Origin: Cololabis saira
Taxonomy: Eukaryota; Chordata; Actinopteri; Beloniformes; Belonidae
Direction: 5' to 3'
Assembly (NCBI RefSeq): GCF_033807715.1
Contig: NC_084609.1
Coordinates: 35,894,613 to 35,958,612, forward strand
DNA length: 64,000 nucleotides
Below are positions 1 to 64,000 of this stretch, piece after piece. A model generated the notes under the pieces. It ran no database searches and was not told the DNA's origin. It saw only the letters and a program-made list of their open reading frames with translations. Positions within the stretch are counted from its first letter, which is position 1; every line of letters starts with the position of its first letter. The position numbers and the translations under genes were made by a program.

Positions 1-96
1 CGGGCCGGGGGCAGGGACGCCACCCTGGGGACGCTGCTGAGGAGCCTGGAGGCCGCCGACGTCCACCCGTCCGTCCTGGAGGACGCCCTGGGGTGA
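1..96 (+). CDS. cradd: 3' end of a death-domain adaptor gene, probably cradd (RAIDD)
   Basis: Frame 1 is open from the window edge to a TGA at 94-96, giving 31 residues. The tail (RDATLGTLL..LEAADVHPSVLEDALG) resembles the C-terminus of vertebrate CRADD, where a Gly-x-x-Ala-Thr motif is followed by an x-Leu-x-Ala-x-x-Val-x-Pro-Ser-x-Leu pattern at the end of the death domain. CRADD is a cytoplasmic adaptor with a CARD and a death domain that joins PIDD1 and caspase-2. Only the end of the last helix is visible, so identity rests on a short match recalled from family knowledge. The codons are strongly GC-rich, like the ptpro exons downstream. A different death-domain protein is possible. Confidence 0.55.
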   Translation, partial: RAGGRDATLGTLLRSLEAADVHPSVLEDALG

Positions 97-123
97 ACTC
101 TGACCTGGAGGACACCCTGGCGC

Positions 124-363
124 TAGGGCTGAACGATTAATTGCATTTGCGATAATATCGCGATAAGGAATGGGCGATATTTTACCGTTCACGATGTACC
201 ATCAAAAAAATTCCCCACGGTAAGAATTTGTCATCTTGCGGTAAAAATGATAAATTCCCGTTGATGATGTTTTTGTGTAAAGCCGGATTTTTGGTTCTGC
301 GTTAAATCGACGCAGAGCCTACGGCGTAGGTTACGCGGCGATGCAACGTACGGTGCGCGTGCG

Positions 364-410
<47 letters not shown>

Positions 411-1446
411 ATTCCCGTTGATACGTGTTTGTGTAACAAACATGGCGGATCTGAGTCATTCCAGTTTTGCAGTACAGGTGGAATCATTTAATTGGTTTTT
501 ATTAATTAAATTTAATTGGTGTAGTTTAGTAGCATTTAGTATCTTTTAGAGCAGTGTTTTGGGGCTCCAAAGACTGAATGTGGTGATAGATTTATAGTTA
601 AAAAGTGGAGTTGAATTGGTATTTTTTTTTATCGTAATTTTTATCGTTATTGGGATAAATGCCAGAAATGATTGTGATACATTTTTTAGTCCATACTGCT
701 CATCCCTAATCGTGATGTGATAAAATGAGATTTTCTAACCGCAAAGGCTGTGATTTTTCAACACCTAAATCTACCATGGCCTCGGTGTTGGGGCTCGGCC
801 GTGTGGGGCTTTCCTCCGCATCTCGCGCTGGGAGCGGGCGGGGAGGAAATATATGAGCGCGAAGTCGGCGTGGCGAGGAGCACGAGCCGGGTGCCGGTGG
901 ACCGTGCAGTCGCGCTGTGAGCTGAACCTGCAGCTCATCAGGAGGAGAGGTTAAAGGGCTGCCAGTTGTTCATTGCTGGTTTGTTTTGTTAACTCTATGA
1001 GCTTTCTTGGTTTGTTTGCTGGTGGTTTTTTTCTCCCTGTGATTTTTGAGTTTCTTGTGAAGAAGTTCTGAGTTTCCTGTGAGGAAGGTTTTTTTGTTCC
1101 CAGTAGGAGTTTTTGTGTGTTTTTCTATTAAACTACGCATCATTTTGGCTAAAGTTTAACCCGGTTTGGTGTTGTGCGATTGGGTTCAGAGAACGACCCA
1201 TAACACTCGTGTGTACAGACGTGTGTAGACGTGTTAAAGAGGTGAAGCCACAGATTTGTTTTCTTTATTGTTGTAATCTGTGCTTTAAATAAATCTGACA
1301 TTGTTTATTATAAAACAGACTGATTTATTGCTTGTGTAGTTTAAAAATACATGAGAACAGGACCTTGAAAAAATAATCGCATATTAAATTGCAATATTGA
1401 GGAAAAAAATCGCAATTAGATTATTTTCAAAAATCGTTCAGCTATA
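124..1446. mobile_element. hAT-like DNA element with nested MITE
   Basis: The left end TAGGGCTGAACGATT is matched by an inverted right end AATCGTTCAGCTATA at about 1432-1446. Flanks CCTGGCGC (116-123) and CCTGGCCT (1447-1454) agree at 6 of 8 bases, as expected for a decayed 8-bp hAT target duplication. The interior has no transposase ORF, so it is non-autonomous. It contains the MITE at 165-708. Confidence 0.6.
165..708. mobile_element. hAT-type MITE (GGGATGGGCG family), copy 1, with GAAA run
   Basis: Ends are AAGGAATGGGCGATAT and CTGCTCATCCCTA. Flanks ATCGCGAT (157-164) and ATCGTGAT (709-716) match at 7 of 8 bases. A (GAAA)n run sits inside at 364-411, at the position where other copies in this window carry longer GAAA/GGAA arrays. 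Same family as 27081-27924, 32782-36834, 38579-39189 and 39877-40837. Confidence 0.75.
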
Positions 1447-1781
1447 CCTGGCCTGACCTCTGACCTGGAGGACGCCCTGGCCTGACCTCCGTCCGTCCTT
1501 CTTCTGGGACTAAAAGTTGCCTTTAAGAACCTGAAACTCTTGTTTTAGAGATGTTTGTGTTTTGTTTTTTTGATACATTTTTTATGAAGAATCTCATGGT
1601 AACAAGATGATCGTAGTACTGTCATAAATGGCATAGAGAGTGGAAGCAGTACGGTCAGAGATTCTCTCTTTTTCTTATACTAAAAGAGATGTTTGTGTTT
1701 TATACGTTAATATCGACCCGGAAAAGCCGGTTCACCAAACCAGAGACGTTGCAGCTGTCAGGACTTCAGTCTGGACCTCTG

Positions 1782-1828
<47 letters not shown>

Positions 1829-1829
1829 T
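1782..1829. repeat. (AAT)n microsatellite
   Basis: About sixteen uninterrupted AAT units in the flank after the cradd-like gene. Confidence 0.95.
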
Positions 1830-2078
1830 CATTTTATTTAGAGGTGCCTTTCAGGTCACCAAAGGTCACCTTACAAGTGATGCAAACACACATTTTATAG
1901 GTTATACAGTTATACAAAAAAAGCAGCAACAGACAGCATAAACAAAGTACGTAGACCAATAAATATGGAGGTGCTCCTCCCGTTCCCTTCCTCTTCCTGC
2001 AAGATGAAGGTACCGGCTGCCTTGTTCTGTTCAGGGATCAGATTAGATCAGGTTAGATCAGGTTAGATCAGGTTAGAT

Positions 2079-2375
2079 CAGGTTATTTATTTATTTATTT
2101 AAAGGACAATGTGCAGGTACATTAAAAAGATGGCTGCACCAGAGTTAGCCACAAGCTAATTTCCATCTGTAGTCCTTGACATACATAAATACTACACATT
2201 AGGGTTTACAATGACAGTGTTCAAATACAAATACAAGAAACAGACTACTGTACAATGTCCTGAAACCACAATAAAAGATTAACATTTAAAGCACTTAGTG
2301 CAAGTACAAAATACAGACTGATTAAAATGACATAGATTAGAATAATTGAACCTAAAATAAGGTTGGATCAAGATA
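2079..2375 (-). mobile_element. LINE 3' end fragment (ATTT-tailed family)
   Basis: On the minus strand this ends in (AAAT)n and carries the 3'UTR phrase CTACAGATGGAAATTAGC. The same tail is seen at 40325-40757 and 52096-52806, where it follows a LINE reverse-transcriptase C-terminus. No coding part remains here. Confidence 0.6.
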
Positions 2376-3254
2376 AATAAATCAGAAAATCCAAATGGCA
2401 TCAGATGGTACCCACAATGGTACCATCTGATGGCCAAATACCCGTCCGGTATTTTCAATGAGAACAGGACTGACTATCCAAAAGCCACTTTTTGACGGCC
2501 CTAGAAAAACTATGGATCTATGGATGGTTAGATCAAAACCGCCAACTTGGACGTAGTTTTGTGTCCCGTTGGTTCTCTGAACGTCGTTCACAGAAGTCGG
2601 CGTTCCCGAGTTCTTAAAACCAGATGTTTGGTGGTTGTGAAAATGCAGTGGTGGGATCGTAAATCCTTGTTTTTATGCCCCCCCCAACCCCATCCCCCTA
2701 AGTGTGTTTATTCTTTTCCTGGAAGTCGACCCAGATTTATTTTATTGTCAGAAAAACCTAGAAGAGAACTTTGATCCTTCAACCAGAGAACAAAACAACA
2801 CGGATCAGGACCTGGATCTGAGTCTGAGTCTGGCTCAGATCAAATGTTACTGATTTAAATTGGACTGAATTTGGAGATGAAACCTGAATTTTACATGTTA
2901 AAGATTGAAATGACCATTATAGTAATCTGATTACAACATATCACATTATTTACCATTATAGTAATCAGATTACACCGTATATCAGCATCACTGAAATGGA
3001 CCTAATGCTTAATCAATCACAACGATATGCAAATATTATCCATATATTTATTCAAACAAGGCCGTTATAAACACAAAACTGTATTTAAATACAGACACAT
3101 GCAGATGACCTGGACAGACCTGAAGAGACCAGACTTTTATGAGCTTCTTATTAGCTTCTAACTGGAAGTTTAAATGTTGTTTCTGCTGCAAAAACAAAAC
3201 TGGGTCAAGTCGGTTGTTTGACAAAAGTCCCCAATATGTAACAGACACGAGTAC

Positions 3255-3292
<38 letters not shown>

Positions 3293-3659
3293 CCGGAAAC
3301 GACCACTTAATAAGTAACCGTCCCTTAATCTCGATTCAGACTTTATCTCTGCTACAACAGATGTTTCGCCTCATCAGAACCGGGTTTGGGCCCCACGAGG
3401 CCGGCCGGTACCGGCCAGAGTCCTCATAATGTGACAAAAACATAAACACACACACACACACACACAGGGGCGTGGCCTCGGACCCAGGAATTCCTGAACG
3501 ACCTGCAGGATCTGATCAGCAGCAGCTTCTGCAGCTGCAGGTTTTAAGGTGGACTGACGGGTTCAGGAGCTGCTGCTGCCAGAGACCGTTTCCGTTGTTT
3601 TACCAGGAAAATGAACCAGAGTTTCAGTTTTTAACCCCTGAAAGGTTCTGAACGGTTTA
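2376..3659. other. Non-coding intergenic stretch with two (CA)n runs
   Basis: No gene or recognised mobile element. It holds a short inverted pair around 2398-2436 (CCATCTGATGG), a (CA)n run at 3259-3289 and another at 3446-3467. Confidence 0.6.
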
Positions 3660-4735
3660 TGAGAAAATAAGATAAGATAATAGTTTATTTCTCCCTCATT
3701 GGGGAAACTCACTCGTTTAGCACCAGTACACTAACACACACGTACAGGGGAGGGGTAAAAAAAAAGTAAAAAAGTAGAAAATATATATAATTACGAGCAG
3801 TACTCGAGTTGTAAAAAGAAATCAGGGGGGATGGTGGATTTTATCAAATGGGGACAGATAATTTGTGCTGATTACAAATAATATAATATTACAAATAATA
3901 GCACTGACCAAAACAGCTGCAGAAATACTGCAGGAATGACATAGCAGCAGTTAAATGCAGCCTTCTGTAAGCTTTAAATATCCACTGGGCTTACATCTAA
4001 TACATCAAAACACAACAATAAAAAACACTTTTCTGAACTTATCAATATGACTCTGTCCTTCACAGGATAAGTAAAATGGATCACTGCAAAAACTCAAAAT
4101 CTTAACAAGAATATTTGTTTTATTTCTAGTTAAAATGTCTCATTTTAGTAAAAGAATCTCATTACACTTAAAACAAGACTCATCACTGGAAAAAAACAAC
4201 AGTTTTCACCTGTTTCAAGTTGATTTTCACTTGAAATAAGTAGAAAAATCTGCCAGTGGAACAAGATTTTTTTTGCTTGTAATGAGAAGATAAATCTTGT
4301 TCCACTGGCAGATTTTCCTACTTATTTCAAGTGAAAATTTACTTGAAACAGGTGAAAATTGTCAAATAAGTTATTTTTCTGGTGTTATTTTTCTGGTGAT
4401 GACTCTAAATGTTAAAATAGCAGTAAAACCACATTCATTGATGAAATGACATAAGGGATGGAAAGGAGGGATGGCAGTTTTACAGGGGGGGTGATTTGGA
4501 CCGTTTTTATTTCAGGGGGGATGCCATCCCCCCATAACCCCCCTCAACTCCAGTACTGATTTCGAGATATAAACAGTATATACAGTACATTGCAATGGAA
4601 GTAGAGGTAGTGCGAGAGAAGAAAAAAAAATACTGCAAAAAGGTAAAATGTGTGTGAGGTAGACAGACAGATATTGCACATCTGTGAAATAAAAGTAAAT
4701 TAAATAAATAAAGGCTTATTAAAAAAAAAAAATTA
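3660..4735 (-). mobile_element. LINE 3' fragment interrupted by a hAT-type element
   Basis: Sequence on both sides of the insertion at 3798-4558 (GATAAGATAATAGTTTATTT at the left; a TATTGCACATCTGTG stretch at 4670-4690) looks like one LINE 3' region read on the minus strand. There is no ORF; family assignment is tentative. Confidence 0.4.
3798..4558. mobile_element. hAT-type element (CAGTACTCGAGTTG family), copy 1
   Basis: Left end CAGTACTCGAGTTG and right end CAACTCCAGTACTG are inverted. Flanks ATTACGAG (3790-3797) and ATTTCGAG (4559-4566) match 7 of 8, an 8-bp hAT-like target duplication. A CACTGCAAAAACTC-type MITE lies inside (from about 4084). Related copies are at 43315-44050 (right end lost) and in reverse around 57475-57816. 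Confidence 0.75.
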
Positions 4736-5018
4736 AATAGTTCAGCTCAGGCGGGTCTACCTGCCACCAGGTGTCTGAACACAGACATTTAAATAATAAA
4801 CATAATAATTATTTATTTAATAAACACCGAAAAATTTCAGATTAAAACTAGTCTTAAACTGAAGTATTTAATTTTTTTTTCAGTTTTATAAACCAAAACT
4901 GTAAATTACTCATCAGAATTTTTTTTTTCAATCAAACAAAAAAAATTAAAATCATGTTCAGCTTATAAAGAAAATAGAAGATGATCTTTCCAGATGGAGC
5001 TCTCTCCCCATTTCGCTC

Positions 5019-6377
5019 ATGGGTAGAATAGCCACCATTAAAATGATGGTTTTACCAAAAGTAAATTATTTTTTCTCAATGATACCATGCAAACCCCCTC
5101 TTTCCTGGTTTAAATCGTTGGACTCATATGTATCAAAATTTCTGTGGAAAAATAAAACTCCACGTATTAGTTTAAAGACATTGCAAAAATCCAAAGAATA
5201 TGGAGGTTTAGAATTACCTAATTTTCAGTATTACTTCATAGCCAGTAAGTTACAGTATATTGTAAAATGGTCAAAAGATCATCCTTTAGATAGTCAATGG
5301 CTGGACTCAGAGCAAGTGTTTTGTAATGAACTAGAAATCTCAGAGTTACCATTTATTAGTCAAAGTATCAAACGTCATCAATGTTTCAAAAGCATTAATA
5401 TTAGCACAACTTTATCAGCTTGGTGGGAATTTCTTAAAATAGCTAAAATTTCACTTTTTCCATGTGACCGTACACCCATATGGAACAACCCAGACATCGT
5501 GAAAAATGATAAAAAGATGGTTAACTTCGTTCAATGGAGAGATCAAGGAATACGGTACTTACAGCACGTAATTGTAGGAGGACAGTTTGTACCTTTCAAT
5601 ACACTTATTGTTCAATACGGAGTTAGCAGGAATAAATTTTTAGAGTATCAACAACTTAAGGCAATAATAAATAAAACATACAAAATTAGCCAATTAGATT
5701 TAAAACTTCCCGCTAAGATAATAGATTTATTGAATCTAAGCACTTTAAAGTTGTTATCAAAACTCTACAGGTTAGTGTCTAAACTGGACGATTCAGTCTC
5801 TCTCCCGATCTCTAAGTGGGAGGCGGATCTCTCTCTTAATACCGACCAGTTTTCTTGGTCACAAATATGCTTAAATACGTTTACTATGACTAAAAACCCA
5901 AACCTACAACTTATACAGTACAAAGTTCTTCATAGAATACATTATACTGGACAAAGGATGTTCCAGATGGGCTTTGTCACCTCTAATATCTGTTCACAGT
6001 GCACAGAGAACACCCCAGATAATTATATGCATGCTTTATGGTTCTGTACACCGGTACAGAGGTTCTGGAAGGAGATTTGTGAGGATTTATCCACATGGAT
6101 CAACCACAGAATCCCAGTGTGCCCCACGGTATGTATATTAGGTCACCTGGGAGACACTCAAATAAATCCTAATTGGACACACCGGGTTCTCACTGCCTTA
6201 TGTATCGCAAAGAAAACCATTCTAGTAAATTGGAAACAAAAATCCAGTTTATGTATCAACCATTTTAGGAATCTTTTATCAGATCATATTAGTAGTGAGA
6301 TAATGTCTGCCTCCACTGAACAACATTCGGCTGAATTGCACTCTCTGTGGTCCCCGTTTATTGGCTTCGTTACCTAG
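5019..6377 (+). pseudogene. L1/Tx1-type LINE ORF2 C-terminal part (452 residues)
   Basis: This open frame encodes the region downstream of the reverse-transcriptase catalytic core. Family-typical phrases are visible: MGRIATIKMMVLPKVNYFFS at the start, FKSLDSYVSKFLWKNK, GGLELPNFQYYFIASKLQYI near residues 62-81, and a cysteine-rich C..C....H....C block (ICSQCTEN..HALWFC, residues 325-344). The frame is open upstream of the ATG at 5019, so the ATG is internal to ORF2 and not a true start. Endonuclease and YADD core are missing: the copy is 5'-truncated and cannot move alone. The intact frame suggests a fairly recent insertion. In life this protein nicks DNA and reverse-transcribes its own RNA. 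Confidence 0.85.
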
Positions 6378-7642
6378 TGGGGGCGGGGGGGGTGGTGATC
6401 TCGTAGCCCTTGGGGTTGGGGGTCGGCTTGGGGGGTCTGGGGCGCGGGCCTCTGGTGGCCCCTGGGGGGCGGTGGGGGGGGCCGCGGGGCCCTGTCCCTA
6501 GCCGGTGGGGGCTTTGGGGGCCTGTGGGGGGGGTTACCTCATGGCGGTGGGGGGGGGTGGCTGGGGAGGGCTCGGGCGGGGGGCTGTGGCTGGGGCGTCT
6601 CCGGGCCTCCCGGGGGGGGCGGGGCCGTGGACGTGGGGGTCCCACCCGGAGGGCCCGGCCCTGCCTGGGTGGGGGGTGGCTGTCTGCGCTGGGGGGGCAT
6701 TGCTGCCTTGGTCCTCCGTCGCTGGGCGGGGGCCAAGTGCCCCTGCGGATGTGGGGACTCCGGGACCCTTGGGGTGTCCGCCGGGGTGGCCTCGGGGGGG
6801 GGGTGGGGCCGGGTCCGGGGAGCGGGCCTCCCCTGACCGGGGGGTGCACGGGCGGGCGCGACGGCGGGGTGGCACCATTCCCAGGTATCTATGTCTTATG
6901 TTGTCAGTATGAATGGGAGGATGTTGGACCGTTTCCCCCTCCGTCTGGGGGCTCCGGCGGCGCCGGGGGCGCCCTTGGAGGTACGGTGGGGCCCTTGCCC
7001 GGCTCGGGGGGCCGGCCCCCGTCTACTGGACGGCCGGTGGGGGGACGCGGGTGTCTTATCAGGGCCGGCTTTGCTGGTCCTGCTTCCTGGCTTCGGCCTC
7101 CGCTCCCCCTCTTGCCCCCCCTACACGATTCATACGCACATAGGCGAAAGGCGGGGGGTCCGGGTCGTGGGGGGCACTGTCCCGCGGGGCCTGGCACTCC
7201 CCGCCTCACGGTTTTAACAGCAAAATAGACACTGCACATTCAACACTTAATAAATACATTTGACAAGGACACGTAGTTCGGGAGGGGGGGGGGGGTCTGT
7301 GTCAATCGATACTTGGCCCTCCCTCCTCCCTGTTTTTATGGCATTAATCACATGCACTCAACACAAGGGGCGGGAGGGGGTCCCACATCACCCGCGTTCC
7401 CTCACCGGCCTGGGCCTGGGACGGGTGGGTCGGGTTACCCGGGCCTGGCGGGGCCCGCCGTGCAGCCTGGGGTGCCTTCTGGCGGTGCTGGATCCCCCCG
7501 GGGAGGGGGAAACGGTGCGTGATTGTATGTCTGTGTCGGTGAGAATGCGGTATGGAAGGGTCCTGCCATTGAGGATTTGAGCCTCCATTGGCAGGACATC
7601 AAAAACTTAATAATTTATCAATATTATATTATACAAAGATGG

Positions 7643-7675
<33 letters not shown>

Positions 7676-8280
7676 GTATTATTATTATTATTATGTATAG
7701 TATATTATATTATTATTAGTATAGGTATCGGATAGGTGAATGGATGAATGAATGGGATGCCTGGGTCTGGGGCCCTCCGTTGTCGGGCCTGCGCGGGTGT
7801 CGCCTTGTTGGGGGGTTCCCTCTCTCCGGGCCCGTCTCCGGTCCCCCCCGCTGCCTCTACGGCGGGGCGCCCCTCTGGTCTTGGAGGGCCACTTTCGTGG
7901 GGGACGGGTGCGCCTGCCCGCGTCGGCGGCCGGGGCGGCTCTGTCTCTCCGGGCAGGCTGGCCCCCTGCCGGGTGGGGGTCGTTGGCCTGAAGGGTGAGG
8001 GCCTCCTGGCCGCGTGTCCGGCCCGGACCGGGTGGCCGGGGATTGCCTGGGTCGCGGTCCGCCGCCGCGGGATCCCTGGCTGCTTCTTTCCGCGCCGTGG
8101 GGGCCCCGCCCGCGGGCCCCCTCGGCCGCCGCCGGGTGGGGTGGAGGCCTCGCAGGCGGTGGGTTGCCTCCCTCCTACTGCTCCCCTCTGTGGGCTTGCC
8201 GGTGGCCTGGGTTCCGGGCTCTTCCTTGTCGGCCTCTGGTCTCGCGGGTGGCGGGGTTGCTCCCCCCCCTCCCCCACTAT
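6378..8280 (+). repeat. G-rich 3' region of the LINE (quadruplex-prone)
   Basis: The + strand is dominated by GGGG runs separated by short linkers (for example 6363-6640 and 7275-7300), with matching C-runs on the other strand. Long overlapping frames here on both strands are low-complexity Gly/Pro/Arg translations and not genes. A stem-loop lies at 7560-7597, where GTCCTGCCA pairs with TGGCAGGAC. An (ATT)n run follows at 7642-7692. Confidence 0.7.
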
Positions 8281-8311
8281 AGATACACTTCAGGTGGAGC
8301 TTTGTTTGGTT

Positions 8312-8476
<165 letters not shown>

Positions 8477-8955
8477 CATGATCATATACATACACACACA
8501 CACACATAGACATACACACTGGCTTGTTCACCTGCATGCTGGCTCTCTAGTTTTTGGGTTTAGGTAGCGGTAGCGATAGCTTAGCTCAGACTGCGATCAG
8601 ATCTCAAGATTTAGGTCGATTGCTGTTCGTGTTTTGGATGGCTCCGTGCCGGTTTCGTGCTTTGTTTGTGGTTTTTTTGTTGCAGATTTCCAGTGCTTGA
8701 CGTGTGTCTCCGTGTGTTCCTGCTTCCTGGATTGGCAGTGGATGTCGTCACCCCCCACCCCCACCCCCTCCCCCCCCCAAAAAAAACAAAAAAAAAAAAA
8801 AAAAAAAAAACACTGGGTTTGTATGTGTATATTTATGTATGTGTACGCATATGTGTGCGTATATATATGTATATATTACATATAGTAATAATGCACATAT
8901 ATACACTTTTGGTTTCTACCGTCATGGTATCAATCAATAATATGTGTGCAGACAA

Positions 8956-9005
<50 letters not shown>

Positions 9006-9007
<2 letters not shown>

Positions 9008-9459
9008 AAAGTAATTAAATAGGTGATAACAAAAATATATTACCAAAGTATTATTAAACCTAAAACTGGAATCAGAAGCAAACTTTCAATACTCACTTTA
9101 AACGAAGTAACCTGGTCAAATAAAAGTCAAATAAAAGAAAAACAAGTCAAAATTATCAAATAATTACAAAGTAAATAAGTAAAAAAAAATTCAATTGACA
9201 TTCTAAATGAAATAAATAATTTTGGATTTTATAAATCTGACAAAACCTTTTTAAGTTAGATTTCTGTTGTTTAAAGAAATTAATAAAAAAAACAAAAAGA
9301 AACAAGATGAGCTTTGTGATGTTAAAGTTAAGAGTTAGTAGAAAGAATTAGATATTTCAATTCAATTAAATTCAATTCACACATTATTAGAGACACATCT
9401 CGAGAAGAGGTCCATAGTACCATAAAATTATACATACTGTATTTACACTAACGAACAGA
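9006..9459. other. AT-rich sequence, nothing recognised
   Basis: Very A/T-rich with short homopolymers; no coding frame and no clear element ends. Confidence 0.5.
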
Positions 9460-9959
9460 TGACTGGCACTACAGCTCCTTGGGACTCTAAGAAGCCTCAT
9501 ACAGTCATTATAAGCCACAGTTTAGCCTCTGCATGCTGCTTTTCTTGTTGCGACACCACAAGTGGCCAGTGTATAGGGATGTACAATATGTCTTAAACAA
9601 AGAAATTTTAACATCCACCGAGCACATGCTGAATTTGCGCAGCAGCATATTAGCTTGGGCATACATTCTTCAACACTGTCTATAAATATCTCTGTCATCA
9701 GGGAGATCATTAGTCATACAATGGCCGAGGTATTTCACCAGAGTCTGCCAGAAAGAAGTCTGGAAAAGCTAACTTTCTATCTCCCCGGCTACGGACAATC
9801 ATCACATTACTCTTCTTTGTTTTATATTTAATATCATATTCAGAGCCGTACTGAGAACATGTCCTCAGCAGGTGCTGGAGGCCAGCACTATATGGACTGA
9901 AAATAACAAGATCATCCATGTACATTAAGTGGTTAACAAGTATATATTAGTTAGAAATG

Positions 9960-10128
9960 GGGGGAGATTTTTTTTTCATTATGCACTTCGAGAAAAAAGT
10001 TGAAATGTCGAGAAAAAAATGTCGAGATTAAAAAGGAAAGGAAAAGGGAAGATAAAAAGAAGAAAAAAGAAGAAAAAAAGGAAAAAAAGAGAAAAAAGGA
10101 AAAAAAGAAGAAAAAAAGGAAAAAAAAA
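9960..10128. repeat. Purine-rich (GAAAAA)n tract
   Basis: Irregular AAAAAAGGA/AAGAAAA units, strongly purine on the + strand, located between the two halves of the broken RT. Confidence 0.8.
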
Positions 10129-10274
10129 CTGTAAGCCATGATCAGCCATATTAAAATAATAAAAGGCTTGCAATATTTCAGTTGATTTGTAATTAATCCA
10201 GAATGTATGACATTTTTGCATTACAGAAAATAAAGGACTTTATCACAATATTCTAATTTTCTGAGACAGTCCTG
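10129..10274. mobile_element. Tc1/mariner-type MITE (CAGGACTGTCTCAG family), right half
   Basis: Only the right half is present, ending CTGAGACAGTCCTG followed by TA. It is inserted in the LINE RT fragment. Complete relatives lie at 10812-11134, 19189-19559, 30562-30881 and 48832-49312. Confidence 0.8.
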
Positions 10275-10566
10275 TACATCACCTATCATGCAACCTCTTC
10301 CACACTTATTCAACTGCACAGAAAGGTCCTCCATATAAATATTAAACAGGACCGGTGACAAAATCCCCTCCCTGCCAAACACCATTAGTAACATGGAATG
10401 GAGCAGATATAGAGCTTCCCCACTGTACTTTCATAGTCTGCTGTGCATACCAGTACCAGTATTTAAGTGTCTTATTGTTAATTTTCCTTCTGATAGTGGA
10501 GCAAGAAAATAAAATAAAAAAGCTATAAATAAAGCAAACCAAGAACGCTGCGGAGCTCTGTGACCG

Positions 10567-10580
10567 CCACTAGGGGGCAG
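10567..10580 (+). promoter_or_regulatory. CTCF-like motif
   Basis: CCACTAGGGGGCAG fits the vertebrate CTCF core consensus. It lies in otherwise unique sequence (10546-10805) between repeats. This is a motif match only; occupancy cannot be judged. Confidence 0.45.
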
Positions 10581-10811
10581 CAGAGCCGCGCAGGAACCCG
10601 TTCACGGACATCTGCAAAGGTGGGATGTGTAAACATCTGGCTGGAGGAGCCGCAACTCCAACACCCCACGTGGTGGTGACGTCACACCCGTTCACCATAA
10701 ACATGACGTCATCCATCCAGATCATGCAGCATCCAAACTTGAATATCAACATTGATCTGCATCTTCACTCCAATTAACTATTTGCAGATTGATCAGATTT
10801 TTAGACGATTA

Positions 10812-11134
10812 CAGGACTGTCTCAGAAAATTAGAATATTGTGATAAAGTTCTTTATTTTCTGTAATGCAAAAATGTCATACATTCTGGATTCATTACAAA
10901 TCAACTGAAATATTGCAAGCCTTTTATTATTTTAATATGGCTGATCATGGCTTACAGTTTAACATTTTTTGAGATAGGATATTTGAGTTTTCTTAAGCTG
11001 TAAGCCATGATCAGCAATATTAAAATAAAAGGCTTGCAATATTTCAGTTGATTTGTAATGAATCCAGAATGTATGACGTTTTTGTAATTGCATTACAGAA
11101 AATCACAATATTCCAATTTTCTGAGACAGTCCTG
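10812..11134. mobile_element. Tc1/mariner-type MITE, complete copy
   Basis: Begins CAGGACTGTCTCAG and ends CTGAGACAGTCCTG with TA on each side (10810-10811, 11135-11136). The two halves are long inverted repeats sharing the GCTTGCAATATTTCAG/CTGAAATATTGCAAGC pair. Confidence 0.88.
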
Positions 11135-11139
11135 TATGT

Positions 11140-11861
11140 TGATGGTCCCTTTTTAACTGAAACCGTGTCACGTCTTGGGGGTAAGGTGTGGACCCAAACG
11201 CAAGAGAGCAGGAGGCAGGAGTTAAATGAAAAAAGGATTTATTTAACAAAAAAAGCCAAACTAAAACGTTGCCGAGCAGGATAAAAAAACTTAAAGAAAC
11301 AGGGATCAAAACTTGGAGGAAAACCGTGGCAGGAAACATGGGGAACAAACAGCACGGTCCGACAGGGAACAAGGGAATGACAAGACCAGATATACACAGG
11401 GGATAACGAGACATGACGAGACACAGGTGCAGACACAATCAGGCCAGATGGGACACAGGCGGGGCAAAACAGAAACTGAAAGCTTGGGGGAATGTCAAAC
11501 CTTGACAAACCGGGTACCAGTCAGGGACATGCAGAGACCTTTGGAGGGGCAGGTGCTGAAATTTAAAAAGGGACACATGGAACACGACTTTAACACTTTC
11601 AGACTATATCTTTGTTACATTTGTTACGTTGTTACATTTTAATACAAAACACTGTTTTGTATTGTAATACCTGCTCTGAACTTCTTAAACCTTACCCACG
11701 ACAAATACCCCGTATTATAATAACAAACTAAAACTTTTCTTTTCTGTCAGGAGGCAATAAAGGTGGTGGAACTGTATCGAATACACCAAGGTAATTTACA
11801 AAGGTAATTTATTTAAACAATTCTTCATTTGAGCTTCATTCTTTTGTTTTTAGCCGCCTGA
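11140..11861. other. Unclassified repeat-like sequence, then plain non-coding DNA
   Basis: 11155-11560 resembles a dispersed fish repeat (GTGTCACGTCTTGGGGGTAA followed by an A-rich stretch and many AACAGG/ACACAGG phrases), but I could not find its ends. 11561-11861 shows nothing further. Confidence 0.35.
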
Positions 11862-12152
11862 TTTATGTGTGACGGTCCAGAGACCGAGCCTCCTTCCTGT
11901 TTCCTGTTTCCTGGGCCAGAGACCACCGGAACCTCCTTCCTTTTTCCTGCTGGACGGTCCAGAGAACACTCGAGTCTCCTTCCTGTTTCCTGCTGGACGG
12001 TCCAGAGAACACTCGAGTCTCCTTCCTGTTTCCTGCTGGACGGTCCAGAGACCACCCGAGCCTCCTTCCTGTTTCCTGTTTCCTGTGTGCCGGTCCAGAG
12101 ACCGAGCTTCCTTCCTGTTTCCTGGTCCAGGGATGCCCGGGCCTCCTTCATG
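11862..12152. repeat. About 43-bp minisatellite, 5-6 diverged units
   Basis: Units of the form TCCTTCCTGTTTCCTG followed by GGACGGTCCAGAGA. The two central units (around 11945-12030) are nearly identical; outer units differ by small duplications of CTGTTTC. It translates in several frames, but no gene features are present. Confidence 0.85.
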
Positions 12153-12259
12153 TTTTATTCAAGAGTTTTCCGACTTATTAACATCAATATATTCCAAATA
12201 CAATACCATTTTAATAACTGGGGTTTTTAGCCTGCAAAATTATTATGCAAATTAGTTTT

Positions 12260-12600
12260 TACATCTTCTGAATGGATTTTAAACGATGCGTCACACAGCC
12301 GACCCACAACAGCGGACACACCCTGGATCTGGTCCTGGATCTGGTCCTGGATCTGGTCCTGGTCTTCGCCCGTCTACCGGTCTGTTGTCAGACACTATGG
12401 TCTGTTTTACTATCACCGGTTTTATCCAACAGTGAGGACGATGAGGAGGCAGATTTAACTCCTGAAGTGGCAACACGTCGCACCCCAGCGCAGTTTTTAC
12501 TGTGATTATTTTAACAGCAAACTAAAGTCAACCATCAACGCTGCAGCACTTAAACAGTAAAAGTTCAAACCATACCACTGAGGAGAAATGAGAGGATCAA
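12260..12600 (+). pseudogene. LINE endonuclease-region fragment
   Basis: The + strand encodes TQPTHNSGHTLDLVL, the conserved end of the apurinic-type endonuclase domain of L2/Rex-like LINEs, and further on a FNSKLKSTINAA phrase that also fits these elements. The DLVL codons are tandemly repeated (12 bp, CTGGATCTGGTC, at about 12322-12361). Frames are broken. Confidence 0.65.
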
Positions 12601-12781
12601 ACTAATGAAAAAGAAAAGCAGAAAGAGAATGGAGGAAAACAAAACGAACCAACTAAACATTTACAACAACACAGTAAAACAGGCCAGAAGCCTCAATTTT
12701 TCATACCTCATCACACAAAACTTTTTAAAACAGTCGATCTTTAAATAAACACAGATTTTTTATTTTTTTTATTATTTAACA

Positions 12782-13135
12782 CCTTGCAAGCTTTACCAAA
12801 TGAAGATCCTGGTTAGCTCTTTATGTACATTTTGCTCTCAGAATAAAGCAGGAACCTTCATGCAGATGGTCTGGGAACCTCATACCAACCTGTTGCAAAC
12901 TTCTGGCAATAGTTGCAACTGCATTATCCTCCATAACAGTACAGAATATTCCAGTAAACCCCCAAACACTAATTTTAAATAATTTATCCACAATTAATGC
13001 TTCACTATGTCAAAAACGAATTTTGCTTGCTGGCCTAACAGCAGCAAAAAGGATAATTGCAGTAAGATGGAAACCACCACACAGGCAACATCTCCCTTTG
13101 ATATTTGACTTTTCTTGATATTATTTATCTGGAAA
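12782..13135 (+). pseudogene. L1/Tx1 ORF2 C-terminal scrap (+ strand)
   Basis: Translation gives CTFCSQNKAGTFMQMVWEPH and later LLAGLTAAKRIIAVRWKPPH, both typical of the cysteine-containing C-terminal part of fish L1/Tx1 ORF2. The frame is interrupted by stops. Confidence 0.6.
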
Positions 13136-13262
13136 TATCTACACCCCCAATCCATAATGCAAAACAACTAAATATTTTATTTTGGTATATTGCAGCAGAT
13201 CAAATTAAAGCCAAACTTGAAAGATGTATTTAAAATTGATATAGACTACCTTGTTGCAGCTA

Positions 13263-13735
13263 TCCTTGTCCAGTTTTTGATTATTATTTTTTTACACTAT
13301 ATTTATTGAAATGTTTTCAATTATTACAACAATACAGTTATCTATAAAATGTACAATAAAATAAAAAAAAAAACAATGAAAAAAACACACAAGCATAGCA
13401 GACATAAAGATACAGAGACAAAAACAACAACATAAAAAAACATTACACACAAAACTCAAAACAAAAGAAAAACAAAAACAGAATCCTCCCTACATTATCA
13501 TTCAACAGAATCATCCAGTACAGGTCCCAATGGATTACTCCTCATAAAGCGCATGAACTGTCCCCAGATTTCCCAAAAGTCAACAGATTTCCCTTTCATG
13601 GCATATGTCAATTTCTCTAATGCAAGACAATTTGAGAGTTCTTTGTACCATTGCTTGATGTCTGGTTTGTCTGGGTTCTTCCAAAACAATGCTATCGTAT
13701 GTTTCGCCTGGAGAAGAGAGTAAGTTATAGTACTG
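13263..13735 (-). pseudogene. L1/Tx1 ORF2 extreme C-terminus and 3' end (- strand)
   Basis: The minus-strand frame 13689-13498 gives FWKNPDKPDIKQWYKELSN and LEKLTYAMKGKSVDFWEIWG, matching the end of L1/Tx1 ORF2, then an A-rich 3' part towards 13263. It lies in opposite orientation to the scrap at 12782-13135. Confidence 0.6.
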
Positions 13736-13870
13736 ATGACGTAGAACCAGTTTACGTTCTTTTACACTGTATTTTAAAGATTAAGTCATGGATGGCAGAT
13801 AACTTCTTACAGCTTAATGTGGAAAAAATGAAGTTGTAATTATTGGTCCTGAAAACAAGAGAGAGATAAT
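13730..13870 (+). pseudogene. L2-like LINE RT scrap
   Basis: Translation of about 13737-13860 includes LKIKSWMADNFLQLNVEKM, matching the IKxWMxxNFLQLNxxKT block of L2-type reverse transcriptases. Followed by unrelated AT-rich sequence with a (TGAT)n run at 13974-14003. Confidence 0.6.
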
Positions 13871-14194
13871 TTGACATAAAACTGCTAACTCCTAAGTGAG
13901 AAATCTGGGCCGGTACCCCGTGGTTAGTTACCCCCCTATTCTGCTAATCTCTGGCATCCTGATTTCTTAACTTGATTGATTGAGTGATTGATTGATTGAT
14001 CAATCACTAAAATTGATTGTGGTTGTTCTTCACCTGGAGGTGAAGGATAGAGTCTGATGGGACGTTCAAGTGTTGTGATTGGATATCTTTCAATATGTAG
14101 TGAAGATGAACAAATGATTCAGAAAAATAATGATAGTGATTCAATAAAATGAAGAAAAAAGGGGAAAACATTGATTTGATGACAAAAAGAAGAT
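13871..14194. other. Non-coding stretch, nothing recognised apart from (TGAT)n
   Basis: No element ends or coding signal beyond the short TGAT repeat near 13974-14003. Confidence 0.5.
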
Positions 14195-16545
14195 GGATGA
14201 ATGGACGGACGGACGGATGGATGGATGGATGGATGGATGGATGGACGGACGTATGGCCAGCCACCGAAACCGGAGAGAATGAGGGACGGCACCAGCAGGG
14301 GAAAAATTTATGGGGAACTTTTCCCCTCTTTCCTTCCCTCCTTCCTTCTGTCTTTCCTTCTTGGTGCTTGTATTTATCTGTTTTTCAAGTTTTTTCATTT
14401 CTATCATGGCCTCTGATTTTTCTGACAGAGACTGGAGCCTGATGTCTATGCAGACACCCCCGAGGAGGAGGATGATGAGGACGGAGGATGATGGAGGATA
14501 GATGGACGCATTGACGGATGGATGGATGATTGGATGGATGGATGGATAATTGGATGGATGGATGATTGGATGGATGGATGGATAATTGGATGGATGGATG
14601 ATTGGTGGATGGATGGATGGACTGATGGATGGATGGATGGATGGATAAATGAATGGATGGATGGATGGCGGACAGACATATGGACGCATTGACGGATGGA
14701 TGATTGGATGGATGGATGGATGATTGGTGGATGGATGGATGGATGGAAGGATGGATAATTGGATGGATCGATGGACGGATGGATGGATGGATGGATGATT
14801 GGTGGATGGATGGATGGACTGATGGATGGATGGATGGATGATGGATGGATGGATGGATGAATGGATGGATGATTGGTGGATGGATGGATGGACTGATGGA
14901 TGGATGGATGGATGGATGATTGGTGGATGGATGGATGGACTGATGGATGGATGGATGGATGGATGATTGGATGGATGGATGAATGGATGATTGGTGGATG
15001 GATGGATGGACTGATGGATGGATGGATGGATGGATGATTGGATGGATGGATGAATGGATGATTGGATGGATGGACGATTGGTGGATGGATGATGGATGGA
15101 TGATTGGATGGATGGATGGATGATTGGATGGATGGATGGATGGATGATTGGTGGATGGATGGATGGACTGATGGATGGATGGATGGATGATGGATGGATG
15201 GATGGATGGATGGATGGATGATTGGTGGATGGATGGATGGACTGATGGATGGATGGATGGATGGATGATTGGATGGATGGATGAATGGATGATTGGATGG
15301 ATGGACGATTGGTGGATGGATGATGGATGGATGATTGGATGGATGGATGGATGATTGGATGGATGGATGGATTGATGAATGGATGGATGGATGGATGGAC
15401 GATGGATGGATGGATGGATGGACAAAAAGATGGACGAATGGATGGATGGATGGAAGGACGGATGGCTGGACACATTGAGGGATGGATGGATGATTGGATG
15501 GATGGATGGATTGATGAATGGATGGATGGATTGATGAATGGATGGATGGATGGATGGAAGGACGGATGGCTGGACACATTGAGGGATGGATGGATGGATG
15601 GATGGATGGAAGGACGGATGGATGGATGGAAGGATGGATGGATGGATGGAAGGACGGATGGATGGATGGATGGATGGTTGGATGAGAGATGGATGGATGG
15701 ATGGACACATTGACGGATGGATGGATGATTCGATGATTGGATGGATGGATAATTGGATGGATGGGTGGATGGATGGACAAAAAGATGGACGAATGCATGG
15801 ATGGATTGAAGGACGGATGGATGGACACATTGAGGGATGGATGGATGATTGGATGGATGGAAGGATGGATGGATGGAAGGACGGATGGGTGGATGGATGG
15901 ATGGTTGGATGAGAGATGGGTGGATGGATGGATGGATGGTTGGATGAGAGATGGATGGATGGTTGGATGAGAGATGGGTGGATGGATGGATGGATGGTTG
16001 GATGAGAGATGGATGGATGGTTGGATGAGAGATGGATGGATGGATGGTTGGATGAGAGATGGATGGATGGATGGTTGGATGAGAGATGGATGGATGGTTG
16101 GATGAGAGATGGATGGATGGATGGACACATTGACGGATGGATGGATGATTCGATGATTGGATGAATGGATGATTGGATGGATGGATGGGTGGATGGTTGG
16201 ATGAGAGATGGATGGATGATTGGTGGATGGATGGTTGGATGAGAGATGGATGGATGATTGGTGGATGGATGGTTGGATGAGAGATGGATGGATGATTGGT
16301 GGATGGATGGTTGGATGAGAGATGGATGGATGATTGGTGGATGGATGGATGGATGATTGGATGAATGGATGATTGGATGGATGGATGGGTGGATGGTTGG
16401 ATGAGAGATGGATGGATGATTGGTGGATGGATGGTTGGATGAGAGATGGATGGATGATTGGTGGATGGATGGATGGATGGATGGTTGGATGAGAGATGGA
16501 TGGATGATTGGTGGATGGATGGATGGATGGATGGATGGATGGCCA
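14195..16545. repeat. (GGAT)n-based satellite, about 2.3 kb in two blocks
   Basis: 14195-14250 and 14498-16545 consist of GGAT/GGAC tetranucleotides broken by variant phrases such as GGTTGGATGAGAGA and GATTGGTGGATGG, which recur in clusters (15900-16500). Stop-free frames of up to about 800 residues run through it (HPSI repeats on the minus strand) because the repeat rarely forms stops; they are not genes. Confidence 0.95.
14251..14500 (+). repeat. Left copy of a ~260 bp block flanking the satellite
   Basis: Starts GGCCAGCCACCGAAACCGG and contains CATGGCCTCTGATTTTTCTG, CAGACACCCCCGA and GAGGAGGATGATGAGG. The same features in the same order occur at 16541-16810, just upstream of ptpro exon 1. 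Confidence 0.85.
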
Positions 16546-16810
16546 CCACAGCCGGAGAGGATGAGGGAGAGCAGAGAAAAAAAATGCAACGTGTGATTTA
16601 TGTGGAACTTTTCCTCTCTTTCCCTCCTTCCTTCCATCTTTCCTTCTCGGTTATTTTCTTCTTCTCATTTATCAGTTTTTCTGAAGATTTAAGTTTTTTT
16701 CATTTCTATCATGGCCTCTGATTTTTCTGACCGAGACTGAAGCCTGATGCAGACACCCCCGAAGAGGAGGATGATGAGGAAGGAGGATGATGGAGGATGA
16801 GGAGGGAGGA
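16541..16810 (+). repeat. Right copy of the ~260 bp block, upstream of ptpro
   Basis: Parallel to 14251-14500: GGCCACCACAGCCGGAG at the start, the shared CATGGCCTCTGATTTTTCTG, and a GAGGAGGATGATGAGG end. It leads straight into the GC-rich 5' zone of ptpro. Confidence 0.85.
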
Positions 16811-17300
16811 TGAAGAGGATGAGGGAGGATGAGGAGGAGGAGGGAGGATGAAGAGCAGGAGGAGGACCGTAGGGCGGGGCCACGCAGCAGCAGCAGCAGC
16901 AGCTCCAGCTCCATCACCACCAGACACCGACACCGACCCTCTGCTCGCCTCCAGGCCGAGGATGGACGCCGGTTCCCGGGGAGACCGCTGAGGGGGAGAC
17001 GGGGCCGCTCTGGTTCAGAGGATGGAGGAGGCGTCGCGGACGCGGAGCGGGACTCCGGCTCCGGCCGAACCCACGGAACCCATGCAGCACCGAACTCGCC
17101 ATTGTTCACAGCAGCAGCAGCAGAAACAGACACAGACGAGGCCGCGGCGGCGGGGATGCGCGCCCCCGCGGCTGCTGCTGCTGCTCGCGCTTCACCTGCT
17201 CTGCTGCGTCCAGGTAAGAGCGTGCACGCGGCTCGGCCCCGCTGGGACTGGGACGGTGGGAGAAGGTGATGCGCGTGTCCGCGTGGCGGCGGGCGGGGAC
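16811..17300 (+). promoter_or_regulatory. ptpro: CpG-rich promoter/5'UTR zone of ptpro
   Basis: GC and CpG rise sharply here compared with both sides. The zone has a CAG run (16885-16906), short GGGGC boxes and no TATA box that I trust. It spans exon 1 and the first part of intron 1. The transcription start cannot be fixed from sequence. Confidence 0.55.
17022..17213 (+). CDS. ptpro: ptpro exon 1: signal peptide
   Basis: 64 codons ending in phase 0 at GTAAGAG. The hydrophobic core is [14 protein letters not shown], preceded by an arginine-rich stretch and a Q5 run encoded by CAG repeats. The ATG at 17022 has an A at -3 and G at +4, a strong initiation context. The in-frame ATG at 17082 has C at -3 but would give a shorter and more normal n-region. 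Either could be used; the exon end is the same. Intron 1 is 25.5 kb and repeat-filled. Confidence 0.85.
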
Positions 17301-20300
17301 GCGCTCGTTGTGTCCCTGCAGAAAGAGAAAGTGGGTCAGTCAGTCCAGGGGTGCAGATCTATGTCAGGATTGGGGGGGGACCAACGTGGTTTTAATTTTT
17401 TAATTTTTTGCTAATATGCAACTCATACCATGCCATAAATTGGAAAAGGCTCGCCAAAAAATACTGCACAGGGAATCATTTATTGTGCTTACCTTTCTTG
17501 TTTATTTGTTCTAAACAGCCAACAGTGTGTGCATGGGTGCAGATCCGGGGGGGACGGGGGGAACATCAGTGGCGTCAATTCAGTGGAAGCTAAGGTATGG
17601 CAAGGTTACGAGTCACATTAACTAGAGTATCAATCAACACGTCCAGCAAATACTCATCACAGAAGTCTGATATGTAGCTTATGTGTGGTCAAGAAAATTG
17701 GAATTTTTTCAAATGCAGTCTCGCTCACTGCAAAAACTCAAAATCTTACCAGGAATATTTGTCTTATTTCTAGTTAAAATGTCTCATTTTTAGTCAAAAA
17801 ATCTCATTACACTTAAAACAAGATTCATCACCAGAAAAATAACTTGTTATTTGATCATTTTCACCTGATAAAAGTAAATTTTCACTTGAAATAAGTAGAA
17901 AAATCTGCCAGTGGGACAAGATTTATCTTCTCATTACAAGCAAAACAATCTTGTTCCACTGGCAGATTTTTCCACTTATTTTAAGTGAAAATCTACTTGA
18001 AACAGGTGAAAATGGTTGTTTTTTGAGTCTTGTCTTAAATGTAATGAGATTTTTTTTACTAAAAATTAGACATTTTAACTAGAAACCTAAGACAAATATT
18101 CTTGTTAAGATTTTGAGTTTTTGCAGTGTATAATAACTAGTGAAATCGATCATGTTGTCTTGATTTGCATTTGTAGTTATTGTATATGTATTAAATAATA
18201 GAATAATCGATACAAATGGACACAGAGTAATTCCATAAATGTATTAAAAAAACAAACATTTACATTTCCCCCTGAAGCCAAAGTGTGGCGGCTGCCGGAC
18301 CTTCATACCCAATTGACGGCCCTGGGGAACATGTCCCCCCCCAATTTCTGAAAAACATGAATTGTCCCCCCCAATAAAAATACCCTAAATTATTCAAAAT
18401 TGAACAAATGTATTTTCAGACTTAAAGGTTGAATATGTAGAATATTTATTAAAAATATATTTCTAAAAAAATAATACATCCACGGTGTGTTTTAAGGGTT
18501 TACAGAATGAAAGTATTGCTACTCCATAAATTATTATTTTTTTAGTCTGAATTAATATTTTTAAAATTTTATACAGACAAGAAGAGTTAGCCTATTAAGA
18601 TACAGGATTTCTTCTTCCAGGGAGTCCTGGAAAATGACAGATGAAAACGAACATAGACATTTATGTAAATAAATTTGATGTTGGGTCAACTTGTGCTGTG
18701 TTTATTGTGCTCTTAGCGATGGGTTAGAACTGTTTACCACCATAACTGTGTTAAAACATGATCAGTTAGTTTAAACAACTTGTTTAGGGCTCCATAGTTC
18801 ATCCATATATCAATTGATCGTGCATAAAGTAGTCCCATAGGATAAAAGGAAGATGGTGAGAAGAATTTGAGATGAGTAGACACTACATGCCCAAAACCCT
18901 TAAAATTATGATTTACGAATATAACAGTTAAGTAAACAGTGACACACACTCAGGGGTGCAGATCTATGTCAGGATTGGGGGGGACACCAACGTGATTTTA
19001 ATTTTTTGCCAATATGCAACTCATACCATGCCATAAATTGGTAAAGGCTCGCCAAAAAATACTGCACAGGGAATCATTTATTGTGCTTACCTTTCTTGTT
19101 TATTTGTCCTAAACAGCCAACAGTGTGTGTCACTGCTTACTTCACTGTTATGTTCGTAAATCATAATTCTAAGGGTTTTGGGCATGTACAGGACTGTCTC
19201 AGAAAATTAGAATATTGTGATAAAGTCCTTTATTTTCTGTAATGCAAAAATGCAAAAAATCTTCTGGATTCATTACAAATCAACTGAAATATTGCAAGCC
19301 TTTTATTATTTTAATATTGCTGATCATGGCTTACAGCTTAAGAAAACTCAAATATCCTATCTCAAAAAATTAGAATATTTTGGGAATCTTAATCTTAAAC
19401 TGTAAACCATAATCAGCAATATTAAAATAATAAAAAAGGCTTGCAATATTTCAGTTGATTTGTAATGAATCCAGAATGTATGACATTTTTGTTTTTTTAA
19501 TTGCATTACAGAAAATAAAGAACTTTATCACAATATTCAAATTTTCTGAGACAGTCCTGTAGTGTCTACTCATCTCAAATTCTTCTCACCATCTTCCTTT
19601 TATCCTATGGGACTACTTTATTCACGATCAATTGATATATGGATGAAATATGGAGCCCTAAACAAGTTGTTTAAACTAACTGATCATGTTTTAACACAGT
19701 TATGGTGGTAAACAGTTCTAACCCATTGCTAAGAGCACAATAAACACAGCACAAGTTGACCCAACATCAAATTTACATAATTTATTATTTACATAAATGT
19801 CCATGTTCGTTTTCATCTGTCATTTTCCAGGACTCCCTGGAAGAAGACATCCTGTATCTTAATAGGCTAACTCTTCTTGTCAGTATGAAATTTTAAAAAT
19901 ATTAATTCAGACTAAAAAAATAATAATGTATGGAGTAGCAATACTTTCATTCTGTACACCTCAAAACGTACCGTGGATGTATTATTTTTTTAGAAATATA
20001 TTTTTAATAAATATTCTACATATTCAACCTTTTAAGTCTGAAAATACATTCGTTCCATTTTGAATAATTTAGGGTATTTTTACTGGGGACAATTCATGTT
20101 TTTCAGAAATTGGTGGGGACATGTCTCCCCACTCCCCCCCGGGATCTGCACCCATGGGTCAGTCAGTCGGCTGCAGCATCGCGCCCCTGCCGGGAGGCTG
20201 CGGGAGGCCGGACCCGGGAACGTTTCTGTCACCATGTTGGATAAAAGTGGTTCAGGAGAGACTTTTGGAGGGGAAAACCAAACCCAAACGGAGCAGCTTC

Positions 20301-22972
20301 CGGTCCCTGTTACCATGGTAACAGGGCCGGCCAAGGGGCGGGGCCACGGGGGCCACGTGGGCGGGGCCTCGTTCAAACCCCATAAAATGAGTCCGATACC
20401 AGATACTTGTCTTGGTTTCATCTCTACTAGTCCTGGTTTCAGATCTACTAGTCCTGGTTTCAGCTCTACTAGTCCTGGTTTCAGATGTCGTTTCAGCATC
20501 AACTCTTGAAATGAGAATGTTTGGACAGATTTGATCAGAATAAATGTAAAGGATGTTGATGTTAAACTAACAGTGCTAACAGTCACTACGTTTACATGCA
20601 GTCAAAATTCGAGTTATTGCTAATAATCCGGTTACTGAAACATTCGGAATAATGTGTTTCCATGCGTGAGTAAACAGGGTTATCCCTGTATACATGGTAA
20701 TTAATCATTTGGGAAATCTCCATCAAACCAGCGACGCACGGAGAACATCATGACGCAATTCCCGTCATTTCCGCTTCTTCTTCCTTTATCCAAATCCACA
20801 ACTACAACAATAACAGCAGCACGGCGGATAATGTTTTCTTTCTCGGCCCTGTAGTTCGCCTTTTCAGCGTCTTCCAGCGGTGCTTGATCTGGCCTGGCGT
20901 TCGTACAAATCCTGCTTCGCGCAACTTTTCGCTCACTTTTTTGTAAATCTCGCTATCCCGGTACTTTCTACCGTCTACAAATGCCAATATGTTCATATTG
21001 TAGCGACCCTGATATGGGAGAGTTATGAAGTGGGGGAGATCAGCCTGAATTCTCTCGTCTCTCTGCCTGTCACAGGACTGCATGTGATGTCATGAAGGGT
21101 GCCGGTGGTGGGCAGATTGAGCCCCTAGTTCCTTCTTCAGGGGTCTTAATTGAAGTTGTTGTGGTATTAACCTGGGAAGTGCGAGTTCTGGTCTGCTTGT
21201 GCTCTTTGTTTTTGGCTGTAATCCTGTTCAATAACTTCCTGGCAATAAACTGGCAAGTGGAAGCGACGAGCCGTCTCCGCCTGGCCTGTGAATCGTTACA
21301 ATATCTTTCATTACATTTATGAAGTGATTAGTCTCCTCCTCACTCCAAAAGTGTGGCGTGGTCTTGCGTTTCGCCGTGTCTATAAGAACTTCCTGGACTC
21401 AAAAGACCAAGATTCCCTGTGAAAAGAGCATGCGCAGAAACAAATTTATGTTCCTTTTGATGGGGATATCCCGTTAGGCGTTTACATGACCAAATATTCG
21501 GGTTATAAGAGGAGTAACCCAGGGGTCATATTCCGGTTTTAAAAACCGGAATGTGAGCAAATTCCGGTTATTCAAAGGGGTTATTGGTGTTTACATGGCC
21601 GTACAAAACCGGGTTATTGCTAATATTCCGGTTTTAAAAGGGTTATTGATGCATGGAAATGCAGTGTGTGATTGACGCAGGGTGGCGTGTCTCCAGACCT
21701 GTTTGTTGTCCTCATTTCCAACATGGCGGCGTGCAGCAAGACGACGGAGAGTCTTCTACGTCGGGGTCCCGTCGTAGTGACAGCCGGTTACTGGTGTTGT
21801 CTTGATGACCCACGAGAGTGTAGTTGGGGGTTATAGACTCCAGATGGAGGCACGGTTGGTGGGAGGCTCCTTAACGTCAAACATATGTAGTTTAATTTGT
21901 ATTTCATGTGAATAAAAACTTCTGGTGAACAAGTTAATGACAGGATGAAGAAATGCAGCTGAACAGCTAAGACTCAGGTGAAGGAGGTTTCCATGATGAC
22001 GAGGTCTGAGTGGCGGTTGGAGGTTTCCATGGTGACGAGGTCTGAGTGGCGGTTGGAGGTTTCCATGGTGACGAGGTCCGAGTGGCGGTTGGAGGTTTCC
22101 ATGGTGACGAGGTCCGAGTGGAGGTTGGAGGTTTCCATGGTGACGAGGTCTGAGTGACGGTTGGAGGTTTCCATGGTGACGAGGTCCGAGTGGCGGTTGG
22201 AGGTTTCCATGGTGACGAGGTCCGAGTGGAGGTTGGAGGTTTCCATGGTGACGAGGTCTGAGTGACGGTTGGAGGTTTCCATGGTGACGAGGTCCGAGTG
22301 GCGGTTGGAGGTTTCCATGGTGACGAGGTCCGAGTGGAGGTTGGAGGTTTCCATGGTGACGAGGTCTGAGTGACGGTTGGAGGTTTCCATGGTGACGAGG
22401 TCCGAGTGGCGGTTGGAGGTTTCCATGGTGACGAGGTCCGAGTGGAGGTTGGAGGTTTCCATGGTGACGAGGTCTGAGTGACGGTTGGAGGTTTCCATGG
22501 TGACGAGGTCCGAGTGGCGGTTGGAGGTTTCCATGGTGACGAGGTCCGAGTGGAGGTTGGAGGTTTCCATGGTGACGAGGTCTGAGTGACGGTTGGAGGT
22601 TTCCATGGTGACGAGGTCCGAGTGGCGGTTGGAGGTTTCCATGGTGACGAGGTCCGAGTGGAGGTTGGAGGTTTCCATGGTGACGAGGTCTGAGTGACGG
22701 TTGGAGGTTTCCATGGTGACGAGGTCCGAGTGGCGGTTGGAGGTTTCCATGGTGACGAGGTCTGAGTGGCGGTTGGAGGTTTCCATGGTGAGCTAAAGGC
22801 TAACAGTTTATCAACTAAAACTTTCCTGTAGTTGCTATTCAGAGAAATAGAAGTCCAAAGAAATTTCTTTGAGCACAACCAGAACATTCCTGCACAGATA
22901 AATGTCTTAAATTTGTACGGCATTTTCCAGCTGTAGTCCTGCAGCCCCCAAGCGCTTTACACTGCAGACATC

Positions 22973-23056
<84 letters not shown>

Positions 23057-26000
23057 GGTTGTTGCAGAGCGGCCTACAACAGCGGGAGCAGGAGCAGCTC
23101 ACTGTGACATTTGTGTTTGAGACGTTCCTTCCTCTGAAAGTCGTCGTCTGGAGAAGCAGGAACATAAAAGATGGACGGTGACGTCCTCGGCGTTCCGCCT
23201 GGTTCAGATCGGAGACGCCAGGAGGCTCGGTACCCGTCCTCAGGTTCCACTCAGAACTACTTTATTCCTCCAAGGGGAGGTTGGTTGTTTAGCTTCTTTG
23301 AGGGTTGTTTGTTTGTAACAGTGCAGTGTTCCAGGTGATTCTCCCGGCTTCCTCCGATGGGCCGCTGCTTTAGACGGTTGCCATGTTTACAGAGGTCGGC
23401 GGGTGACTCGCCGCTGCCCCCTGGTGGACGACGCCAGCGCTGCGAGTCGGACGAGTCTGTTACCGTAGTAACGTAAACGTAACTGACGTTAGCAGAGATG
23501 TAATGACGTGGTTCCCATAGGCGGCGGGTGACTGAAATATTTGGTGAAGCTATATATAGGGAGGAATCCTTGTGCCCGCGCTTTGCGGGTGCGCGAAAAT
23601 TTTGAGTTTTTTTTTCACCCAAAACAGTTGCGTAACAATGATTTGAGCATCATTTGACCAATATCTGCAGTACAGCGACACCGCGCCAGTCACCAGGATG
23701 AATTGAATCCACTCACCCTGAGCCGGTGTTAGACACTGGGGGGGTCGCTGACGCGGAGTCCTCCGACTCACACACTCACGCACAGCTGTTGGCAACAGCT
23801 TCGGTAATGTTTTATGTCTGTTTCTCTTTAAAAAATGAACGTATATCCATCTTGGTCTTGACTTGGAGCGTTGTGTTGTGTTTTCAAAGGAGCGCTGCTG
23901 GCTGTGTATTTGTAATTGGCGGGCAAAAATGCGGATGTTTACAACAACATAATGCATTGCGGTTCTGATCACCTGAGCGGTCCGCAGACCAGGGGGGTGT
24001 GACTGGCTACTTTTAATTTTTTTTAACCAAAGCCTTGCTGAATTATCACCACATTGTCACTAGGGGAGCTGAAGCAACAACACACATTCAATATTGCAGC
24101 TTTTTATTAATGTTGCACACATATTATATCATTTTTGCAAAATACCTGGCATTGTATTTGGGGAGGCATAGCCTTCCCTAGCCTTCATTACCCGCCGCCC
24201 ATGGTGACTCCCCTTAGCACCCGAGCTGTGGAAAAACAAACCGGTTCTCAGCTGGTTCCTAGTTGAACCAGTTTCAGAAGCAGACCAGAACCGGAACAGA
24301 ACCAGTCCTGGAACCAGTTTGGTGGAAAAGGGGTATTTTTGACCCCAATCCAAACACTTTGAACTCGGCGGCGTGAAGGTAAACCCGGCTCTACGTTTCC
24401 AGCGGCGGCGCTAAGCGGCTTACAGCAGGATTAGCAGAATCCCACGTGTCGGCCGCCGCTCTTTACGTTAACAGCCTTAAATGATCCATTGATCTACTGA
24501 ACCGGCGAGTGTCGCTGTCACCAACCACTAATCTGCCAATAACCTTCCAGCTCACTGTTGTTGATGTTTCCATAGCGACGAGGGTCCCGGTCTCTTCCCT
24601 CATCCAGAGTCCACATGCAGGACTGAAGACTCCCAGAATCCTCCGCTGACACCACTGGTGTTCTGGGAGGTTTTACATCCTCAGTCCAAACTAGGGCTGA
24701 AACGATTCCTCGAATAATTCGAGTAATTCGATTACAAAAAATTATCGAGGAATTTTCTCTGCCTCGAGGAATCGTTTAATTTTGCAGCTCAAAGCAGGTA
24801 TTTCGCCCGGACTACATTTAATGCGGCACAGTGCGCTGTATCGTCAATGTCACGTAAAGGAAGAAGAAAGAGGCGGCGGATATGTTTGGTTTTAGTAACA
24901 TGCCGGGCTCAGGCCTATATATACAGTGGGGAGAACAAATATTTGATACACTGCCGATTTTGCAATTTTTCAAACAGGTGCAGTTAATACAGGTAATGAG
25001 TGGAGAACAGGAGGGCTTCTTTAAGAAGAACTAACAGGTCTGTGAGAGCCGGAAGTCTTACTGGTTGACAGGTGATCAAATACTTATGTCATGCAATAAA
25101 ATGCAAATTAATTACTTAAAAATCATACAATGTGATTTTCTGGATTTTTTTTTTAGATTCCATCACTCACAGTTGAAGAGATGATAAAAATTACAGACTT
25201 CTACATGCTTTTCAAGTGGGAAAACCTGCAAAATCGGCAGTGTATCAAATACTTGTTCTCCCCACTGTATATATATATATATATATATATTAGGGCTGCA
25301 GCTATCGAATATTTTAGTAATCGAGTATTCTACTGAAAATTCCACCGATTAATCGAGTAATTAAAAAACTAAGGATCTTACCAAGAAGTTTTCTTATTTC
25401 GAAGCTAAAAATGCCATTACACCTGATAACACACATAACTTAAAAGGTTAGGTGTTTTTCCCACGTGTTTCAATTGAACTTTCATTTGTGTCAAGCAAAT
25501 TTTAAGTTCTATTTAAGTCTTTAAGATTTTGAGTTTTGGCAGTGTTCAAAATAAAATAATGAGACCTGCTGTATTGGAGCACATTAGGCACCAGTGCTGC
25601 TTGTTTTATCCATGAAGGACTATAGAGCTAAAATTGAAAACTACCCAGTTAGCTTTATTACGTTTTTATTTTTCTGACATTTTCTGCTTTTTCATTTAGT
25701 TAAAACTGTAGTGGGAACAGATGTTTAGAGGAACCTATGTACCGTCAGCGCACTGTGCCGCATTAAATGTAGTCCGGGCGAAATACGATGCTTTGAGCTG
25801 CAAAATTAAACGATTCCTCGAGGCAGAGAAAATTCCTCGATCATTTTTTTGTAATCGAATTACTCGAATTATTCGAGGAATCGTTTCAGCCCTAGTTAGG
25901 TCTCTGCAAACGTCAGTTACGTCTCTGCGTTTGTGTGAAAGTTGCAGCAACAACAAGGTATCTGGACCAACATCTAATGGCGCTTTTGCACTAGTACCTC

Positions 26001-29000
26001 TTCAGCTCGGCGCGGCTCGTCGCGGCTCTACCCGTTTTGTCCCCGTTTGTTTTTCCACAGCCAGGGGAGAAGTGGGCAGGTTGGGGTGAAGCTGCTGTGA
26101 CGTACTCGATTGCGCAACCGCTTTGTTCGTGTCGGCGCTGATCAAAAATCAGCTGGAGCCGCGGGTGGCTGAGAGTAAAACAGCCCGTCTACATCCCTTT
26201 TTTAATTCTCTCGTCAGCCACCAGGTTTATGAACATCTGCACCTCAGAGTTGGATCACCAAACAGATGTTTTGCGCTTTATAATAAAATTGCAGCGAGTC
26301 GCTCTCGTGCTGACTCCCGCTTCCTGATTCAAACGTCTGACGGCCCCGCCCCCCGACCAATCAGTGGCGCGGAGGGTGGTGACGTCAGAAATAGTCCCGG
26401 CTCAGCCCGGTTAGAACCTCGCCAGAATGGTTACAGAAATAGTATCGGCTTGGAGCGGCTCTACCCGTCTCAGCCCCTAGTGGAAAAGCGCAAGACGCGG
26501 CCGTGGTGGGTAGAACCGAGCTGAGTAGATACTAGTGCAAAAGCGCCATAAAAGACAGGTTGTCTTCAGACCTATGATGCTTTGCTGCATCCAGATTCGA
26601 AAATGTCTCTTGCCGTTGGTCTTAATAATTCCGCCCCCTCCGCTTACGTAAGCGGTTCTTTGGTCTAGACCAGGAAAGAGTTGGTGCTACCTTGGAACCG
26701 GTTTTCTGGCCCCGGAGCCAGTTCTTTGTCAGTGGAAACAGAAATCCTGGTTCAGAACCAGCCTGGAAACAGTTTGGTGGAAAAGGGGTAAAAAAAAGAG
26801 CTCTGCGTCGGGGGCGGGTCACCGACCAGTCAGGGCCCCCCCAACCCTTCAGCTCCAGGGGAGCCTTCAAAAACAAAAATAGCATCTTTGTAACGAAGGA
26901 GGTAATTAAGGAGAGCAGCAGCCCCCCCCCACCCGCTGCTTTCTTTACCTAATGAAGGTAAACAAAGAGACAGCAGCTCCTCCTTCCTCTCAAAACAAAA
27001 GCTGCCCCCACGCCAGCCACGCCCCCCAGGGAGGAGGAGGTGAGACTGGAGCTGATCAGAACCCAGACGCCGGTCCGGAGTAGGGATGGGTGGTATGGAC
27101 TAATAATTTCTGGCATTTATCCCGATAACGATAAAAATGACGATAAAAAAAAATACCAATTCAACTCCACCTTTTTAACTATAAATCTATCACCACATTC
27201 AGTCTTTGGAGCCCCCAAAACACTGCTCTAAAAGATACTAAATACTACTAAACTACACCAATTAAATTGAATTGATAAAAAACAATTACATTAGTACACC
27301 TGTACTGCAAAACTGTAATGACTCAAATGAAACAAGTTTGAAATGTAAGAACAGATTCAACATTTATTCAAACTGTATGGCTTAAACAGTGGGATAATTT
27401 AAGCAAAATAAGCAAACGTACCATTGTCCTTCAAGTTTTCTTAGCTTATAAAATCACAAAGTAGAAAAAAATACAACCTGATAAATAAAGAAACAGGACA
27501 AATAAATAAAAGTTCACTGAAAATAAAATCCAATAAGTGATGACCTCTTCTAATATAAATAAAATGTACAAATTAACCTGTGGTTGGAACATGCCACAAA
27601 TTAGATACTATTGCATTTTTTTTTCGTAATAGTCAAACGTTATATCAAAATGTAACAACCATTTCCTTCTGTTTTTGCAGACTCTGCACACAATAGATGA
27701 TGTTTGCTCCTCGTCTCTTTTTAAATCCAAACCAGTTCCAGATAATGGAGCTGGAGCCTCGTTTAACAACGAGCTCCTCGCTCTCAGATCCGCCTTCCAC
27801 CATGTTTGTTACACAAAAACGTCAACAACGGGAATTTATCGTTTTTACCGCGAGATGACAAATTCTTACCGTGGGGAATTTGTTTTTTGGTATATCGTGA
27901 ACGGTAGAGTATCGCCCATTCCTAGTCCGTAGTAATCAGATCTCCGGGGGTTCTGGCTCCTCTTCGTTGTCGCGCGTCGGCTGCCTTGTCCTGACCAACG
28001 TAAACCGTCCACAGGTGCATTCTGGGACGTCTCCTGTTGTTTTCCTGAGGTGACCTCCCAGACCGGATCTCCGTATTACAAAACTACTTTATTTGATATT
28101 TACGTCCCTAAATGGTTGAATTCCTCCACATAGAGCGGTTGATTGGCATCTTTAAGGACTCGTCACAGTGAGTGCAATCCAAGTTCCCTGGTCCAGATCC
28201 CGGGTCCAGGTCCCCTCAGTAGACTTGTAGTCAAAACCGCCTAAACCGAGACCAAGACCAGGACCAGTTCAGCTCCAGACCAAACCTAGTAATGTCCCGA
28301 TCCTGCGTGATTGTAGAACATCATCCTGGTTCAGCTAGTTTCCATATGAGCTTGTTTTCAACTGCAGCACAATAACACAGAGAAGTGGATGATAATGTTG
28401 AACTCACTATAAATGTTTCCATCCATCAGCTGAGATCAGATATGTGTGGCGACTGCACTACCGCTATTTCTACACTATTGGAGGATTGACTCCAGAGCTT
28501 TTAAGGATTGACTCTAGGGCTGGGGATCGATTCAAATGTCAAGAATCGATTCGATTCCGATTCTTAATATTCAGAATAGATTATCATGATTCGATTCGAT
28601 CCGATTCGATATTGGCTTAGTGAGAATTATGGAATTATGCAGGTAATAATTACGGATCTTTTTGTCCTTGTTTTAATCGGGACTATTTATTATTTATTTT
28701 TCCTTTTTTCTTTTTTTACTGGTTCTTTGTTGTTACATATATATTTTTTTTGTGTTTTGTGTTTGCTTCTTTTTTGGGTGGAAATGCTAGAAAGCATTTG
28801 TTATAGAAAGTGTAAATAATGTGAAGGTTAAAGGGTAGGCATTTATAAGCTCAGAGCTTCAGCCTATTCCTTTTCAATCCAAATGATTATACACGACATG
28901 TTATGAATGAGTGTACCATATTGAGCACATGATCAAAATAAATAAATAAATAGTGTTATTTAAAATATTTTTTGAGCTGTTGCCTGAATTATATGACTGT

Positions 29001-32000
29001 AAAATAACTAGTGAAATAATAATTTCACAATAATTATTGTGAAATAACTAATAAATAAATAACTCAAACAGGCCTTTCAATATCCATTTAAAGTGCAAAA
29101 AAGAAAGAAATTTCAACAGTTCATGCAGTAAAAATTTAATTTTAGCTTATCTAATTTATTCTGTCACCATGCACACATATTGCCATGAAGCACCTTGCAT
29201 TTTTCACAAGTGTCATGACAAACTGTGTGTCCGACTACTGGGATTAAAGTTCCCCTGGTGAAAATGATGAGAAGAAAAAAAAAAATCGATCTTTAGACAT
29301 AAGAATCGATTTTTAGGAATTAATATGAGAATCGATTTAGAATCGGAAAATCGATTTTTTTCAACACAGGCCTAATTGACACGACTACTAACTAGTCCCA
29401 AAGTCCTCTAACAGAATAACCAGCCTCCAACACCCTCCTCCACCTCAGAAAAGTCATGAATAGTAAATGTTACTGATTTAAATTGGACTTGATTTGGAGA
29501 TATTTTTTAGTCTGGGCCCACAAGGCCTCAGTGTTCCGGAGGCCCAGGTTTAATTTGCTCCGGTGTGCGGCTGCTGCAGTGGCTGCTGGGAAACCGGTGA
29601 GTGGATCTGGATTTCCAGGTCAGACGTGACTCGGCTGGTTCTTCTGGTGGGACTCTGCTGTCACTCAGCCGTGGGAGGATGGGGGGGTTGTGGGGGCCGG
29701 CGGCGGCGTTGGCCCCCTTTCATAGGCTAATGGGCCGCTGGTGGAGGCTGTCAGGGCCCCCCCCCACCGGGGGCCGAGACAAGGCTCTGGAGGTTTGCAT
29801 GATAATGCTGGCAGCTGCCCGAAGGCGCCCTGACCCCCCCTCCCCTTTCAGGGGGTCACGTCCTCCATTCATGGCGGCTGAAGCGGCCAGTGTCCCGATG
29901 AGAGCGGGATTGTTTCCTGCTCGGGGTCTCGGCGGCTCCACTTCCTGATCTGCTGGAGGTTTTACTCCGACTCTTCTCCATGAAATCACGTGTTTTTAAT
30001 GGGGGGAGGGTTGGGGGGGTGAATGAATGAATGAATGCTGTTTCAGCTCAGACAAACGATGACAATTTGTCCTCCTCCGTGTCATCGTTTACTCAGAAAG
30101 CAGATCATGAGGGCGACCCGCCGGGCCCCCATCACCCCCCCCCCCAGAAGGACCTGGGCCATGTGGTTCCTGTGGGAACTAATCAGTCCCTCACGTGGTT
30201 CTGGGGAACTTTGGTCCAGTTTTGTTTCAGTTTGTTGAGGTTTTTGGAGCATACTATTTTACTATTATTACTACTATTTATACTATTTTGGGTTATAGGT
30301 TAGGGGTTAGGTTGGGGCAGGGCCGGTTCTAGAAAATGATGACTAGGGCTGCATTTCAGATCAGAAGGGGTGCACATGCCTGGCACGTTATTCAACACTA
30401 AATTATGCATTTTTCCATCATTTCAAGCGGAATGATAATAGCAAAACAAGAATATTTAAAGTGTATTTCAAATGCTTTATTGCTGCAATATTGCTGCAGA
30501 ACAAAAAAATCTAGCAACAGAAAATAAAACAGCAAAAAAAAAAAATATAACCATAAATATACAGGACTGTCTCAGAAAATTAGAATATTATGATTTTCTG
30601 TAATGCAATTACAAAAACAAAAATGTCATACATTCTGGATTCATTACAAATCAACTGAAATATTTCAAGCCTTTTATTATTTTAATATTGCTGATCATGG
30701 CTTACAAAACTCAAATATCCTATCTAAAAAAATTTGAATATTCTAGGAATCTTAATCTTAAACTGTAAGCCATAATCAGCAATATTAAAATAATAAAAGG
30801 CTTGCAATATTTCAGTTTTTAATTGCATTAGAGAAAATAAAGGACTTTATCACAATATTCTAATTTTCTGAGACAGTCCTGTAAATTTGCTTGCGTCGTT
30901 GTGCTTGAACAACTTCCGAATATCCATCGTTACTTTGTGTTAACGGAGCAGCAGAGAGCAGCGTCTTGGTGGTGCAGGTAACGCTGGAAGCAGATCAGTG
31001 ACGTACACTGGCTGATTTATGGTTCCGCGTTGCACCAACGCAGAGCCTACGGCGTAGGATACGCGGCGACGCAAACGTACGTTGCGTGCCTTACGCCGTA
31101 GGCTACGCCGTCGATTTAACGCGGAACAATAAATCAGGCTTTACGTGCGCACATTTGTCAGTTTTCTTTTCGGCTTTTCAACTGAGCATGCAAACACAAA
31201 CTGAGGGTGCAAATGCATGCTTATGCACCCTCGTAGAACCGGGCCTGGGTTGGGGGTTAGGGTTGGGTTTGGGGGTAGGAACACGAAGCCAGGATGTCAG
31301 GGGTTAGGGGTTGGGTTTAGGGGGTTATGTTAGGGTTGGGGGTGAGGAACACAGTGCCGGGGTGTCACAGGAATAATTGAGATCGGTAGTTTCTGAATCA
31401 GTCTCGGGTCTCGTTGACTCTGAACATGAAGCTGCTTTTAACGTCAGTGTTTGGTTCCCTGCGTTGCTCTGGGGATTGGGTTTAGGGGGTTAGGTTAGGG
31501 TTTGGGGTTAGGGTTAAGGGTTCAGGTTGGCGGTTAGGGTTGGGGGTTAAGGTTGGGTTTAGGGGGTTATGTTAGGGTTGGGGGTTAAGGTTGGGGGTTA
31601 TGTTAGGGTTGGGGGTTAAGGTTGGGTTTAGGGGGTTATGTTAGGGTTGGGGGTTAAGGTTGGGGGTTATGTTAGGGTTGGGGGTTAAGGTTGGGGGTTA
31701 TGTTAGGGTTGGGGGTGAGGAACACAGGGCCGGGGTGTCACAGGAATATCTGAGATCGGTAGTTTCTGAAGCTCAGTCTCAGGTGTCGTTGACTCTAAAC
31801 ATGAAGCTGCGTTTTAACTCAGTGTTTGGTTCCCTGGAAGAACCTGCGGTTCTCCAGTTCTCTGGTGCTCCGGCTCTCGGCCCCGGCTTCATCTGGACCC
31901 TGAGGACGTTTCCACAGACGCCTGTATCTGTGAACCCGACTGGTGGACGAGGTCCCTGTCTCCAAACCTGTTTTGGGGGGAGGGGGGGGGGGGACATTAG

Positions 32001-32868
32001 CATTCAGGCTCAGCCCCCCCACACCGTCTCCATGGCGACCCGGGAATCAGACACATATAATGAGCTCCACCTCCCAACCCCAGCATGGCCCTGCTTTCAT
32101 CTCTGTTGCCATGGTGACGGCCGAGGAACCTTGAGCCGAGAGAATCGAGATCCTTCTCTCCTTTCTCTTCTCGCTCAGGGTGACGAGTGACGGCTGTAAC
32201 GCGGCGCCGCCTCGCCAAGAGCCGTCCGCCATCCGTCAGCTGATCCCAGCAGAAAAACATCCAGTAATATGTCACTTCCTGGCTGCTGGTTCCCCGCCCG
32301 AACCATCTGGGGGGGGGGGGTTGTAGAACGTGTGAATGTGTTTGAATGATGTATGAATGTTGGTGGTGGTCGGAGGGGCCGTTTGGCGCGATATGGCAGC
32401 CACGCTTCCGTCAGTCTGCTTATCATCACCAGTGAGGATGTGTATAGATCAATAATGATCTCTGTAAAGCGCTCTGGGTGCTTTGAAGGGCGCTATATAA
32501 AACCAAGTCATTATTATTAGAAACCTGCAGGTTCCAGCTCGTTGAGAAACGGTGGCGTTGCCTTCAGGCCGAACCGTAAAATCTGCCGCCGACTTTCATC
32601 TGGCCGCATCTTCAGATGAATAAACAACTGTCACGACCAGGATCAGGAAATTACTAGGTCTTGGTCTTGATACTCTCTGGTTTTCGTCTCGGTTTAGGGG
32701 GTCTTGACTACAAGTCTATCTGAACCAGACTAGTATGCTAGCCCCGGTGGTAGACCCGGGAGGGCGTACTGGGGTCCTGACTAGGGATGGGCGATATTTA
32801 CCGTTCACGATATACCGTCAAAAAAATTCCCCACGGAAGGAAGGAAGGAAGGAAGGAAATGAGCCTGA

Positions 32869-32928
<60 letters not shown>

Positions 32929-32939
32929 AATGAGCCTGA

Positions 32940-32983
<44 letters not shown>

Positions 32984-33056
32984 AATGAGCCAGAAAGAAA
33001 GAAAGAAAGAAAGAAATGAGCCTGAAAGAAAGAAAGAAAGAAAGAAATGAGCCTGA

Positions 33057-33096
<40 letters not shown>

Positions 33097-33169
33097 AATG
33101 AGCCAGAAAGAAAGAAAGAAAGAAATGAGCCAGAAAGAAAGAAAGAAAGAAAGAAAGAAATGAGCCTGA

Positions 33170-33217
<48 letters not shown>

Positions 33218-33298
33218 AATGAGCCTGAAAGAAAGAAAGAAAGAAAGAAAGAAAGAAATGAGCCTGAAAGAAAGAAAGAAAGAAAGAAATGAGCCTGA

Positions 33299-33330
<32 letters not shown>

Positions 33331-33389
33331 AAAAAATGAGCCTGAAAGAAAGAAAGAAAGAAAGAAAGAAAGAAAAAAATAAATGAGCC

Positions 33390-33424
<35 letters not shown>

Positions 33425-33435
33425 AATGAGCCTGA

Positions 33436-33471
<36 letters not shown>

Positions 33472-33565
33472 AAAATATGAGCCTGAAAGAAAGAAAGAAA
33501 GAAAGAAAGAAATTAGCCTGAAAGAAAGAAAGAAAGAAAGAAAGAAAGAAAAAAATAAATGAGCC

Positions 33566-33600
<35 letters not shown>

Positions 33601-33611
33601 AATGAGCCTGA

Positions 33612-33643
<32 letters not shown>

Positions 33644-33763
33644 AAAATATGAGCCTGAAAGAAAGAAAGAAGGAAAGAAAGAAATGAGCTCGAAAGAAAG
33701 AAAGAAAGAATGAAAGAAATGAGCCTGAAAGAAAGAAAGAAAGAAAGAAAAATATGAGCCTGA

Positions 33764-33795
<32 letters not shown>

Positions 33796-33853
33796 AAAAA
33801 ATGAGCCTGAAAGAAAGAAAGAAAGAAAGAAAGGACAAAAGAAATTAGCCTGA

Positions 33854-33885
<32 letters not shown>

Positions 33886-33943
33886 AAAAAATGAGCCTGA
33901 AAGAAAGAAAGAAAGAAAGAAAGGACAAAAGAAATTAGCCTGA

Positions 33944-33991
<48 letters not shown>

Positions 33992-34107
33992 AAAAAATGA
34001 GCCTGAAAGAAAGAAAGAAAGAAATGAGCCTGAAAGAAAGAAAGAAAGAAAGAAAGAAAGAAATGAGCCTGAAAGAAAGAAAGAAAGAAAGAAAGAAATG
34101 AGCCTGA

Positions 34108-34139
<32 letters not shown>

Positions 34140-34167
34140 AATGAGTCTGAAAGAAAGAAAGAAAGAC

Positions 34168-34214
<47 letters not shown>

Positions 34215-34229
34215 AAAATATGAGCCTGA

Positions 34230-34265
<36 letters not shown>

Positions 34266-34319
34266 AATTAGCCTGAAAGAAAGAAAGAAAGAAAGAAAGA
34301 AAGAAAAAAATGAGCCTGA

Positions 34320-34359
<40 letters not shown>

Positions 34360-34413
34360 AATGAGCCTGACAGAAAGAAAGAAAGAAAGAAAGAAAGAAA
34401 AATATGAGCCTGA

Positions 34414-34449
<36 letters not shown>

Positions 34450-34460
34450 AATTAGCCTGA

Positions 34461-34496
<36 letters not shown>

Positions 34497-34511
34497 AAAA
34501 ATAAATGAGCC

Positions 34512-34542
<31 letters not shown>

Positions 34543-34557
34543 AAAATATGAGCCTGA

Positions 34558-34593
<36 letters not shown>

Positions 34594-34604
34594 AATTAGC
34601 CTGA

Positions 34605-34636
<32 letters not shown>

Positions 34637-34651
34637 AAAAATAAATGAGCC

Positions 34652-34686
<35 letters not shown>

Positions 34687-34697
34687 AATGAGCCTGC

Positions 34698-34741
<44 letters not shown>

Positions 34742-34752
34742 AATTAGCCTGA

Positions 34753-34784
<32 letters not shown>

Positions 34785-34799
34785 AAAAAATGAGCCTGA

Positions 34800-34839
<40 letters not shown>

Positions 34840-34921
34840 AATGAGCCTGAAAGAAAGAAAGAAAGAAAGAAAGAAAGACAGAAAGAAAGAAAGAAAGAAA
34901 GAAAGAAAAATATGAGCCTGA

Positions 34922-34957
<36 letters not shown>

Positions 34958-34968
34958 AATTAGCCTGA

Positions 34969-35000
<32 letters not shown>

Positions 35001-35015
35001 AAAAATAAATGAGCC

Positions 35016-35046
<31 letters not shown>

Positions 35047-35057
35047 AATGAGCCTGC

Positions 35058-35097
<40 letters not shown>

Positions 35098-35190
35098 AAA
35101 ATATGAGCCTGAAAGAAAGAAAGAAGGAAAGAAAGAAATGAGCTCGAAAGAAAGAAAGAAAGAAAGAAAGAATGAAAGAAATGAGCCTGA

Positions 35191-35226
<36 letters not shown>

Positions 35227-35241
35227 AAAATATGAGCCTGA

Positions 35242-35277
<36 letters not shown>

Positions 35278-35288
35278 AATGAGCCTGA

Positions 35289-35320
<32 letters not shown>

Positions 35321-35348
35321 AATGAGTCTGAAAGAAAGAAAGAAAGAC

Positions 35349-35391
<43 letters not shown>

Positions 35392-35406
35392 AAAATATGA
35401 GCCTGA

Positions 35407-35438
<32 letters not shown>

Positions 35439-35492
35439 AATTAGCCTGAAAGAAAGAAAGAAAGAAAGAAAGAAAGAAAAAAATGAGCCTGA

Positions 35493-35532
<40 letters not shown>

Positions 35533-35544
35533 AATGAGCCTGAC

Positions 35545-35575
<31 letters not shown>

Positions 35576-35590
35576 AAAATATGAGCCTGA

Positions 35591-35626
<36 letters not shown>

Positions 35627-35637
35627 AATTAGCCTGA

Positions 35638-35673
<36 letters not shown>

Positions 35674-35688
35674 AAAAATAAATGAGCC

Positions 35689-35719
<31 letters not shown>

Positions 35720-35734
35720 AAAATATGAGCCTGA

Positions 35735-35770
<36 letters not shown>

Positions 35771-35781
35771 AATTAGCCTGA

Positions 35782-35817
<36 letters not shown>

Positions 35818-35832
35818 AAAAATAAATGAGCC

Positions 35833-35871
<39 letters not shown>

Positions 35872-35882
35872 AATGAGCCTGC

Positions 35883-35918
<36 letters not shown>

Positions 35919-35929
35919 AATTAGCCTGA

Positions 35930-35961
<32 letters not shown>

Positions 35962-35976
35962 AAAAAATGAGCCTGA

Positions 35977-36012
<36 letters not shown>

Positions 36013-36094
36013 AATGAGCCTGAAAGAAAGAAAGAAAGAAAGAAAGAAAGACAGAAAGAAAGAAAGAAAGAAAGAAAGAAAAATATGAGCCTGA

Positions 36095-36130
<36 letters not shown>

Positions 36131-36141
36131 AATTAGCCTGA

Positions 36142-36173
<32 letters not shown>

Positions 36174-36188
36174 AAAAATAAATGAGCC

Positions 36189-36219
<31 letters not shown>

Positions 36220-36230
36220 AATGAGCCTGC

Positions 36231-36266
<36 letters not shown>

Positions 36267-36359
36267 AAAATATGAGCCTGAAAGAAAGAAAGAAGGAAAG
36301 AAAGAAATGAGCTCGAAAGAAAGAAAGAAAGAAAGAAAGAATGAAAGAAATGAGCCTGA

Positions 36360-36395
<36 letters not shown>

Positions 36396-36410
36396 AAAAT
36401 ATGAGCCTGA

Positions 36411-36446
<36 letters not shown>

Positions 36447-36461
36447 AAAAAATGAGCCTGA

Positions 36462-36493
<32 letters not shown>

Positions 36494-36504
36494 AATGAGC
36501 CTCA

Positions 36505-36552
<48 letters not shown>

Positions 36553-36610
36553 AAAAAATGAGCCTGAAAGAAAGAAAGAAAGAAAGAAAGGACAAAAGAA
36601 ATTAGCCTGA

Positions 36611-36650
<40 letters not shown>

Positions 36651-36665
36651 AAAAAATGAGCCTGA

Positions 36666-36699
<34 letters not shown>

Positions 36700-38820
36700 T
36701 GAGCCAGAAAGAAAGAAAGAAAGATAAATTAATTCCCGTTGATGACGTTTTTGTATTGGTATTTTTTTTATCGTTATCGGGATAAATGCCAGAAATTATC
36801 GTGATACATTTTTAGTCCATACCGCCCATCCCTAGTCCTGACAGGTTGACCACTGGTTTTTAAAAGATGCTTCCTGTTCTGTTGTCCGTCGCCAGAGGTC
36901 TCGTCCATCGGGACACTTTGGTGACGTGGTTCTGTTGGCGTCATCGGGCAGGAAGCAGCAGAGATTAAGAACCTCCAGATCCGAGACCGCGGTTCAGGTC
37001 CAGGTCTGGAGGAGATCAGGTACCTCAGGTGGATGTTCCCTGGTCCGGATCCTGTATCTGTCTGAGATGACGATAGTTGGGCCAGAAGAGTCTGTTCCCT
37101 CAGCTCTGATCTCCAGCTCTGCTAGTTTAAAGGGGACCTATTATGGCATCTAATACCTATTTTAAACAGGCCTTGAATGTCTTAAAAACAAGCTTTTTGA
37201 TTTTTTTTGCTAAATAAATTAGAAATTCAGCCTCTGAGCCATGTTTGTTTGTTTGTTTGTATGTTTTATTTAGGATCCCCATTAGCATTAGCAACAGCAT
37301 TAGCTATTCTTCCTGGGGTCCGACATACACACAACACACAAACTAACACTTAATACATAACAGATATACATTATACATGACAAACTAAACAATAATAGAC
37401 ACAACTCCCTTAATCACAATCTATACAGAGGAGAACTAAATCACCATCGTTCTCAGACATAAATACATAGAAATGAAATCAAATAAAACACATTCATAAC
37501 CAATACCTGCCTGAAATGACCTTATCTAGAATTATTTGACCACTTTTCACCTTTATTATGATAGGTTTTACACTACCTATAATTCTATTCAACCTTCACT
37601 TTGTTCCTTCTAAATGACAAATCATCATTCATTAAATTTTAAAAGATATTCTTTCAACTCAAACTTAAACCAATCTTTGCTACCTACATGAGAAATATGA
37701 ACTGGTATAGAGTTCCAGCCAACCATGGCTCTGTAAAAAAATGTTCTCTGAATCAAACCTGTTCTCACTCTCGGTAGAATGAACCTCCTTTCTGATGTGA
37801 TTCTTGTACTGTAACCATGGTGAGTAAAATGATAATAGAATCTGTCATACAGTTGTTTCGGAGATCGTGTCACCAGGATATTTCTCAGAAAATTTAACAT
37901 AGTATACGTAGACCTTTGTCTTATAGATAACCAGCCTAGATTCGTATGCATGCTGGACACATTAGACCTATAAGGACACAATAGAGCACAACGTGCAGCT
38001 TTATTTTGTGCCACTTGTAATTTCTTTACATTTTTAACTAAAGCATTTGACCAAACTACAAAACAATATCCCAGTTGCGACAAAACCAAAGCATTCAAAA
38101 CCTGTCTCCTAACATTTAGAGATAAACATTTTAAGATTCTTCTCACTAGTGACATGCCTCTTCCCATTTCGCAAACGACAGAATCAGTTTGTTTAGACCA
38201 TGACAATAAAGTATAAATGTCTTTAGCATCCCAGTCTCTAACCTCATTATCTATGCAGGATTCTGAGCGGGCGGGGCTATGATAATGAGGCTCTCTGCTG
38301 ATTGGCTGCCTGAATGACGTGATACACCGCTACGAAAAATTGGCGGAAGCTCCGGCCGGCGGAGTTAGTTGTGGGCGTGGTTTCACGCATCGTTACGTAA
38401 CAACGGGAGCAGAATCTTATTGGCTCGTAGATCCACATCACACTGGACGGCTCATCCGGGCGGCTGTACAGACACTGCAGAATTTGGTTGCTTTCCTCCT
38501 TCTCTGAGTTGGCAGGCTGAGGGGAGAACACTTTATATATGTTAAAACAAGAGAAAACCTGTTTTTCATAATAGGTCCTAGGAATGGGCGATATTTTACC
38601 GTTCACGATATACGGTCAAAAAATTCCCCACGGTAAGAATTTGTCATCTCACGGTAAAAACGATAAAAGGAAGGAAGGAAGGAAGGAAAAAGGAATGGAG
38701 AAAAGAGGAAGGGAAGAAGGAACGTGACAAATTCCTATGTGTGTTACACAAATGGCAAATAAAGTAATCTGAATCTGAAGGAAGGAAGGAAGGACGGAAG
38801 GAAGAAAGATATGAGCTCGA

Positions 38821-38862
<42 letters not shown>

Positions 38863-41800
38863 TGAGCCTGAAAGAAAGAAAGAAAGAAGGAAAGAGAGAA
38901 AGAAATGAGCCAGAAAGAACGAGGAGCGAGGAGCTTGAGTCATTACAGTTTTACAGGTGTAACTCATTTAATTGGTTTTTATTAATTCAATTTAATTGGT
39001 GTAGTTTAGTAGCATTTAGTATCTTTTAGAGCAGTGTTTTGGGGGCTCCAAAGACTGAATGTGGTGATAGATTTATAGTTACAAAGGTGGAGTTTAATTG
39101 GTATTTTTTCTATCGTCATTTTTATCGTTATCGAGATAAATGCCAGAAATTATTGTGATACATTTTTTAGTCCATACCGCCCATCCCTAATAGGTCCCCT
39201 CGAAAACAAGCTCCCTCTGCAGGGAGGCGGGACCCTCCCTCACAGGTGTGAGGAGACGGACTCGGGTCGCTCCTCCAGATCCAACAGGGCCAGTTGGGGT
39301 TCCAGGGACCACATTCACGCAGTTAAAGGTTCAGTCCTACAGACCTCCTGCAGGCCTGAAGTCGGGTTCTGACCGAACGGAGGAGGGATTGTAAAGCAGA
39401 AGCTGGAAGAAAATGCACCGTCCTTATGGGGTGTGGGCGGAAATCCCATCATGCCGCGGTGCAGCACATGTTTTATGACTCTCGGATTAGAAATGTGGGT
39501 CAGGATGGATAATCTGCCGCTGGATGGAAGACGAGCTGAAAGTGACTCGTCTTTGGAGTCCCAGGGGATCGTAGGAAGCTTCTGAGCTGCAGCTCTGTCG
39601 AATGAATGAATGAATGAATGAATGAATTAATTAATTAATTAATTAATTAATTAATTAATGAAATTTAGCAGCTACACCTGTCCTGGAGTCCTAGCTAGCT
39701 GCCTGCCTCACTTCAGGCCCCGTTTACCTCAGCTGACTTCTGCTCACCTAAGATGCTGATTAACATTAATTTCTGTTCATTCTGATTGAATCTGTCCAAA
39801 CGTGCTGATTTCTAGAGTCGCGACCAAAACAACGTCTGATGCGGTAAAACTGGAGGTTCATGTTCATGATGACAGCTAGGAATGGGCGATATTTTACCGT
39901 TCACGATATACCGTCAAAAAAATTCCCCACGGTAAGAATTTGCCATCTCGCGGTAAAAACGATAAATTCCCGTTGATGACGTTTTTGTGTAAAGATGATT
40001 TATGGTTCTGTGTTAAATCGACGCACAACGTACGGGAAGGAAGGAAGGAAGGAAGGAAGGAAAGAAATGAGAAAGAAAGAAATGAGAAAGAAAGAAAAAA
40101 GGATAAATTCCCGTTGATGACGTTTTTGTGTAACAAACATGGCGGATCTGAGAGCGAGGAGTCATTCCAGTTTTGCAGTACAGGTGGACAATTAATTTGT
40201 TTTTATCAATTCAATTTAATTGGTGTAGTTTAGTAGCATTTAGTATCTTTTAGAGCAGTGTTTTGGGGGCTCCAAAGACTGAATGTGGTGATAGATTTAT
40301 AGTTACAAAGGTGGAATTGAATTGGTATTTTTTTTATCGTAGCAGCTCGTACCTGGAACACTATACCCGTACAACTAAGAAACATCACATCTCTTCATTC
40401 ATTCTCAAAAAACATAAAACAGTGGTTACTAGACAATCAAACATGCCGTCATAATCTGGTATAGGGCTCAGTTTATTGTTTTTATACCTGTTTGTGCTTA
40501 TGTGCTTTTATGTGAGCTAATGTGTTTGTGTGCTATAATTCTTTTATGTTGTCTGTCATTATTCGGAGTGTCATGGTTTTACTAATTGTTTGTACTCTGT
40601 GTTTTAAGGTTTTAGTGTGTGTTTTTACATATGCCATCAACCTGCCAGGGACTGCAGATGTAAATTAGCCTGTATGGCTAAATCTGGCACATTTACGTGA
40701 TGAACTCATGTCAATCAATGTGCGTTGTCCCTTTTAAATAAATAAATAAATAAAATAAATCGTCATTTTTATCGTTAGCGGGATAAATGCCAGAAATTAT
40801 CGTGATACATTTTTTTAGTCCATACCGCCCATCCCTAATGACAGCGCTGAATGACATGAAATGTTTTTCTAGAAAAGGTTCTTGTGTTTCAGAAAACCTT
40901 CCGTCCGTCAGGAATAGAGCGAATGTTCATGACGTCACAGATGCGACTTCACAGCGGGTTTCGCCCACTGAGTGTCAGAAAGACTGAGTGTCAGAAAGAC
41001 TGAGTGTCAGAAAGACTGAGTGGCAGAAAGACTGAGTGGCAGAAAGACTGAGTGGCAGAAAGACTGAGTGTCAGAAAGACTGAGTGGCAGAAAGACTGAG
41101 TGGCAGAAAGACTGAGTGGCAGAAAGACTGAGTGGCAGAAAGACTGAGTGGCAGAAAGACTGAGTGGCAGAAAGACTGAGTGTCAGAAAGACTGAGTGGC
41201 AGAAAGACTGAGTGGCAGAAAGACTGAGTGGCAGAAAGACTGAGTGTCAGAAAGACTGAGTGGCAGAAAGACTGAGTGGCAGAAAGACTGAGTGTCAGAA
41301 AGACTGAGTGTCAGAAAGACTGAGTGTCAGAAAGACTGAGTGGCAGAAAGACTGAGTGTCAGAAAGACTGAGTGTCAGAAAGACTGAGTGTCAGAAAGAC
41401 TGAGTGGCAGAAAGACTGAGTGGCAGAAAGACTGAGTGGCAGAAAGACTGAGTGGCAGAAAGACTGAGTGGCAGCGTAAACTTTCAGTTTTAGCAACTGT
41501 AAAACATCTGGTGGCAGGTTTAATGAAACAGACTCACCTGCTGCGACTCCTCTGCAGTCTGGACGGAGGCCAAAGACGCCGCGCCGCCTCCGTGTTTACC
41601 TCCACCTCAGTCTCTTCTTCTTCTGAACGTGAAGCGAGACGTGGGAAATAAACTCAGTCAGATTCCCTCCACTGAGACTAAAATAAAGAGAGGTGGTGGA
41701 TCATCATGAAGGCACCGGGGTGTCATGCTTGTTGCCTGGCAACAGCTGTGCTGATGATGTCACTTCCAGTGTTAATGTGTAATGTAGAGGAACTCTCTCA

Positions 41801-44800
41801 GTAGACGTCATGGACGAAAGCTTACGAGGTGCTCCTTCACAGTACCAGAACCTGGTCTCTCGGGGCAGTTCAGGCAGGGCCGTCAATTGGGTATGAAGGT
41901 ACGGCAGCCGCCACACCTTGGCTTCAAGGGAAAATGTAAATGTTTGTTTTTTAAATACATTTATGGAATTACTCTGTGTCTATTTGTATTGATTATTCTA
42001 TTATTTAATACATATACAATAACTACAAATGCAAATCAGAACAACATGATCGATTTCACTAGCTATTATACACTGCTAAAACTCACAATCTTAACAAGAA
42101 TATTTGTCTTATTTCTAGTTAAAATGTCTCATTTTTAGTCAAAAAAAATCTCATTACATTTAAGACAAGACTCAAAAACAACCATTTTCACCTGTTTCAA
42201 GTAGATTTTCACTTAAAATAAGTAGAAAAATCTGCCAGTGGAACAAGATTGTTTTGCTTGAGAAGATAAATCTTGTCCCACTGGCAGATTTTTCTACTTA
42301 TTTCAAGTGAAAATTTACTTTAAACAGGTGAAAATGGTCAAATAACAAGTTATTTTTCTGGTAATGACTCTTGTTTTAAGTGTAATGAGATTTTTTGACT
42401 AAAAATGAGACATTTTAACTAGAAATAAGACAAATATTCCTGGTAAGATTTTGAGTTTTTGCAGTGAGCGAGATTGAAAAAGTTCCAATGTTCTTGACCA
42501 CACAGATAAGCTACATAGACTTCTGTGATGAGTACTTGCTGGACGTGTTGATTGATACTCTAGTTCAGTTCTGTGACTCGTAACCTTGCCATACCTTAGC
42601 TTCCACTGAATTGACGCCACTGGTTCAGGGTCTGGACGGGCCGGTGGGGGAGGGGCTTGTCTGCTAAGTTCACCTGAGGTTTCCACGTGACCTCATCACC
42701 ACTAACGATGAATCCGTCACCTGTGTGTCTCCAGAGCTTGTCGGGGTTCCAGGTGTCGCTGAGCGACGACGGTCTGATCGTGGCGACCCTCCAGCCTTCG
42801 GACCTTCAGGAGAACGCGACGGCGTACGCGGTGCAGGTCTCCGGAGAACCGCGCCTGGTTCTGGTTCCGTTCATCAACACCAGCGAGCCTCTGGTGTTCA
42901 ACGCCACGTTCCACGGCCTCTGCTACACCGTGGGACTGCTGGTCCAACTGGGGCAGAGCTGGTCCCGGCCCCTGAGGAGCATCCCGGTCCTCACCAGTAC
43001 GAACGCCGGGAACTTTCAACTCTCTCTGTTTCTGTTTTACGCCTCCATGACACTGGTGTTTACGTGTGAGGGGGTTTCTTGTCTCGCCAGAACCGCTACC
43101 CGTCCGCAGCGCCCACATATCGGACTACAAGGAGGCTCCCGAGACCGGAGTCGTGTTCAGCATCGACCCTCCGTCCAGAACCGTCTTCAGCCGCGTCAAC
43201 ATCAGCTACACGGAGGGAACGGAGAGCCGCTCCATGCTCTACAAAGGTACTATCCTGAATCTGTACTGGTACTACTGATGCAGGTGTCTGAGGTACTGGT
43301 ACTACTGATGCAGGCAGTACTCGAGTTGTAAAAGAAAATCAGGGGGGATGGTGGATTTTATCATATGGGGACAGATAATTTGTGCTGATTACAAATAATA
43401 TAATATATTACAAATAATAGCAGTGACCAAAACAGCTGCAGAAATACTGCAGGAATGACATAGCAGCAGTTAAATGCAGCCTTCTGTAAGCTTTAAATAT
43501 CCACTGGGCTTACATCAAATACATCAAAACACAACAATAAAAAACACTTTTCTGAACTTATCAATATGACTCTGTCCTTCACAGGATAAGTAACATGGAT
43601 CACTGCAAAAACTCACAACCTTAACAAGAATATTTGTCTTATTTCTAGTTAAAATGTCTCATTTTAGTAAAAAAAATCTCATTACACTTAAAACAAGACT
43701 CATCACTGGAAAAAAACAACAATTTTCACCTGTTTCAAGTAGATTTTCACTTAAAATAAGTAGAAAAATCTGCCAGTGGAACAATATTTTTTTGCTTGTA
43801 ATGAGAAGATAAATCTTGTCCCACTGACAGATTTTCCTACTTATTTCAAGTGAAAATTTACTTGAAACAGGTGAAAATGATCAAATAAGTTATTTTTCTG
43901 GTGTTATTTTTCTGGTGATGACTCTAAATGTTGAAATAGCAGTAAAACCACATTCATTGATGAAATGACATAAGGGATGGAAAGGGGGGATGGCAGTTTT
44001 ACAGGGGGGATGATTTGGACCGTTTTTATTTCAGGGGGGATGCCATCGGATGATAGAAGTTAGCAGAAGCAGATAGATAGAGAAAAGTATCGGTCTTAGT
44101 CCAGAAACTTGTGGAACACCGGGACCAGCTCTGGTGTTTGAGAGAGAACTGCTCGTTCACGAGAAACAACTGGAATCTGTCCTTCATTTTTACTTATGTA
44201 TTTATTTATTTTTCTTTTTTTTTTTCTTCCTTTTGCTTTTTTTTTTTTTTTTTTTTTAAATGTAATCAATTGTTCTTTGGTTCAAGGGCTACGTGTCCAG
44301 TTGATTTTTTAGGATTCTAGTATAATAAATATGTATGTTAAAGATATCGGCACGTTAATGCAGCTAGCTGAGATCCATATTTAACACTTTGTGAGAAGCT
44401 TAAAACATTTCTGGGTCAGTGGATAGTTTTGCGTATCAGCGTTCAAAGCTTAACGATATACTCGTTATTCCCAGTGGAAATAAGCTCAGTAACGGGTTCT
44501 GTCAGGAGTGGGGGGTTCGAGCGGATGCTAACGCGTTTCTTCTTTGTTTGTGAGGAGTTGTTAGATGTTTCCTGCTTGTTGTCTGCAGACTTCTACAAGG
44601 GGAAGACGGTGTTCAAGCACTGGCTGCCGGGGACCTGCTACCGCAACATCACCTTCCAGCTCGTCTCCGAGGCAACCGTGTTCCAGACCCCCCTGGTGGC
44701 CCACAGTGATGTCACGCACCTGCCGCTGCAGCACCGCACAGGTGGGAATCCCCCCTCGTACCGCCGCGGTTGTTTCCATGACGACGGAGGACCGCCTGGA

Positions 44801-47800
44801 CTAATTTATTTATTTATTTAAAAGGATCCACATTAGTTGACGTCAAAACGAAAGCTAGTCTTCCTGGGGTCCAGACAATAAAATCAAACAGAATCTCAAT
44901 TAATAAAGTACATTTAAAAAAATAAAAATAAAATTACAAATAAGAAATAAAGAAAAATATCATACAAATCATATAAGTTGATGTATTGACCTCACTCAAT
45001 TAGATATGCTATATGACTTTAAGGTTTAAAGTTTTATTTGGATCCCCATTAGCTGCAGTAAAACTGCAGCTATTCTTCCTGGGGTCCGACACATAATACA
45101 CAGTACATTACAACAAAAAATTAAAAGCAAACCTAAAGTAAAAAATGAAAAGTCATTCCGTTTAACATTTAGATATAAATAAAAACAATACATATTCATA
45201 CATTTTATAACATCAACAAATTCAAACAATGTACAGTTATCATAGTAATATTATACCATAATAAACCACCTGTAAATAAAGTAACTGATGTTTTGAGCTG
45301 TTTTTGCACTTCAGAGCTGTTTTCAGGAACGTTTACCAGATTTGAACCATTTTGAAAATTTCAACAAATGAAAATTTCAAACATTAAATAAAAAAAAAAA
45401 CACCTGCAGCATAAATAAAATAACTGATGTTTTCATTTTTCATTTTATTCTTTATTTCATTCAAAAAATAAAACAAACAATTCAATACAAATACAAATAC
45501 AAATGTTCATAAATTGTGAATGAAAAGGGAGCAGAAAGAAGAAGAATCTTATCTAATCTGCCCCTTTTTCCAAGAAATAAATTCACAAATAACATAAATT
45601 GAAAATGTAAAAAACAACAACTAAGTGAATAAAAAACTAAAATAAAATTACCCCCGTCTATGGGTATGTCAATCAAACTTAACTAACATATTTCATTATA
45701 TTTACTTAACATACAGGCTTTAATTGTTCTTTTGAATATAATGTTTGATTTGGATTCTTTTTCTTTATTCAGATTGTTCCATAAACTGAGTCCTTTCACA
45801 GAAACACAACGTTCCGTCAATTTTGTCCTGCATCTTGGTTTTTTAAAAATTTCGGTTTTCAGATGTTTTCTCTCTCTGTTTCCCCCCACAGTGCCCTCGC
45901 CCCCCCTCAACGTGTCCCACAAGGTGGTCCGCCTGACCCAGCGAGCGGCGGGTGATGTCACCGGCGAGGGGGCGGGGCCTACGCCGTCCCGCCGGGCCCG
46001 GGACGTCCCCCTGCTGGAGGAGCAGCCGGAGCTACAGCCCGAGGAGGACGACGCCCCCGAGGACCTGACGGCCGCCCCCCCCGCCGTCTCCAACGCCACG
46101 CACAACCTGACGGAGGCCGGCGCCGCCGTGGGCGTGAACGGCAGCCGGGCGGAGGAGGCGGAGCCTCAGGGCTACTGGCTGGACCCCACGGAGCCGCCGG
46201 CCCTGGACCGGGAGGAGGACTTCGTGAATGGCGTGCTGCCGGAGTACGAGGACTCCAACGACCCCGGCTCGGCCATGGGGCTCCCCGCCGAGGCGCCGGT
46301 CCGGCCCAGCCGGCCGCCCCCCGTCCTGCTGGAGCTGCGCTGGCTGCCGCCGCCACCGCCGGCTAGCTACGACGGCTTCAACGTCTACGTCTACAGAGAC
46401 GGTAATGCCCTGCTGGCCCCGCCCCCGGGAGCCTGGACGGGTCCTTAGCTAACTAGCTTTACTTTACGTTCATTCCGATTGAATCAGTCAGATATCAAGT
46501 TTAATTAAAGGGGACCTATTGCTTTAACATATATAAAGCAACAGAGGTGTCTTCAGTATTCACATTCATTACTCAGGTAGAACTATAGATACTAGCATTT
46601 AAAAATACTCCTGTAGAAGTTGAAGTATCAACTCAAGTTTTTTACTCAAGTAAAAGTATAAAAGTACTGGTTTCAAAACTACTTAAAGTATAAAAGTAAA
46701 AGTAATGTAAGGGGGAAAAAAGCCATTAAGGACAAAAGCCATTGAATGCATCTTAGTATAATGCAAATATATTAAAGAAGCATATATGTGTACTATTGAG
46801 CATTAACATGTGTTTCAGAGAGCAGGAGATATGATGACTAGTTGCCTATAAGTATTGTAATGGTGCAAAAAGTCAAACTTCAGAGGCATGTTATCATTTA
46901 TCCTAACCTTTATTGGAATGTACATCCAAGTTTAGTTGCAGGAATCTGAGGGAACGGATGTAAGAACAAAACTGGACAAGAACATCTGAAACAACCACAA
47001 CCAAATTCACTCTATCCGGATGGAGCAATTTAACTGGATAGTTTTTTTTAAAGGCTGAAATGAAATAGAGTAACGAGGCTGTTTTTAAAATGTAAGGAGT
47101 AAAAATTACAGATAATTGCGTGAAAATGTAAGGAGTAAAAGTAAAAAGTCGTCTGAAAAATAATTACTCCAGTGAAGTATAGATAACCAAAATTTCTACT
47201 TAAGTAAGGTAACGAAGTATTTGTACTTAGTTACTTGACACCTCTGTAAAGCAACTAAATTCTGCAGTGTCTGTACAGCCGCCCGGATGAGCCGTCCAGT
47301 GTGATGTGGATCTACGAGCCGTTCAGATTCTGCTCCCGTCGTTACGGAACCAAAATGCAAACCACGCCCACAACTATAAAACCGTGTAACTGCATGCGAG
47401 CATCCGACTATCGCGTCGCACTGCGTGACATCGGACGCTCCCTCTCCATCTCCCTCCAGCAGCTGCCACTTTATTGAGGTTTTTGTAGTGAAATGAGGAG
47501 GAATCATAGAGATAACTTCTCATTTCAACTAACTGGATCAGCCGTTCCTCATCCATGACTGTTTCCTACAGCGCTTTTCAACCGGAAGAAAATAGAAGCA
47601 GGGCGTCCGACAAAGGTTCAGCTCAAAACAACGCTGCGCAGCGCTGCATCGCTCGCGGCCAGTTAGGACAGTCCAATAGAAAATAAAGGAATGGAATTGA
47701 TTTTGTCGCTGACGCACACTCGCGTCGCATGCAGTTATGACACGGTGTAACTAATTCCGCTGGCCGGAGCTTCCACCATTTTTTCGTAGCGGTGTATCGC

Positions 47801-50800
47801 GTAATTCAGGCAGCCAATCAGCACAGAGCCTCATTATCATAGCCCCGCCCACTCAGAATCCCACATAGATAATGAGGTTAGAGAATGGGAGGATAAAGAC
47901 ATGGTTTAGAGGCTGAATTTCTAATTTATTTAGCAAAAACTATCAAAAGCTTGTTTTTAAGACATTCAAGGCCTGTTTAAAATAGATATTAGATGCAACA
48001 ATAGGTCCCCTTTAAGCTCTACTAGCTAACAGCAGTAGGTTAGCAACAGAGGGCTAGCCGCCGGCTAGCTACGAGGGCTTCAACGTCTACGTCTACAGAG
48101 CCGCTCTGACCCGTGTCCCCCGTCTCCTCCACAGGCAACGCCACGGAGACGGCCACCGTGGACGAGAACACCCACGAGTTCTTCACGGAGCTGACGGAGG
48201 CGGGGACGTACCGGGTCCACGTCGCCACGCTGAGCTCGTCCGGGGCCTGCGAGGCCCGGGAGAGCAGCGCCGACACCGGCTTCATGTTCTACCTCGGTGA
48301 GTCCCACCCGCCCGGTCCCAGCGACTGAGGGGGATTGTGGGTAGGAAAAAACAAGAGAGGAGACCGCACACTTTTGCTCCCTAGTGCAGATTTATTAAGC
48401 ACATCAACCGTTGTAACATTTCGAGCGCATTTTGCTCTTCTTCAGACTGATTTGGATACAATAGACCCCCCATTTTAAGCCCCCTATGGTATATATATAT
48501 AAAAAAAAAAAAAAAAATCATTCAAAACACCTGGTGTAGAATAAAATGTAACATACAGAGTACATGTATCCAGATATACAAACATCTCATAACTAGATAA
48601 AGGCAACATCAGACCAGCTGGCCGTCATACATATCTATTGATAAAAGGAAAACAAGAAAAAAAACAAAGGCGCCTCTTAGTTTTAGGATGGCTACATTTT
48701 AAAGTTCCTACAAGGTTATATTTTTTTAAAGATTTAACACATTTTTGTTAAAAAGACTTACTCATAAATTAGAGTTCCTTATATCCTTGATATGGACAAA
48801 GGACAAATCCACCCATAGGTAATCGACAATACAGGACTGTCTCGGAAAATTTTAATATTGTGATTTTCTGTAATGCAATTAAAAAAACAAAAATGTCATA
48901 CATTCTGGATTCATTACAAATCAACTGAAATATTCCAAGCCTTTTATTATTTTAATATTGCTGATCATGGCTTACAGCTTAAGAAAACTCAAATATCCTA
49001 TCTAAAAAATGTTTTTTTTGAATATTCTGGGAATCTTAATCTTAAGCTGTAAGCCATAATCAGCAATGTTAAAATAATAAAAGGCTTGCAATATTTCAGT
49101 TGATTTGTGATGAATCCAGAATGTATGACATTTTTCAGATTCAGATTCAGAAAACTTTATTCATATTCACTGTGGATGTGGGGGATGAGTTTAGCAGCTG
49201 GAATTAAAGAGCAGGGTAGCTTTGGGGACAAAAGTAGCTATTTGTTTTTTTAATTGCATTACAGAAAATAAAGAACTTTATCACAATATTCTAATTTTCT
49301 GAGACAGTCCTCTAGGTAATCGACAATAAATAGAAATCATTATATAGAGGCAACACATGCAAATGATCAATAGTAGGATCCCCCCATGTGAAACAGAAAT
49401 CAGGGATTGTGGGTGGGAAACGCTGACGGGTTCTGCCCCCCCCCAGGTCCGGACGGGGAGCTGCTGGAGGAGCTCCGGGCCCGGCCCCGGGCCGTCAGCG
49501 TCCGGCTGCTGGACTCCAGCAACGCCGCCGTGTCGTGGGCGCCGCCGCCCCGCAGCCCCAGCGGCAGCCTGGTGTCGGTGGTCTCCACCACCTGCCTGAA
49601 GCCCGGCCCGAGCCAGCGGATGGAGAACACCTACTGCAGCGAGGTACCGCCCACTCGGGGGAAGCCCCGCCTCCTGGCCGGCTGAGACACGCCCCCCTGG
49701 TGTCAATCATAGTTAGGTATTTTAGCTCAGCCAACTTAGCTGATGCTAACCTACGCTGTTAGAGGTTTTCAACTGGTTTTGTCCCAGGGACCACCATTAT
49801 AACCAAGAAGCAACTCGGGGACCACTGCTTTTGGGGATGTTTGTTTTATTTTGCACCTTGCTTTTAAATAAGAGTATGGGCCTATATAGGCTATTTATTA
49901 GCATCAGTGTATATTTTTATTTGCACCTTTTGCTATAAAAAAAAAACAAAAAACAGTCAATGACTGCGTTTACATGCACTCAATAAACCTTTTAAACCCG
50001 AATATTAGCAATAACCCGAATTTGCACGGCCATGTAAACACCAATAACCCCTTTGAATAACCCGAATTTGCTCATATTCCGGTTTTTAAAAACCCAAATA
50101 TGAGCCCTGGGTTACTCCTTTTAAAACCTGAATATTCGGTCATGTAAACGCCAAACGGAATATCCCCATCAAACGGAACATGAATTTGTTTTCTGCGCAT
50201 GCTCTGTTCACAAGGAATCCTGGTCTTTTGAGTCCAGGAAGTTCTTATAAACACGGAGAAACACAAGACCAGGAGGAGACTAATCACTTCATAAATGTAA
50301 TGAATGATATGAACATTTCTGCATTTGTAGACGGTAGAAAGTACCGGGATAGAAGATTTACAAGAAGGTGAGAGAAAAGTTGCGCGACCTAGCATTTGTT
50401 TTGAATTTGGATACAGGAAGAGGAAGCGGAAATGACGCTAATTGCGTCATCACATTCTCCGTGCGTCGCTGGTTTGATCGGGATATCCCGAATGATTAAT
50501 TACCATGTAAACAGGGATAACCCTGTTTGCTCACGCATGTAAACGTAATATTCCGAATGTTTCAGTAACCGGAATATTAGCAATAACCCAAATTTTGACT
50601 GCATGTAAACGTAGTCATTGAGAAATGAAAAAAAAAAAAAAAAAAAAAAAGAAATGAACAATAGGAAGCCAAGAGGGCTTATAATATTACAAAGTTCACT
50701 CTCACTCATTTGACATAATTTGGATGAGTAAATTATTCACAAAAATGAATAGTAAATGGAAAATAAATTGAGTCTAAATAAATATATATTTTTTAAATGA

Positions 50801-53800
50801 TAGTTTTCCATTTATTTCACGGACCACCTGCAATACCGCCACGGTCCACCAAAGGGCCACGGACCGCCGGTTGACAATCCCTGATCTAAAGAGATAAAAC
50901 AACGTTTTTAGTGATTGTTTGATTTCCAGCTACAGTGCTTGAAGGTGGAGCCTGTGATTGGTCGAGGGGTTTGCTGGTCCAGGAGGTTTAAGGTCTTATT
51001 GGCCAGAGCTGACTCCACCCACTCTGGTCGATCCAGCCATGGACGAAGAAGTCGGGTGGAAAATGCTATGTTAGCCTGGCTTAGCTAACTAGCTTTACGT
51101 TATGTTTATTCTGATTAAATCTTTCAGACATCAAGTTTAATTAAGCTCCACTCGCTAGGTGCAGTGGGCTAGCTGCGGTGCAGTCGACTTCCAGCATAAA
51201 GCTAGCTGTGGTTGGCTAACAGCTGTGGGCTAGCAGTGGAGGGCTAACAGCTGTGGGCTAGCAGCTTAGCGGTAGGAGAGGTCTGAGCTAACCTGCTGAG
51301 CATCATCAGCTGCTTCTGTTGGTTCCTCCAGGAAAACTCCACCAGTGACGTCATCAGCCACCTGACGCCCGGCGCCCAGTACCGGGTCGTCGTCTACCAC
51401 ACCAACGGGCCGCTGATCAGCCCGCCGTCGGAGCCCGTCATCATCGACATCGGTGAGCACTTACAGGGCGCGTAGGTGGGAGGGGCTGCAGGCTCCTACC
51501 TGACCTGGGGGTTAGTTAGTTAGTTAGTTAGTTTTATTTTGGTCCATTAGTCAATCAAAACATGCCTCACAGTAAAGCTGGATATATGAATAAATGAACC
51601 AAAAAAGGTTTAGACAGAAGCCGTAGCTTATATAATGTCTACCCTTTTTTACAATACATCACATCACAACAAATCAAAATAAAAAGTATTACAGAGATCA
51701 ATTACAACAAAAGCAAGTTAGAGGATTTACAGGAGAAGCTGCTCTTGGTCATAGTTTATATTTATCCATTGCCCTAAGTTTAATTAGAGTTTTTTAGAGT
51801 TACTCTATTTCATTTCGGCCTTTAATAAAAACTATCCAGTTAAATTGCTCCATCCGGATAGAGTGAATTTGGTTGTGGTTGTTTCAGATGTTCTTGTCCA
51901 GTTTTGTTCTTACATCCGTTCCCTCAGATTCCTGCAACTAAACTTGGATGTACATTCCAATAAAGGTTAGGATAAATGATAACATGAACATGAAGTTTGA
52001 CTTTTTGCACCATTACAATACTTATAGGCAACTAGTCATCATATCTCCTGCTCTCTGAAACACATGTTAATGCTTAATAGTACACATATATGCTTTATTT
52101 ATTTATTTATTTATTTATTTAAAATGGGACAGTGCATATTAATGAACATTCACATGTAAATATGCCAGATTATAGCCTAAGGCTAATTTCCATCTGTAGT
52201 CCCCTGGCAGGTTGATGGTAACATGAACATAAACGAATCAGAAAAAACAAAGACAGAAACACATAATACCACAACACAACACGAAACTTAGTACAAAGAA
52301 TAAAAACAGGAGACCAACGACCAGTGTGTAAACGAGTCTAAACAGTAGAGTACAGTTATAGTGGATATATGTTGTGTTTATATTTTAAAGTGCTTAGTGC
52401 GAGGAGATAAATTATATTGCACGGGAACCAAAATGGAGTATACATATTGCACAAAACCCGTCGTTAATATAAAGTGCATAATCAAATTGCACATTGCTCT
52501 ACCGTATCTCCACTAATTGTATTTAATATATACATATGTATATATACACATATATATACACACATACGCATGTACAGTACGTACACACACACATATACAC
52601 ACATATATATACATACACCTACACACACATATCCATACCCATGTCTACATACCCCAGACAAGCCCAATCTGAATTATGCATGATCACAGGTTTGGTTGCC
52701 TCTTAACCACATCTTCAAGTGTTTCTTAAATGTGGTGAAATTAGAGCACTCCCTTACCGAGGGTGGGATGCTATTCCAAAGTGCACACCCTTTTATAAGA
52801 TAGCTTCTTTAATATATTTGCATTATACTAAGATACATTCATTTTCAATGGCTTTTGTCCTTAATGGCTTTTTTCCCCCTTACATTACTTTTACTTTTAT
52901 ACTTTAAGTAGTTTTGAAACCAGTACTTTTATACTTTTACTTGAGTAAAAAACTTGAGTTTATACTTCAACTTCTACAGGAGTATTTTTAAACTCTAGTA
53001 TCTATACTTCTACCTGAGTAATGAATGTGAATACTGAAGACACCTCTGGTCAGAGCCCACAGGTGTGGAGGAGTTAACGGTGTACCCGCTGGGCCCGACG
53101 GTCATCATCCTGAGCTGGCGGCGTCCGTACCGCGTGTCGTTCCGGAAGTACGTCCTGCAGACCTTCTTCTTCAACCCCGTCACGCTGGCGTCGGAGTGGA
53201 CCACCTACTACGAGATCGCCGCCACCGCCTCCGTCATCACCTCCGTGGTGAGGCCTGTGCGCCGGGCGGCGGCTAGCCGCGGCGCCATGACGCCGCACCG
53301 CCGTGGCCCCGCACCCCCGTCCCTGTGGCCCCGCCCCCTGCTCACCGCCTCTCTCTTTCTCCTCAGAGAGTCACCGACCTGCTGCCCGCCTGGTACTACA
53401 GCTTCCGCGTTTCCATGGTGACGTGGGGCGACCCGCCGCTCAGCTGCTGCGACGGCTCCACCGTTGGCTTCGTGACAGGTGAGGCCCGGCGCCGGTTCTG
53501 GTCAGAGACTTCGTCTACGGCAGGGGGAGCCAACCAGTCAGAGGCTAAGAGCCATAATTGGTTCCTGAGTTACTGCAAAGAGCCACATCGTACACATCAA
53601 CTACCCATGATCCCTCACTCCCTGCTCTCTCTGAGACATAAAAATACCATTAGAAAACGGAAAGGTGAAATCCTACAATCTGATCGGTTGTTAACTGTGG
53701 TATAACGAGCATATACCACGGCTTCTATTCTAACGCCTTATCACAGCATATCATTCCGCTTCAAGGCAGCAACAACAGAGCCGCATGACACCAGGCAAAG

Positions 53801-53939
53801 AGCCGCATGCGGCTCGCGAGCCGTGGGATGGCCACCCCTGGTTTACGGAAACCTCCGCCATCAGAACCTTTAGTTAGTTTACATCCACGTCATTGCTGTG
53901 TTCATTTTTGTTTTTGTTTGTTTTTACATTGTATTTTTA

Positions 53940-53975
<36 letters not shown>

Positions 53976-53976
53976 T

Positions 53977-54012
<36 letters not shown>

Positions 54013-57000
54013 TTATTTATTTATTTTTTTGAAAAGAAGACTGTTATTAACAGCCTTTTACCTCATTTTAAATTTAATTTTAAATGTATTTATTTAATTT
54101 AATTGGAATTCTTACACACAACATTTACAGCTTTATTAGTGTTTTCAAAATTTACAAAATTAAATTTTTTAAATTTAAACTGATTTTAGTGTCAGAAAAG
54201 TATCTTTATCTGTCGTTTGTTAGCAGATATTTTTCTATATTATATTTCTCGGCCCCTGCCTGTGATTGGTTCTATGGTTGTCCTCTGGGGGGGTCTCTGG
54301 TTCTAACCCGGTTCTGCCCCCCCCAGCTCCAGAGGCCCCCCACATCTCCTCGGTGGACTACGTCCAGGGCCTGCTGCTGGTGGTCTGGGACTACGGCGAG
54401 CTGTTCAGCGACCTGACGCACTCCAGGATCCTGCACTGGCAGGTGACGGCGGTCGGCCGGAGGAGAACCGACAAGAGCTACTCCATCAACGTGAGTCCAA
54501 CCGCCCGGGTCTGGGTCAGTGTTGGACCGGTACTGGACCCTCCCAGAACCCTATGAAGATAGATTTGTGTCATAATTATTACATTGAAAAAAAGATTGCT
54601 TCAATCAAAAAATATATTTTCAATCAAAGAAAAAAAGTGTTTGGATGCAAAAAAAAAAATGGAGACTCAAAAAAGGTGAGAAAGGGACAGGGAGTAACAG
54701 TTTTGTTGAATAATTTAGAATATAAATTAAAAAAAAAAGAGGACCAGAACCATCTAGTTCAGGGCAACAACGGAACATGTGGTATAACGTAGCAGGAAGA
54801 ATGTTGCATCTGTCACACAGGGGTTTTGATAGGGCAGTCTTACAATAATGTAAGCGGTGCAACACTTTGAACTGGATAATACTGTAGCATAAACATAGGA
54901 AAGAAGAGTTTACACAATCTAAGGCTGCATCCCAAATGTCAAAGCCAAGCTCTTCCTCCCATCCATGCTTAATAATAGTTAAAGAGGGCATGTTTACTGA
55001 AATTATGTAATCATAAACTTGTGTGTGTAGGTGACCAGGAACCTGATGAGGGCCAGCCTCCCCCTCCCCCCTGGAGACATCTACAACCTGACGGTGACGG
55101 CCTGTACAGAACGGAGCAGGAACATGTCAACACCCAACATCATCAAGCTGGGTGAGACACACACACACATATATGGAGGGAATGTTCAGGACGTCACAGA
55201 TGAGACTTCACAGCGGGTTTAGTCCACTGAGTGGCAGAAAGACTGAGTGTCAGAAAGACTGAGTGTCAGAAAGACTGAGTGTCAGAAAGACTGAGTGTCA
55301 GAAAGACTGAGTGTCAGAAAGACTGAGTGTCAGAAAGACTGAGTGTCAGCGTAAACTTTCAGTTTGAGCAACTGGAAAACATCTAAAATGGGAAAGAGCT
55401 GTTGTGCGATCGACTGTACTCATAGATTTAGCAAGAAATGGGAGTTATTGTTTTACAGACTGACAAAAAATAAGCTTAAGAGAGACAAATGGGTCGCTGC
55501 AATTCGGAGAAACAACTGGATTCCAGGCACCGAAACGTGGATTTGTGGTTCCCATTTTGTATCAGGTAATGTTGGATTTTTGGGTAGCTAACGTTAAACG
55601 GTCAAATCATAAAGTTCGGTGTCCTCATTACTTTAACTTCTGCAACAAATCCTGCCTTGAAGTAGGACCAAGCGTCAAGACTTTTGTTTGCCTTAAAGGG
55701 GGCAAATCACTGAAGTTGCTGTTCATATGGGGAGGGGAAAAATATAATACAATAAAATAAGGGGCAAAAAAAAACAAAGCTTTGTGTATTTCCCCGGCGT
55801 AGAAATTAAGTACAAATAAAGACCAGGAAACTGGATTCGTGGCCAAATATTAATGTCCATGGACCACTGGTTCTTGGGATACGGGTCACTGTCAAGTCCA
55901 ACTGCCTTTAATTTAGTAACTACTAATAACTAGCCATTTTTGCCACTCAGTGCCAGTAAGGGGGCGTGATCCAGTGGGAAAGTGACATCAATGCAGACCC
56001 TCTATACACACACATATTCACACACAAACACACATATTCACACACACAGTAGAAGAAGACGCTGCAGTTCCTCCTCTGACCACCAGAGGAACTAAAGACT
56101 CTTCACCTCCGTGTTAATAAACGCTTCACAGCTGGAACCAACAACGGTCCGGTTCTGCAAAACTCAGCAGAACTCAGCATGACTCAGTAAAACTCAGTTA
56201 AACTCAGGCCACGTTTACACATAGCCGGGTATTTACAAAAACAGATATTTCCCCCTCTACGTTTTGAAAAATACCATCATTTACACAAACCTGCATAAAT
56301 ATCTGTTAAGGTGCTATGAGCAGCCACACCTGCAGGGGGCAGTGTAACGAGAAGATAAAGTCATGCTAGCCAATCAGAATCCTGGAAAAAAACATCAACA
56401 AATGACACGAGTAACTTCCAGTTACTTCCAAGATGAACGAGAGTCTTTGGTTTGGAGTGACAGAGAAGTGGAGTTACTTTTAAGTGTGACTTTAGAATAT
56501 AAAACAGGTAAAATACAAGAAAATATTGACGGTGGCCAAACAAATTGTAAACACAGGTCGCACACATGACGCTGGTGACGTTTCTGACGCATAATGTGAC
56601 GTTCTGAAGCTTAACAGCTTGTCCTAACTGCACGCGAGCGTCCGACTATCGTGTCGCACTGTGTGGCATCGGACGCTCTCTGTCCACACTGAACGTGTTA
56701 TGGGCCCCACTTTTTTTGATTGACAGCTGAAACTCGCTTTTTAAAAGGCTGAGTTATGGTTCCACGTTACACCAACGCAGACCCTACGGCGTAGGTTACG
56801 CGGCGACACGCACCAAACTGTGCGCGTCGCTGCGTAACCTACGCCGTCGATTTTACGCATAACCATAAATCAGCCTTTATTCACCGCACTACCCGCCCGT
56901 GCGCTCCTGAAAGAAACTCCTAAAATAACTCCTAAAAGAGTAAAGAGACAAGTAAAAGATGGGTGATTACTTGTAATCTTCCTACGTTTGTACTTTCTTA

Positions 57001-60000
57001 ACAGAAAACAGGCTTGATATTGTGATATTTAAATGTTCTTCTATTTTCTTCCTGCCGCTCGCATTGAAAGCCGGTTAAAGCGCTGTAGGAAACGGTCATG
57101 GATGAGGCTGATCCAGTTATTTGAAATGAGGCGTTATCTTAGTGCTGGGCGGTATGACCAAAAATGTATATCACGGTATTTTTCAAAATTATATCGGTTT
57201 CACGGTATATCACGGTATTTTTTTTTTCATGCACAACTGGGTGTTAACCACATTTTCTAATGATTTGGAAAGGAATTGCTGCAGTAAATTGACTTAGAAT
57301 GGCCTATTTTACTGTAATGAGGACGAAATATTGTAGCAAAACATTAATGTCCACAGTAGTGTAAATACAGATTTGCATGGCCTCACAAAATGATGCCGTT
57401 TACAATGCGATTATTTTTTTCAAGGTTCTGTTCTCATGTATTTTTTCAACTACACAAGCAATAAATCAGTCTGTTTTCAAGTAGATTTTCACTTGAAATA
57501 AGTAGAAAAATCTGCCAGTGGAACAAGATTTTTTTGCTTGTAATAAGAAGATAAATCTTGTCCAACTGGCAGATTTTCCTACTTATTTCAAGTGAAATTT
57601 CAAGGTGAAAATTGTCAAATAAGTTATTTTTCTGGTGTTATTTTTCTGGTGATGACTCTAAATGTTGAAATAGCAGTAAAACCACATTCATTGATGAAAT
57701 GACATAAGGGATGGAAAGGGGGGATGGCAGTTTTACAGGGGGGATGATTTGGACCGTTTTAATTTCAGGGGGGGATGCCATCACATCACCCCTCATCCCC
57801 CCTCAACTCGAGTACTGCTCAAAGGGAACTCAGAACTTCTTCATAAATAACTCAAAAATCCCAGCGGCGAAAGCTCTGCGTCGATTTAATGCAGAACCAT
57901 AAATCAGGCTTCACAGCGCGACTCACTGTGCGCCCGGCTCGTGCTCAGCGCCGCGCGCAGCTCCTCGCCGACTCCGCGCTCATATATTTAATACATTTAT
58001 AAAGCCCATATATTTATAAAGCCTCACTTGGCCGAGCCCTAACGCTGTGGCCATGGTAGATTTAAGTTACACGCGGACACGCAGCACTGTTGACTTTTCC
58101 CTGCCGGCTCTCACAAACAAAGTCCAGCGGCGCTACGTTCCGCCGCGCCGCGCGGCGTTCCCAACGTTGTGTGCGCTACTCACCGGTATTGCGGTATATG
58201 AAAAATTCATATCATAAGAAAAATAAACACCGGTATTCGGTATGAACCGGTATACCGCCCAGCACTATGATACCTCCTCATTTCACTACAAAAACCTCAA
58301 TAAAGTGACAGAAAGAAATACTATCCTATTATTATATAGGTCCCGGAACATCGGGAGGGAGAGAAAAAGGTCCTGTAAGTGGGGAAAAAAACGAACAATT
58401 AATAACGGCGTGTGGTGACGCAATCAAACAGTGAACAGCGTGGAGTGAGCGGCGTGCGGTGTTAAATGCAGCAAACATGTCAGCATGTCAGATCATTACT
58501 TGGATGTGGGAAAATGCAGAGGACACGAGAAATGATCCAGGCTGAGTTGGATTTTGGAAACCGCTGGTGATGGAGACGGTGACGACCTTCCAGCTCCCTG
58601 GCGATCTCCCTCCAGCCAGCTGCCACTTTATTGGGGTTCTTGTATTGAAATGACTGTTTCCTACAGCGCTTTCAACCGGCTCTCAACGCGAGCAACAGGA
58701 AGAAAATAGAAACAGGACGTCCGACAAAAGTCCAGCTCAAAACGGCACGCCGCATCGCGCTGCGCCGCTCGCAACCAGTATGGACAGTGCAATAAAAAAT
58801 AAAGCAATGGAATTGTTTTTGACGCTGACGCTCGCTCGCGTCGCATGCAGTTAGGACACGGTGTCAATGTCCGTTTCCCTTTGTTTACAAGCAAACGTGG
58901 AGACGGAGTTTTTGCAAATCTCCACTTTGGCCGGAGTTTTCAGAAATTATCGTTTTTGGTGACTTTGAGCTTCGTTTTCGTGTAAACGAACGACCAAAAC
59001 GCATGAAAACTCCACCGTTTTTTGCTACGTGTAAACGGGGCCTCAGTAAAACTCAGCAGAACTCAGTAGAACCCAGTAGAACCAGAACTCAGCAGAACTG
59101 ATTGCAGCAACTATTATTCTAATTTATTCATGAAAGAGGTGGTTGATTGACAGCTGATGGCGCCTGATCTGGTCCAGTTGGCCCGGTTGGAGGGAGGGGG
59201 GCGGAACCAGACCCCCCCCCCCCCCCCCCAAGCAGAACTCAGCATGACTCAGCAGAACTCAGAACCCCCCCCCCCCAACCGTCTTCCTCCCAGAAGCCCC
59301 GGCAGCCTCGGGGACTTCCTCTTCTCAGGCGTGCTGAGGTTTCAGCTTCCTACTCGTCAGCTGGCGGCGCCGCTGGGCTGCCAGTCTCAGGTCCGGTTCT
59401 CCTCTGAAGACCCGTCTCTAACGACCCGGTTCTCCCCCCCCAGACCCGGCTCCGCCCAGGGCGCTGTACGCCGTCAACGCCACGCCCTCGTCCGTCACGC
59501 TGCTGTGGAGCGAGGACGGCGTGGCCGACCACTTCCAGGTGCTCTGCAGACCGGGCCGCGGCGGCAAGGAGCTCCAGGTAAGAACACGGGCCAGGACCGG
59601 GACAGAACCGGGACAGAACCTGGTCTCTAACCCGGGCCGCGGCTCGTCAGGTGTCGTGTAACGTTTTTAATAGATAAAGATGGAAGACAAACGTTTGGGT
59701 CCGAGTCTCCAGCCGGAACCGAATCCCCCCAAGCATGATGGGTAAACCGGACCCCGAGCAGCCGCCGGAGGTCCGGGAGACGATGCTGCTTCTGTGTTTC
59801 TCTGCAGCTGCCATGGAAACAACGTTTCAGCGTTGCCGTGGAAACGGAGTCCGGCTGCAGACTCACCTGTACAGGTCCGGCTGCTCTGATTCAACAGGCT
59901 GTAAACTTTATTTCTTTAATTTAAACTCATTTATTTCTTTAATTTAAACTTGTTTATTTCTTTAATTTAAACTTGTTTATTTCTTTAATTTAAACTGGTT

Positions 60001-63000
60001 TATTTCTTTAATTTAAACTTGTTTATTTCTTTAATTTAAACTTGTTTATTTCTTTGATTTAAACTGGTTTATTTCTTTAATTTAAACTGGTTTATTTCTT
60101 TAATTTAAACTGGTTTATTTTCTTTAATTTAAACTTGTTTATTTCTTTGATTTAAACTTGTTTATTTCTTTGATTTAAACTCATTTCTTTAATTTAAACT
60201 TGTTTATTTCTTTGATTTAAACTCATTTATTTCTTTGATTTAAACTTGTTTATTTCTTTAATTTAAACTAATTTATTTCTTTAATTTAAACTTGTTTATT
60301 TCTTTAATTTAAACAGGGTTTATTTCTTTAATTTAAACTTCTTTTTTTTAAATATAAACTTCTTCATTTCTTTAATTTAAACTCATTTATTTCTTTAATT
60401 TAAACTCGTTTATTTCTTTAATTTAAACTTGTTTATTTCTTTAATTTAAACTTGTTTATTTCTTTAATTTAAACTTGTTTATTTCTTTAATTTAAACTCA
60501 TTTCTTTAATTTAAACTTGTTTATTTCTTTAATTTAAACTCATTTCTTTAATTTAAACTTGTTTATTTCTTTAATTTAAACTTGTTTATTTCTTTAATTT
60601 AAACTTGTTTATTTCTTTAATTTAAACTCATTTCTTTAATTTAAACTTGTTTATTTCTTTAATTTAAACTTGTTTATTTCTTTAATTTAAACTGGTTTAT
60701 TTCTTTAATTTAAACTTGTTTATTTCTTTAATTTAAACTTGTTTATTTCTTTAATTTAAACTGGTTTATTTCTTTAATTTAAACTGGTTTATTTAATTTA
60801 AACTTTATGTATTTATTTCTTTAATTAAAACTTCTTCATTTCTTTAGTTAAACGTGGAGGAAAAGACGGAACGATAATTTATTATTTAAGAGAAAAACAA
60901 AAGGAAAAGTGAAGTAAATGCGTCCGTTGGTCTTTGACTCTCGTTTCCATGGTGACGTCGTCCTCTAAAGTTCTCGGTTCCTCTTCAGCTGCGAGTGTGT
61001 GACCTCACCTCCTCCCTAGTTACTGTTGCTACGGCAGCTGTCTGTCAGAACCCAGGGCGGCGCCGGAGCTACGGGGCGACCCGGAGAGGGCGGGCCGGTA
61101 GAACCGGAGTTGCCCTGCATTCACACTGAAAGCGTCAAAAATCTCCTGATTTTTGATTCTCGCATTGCGCTGTTTGGTGGATTCACACTGAAAGCTGCTG
61201 TACTGCCGACGCCTGCAGTGGGCGGGGCTAAAACTGCACTGCCGAACTGGAGGGAACAAAGTGCATATATTTCACCATGGATCACACTTTGGGAAACCTT
61301 CTTTATATTTTAGCGTTATTTCCGCATAGATAAGAGTGAGTTTGATGCTCCTTAACAAGTTTGGTCCGCGGATCAACAGTAACCATCGGGGAGCCGTTGG
61401 TCCCGGTGAAGCTGCAGTCTGTCCGTGGTGAACACTGACTCACCGGGTCGGAGCGGATTTGGTCTTGATGTTTAAACTGTGTTTTGTAATTAATAAGCAT
61501 GGTTTTTAATTATTTTGCGTTGGATCGATGTGAGGTGTAAAATTGTTCGGACCATCCAGCTCCTCAACCATCAGTTACGTGTTTAACATGAACAGTTCAG
61601 GTAAAAACGGCAGTCAAATCAGCAAAAATGTCAGTTTGCTGGATTAAATATATTAATTCCTGATAAAATAAGTTGTTAGTGCACAGTTCTGGGGCCTCAT
61701 TCATAAAGCTCGCTTGCGCACAAAACAGGGCTTGAAAGATGCGCACGCCACCTTCTACGCAAAGGTTGGGATTTAAAAAGAAAAAACTAACCGAAAAATC
61801 TCCGTATCTTTACGCCAACCCTGACCCTCCCGTAGGAACAGTCTTAAGATATGGGGAACTGGCGACGCAGGCGGTGAGGTGGTGAAATGAATATAGATTC
61901 ATGTCATACTCTTAATGTCATCACATATCAGACTAATATAATAGCGCTGATCGTGTCCCTCTGTGTTTGAAGCTCAGCGTGCTGTACAGTGCGCGGGCCG
62001 CGTACCCTACGCCGTAGGCTCTGCGTTGGTGTGACGCGGAACCATAAATCAGCCTTGAGCAGCACTGAGGGGAGACAGGAGAGGAGGAGGGGGAGCGTGG
62101 CTGCCGTGCAGTTTTCGCATCGTCTTCGCACAGGGTGTCTTGATGATTTGCAATTACAGGCTGAGCCTACCGTTAGTTTTTAAACTGTAAAAAGTGGGGG
62201 GGACATAAACATGATTTTGAAAAGTGGGGGGGGGCATACCCCCCCTGTCCCCAGTGGAAATTGCGCCGTGGCACTCACGGCGTTTAGCGCAGCAACGACG
62301 TGCCACTCACTCTCTTTATTTTATACTATTTATATACTATTTATACTTTTACTGTGACCACCAAATAATGTGGTTTTCCTGGCCTCACCTCATCCACAAC
62401 ATTTCAATCTGTCTCCGTGAAATTTAGTGGCACGGTGGCTCGACACGTCTCATTCATCCTGACACACAGCAGAAACAGACTGCAGGAAGCCGCTGCGCAT
62501 GCTCAGCAGGCTCATTCATGTGCAAATACTACTTTGCTGCCCATTTATGGTATGAAGCGGGTGTGTAGAGGGCGGGATATGAGGTGAATTCACCCGCGCA
62601 ACCTTCCAGCTGGACTGTGATTTATAAAGCGAACATTGCGTGCAAGTGTGCGTGCACACGGTTTTATAAATCCGGATTTTTTTTGTGCGCCCGCCATTTT
62701 CGGCTTTTGGCTTTACGTGCACTTTTAGTATGAATCCTACGCACTCTTTTATAAATGAGGCCCCTGCTCCTTTACGCATGTGAATGAGTGTACGTTTGTG
62801 TACATGAAAGTACAATCTGCGCTGCTCCCGCTGCCTCGCTGCCTCTAAACGCGCGTTTTCATAGAAAATGAATGGCAGCCGGCTGCCTATGACGCCCGTG
62901 ACGCTTTCAGTGTGAATCCAGGGTTACGGGGCGACCCGAAGAGGGCGGGCCGGTAGAAGTGGCGGCGGGGGTTCTGCAGAACTTTCTAAAACCGTTTCCT

Positions 63001-63302
63001 CACGTTTGTCTGGTTTCCTTCAACATCTCGGTTAAATGTGTGATTCCTTCTGGGACAGAACTGTTGTGGGTCGGTACCAGCAGCCCAGGAGGTTAAGTTG
63101 AGGTCAGGGGTCAGAGGTCGTCTGTGAGGCTGTTACATGTGTGTTTCCTGTCCCCCCCCACAGGCCCGCGAGCCGCTCACCTCCACCTCCCAGGTTCTGA
63201 CCGTGTCCGGTCTGGCGCCGGCGACCCGCTACAACTGCAGCGTCACCAGCTTCAGCTACAGCAAGGCCAGCAGGCCCGCGCACATCTCCGTCAGCACCGT
63301 CG
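17022..63302 (+). CDS. ptpro: Receptor-type tyrosine-protein phosphatase O, ectodomain part (14 exons)
   Basis: PTPRO (GLEPP1) is a single-pass receptor phosphatase of podocyte and neuronal membranes. Its extracellular part is a row of fibronectin III domains and its cytoplasm carries one phosphatase domain that removes phosphate from tyrosine. I placed 14 exons (listed separately) with intact GT/AG sites and matching phases, 2608 coding nt or 869 codons. Residues 1-64 contain the signal peptide; modules follow at about 65-151, 152-254, 255-478 (with a long acidic linker), 479-584, 585-683, 684-778 and 779-869. Signature runs shared with mammalian PTPRO include [39 protein letters not shown] and [11 protein letters not shown]. 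Many N-glycosylation sites fit an extracellular role. The membrane-spanning and phosphatase exons lie beyond the window, so this gene is incomplete here. Confidence 0.95.
17567..18324 (+). mobile_element. hAT-type element (CAGTGGCGTCAATT family), copy 1
   Basis: Ends CAGTGGCGTCAATT and AATTGACGGCCCTG are inverted. Perfect 8-bp target duplication GGGAACAT at 17559-17566 and 18325-18332. Holds a CACTGCAAAAACTC-type MITE at 17726-18128. A second copy with the same nested MITE lies inverted at 41875-42622. Confidence 0.88.
17726..18128. mobile_element. CACTGCAAAAACTC-type palindromic MITE
   Basis: Begins CACTGCAAAAACTCAAAATC and ends with its inverted form. The central arms carry AAAATCTGCCAGTGG and its complement. 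Other copies: about 4084-4390, 42071-42466, 43602-43910, and a partial one at 57475-57640. Confidence 0.8.
19189..19559. mobile_element. Tc1/mariner-type MITE inside the foldback arm
   Basis: Starts CAGGACTGTCTCAG, ends CTGAGACAGTCCTG, flanked by TA (19187-19188, 19560-19561). The opposite foldback arm is uninterrupted at the same point (GTAGACACTACATGCCC near 18876), showing the empty target. Confidence 0.92.
20169..20582. other. Intron 1 sequence with a short 21-bp tandem repeat
   Basis: GC-rich to 20400, then three units containing CTACTAGTCCTGGTTTCAG at 20424-20484. No coding signal or recognised element. Confidence 0.6.
20583..21668. mobile_element. Harbinger-like element with Myb/SANT-like ORF
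   Basis: Left end has CACTACGTTTACATGCAGTC and the right end its diverged complement (GATGCATGGAAATGCAGTGTG). Inner sequence repeats the GGGTTATTGCTAATATTCCGG phrase in both orientations. A related, smaller element is at 49967-50620 in intron 7. Classification rests on the ORF type. Confidence 0.6.
20802..21083 (-). pseudogene. Myb/SANT-like DNA-binding protein of a Harbinger-type element (truncated)
   Basis: The frame encodes [20 protein letters not shown], then [20 protein letters not shown], the trihelix Myb/SANT-like fold typical of the second ORF of PIF/Harbinger transposons and of MSANTD-type host proteins. After RWKTLKRR the sequence departs from the expected KAYYKAKKEN pattern, consistent with a frameshift. 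In active elements this protein brings the transposase to DNA. No DDE transposase is seen nearby. A decayed piece of the same ORF (FVDGRKYRD) survives at about 50318-50371. Confidence 0.65.
21669..21975. other. Intron 1 sequence, nothing recognised
   Basis: No element ends, tandem repeats or coding signal found. Confidence 0.5.
21976..22791. repeat. 36-bp minisatellite with 108-bp higher-order period
   Basis: About 22 units of AGGTTTCCATGGTGACGAGG plus a 16-bp variable part. Variants ending GTGACGG, GTGGCGG and GTGGAGG alternate strictly, giving a 108-bp super-unit repeated six times (GTGACGG at 22149, 22257, 22365, 22473, 22581, 22689). The unit is a multiple of three, so open frames up to 318 residues cross it on the minus strand; I do not consider them genes. 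Confidence 0.95.
22977..23054. repeat. (CA)n microsatellite
   Basis: About 39 CA units, preceded by a LINE/SINE-like AAGCGCTTTACACTGCAG phrase. Confidence 0.95.
23055..24691. other. Intron 1 sequence without recognised genes
   Basis: Mostly unique-looking. It contains a CTCF-like motif on the minus strand (CTGCCCCCTGGTGG, 23413-23426) and an ACCAGTTTGGTGGAAAAGG phrase at 24313-24331 that recurs at 26771-26787 (unclassified repeat). Confidence 0.5.
23413..23426 (-). promoter_or_regulatory. CTCF-like motif
   Basis: Reverse complement reads CCACCAGGGGGCAG, a near-consensus CTCF core. Motif match only. Confidence 0.45.
24692..25894. mobile_element. hAT-like element with long inverted ends
   Basis: Both ends carry TAGGGCTGAAACGATTCCTC in opposite orientation, and the inverted similarity extends over about 150 bp (with TTTAATGCGGCACAGTG inside). 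Flanking 8-mers do not match clearly. It contains a TA MITE at 24924-25267 and another TAGGGCTG-type fragment at about 25291-25370. Confidence 0.7.
24924..25267. mobile_element. Tc1/mariner-type MITE (CAGTGGGGAGAACAA family)
   Basis: Ends CAGTGGGGAGAACAA and TTGTTCTCCCCACTG with TA on both sides; the inverted ends extend through GTGTATCAAATA/TATTTGATACAC. Confidence 0.88.
25977..26550. mobile_element. Non-autonomous DNA element with GGCGCTTTTGCACTAGTA ends
   Basis: Inverted ends ATGGCGCTTTTGCACTAGTA (25978) and TACTAGTGCAAAAGCGCCAT (26529-26548). Internal GC-rich sequence has no real gene; the frame at 26123-26524 has no recognised domain. Confidence 0.65.
26551..27080. other. Intron 1 sequence, unclassified repeat-like
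   Basis: Contains the ACAGTTTGGTGGAAAAGG phrase shared with 24313 and a C-run at 26922-26932; no coding signal. Confidence 0.4.
27081..27924 (-). mobile_element. hAT-type MITE (GGGATGGGCG family), array-free copy
   Basis: Ends TAGGGATGGGTGGTATGG and CGCCCATTCCTA; flanks GTCCGGAG (27073-27080) and GTCCGTAG (27925-27932) agree at 7 of 8. It runs opposite to the other copies and has no GAAA array where they do, so it shows the unexpanded form of the family. Confidence 0.85.
27925..28514. other. Intron 1 sequence with a shared GACCAAGACCAGGACC repeat
   Basis: 28225-28270 (CTTGTAGTCAAAACCGCC and following) reappears in inverted form at 32660-32725, so it is a dispersed repeat. Nothing else recognised. 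Confidence 0.4.
28515..29374. mobile_element. hAT-type element (TAGGGCTGGGGATCGATTC family)
   Basis: Left end TAGGGCTGGGGATCG, right end with AATCGATTTT..ACAGGCCTA. Flanks ATTGACTC (28507-28514) and ATTGACAC (29375-29382) match at 7 of 8. No transposase frame inside. Confidence 0.78.
29375..30317. other. Intron 1 sequence, nothing recognised
   Basis: GC-rich stretch at 29500-30230 with G and C runs; the open frames there lack recognisable domains. Confidence 0.45.
30562..30881. mobile_element. Tc1/mariner-type MITE
   Basis: CAGGACTGTCTCAG to CTGAGACAGTCCTG, flanked by TA at both ends; some internal loss relative to 19189-19559. Confidence 0.88.
31009..31140. repeat. Palindromic CCTACGGCGTAGG repeat
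   Basis: Ends GGCTGATTTATGGTTCCGCG and its complement (GCGGAACAATAAATCAGGC). Related copies or parts: 280-350, 39995-40035, 56743-56878, 61995-62058. Confidence 0.75.
31248..31838. repeat. G-rich GGTTAGGG-like minisatellite with a duplicated block
   Basis: Degenerate units of GGGGGTTAAGGTTG, GGGGTTATGTTAGG and GGTTTAG. A segment with GAGGAACACAG and GAGATCGGTAGTTTCTGAA occurs twice (31345-31465 and 31710-31838), one on each side of the main repeat. The repeat also continues to the left of the hAT element at 30318. Confidence 0.85.
31839..32781. other. Intron 1 sequence with a LINE/SINE-like tail
   Basis: 32462-32520 (GTAAAGCGCTCTGGGTGC, then GCGCTATATAAAACCAAG and an ATT tail) is a common fish retroposon 3' end. 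Remaining sequence is unrecognised. Confidence 0.5.
32782..36834 (+). mobile_element. hAT-type MITE containing a 3.9 kb GAAA/TGAGCC satellite
   Basis: Ends TAGGGATGGGCGATATTTAC and CCGCCCATCCCTA, flanked by a perfect 8-bp duplication GTCCTGAC (32774-32781, 36835-36842). About 55 bp of left MITE and 110 bp of right MITE sequence enclose an array of (GAAA)n punctuated by TGAGCCTGAAAG and variants (TGAGCTCG, TTAGCCTG, TGAGCCAG). Confidence 0.93.
32838..36724. repeat. GAAA satellite with ATGAGCC spacers, 3.9 kb
   Basis: Tetranucleotide GAAA runs of 4-14 units are separated by a 6-10 bp marker (ATGAGCCTG, ATTAGCCTG, ATGAGCTCG). Marker combinations repeat over long distance: the GGAAAGAAAGAAATGAGCTC block is at about 33669, 35124 and 36294; GGACAAAAGAAATTAGCC at 33834, 33924 and 36591; TGAGCCTGCAAG at about 34688, 35049, 35874 and 36225. 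Stop-free frames (KKERKKE) through it are not genes. Confidence 0.95.
36843..37130. other. Short intron 1 interval, nothing recognised
   Basis: Ends at the TTAA that borders the next element. Confidence 0.5.
37245..38220 (-). mobile_element. 5'-truncated LINE (L2/CR1-like) with RT C-terminus
   Basis: The minus frame 38206-37625 (193 residues, also open upstream to the insertion edge) encodes [43 protein letters not shown] and GWNSIP, the standard order after the RT core of CR1/L2-group LINEs. The 3' part has GGACCCCAGGAAGAATAGC and ends near a GTTT-repeat. Comparison with the uninterrupted relative at 47890-47930 fixes the borders to within a few bases. Confidence 0.82.
38579..39189 (+). mobile_element. 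hAT-type MITE (GGGATGGGCG family) with GAAA/TGAGCC seed
   Basis: Ends TAGGAATGGGCGATATTT and CCGCCCATCCCTA; perfect 8-bp duplication ATAGGTCC (38571-38578, 39190-39197). Inside: GGAA runs, a LINE tail (about 38723-38778, TAATCTGAATCTGAA), and GAAA runs separated by ATGAGCTCG, ATGAGCCTG and ATGAGCCAG (38811-38916), the same markers as the 4 kb satellite. Confidence 0.92.
39201..39876. other. Intron 1 sequence with GAAT/TTAA microsatellite
   Basis: (GAAT)n then (TTAA)n at 39599-39660. The rest is unrecognised. Confidence 0.6.
39877..40837 (+). mobile_element. hAT-type MITE (GGGATGGGCG family) with GGAA run and LINE insertion
   Basis: Perfect 8-bp duplication ATGACAGC (39869-39876, 40838-40845). 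GGAAG run at 40034-40062 and AAAGAAATGAGAAAG units at 40062-40100. A LINE tail is inserted at 40338-40766. Confidence 0.92.
40338..40766 (+). mobile_element. 5'-truncated LINE 3' end (ATTT-tail family)
   Basis: Starts in the last codons of ORF2 ([17 protein letters not shown] and a stop at about 40452), then a 3'UTR with CCTGCCAGGGACTGCAGATG and an (AAAT)n tail. It interrupts the MITE at TATCGT|CATTTT. Confidence 0.72.
40919..41509. repeat. 16-bp minisatellite, about 31 units (transposon-derived?)
   Basis: Units AGACTGAGTGTCAGAA and AGACTGAGTGGCAGAA alternate irregularly from about 40973 to 41474. The left leader (GACGTCACAGATGCGACTTC) and right border (GCGTAAACTTTCAGTTTTAG) are shared with the shorter array at 55190-55383 in intron 12, where a THAP-domain exon follows. 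Confidence 0.93.
41510..41874. other. Intron 1 sequence, nothing recognised
   Basis: No homology to the THAP exon remains after the array. Contains CTTCTTCTTC-type low complexity at 41610. Confidence 0.45.
41875..42622 (-). mobile_element. hAT-type element (CAGTGGCGTCAATT family), copy 2, inverted
   Basis: Starts CAGGGCCGTCAATTGG and ends TGAATTGACGCCACTG, reverse orientation to 17567-18324. Flanks share GTTCAGG. The nested CACTGC MITE (42071-42466) sits at the same place as in copy 1. It ends 112 bp before exon 2. Confidence 0.85.
42735..42996 (+). CDS. ptpro: ptpro exon 2: first FNIII-like module
   Basis: Acceptor TGTGTGTCTCCAG, donor A|GTACGA, phase 0 to 1. It encodes [20 protein letters not shown] and continues to [11 protein letters not shown], parallel to the first module of mammalian PTPRO (x-F-x-V-x-x-x-D-D-x-x-I-V). 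Three N-glycosylation sites are visible (NAT, NTS, NAT). One exon codes for the whole module. Confidence 0.93.
43091..43246 (+). CDS. ptpro: ptpro exon 3: second module, first half
   Basis: Intron 2 is only 94 bp. Joined to exon 2 it reads [20 protein letters not shown] and then [10 protein letters not shown] and RVNISYTEG, close to mammalian PTPRO (ETGVLFEI, RVNISYWEG). Phase 1 at both ends, donor G|GTACTA. Confidence 0.93.
43315..44050. mobile_element. hAT-type element (CAGTACTCGAGTTG family), copy 2, right end lost
   Basis: Near-identical to 3798-4520 including the nested CACTGC MITE. The right end stops after GGGGGGATGCCATC and continues into unrelated sequence. It lies in intron 3, 69 bp after exon 3, behind a short tandem duplication of TACTGGTACTACTGATGCAG. 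Confidence 0.82.
44051..44588. other. Intron 3 remainder
   Basis: T-rich run at 44212-44258; no coding signal. Confidence 0.5.
44589..44741 (+). CDS. ptpro: ptpro exon 4: second module, second half
   Basis: Acceptor TTGTCTGCAG. Encodes [20 protein letters not shown] and [10 protein letters not shown], nearly identical to the family sequence, ending LQHRT. Phase 1 at both ends, donor G|GTGGGA. One glycosylation site (NIT). Confidence 0.94.
44800..45240 (-). mobile_element. Two LINE 3' tails (CCCCAGGAAGA family)
   Basis: On the minus strand two separate ends carry GGACCCCAGGAAGACTAGC (near 44870) and GGACCCCAGGAAGAATAGC (near 45085) followed by GGATCC and an ATTT/TTTA tail. No ORF left. Confidence 0.65.
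45421..45850 (-). pseudogene. LINE RT C-terminal fragment in intron 4
   Basis: On the minus strand, 45850-45683 encodes [20 protein letters not shown] and then [13 protein letters not shown] before a stop, the usual end of fish LINE ORF2 (G-x-x-L-W-N-x-L). It is followed by an AT-rich tail. It ends about 40 bp before exon 5. Confidence 0.65.
45892..46401 (+). CDS. ptpro: ptpro exon 5: acidic linker and start of third module
   Basis: 510 nt, phase 1 at both ends, acceptor TTTCCCCCCACAG. It opens with [15 protein letters not shown], goes through a poorly conserved acidic, proline-rich stretch with NAT, NLT and NGS sites, has a [10 protein letters not shown] run that aligns with the mammalian VLPMEYEN, and ends with [19 protein letters not shown], the first strands of the third FNIII module. 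Very GC-rich. The last 43 nt before the donor have a near-identical copy at 48058-48100. Confidence 0.92.
46509..48011 (-). mobile_element. TTAA-type element (AGGGGACCTATT family), copy 2, in intron 5
   Basis: AGGGGACCTATT at the left and AATAGGTCCCCT at the right, with TTAA at 46505-46508 and 48012-48015. Contains a hAT element (46542-47246) and a further inverted-end element with CCGTGTAACTGCATGCGAG / CATGCAGTTATGACACGG (47382-47757). The matching empty site is in intron 7 (51128-51145). Confidence 0.92.
46542..47246. mobile_element. hAT-type element (CAGAGGTGTC family), copy 1
   Basis: Ends CAGAGGTGTC and GACACCTCTG, perfect 8-bp duplication TAAAGCAA (46534-46541, 47247-47254). Low-complexity AAGTAAAAGTA motifs inside. 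A second copy in reverse orientation ends at 53048. Confidence 0.92.
48058..48100 (+). repeat. Partial duplicate of the exon 5 end, in intron 5
   Basis: 43 bp copy of 46356-46398 with one mismatch (GAC to GAG codon). It lacks the GACG|GTAATG donor. It lies 34 nt upstream of exon 6, where a branch point would be expected. Confidence 0.92.
48135..48296 (+). CDS. ptpro: ptpro exon 6: rest of third module
   Basis: Acceptor TCTCCTCCACAG, donor G|GTGAGT, phase 1 at both ends. Encodes [20 protein letters not shown] and [11 protein letters not shown], aligning with mammalian HEFVAELKEPGKYKL and TFSSSGSCETR. Confidence 0.94.
48340..48800 (-). mobile_element. Unclassified retroelement end, possibly Penelope-like
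   Basis: The minus strand carries CTGAAGAAGAGCAAAATGCG followed by CTCGAAATGTTAC, a phrase typical of Penelope-like element ends in fish, and a TTAATAAATCTGCAC continuation. No ORF is seen, so this call is weak. Confidence 0.35.
48832..49312. mobile_element. Tc1/mariner-type MITE with nested LINE tail and 16-bp flanking repeat
   Basis: CAGGACTGTCTCGG to CTGAGACAGTCCTC. A LINE tail (CAGATTCAGATTCAG, about 49136-49243) interrupts the right arm. Flanked by TAGGTAATCGACAATA on both sides (48816-48831, 49313-49328), longer than the expected TA. Confidence 0.85.
49447..49643 (+). CDS. ptpro: ptpro exon 7: fourth module, first half
   Basis: Acceptor CCCCCCCCCAG, phase 1 to 0, donor GAG|GTACCG. Encodes [20 protein letters not shown], then [20 protein letters not shown] and TYCSE, matching the mammalian order including the two cysteines. 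Strongly GC-rich. Confidence 0.93.
49760..50888. mobile_element. hAT-like element in intron 7 with nested Harbinger-like MITE
   Basis: Outer phrases GAGGTTTTCAACTGG..CAGGGACCACC and, inverted, GGTCCACCAAAGGGCCACGG..GGTTGACAATCCCTGA. The inner element (49967-50620) interrupts it. Also contains an A-run at 50628-50651. Confidence 0.6.
49967..50620. mobile_element. Harbinger-like MITE with decayed Myb/SANT ORF
   Basis: Ends ACTGCGTTTACATGCACTC and TGACTGCATGTAAACGTAGT. Internal GGGTTATT/AATAACCC phrases match 20583-21668. [10 protein letters not shown] remnant is at 50318-50347 on the + strand. Confidence 0.7.
50889..51331. other. Intron 7 end with a segment shared with intron 5
   Basis: 51079-51150 (TTAGCTAACTAGCTTTACG, then CAAGTTTAATTAAGCTC) is similar to intron 5 sequence on both sides of the TTAA element (46445-46508, 48012-48035). 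GGGCTAGCAG-type short repeats follow. Confidence 0.75.
51332..51452 (+). CDS. ptpro: ptpro exon 8: fourth module, second half
   Basis: Acceptor GGTTCCTCCAG, donor G|GTGAGC, phase 0 to 1. Encodes [20 protein letters not shown] and [11 protein letters not shown], parallel to mammalian LVPGAQYQVVIY and GPLIGPPSDPV. Confidence 0.94.
51510..51797 (-). mobile_element. LINE 3' tail in intron 8
   Basis: (GTTA)n then TTTTATTTTGGTCCATTAG; resembles a minus-strand LINE 3' end. No ORF. Confidence 0.4.
51798..53048. mobile_element. hAT-type element (CAGAGGTGTC family), copy 2, inverted, left end lost
   Basis: Matches 46542-47100 in reverse (GTTACTCTATTTCATTTCGG at the left, AATACTGAAGACACCTCTG at the right). 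The far-left terminus is missing. It carries a LINE insertion at 52096-52806. Its right terminus is 14 nt from exon 9. Confidence 0.9.
52096..52806 (-). mobile_element. LINE 3' end (ATTT-tail family) nested in the hAT copy
   Basis: Minus strand: [20 protein letters not shown] then LKMWL.GNQTC and a stop near 52677, the normal LINE C-terminus, then 3'UTR with CCTGCCAGGGGACTACAGAT and an (AAAT)n tail. (CA/TA)n tract at 52530-52632. The unoccupied site in the other hAT copy (46757-46778) fixes the borders. Confidence 0.82.
53063..53247 (+). CDS. ptpro: ptpro exon 9: fifth module, first half
   Basis: Phase 1 to 0, donor GTG|GTGAGG. Encodes [22 protein letters not shown] and [12 protein letters not shown], almost the same as mammalian PTPRO. 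The 3' splice signal is weak (GGTCAGAGCCCACAG) because a hAT terminus ends only 14 nt upstream at 53048. Confidence 0.94.
53367..53478 (+). CDS. ptpro: ptpro exon 10: fifth module, second half
   Basis: Intron 9 is 119 bp. Acceptor TTTCTCCTCAG, donor G|GTGAGG, phase 0 to 1. Encodes [20 protein letters not shown] and [17 protein letters not shown], one of the best conserved parts of the ectodomain including the paired cysteines. Confidence 0.95.
53521..53840. mobile_element. hAT-type MITE in intron 10
   Basis: Ends CAGGGGGAGCCAACC and GGATGGCCACCCCTG; flanks GTCTACGG (53513-53520) and GTTTACGG (53841-53848) match 7 of 8. GAGCCGCATGCGGCTCGCGA near the right end is typical of a common fish hAT MITE. 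Confidence 0.85.
53841..54326. repeat. (ATT)n runs and AT-rich intron 10 end
   Basis: ATT units at 53941-53975 and 53988-54013 with TTTATTTA between; otherwise AT-rich without coding signal. Confidence 0.85.
54327..54490 (+). CDS. ptpro: ptpro exon 11: sixth module, first half
   Basis: Acceptor CTGCCCCCCCCAG, donor AAC|GTGAGT, phase 1 to 0. Encodes [20 protein letters not shown] and [18 protein letters not shown], matching mammalian ITSVEY, DLSHSRMLHW. Confidence 0.94.
54560..55020 (-). pseudogene. L1/Tx1 ORF2 fragment in intron 11
   Basis: The minus frame from 54991 encodes [40 protein letters not shown] and [19 protein letters not shown], the C-terminal part of a fish L1/Tx1 ORF2, then an A-rich area. 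Truncated at both ends. It ends about 15 bp before exon 12. Confidence 0.75.
55031..55151 (+). CDS. ptpro: ptpro exon 12: sixth module, second half
   Basis: Acceptor GTGTGTGTAG, donor G|GTGAGA, phase 0 to 1. Encodes [20 protein letters not shown], the highly conserved motif of this module, with NLT and NMS sites. Confidence 0.95.
55190..55383. repeat. 16-bp minisatellite, short copy
   Basis: About eight AGACTGAGTGTCAGAA units (55225-55350) between the leader GGACGTCACAGATGAGACTT and GCGTAAACTTTCAGTTTGAG, the same borders as the long array in intron 1. Confidence 0.92.
55388..55565 (+). pseudogene. THAP zinc-finger exon, transposon-derived
   Basis: From ATG 55388 the frame encodes [17 protein letters not shown], then [16 protein letters not shown] and [11 protein letters not shown]. 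This fits the THAP (C2CH) DNA-binding domain: the N-terminal cysteine pair, the conserved W and P, and the final C-x-x-H-F. It stops at a good splice donor (CAG|GTAATG). THAP domains open the transposases of P-like and Kolobok-like elements and a family of host factors. No catalytic part is visible downstream, so this is likely the first exon of a dead element, in the same orientation as ptpro. Confidence 0.78.
55566..56204. other. Intron 12 sequence, nothing recognised
   Basis: Short CA/TATTCACACACA repeats at 56005-56048; no coding frame with a domain. Confidence 0.5.
56329..56344 (+). promoter_or_regulatory. CTCF-like motif
   Basis: CCTGCAGGGGGCAGTG fits the CTCF core. It lies within a transposon in intron 12. 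Motif match only. Confidence 0.35.
56743..56878. repeat. Palindromic CCTACGGCGTAGG repeat
   Basis: GGCTGAGTTATGGTTCCACG at one end, CATAACCATAAATCAGCC at the other; same family as 31009-31140. Confidence 0.78.
57140..58267. mobile_element. hAT-like element (TAGTGCTGGGCGG family)
   Basis: Inverted ends TAGTGCTGGGCGGTATGACC and CCGGTATACCGCCCAGCACTA (last 13 bases shared inverted). ATATCACGGTATTTTT repeats near the left end. Target duplication unclear. Confidence 0.75.
57475..57816. mobile_element. CAGTACTCGAGTTG-family fragment (right part)
   Basis: Same sequence as 4230-4558: MITE half, GGGATGGCAGTTTTACAGGG, and the end CAACTCGAGTACTG. Confidence 0.8.
59043..59443. other. Intron 12 end
   Basis: Short AACTCAGCAGAACTCAGTA repeats (59045-59100) and C-runs at 59211-59229 and 59264-59276. 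No element. Confidence 0.6.
59444..59577 (+). CDS. ptpro: ptpro exon 13: seventh module, first half
   Basis: Acceptor TCTCCCCCCCCAG, donor CAG|GTAAGA, phase 1 to 0. Encodes [20 protein letters not shown] and [10 protein letters not shown], parallel to mammalian PAPPKSLFAVN and GVADFFEVFC. Confidence 0.94.
59905..60832. repeat. 23-bp AT-rich minisatellite in intron 13, about 40 units
   Basis: Units of TTTATTTCTTTAATTTAAAC plus three variable bases (TTG, TGG, TCA). Shorter 19-bp variants lacking TTTA occur at 60182, 60500, 60540 and 60630. Confidence 0.95.
61113..62923. mobile_element. Non-autonomous DNA element in intron 13 with long flanking repeat
   Basis: Ends CCCTGCATTCACACTGAAAG and CTTTCAGTGTGAATCCAGGG, inverted over about 25 bp with few mismatches. 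A 34-bp direct repeat lies on both outer sides (61070-61103, 62925-62958; one difference). Contains the element at 61691-62765. Confidence 0.75.
61691..62765. mobile_element. DNA element with GGGGCCTCATTCATAAA ends
   Basis: Left GGGGCCTCATTCATAAAGC, right TTTTATAAATGAGGCCCC. Parts of the CCTACGGCGTAGG palindrome are nested at 61995-62058. No transposase frame. Confidence 0.75.
63164..63302 (+). CDS. ptpro: ptpro exon 14: seventh module, second half
   Basis: Acceptor TCCCCCCCCACAG, donor G|GTAGGT, phase 0 to 1. Encodes [20 protein letters not shown] and ISVSTV, just before the position where the family has its transmembrane helix. The next exon is outside the window. Confidence 0.94.
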
Positions 63303-63566
63303 GTAGGTGGATCTGGATCTGGATCTGGTGGTTCTGGGTCTGGTGGATCTGATGGGTCTGATCACCTGAGAACGCTTCAGGAGACTAAACTAAACTTTAT
63401 GTCTCACCTGAACCTCCTTTATTGTGAAAGTCCCTGCAGGAAGTTGTGAAGTAAACGCTTTAGTTCCTGGGTTCTTGTCAAACGTATGTTTCATGGAAAC
63501 AGTTCATAGCAGCTGGTTTAAGGGGGCGGAGTCAGGCAGTCCTGTTTCCTGAGGACATGAAGACTA
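63303..63566. other. Intron 14 start
   Basis: GGATCTGGATCTGG short repeats at 63307-63340; nothing else. Confidence 0.6.
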
Positions 63567-64000
63567 GCGGTGCTTCCGAAATGCCATACTAAACAGTATG
63601 TACTAAAAAGTATACTTAAGTTCGGCACACTTTTGAGTAAATATTAGTCGTTGGGAGGAAGTGACGTGTCACAGTAGCAGCAGCAGCGCACCGCTCCGCT
63701 CTTTCCCGTTTATTCTGGCCGAAATAAGATGACATTATATAATATTATTATATACAAACAATTATAATATTAATATTATATAATATTATTATTATACTTA
63801 ATATTATACTTATGACATATATGTATCACTTAGCAACCAAACGCCGCTGAATTGCATTGTGGGACATTTCTGCTCGGCTAGTGTCCATCAATCCACACTA
63901 AAAGAATTCTCCGGAATGAGTATGGATAGAGCTACTATTGAGTACGTTCTAATGTTTCAGACGCACAAAAAAATCTTGCATACTCATTTTGCATACTCAT
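63567..64000. mobile_element. Left part of a DNA element running off the window
   Basis: Starts near GCGGTGCTTCCGAAATGCC, a common fish non-autonomous end, with AT-rich interior and TTGCATACTCAT repeats at the window edge. The right end is outside, so the call is partial. Confidence 0.45.

Follow-up and report, generated by a model that had tools for sequence, protein, structure and literature searches.

The long purine satellite in the window (the whole 64,000-nt stretch of DNA analysed) lies in a single MITE insertion, copy B. With a probability of roughly 85%, B is a member of a large hAT-type family that usually carries such an array as a built-in, transposing module, with separate growth at each insertion, spread of seeds by transposition and, less certainly, a seed derived from the break of a palindrome. 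All results come from the sequence of a single assembly, and we sampled the window, a 14-Mb segment of a single chromosome and the seven loci that best matched the right end of B. Within these samples, we found no evidence contradicting this core explanation.

Both ends of B were recovered together with a target-site duplication matching at all eight bases, and 14 of the first 15 bases of its terminal inverted repeats were identical between ends, in agreement with the first-pass annotation, which had described one MITE insertion with its duplication intact (Table 1). The left arm is cut at a point having a 4-bp microhomology, ACGG, with the seed seen in copy D. The array comprises 83 TGAGCC-type units with a mean of 9.1 GAAA per unit, and in the right arm the ATAAATT..CCCGTTGATGACGTTTTTGT flank occurs for a second time, together with a deletion joint, GT/ATTGG, that is common to other copies.

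Table 1 Features of the MITE family located in the window.
Feature	Position	Strand	Description
Copy E	165..708	+	Target duplication 7/8
Copy A, same family	27081..27924	-	844 bp, array-free, without nested repeat; duplication 7/8 (GTCCGGAG/GTCCGTAG)
Target-site duplication of B	32774..32781 and 36835..36842	.	GTCCTGAC, 8/8
Copy B, one hAT-type MITE insertion	32782..36834	+	Ends TAGGGATGGGCGATA...TACCGCCCATCCCTA
Left arm of B with terminal inverted repeat	32782..32834	+	Cut at CCCCACGG
Array of B	32835..36722	+	(GGAA)n, then (GAAA)n/TGAGCC; 3,888 bp
Unit variant found only in B	33830..33852	+	Two more copies, starting at 33920 and 36587
24-unit block, first copy	34064..35232	+	Units 28-51 (29-52 as aligned); 1.17 kb
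24-unit block, second copy	35233..36401	+	Units 52-75 (53-76 as aligned); tandem to first
Right arm of B	36723..36834	+	Ends in right terminal inverted repeat
Copy C	38579..39189	+	Short array with three TGAGC units; duplication ATAGGTCC, 8/8
Copy D	39877..40837	+	Seed-type structure; duplication ATGACAGC, 8/8

The array-free copy of the first-pass annotation was also confirmed at its reported length, on the minus strand (copy A), and the window holds three further copies that the annotation had not included (C, D and E). Copy C differs at its left joint. In copy D, the left half of a nested palindrome is shortened and followed by a GGAA/GAAATGAG array (~40035-40097) and then by a repeated 31-bp flank, while copy E keeps the nested palindrome up to its loop, followed by (GAAA)n (364-411) and the repeated flank. 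Because C, D and E each have short purine repeats at the equivalent place inside the element, copy A is an empty-site relative and not the parent.

Arrays of this type are widespread in the family. The identical 57-bp right end occurs in 1,392 genome copies and an exact 20-mer of the array unit has 7,326 genome matches, compared with 0 for the reversed control of each. Of the first 25 consecutive copies identified through their right end, 21 contained a comparable purine array, and all 43 TGAGCC loci sampled by position on C1, namely those behind the first 100 listed motif matches, bordered MITE sequence on one or both sides. Array orientation was the same in 49 of 49 cases, and of the 37 arrays containing both motifs, 35 had GGAA on the left and GAAA on the right. 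This recurrence, in one orientation and mostly one order, does not support the idea, put forward in the first-pass annotation, that the satellite was born in B. No array lacking both arms was seen among the sampled loci; four had no adjoining left arm (L029, L042, L053 and L067), although arm and array may have been separated there by a later insertion.

Target duplications were perfect in 36 of 51 complete elements; among the complete elements on C1, 36 of 39 matched at seven or more of the eight bases, and the remaining three at 1, 3 or 4. Target duplications of hAT elements are biased to nTnnnnAn. Position 2 was T in 32 of the 36 perfect duplications and position 7 was A in 21, with both together in 19 compared to 2.9 expected from flank composition. 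Judged by these sequence features, that is 8-bp duplications, the nTnnnnAn bias and short terminal inverted repeats, the family is a hAT-type MITE. The terminal sequence TAGGGATGGGCG received no mention in the results of our literature search.

The copies form a series of structures that suggests how the seed originated, from empty site to nested hairpin to left half with array and repeated flank. Neither nested repeat nor array is found in copy A and in L010 (minus strand). A single copy, L061, contains the whole nested 142-base hairpin, a palindrome lying between TAA duplications and having neither tail nor flank repeat, and copies E and D combine its left half with an array and the repeated flank. 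The right half of the palindrome was kept in none of 63 array-bearing elements, of which 37 had two flank copies. These structures are consistent with a palindromic MITE that had nested at a TAA site and then broke at its hairpin loop; repair of the break would have introduced purine repeat and duplicated the upstream flank, although this part of the history is less certain than the later growth. The fuller proposal is tentative, at somewhat below even odds: that such a break seeded the purine array in a hAT MITE, and that transposition turned it into thousands of parallel, independently evolving arrays whose empty, intermediate and seeded stages are all extant.

The order in E and D (flank, body, purine tail, repeated flank), together with the 37 elements having two flank copies, would also fit an origin by retroposition, in which the seed is an A-rich 3' tail, the 28-31-bp repeat is the target duplication and the half palindrome is the body. 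This is improbable given L061, in which the body is a complete palindrome bounded by TAA duplications and lacks both tail and flank repeat, as expected if a DNA transposon inserted first. Alternatively, the MITE may have captured a piece of a pre-existing GGAA tandem repeat, a possibility that we rate a little short of an even chance and that is compatible with the palindrome break. It draws on one locus, L026, where an array of >2 kb has no MITE sequence at the one end read and terminates in GGAGAGAGCATGGCAGGAGGAAAGAAGG, which resembles a motif found within several MITE arrays; however, this is a single such locus, and transfer could run in either direction.

Arrays would have lengthened in 4-bp steps through slippage, through the amplification of units of roughly 30-80 bp and through the gain of multi-unit blocks by unequal exchange or break repair. 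This growth would have been independent at each insertion, with the seeds themselves dispersed by transposition. In B, a 24-unit block is repeated in tandem, with all 24 unit types in identical order, and 2,000 shuffles of unit order gave repeats of at most nine units. One unit variant had all three of its genome matches (1.146 Gb) inside B and a second had six of eight. A third, TGAGCCTGCAAG, is found in several other arrays (B holds 4 of its 36 matches), so not every unit of B is private. The other arrays with unit variants in common with B lie on C20, C21, C3 and C11. Because of these private or mainly B-specific variants and the tandem block duplication, the array of B grew far past the others measured at least partly in B's own lineage, and to this extent the expansion within the transposon described in the first-pass annotation stands.

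Could B have transposed with its array already long, formed in an older copy, with local growth as a late retouch? Its flanks are only 1.7 percent from consensus, and a long array in so young an insertion could be inherited. We nevertheless consider this unlikely, since the first variant is used three times across the array and is absent elsewhere in the assembly, most matches of the second lie in B, and no second copy with the block order of B was seen among the arrays read and in the searches with the three variants. Growth may have preceded or followed the insertion, as flanks and block copies are both nearly unmutated; the view that the block duplication is necessarily younger than the insertion was dropped because the flanks of B are so little changed.

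An assembly artefact is a very unlikely source of the array length or of the 1.17-kb block duplication. Arrays like this one are difficult to assemble, and the block copies differ by only one substitution in 1,197 aligned columns, but the number of GAAA differs in 9 of the 24 units, unlike an exact assembler duplication (though read error could produce this), and the window contains no N.

Array length varied widely across the family. For 39 complete elements on C1, the median was 325 bp and the maximum 1,787 bp compared to 3,888 bp for B, the longest array measured, with the qualification that two others (L045 and L063) run past the stretches read, so that their measured lengths are minimum values. 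The median depended on the joining rule: gaps of ≤40 gave 325 bp (39 elements, one of them array-free), or 330 bp for the 38 elements with arrays, and gaps of ≤60 gave 432 bp (38 elements). The first-pass annotation had proposed plotting array length against copy age; with flank divergence as a stand-in for age, the two were uncorrelated among the C1 elements (Spearman's ρ = 0.075, p = 0.65, n = 39). Units were more alike within copies (distance 1.79) than between copies (3.14) or after shuffling (2.69; 27 copies, 347 units), and none of 1,000 shuffles was as low as the within-copy value. An earlier, looser unit definition (within 4.16, shuffled mean 4.68, at least 1 of 200 shuffles as low) had mixed in GGAGAG motifs and was replaced by this stricter one. 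Among 11 other long arrays, a block repeat was suggestive only in L042 (as long in 10 of 500 shuffles of unit types and 5 of 500 of exact units); the corresponding counts were 39 of 500 for L022 and 64 of 500 for L005, and the remaining arrays were at shuffle level.

MITE-borne satellites of this kind are already known from Xenopus (Xstir and miDNA4); what looks new is the history of the seed and how many arrays exist in parallel. As described in portions of PMC12628747 and PMC9659126, miDNA4 is a Tc1/mariner MITE of Xenopus tropicalis (Scalvenzi and Pollet 2014). It resembles the present family in its internal satellite of variable copy number across many dispersed copies, in internal deletions at microhomology and in arrays that may outlive the MITE ends; the capture of a tandem repeat proposed for miDNA4 has a candidate parallel here in L026. 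The present family differs in its hAT-type ends, 8-bp duplications, GGAA/GAAA compound repeat, identifiable empty site, nested-palindrome intermediate and unit variants that differ by copy. The same portions describe Xstir tandem repeats carried by the Xenopus Xmix MITE (Hikosaka and Kawahara 2004); Xstir is thought to derive from internal MITE sequence, whereas the array-free copies A and L010 contain nothing that corresponds to the purine array here. In Lepidoptera, MITEs with (GTCY)n (Coates 2011, as cited in part of PMC9659126) likewise have a microsatellite hitchhiking within a MITE, but the arrays here can reach kilobases and B has a block duplication. The Helitron/Helentron-borne satellites of oysters (from sections of PMC8268682) are also short arrays in genome-scattered mobile elements, some missing one element end, but those elements are rolling-circle and ours are of the cut-and-paste hAT type.

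Arguments about how satellites start and grow usually rest on arrays that are already complete. In this genome, array-free, nested-hairpin and seed copies of one element occur alongside arrays that range from tens of bases up to about 3.9 kb. They form a replicated set across which unit variants differ, such that growth, homogenisation and loss of carrier ends are measurable per copy and the flanks of each copy serve as its age gauge.

As to the protein-coding context, one of eight translated stretches, at 55388-55567, had a Pfam match (THAP).

The array-filled MITE copy at the center of this analysis (copy B), annotated earlier as one insertion, is real: its ends are hAT-like, and the 8-bp duplication on either side of it, GTCCTGAC, is exact. 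A left arm of 53 bp and a right arm of 112 bp enclose the array, which makes up the rest of the element: a short (GGAA)n run, then 83 units of TGAGCC or near variants, each with about nine GAAA. Units 28–51 repeat as units 52–75 in unit-type order, 1,169 bp further on, with the GAAA number differing in 9 of 24 paired units. Shuffling the unit order 2,000 times gave no repeated run longer than 9, against 24 here. When a nearly coincident pair of blocks (units 29–52 and 53–76) was aligned, we found 1 substitution and 40 gap columns across 1,197 columns. Together with this block repeat, two variant units, one with all three of its occurrences in the assembly inside copy B and another with 6 of 8 genome matches there, support the earlier claim of local overgrowth. 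A third variant, TGAGCCTGCAAG, had 36 matches, including 4 in copy B and clusters of 14 and 11 on contigs C3 and C11, so this change is either recurrent or older.

Copy B is also a length outlier. Its array measures 3,888 bp by the rule used for 39 complete elements on contig C1 (one array-free), for which array length had a median of 325 bp and reached at most 1,787 bp; incomplete or cut loci were left out of this count (L042, 1,613 bp; L045, >1.2 kb fetched; and L063). The first-pass annotation had proposed plotting array length against copy age. With flank divergence in place of age, the two were uncorrelated across the 39 elements (Spearman 0.075, p 0.65). Copy B's flanks lie 1.7 percent from the consensus, and 12 of 51 elements are closer. 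The copy B array is real, little-mutated and unusually large, in one member of a family that habitually carries arrays.

Five copies of this MITE lie within the window (see table). We searched the assembly (1.146 Gb in 730 contigs; window at C23:35894613-35958612) with copy B's 125-bp right end, obtaining 912 first-look candidates; the 40 of these that were scored span at least 123 of 125 positions at ≥94 percent identity, including the array joint. An exact 57-bp right end gave 1,392 matches and an exact 20-bp array unit 7,326, compared to 0 for each reversed control. The first 100 unit matches fall in 43 loci on C1 (0.57–14.78 Mb), all of which were fetched, and in all 43 the array directly adjoins MITE sequence at one end or both; extrapolating to 7,326 matches suggests ~3,000 unit-bearing loci genome-wide. 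At L029 and L042 no left arm adjoins the array; the arm lies ~4.3 kb away at L018 and is reduced to TAGGGATGGG at L025, which has a perfect duplication, CATGAAAC; the fetched stretch at L045 ends before it. Among the first 25 consecutive right-end matches on C1, 21 copies carry arrays (median 330 bp), the longest (L063) running off the fetched stretch after at least 1,322 bp. The other four are an empty site (L010, minus strand), a nested palindrome (L061), a right-end stub (L055) and a chimera (L060). Given arrays in 21/25 of the right-end copies and MITE sequence next to the array at 43/43 of the unit-bearing loci, an origin of the satellite in copy B alone is not supported.

Features of the window and of two fetched loci (locus coordinates marked by locus name)
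Feature	Position	Description
MITE copy A (minus strand)	27081-27924	No array
MITE copy B	32782-36834	
MITE copy C	38579-39189	Short array at corresponding internal region
MITE copy D	39877-40837	Short array at corresponding internal region
MITE copy E	165-708	Short array at corresponding internal region
Insertion in copy D	40340-40758	~419 bp; part similar to 52097-52218
ACTGAGTGKCAGAAAG array (16-bp repeat)	40967-41474	~32 copies
ACTGAGTGKCAGAAAG array (16-bp repeat)	55226-55349	~8 copies; directly before THAP-domain reading frame at 55388
Possible second hAT-like MITE	57140-58267	Ends TAGTGCTGGGCGGTA; no clear flanking duplication
GGAT-rich array	14486-16542	2 kb; flanks ~76 percent alike
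36-bp minisatellite	21983-22791	
23-bp minisatellite	59907-60853	
GGAA-rich array	L026:1-2230	No MITE sequence at single fetched end; specific motif common to MITE arrays
MITE array	L022:4299-5372	One piece of MITE's own right end present twice, ~295 bp apart

At the empty site, copy A (TTTTTGTG-TAA-CAAACATGG) and L010 have one TAA with uninterrupted MITE sequence on both sides. In L061 a near-perfect hairpin of 142 bases lies between two copies of the TAA (−71.1 kcal/mol, DNA parameters; this length takes in the opening letters of the second copy), and related palindromes occur elsewhere in the fetched DNA. The 3-bp TAA duplication is reminiscent of Harbinger-type elements. Copy E has the left half of the palindrome up to the loop, directly followed by a GAAA run and a second copy of the 28–31 bases preceding TAA; copy D has the same layout with a shortened left half. 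Across 67 scored elements (≤4 differences allowed for palindrome halves, ≤5 for the flank), 63 have arrays, of which 36 keep the left half, 37 have two flank copies and none has the right half; the four array-free elements have at most one flank copy each. The seed of these arrays could have begun when the nested palindrome broke at its hairpin loop and repair brought in a purine repeat before rejoining on an empty-site MITE template. Copy B would afterwards have lost most of its left seed, and an ACGG microhomology is present at its left joint; its right-hand deletion joint is common to 11 other elements.

Orientation is identical in 49/49 arrays, with GGAA left of GAAA in 35, right of it in 2 and a single type in 12, and this near-uniformity points to one common seed. 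Arrays evolve separately in each copy: among 27 copies with at least 4 units each, mean unit distance was 1.79 within and 3.14 between copies, compared with 2.69 when shuffled (0 of 1,000 shuffles as low). Individual arrays hold 182 GGAA (L059), 13 GGAA then 49 GAAA (L066), TGAGCAA in 18/19 units (L008), an AGCA run (L051) or TGAGCGA (L058). The array at L026 is possibly a donor or an escapee, and the repeated right-end piece at L022 is a possible sign of template switching.

Base composition of 36 perfect duplications (T at position 2 in 32, A at position 7 in 21, both in 19 versus 2.9 expected) supports movement by a hAT-type transposase. The family, more than copy B, is the valuable find, because apparent stages of satellite birth coexist side by side within one MITE family. 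The closest published cases are tandem repeats carried by Xenopus and Lepidoptera MITEs (PMC9659126, PMC12628747) and oyster Helitrons (PMC8268682); the literature covered also included a bacterial MITE containing a minisatellite (PMC4596501) and a further paper (PMC2872659). By title and abstract opening, in a search mostly outside subscription journals, none of the publications listed described this MITE or a MITE satellite seeded by a palindrome.

Elsewhere in the window, the two minisatellites mark the region as generally rich in tandem repeats. The two ACTGAGTGKCAGAAAG arrays have flanks in common (54 bp at 89 percent and 35 bp at 94 percent) and form another repeat that is either mobile or duplicated, its array differing in length between the two sites.
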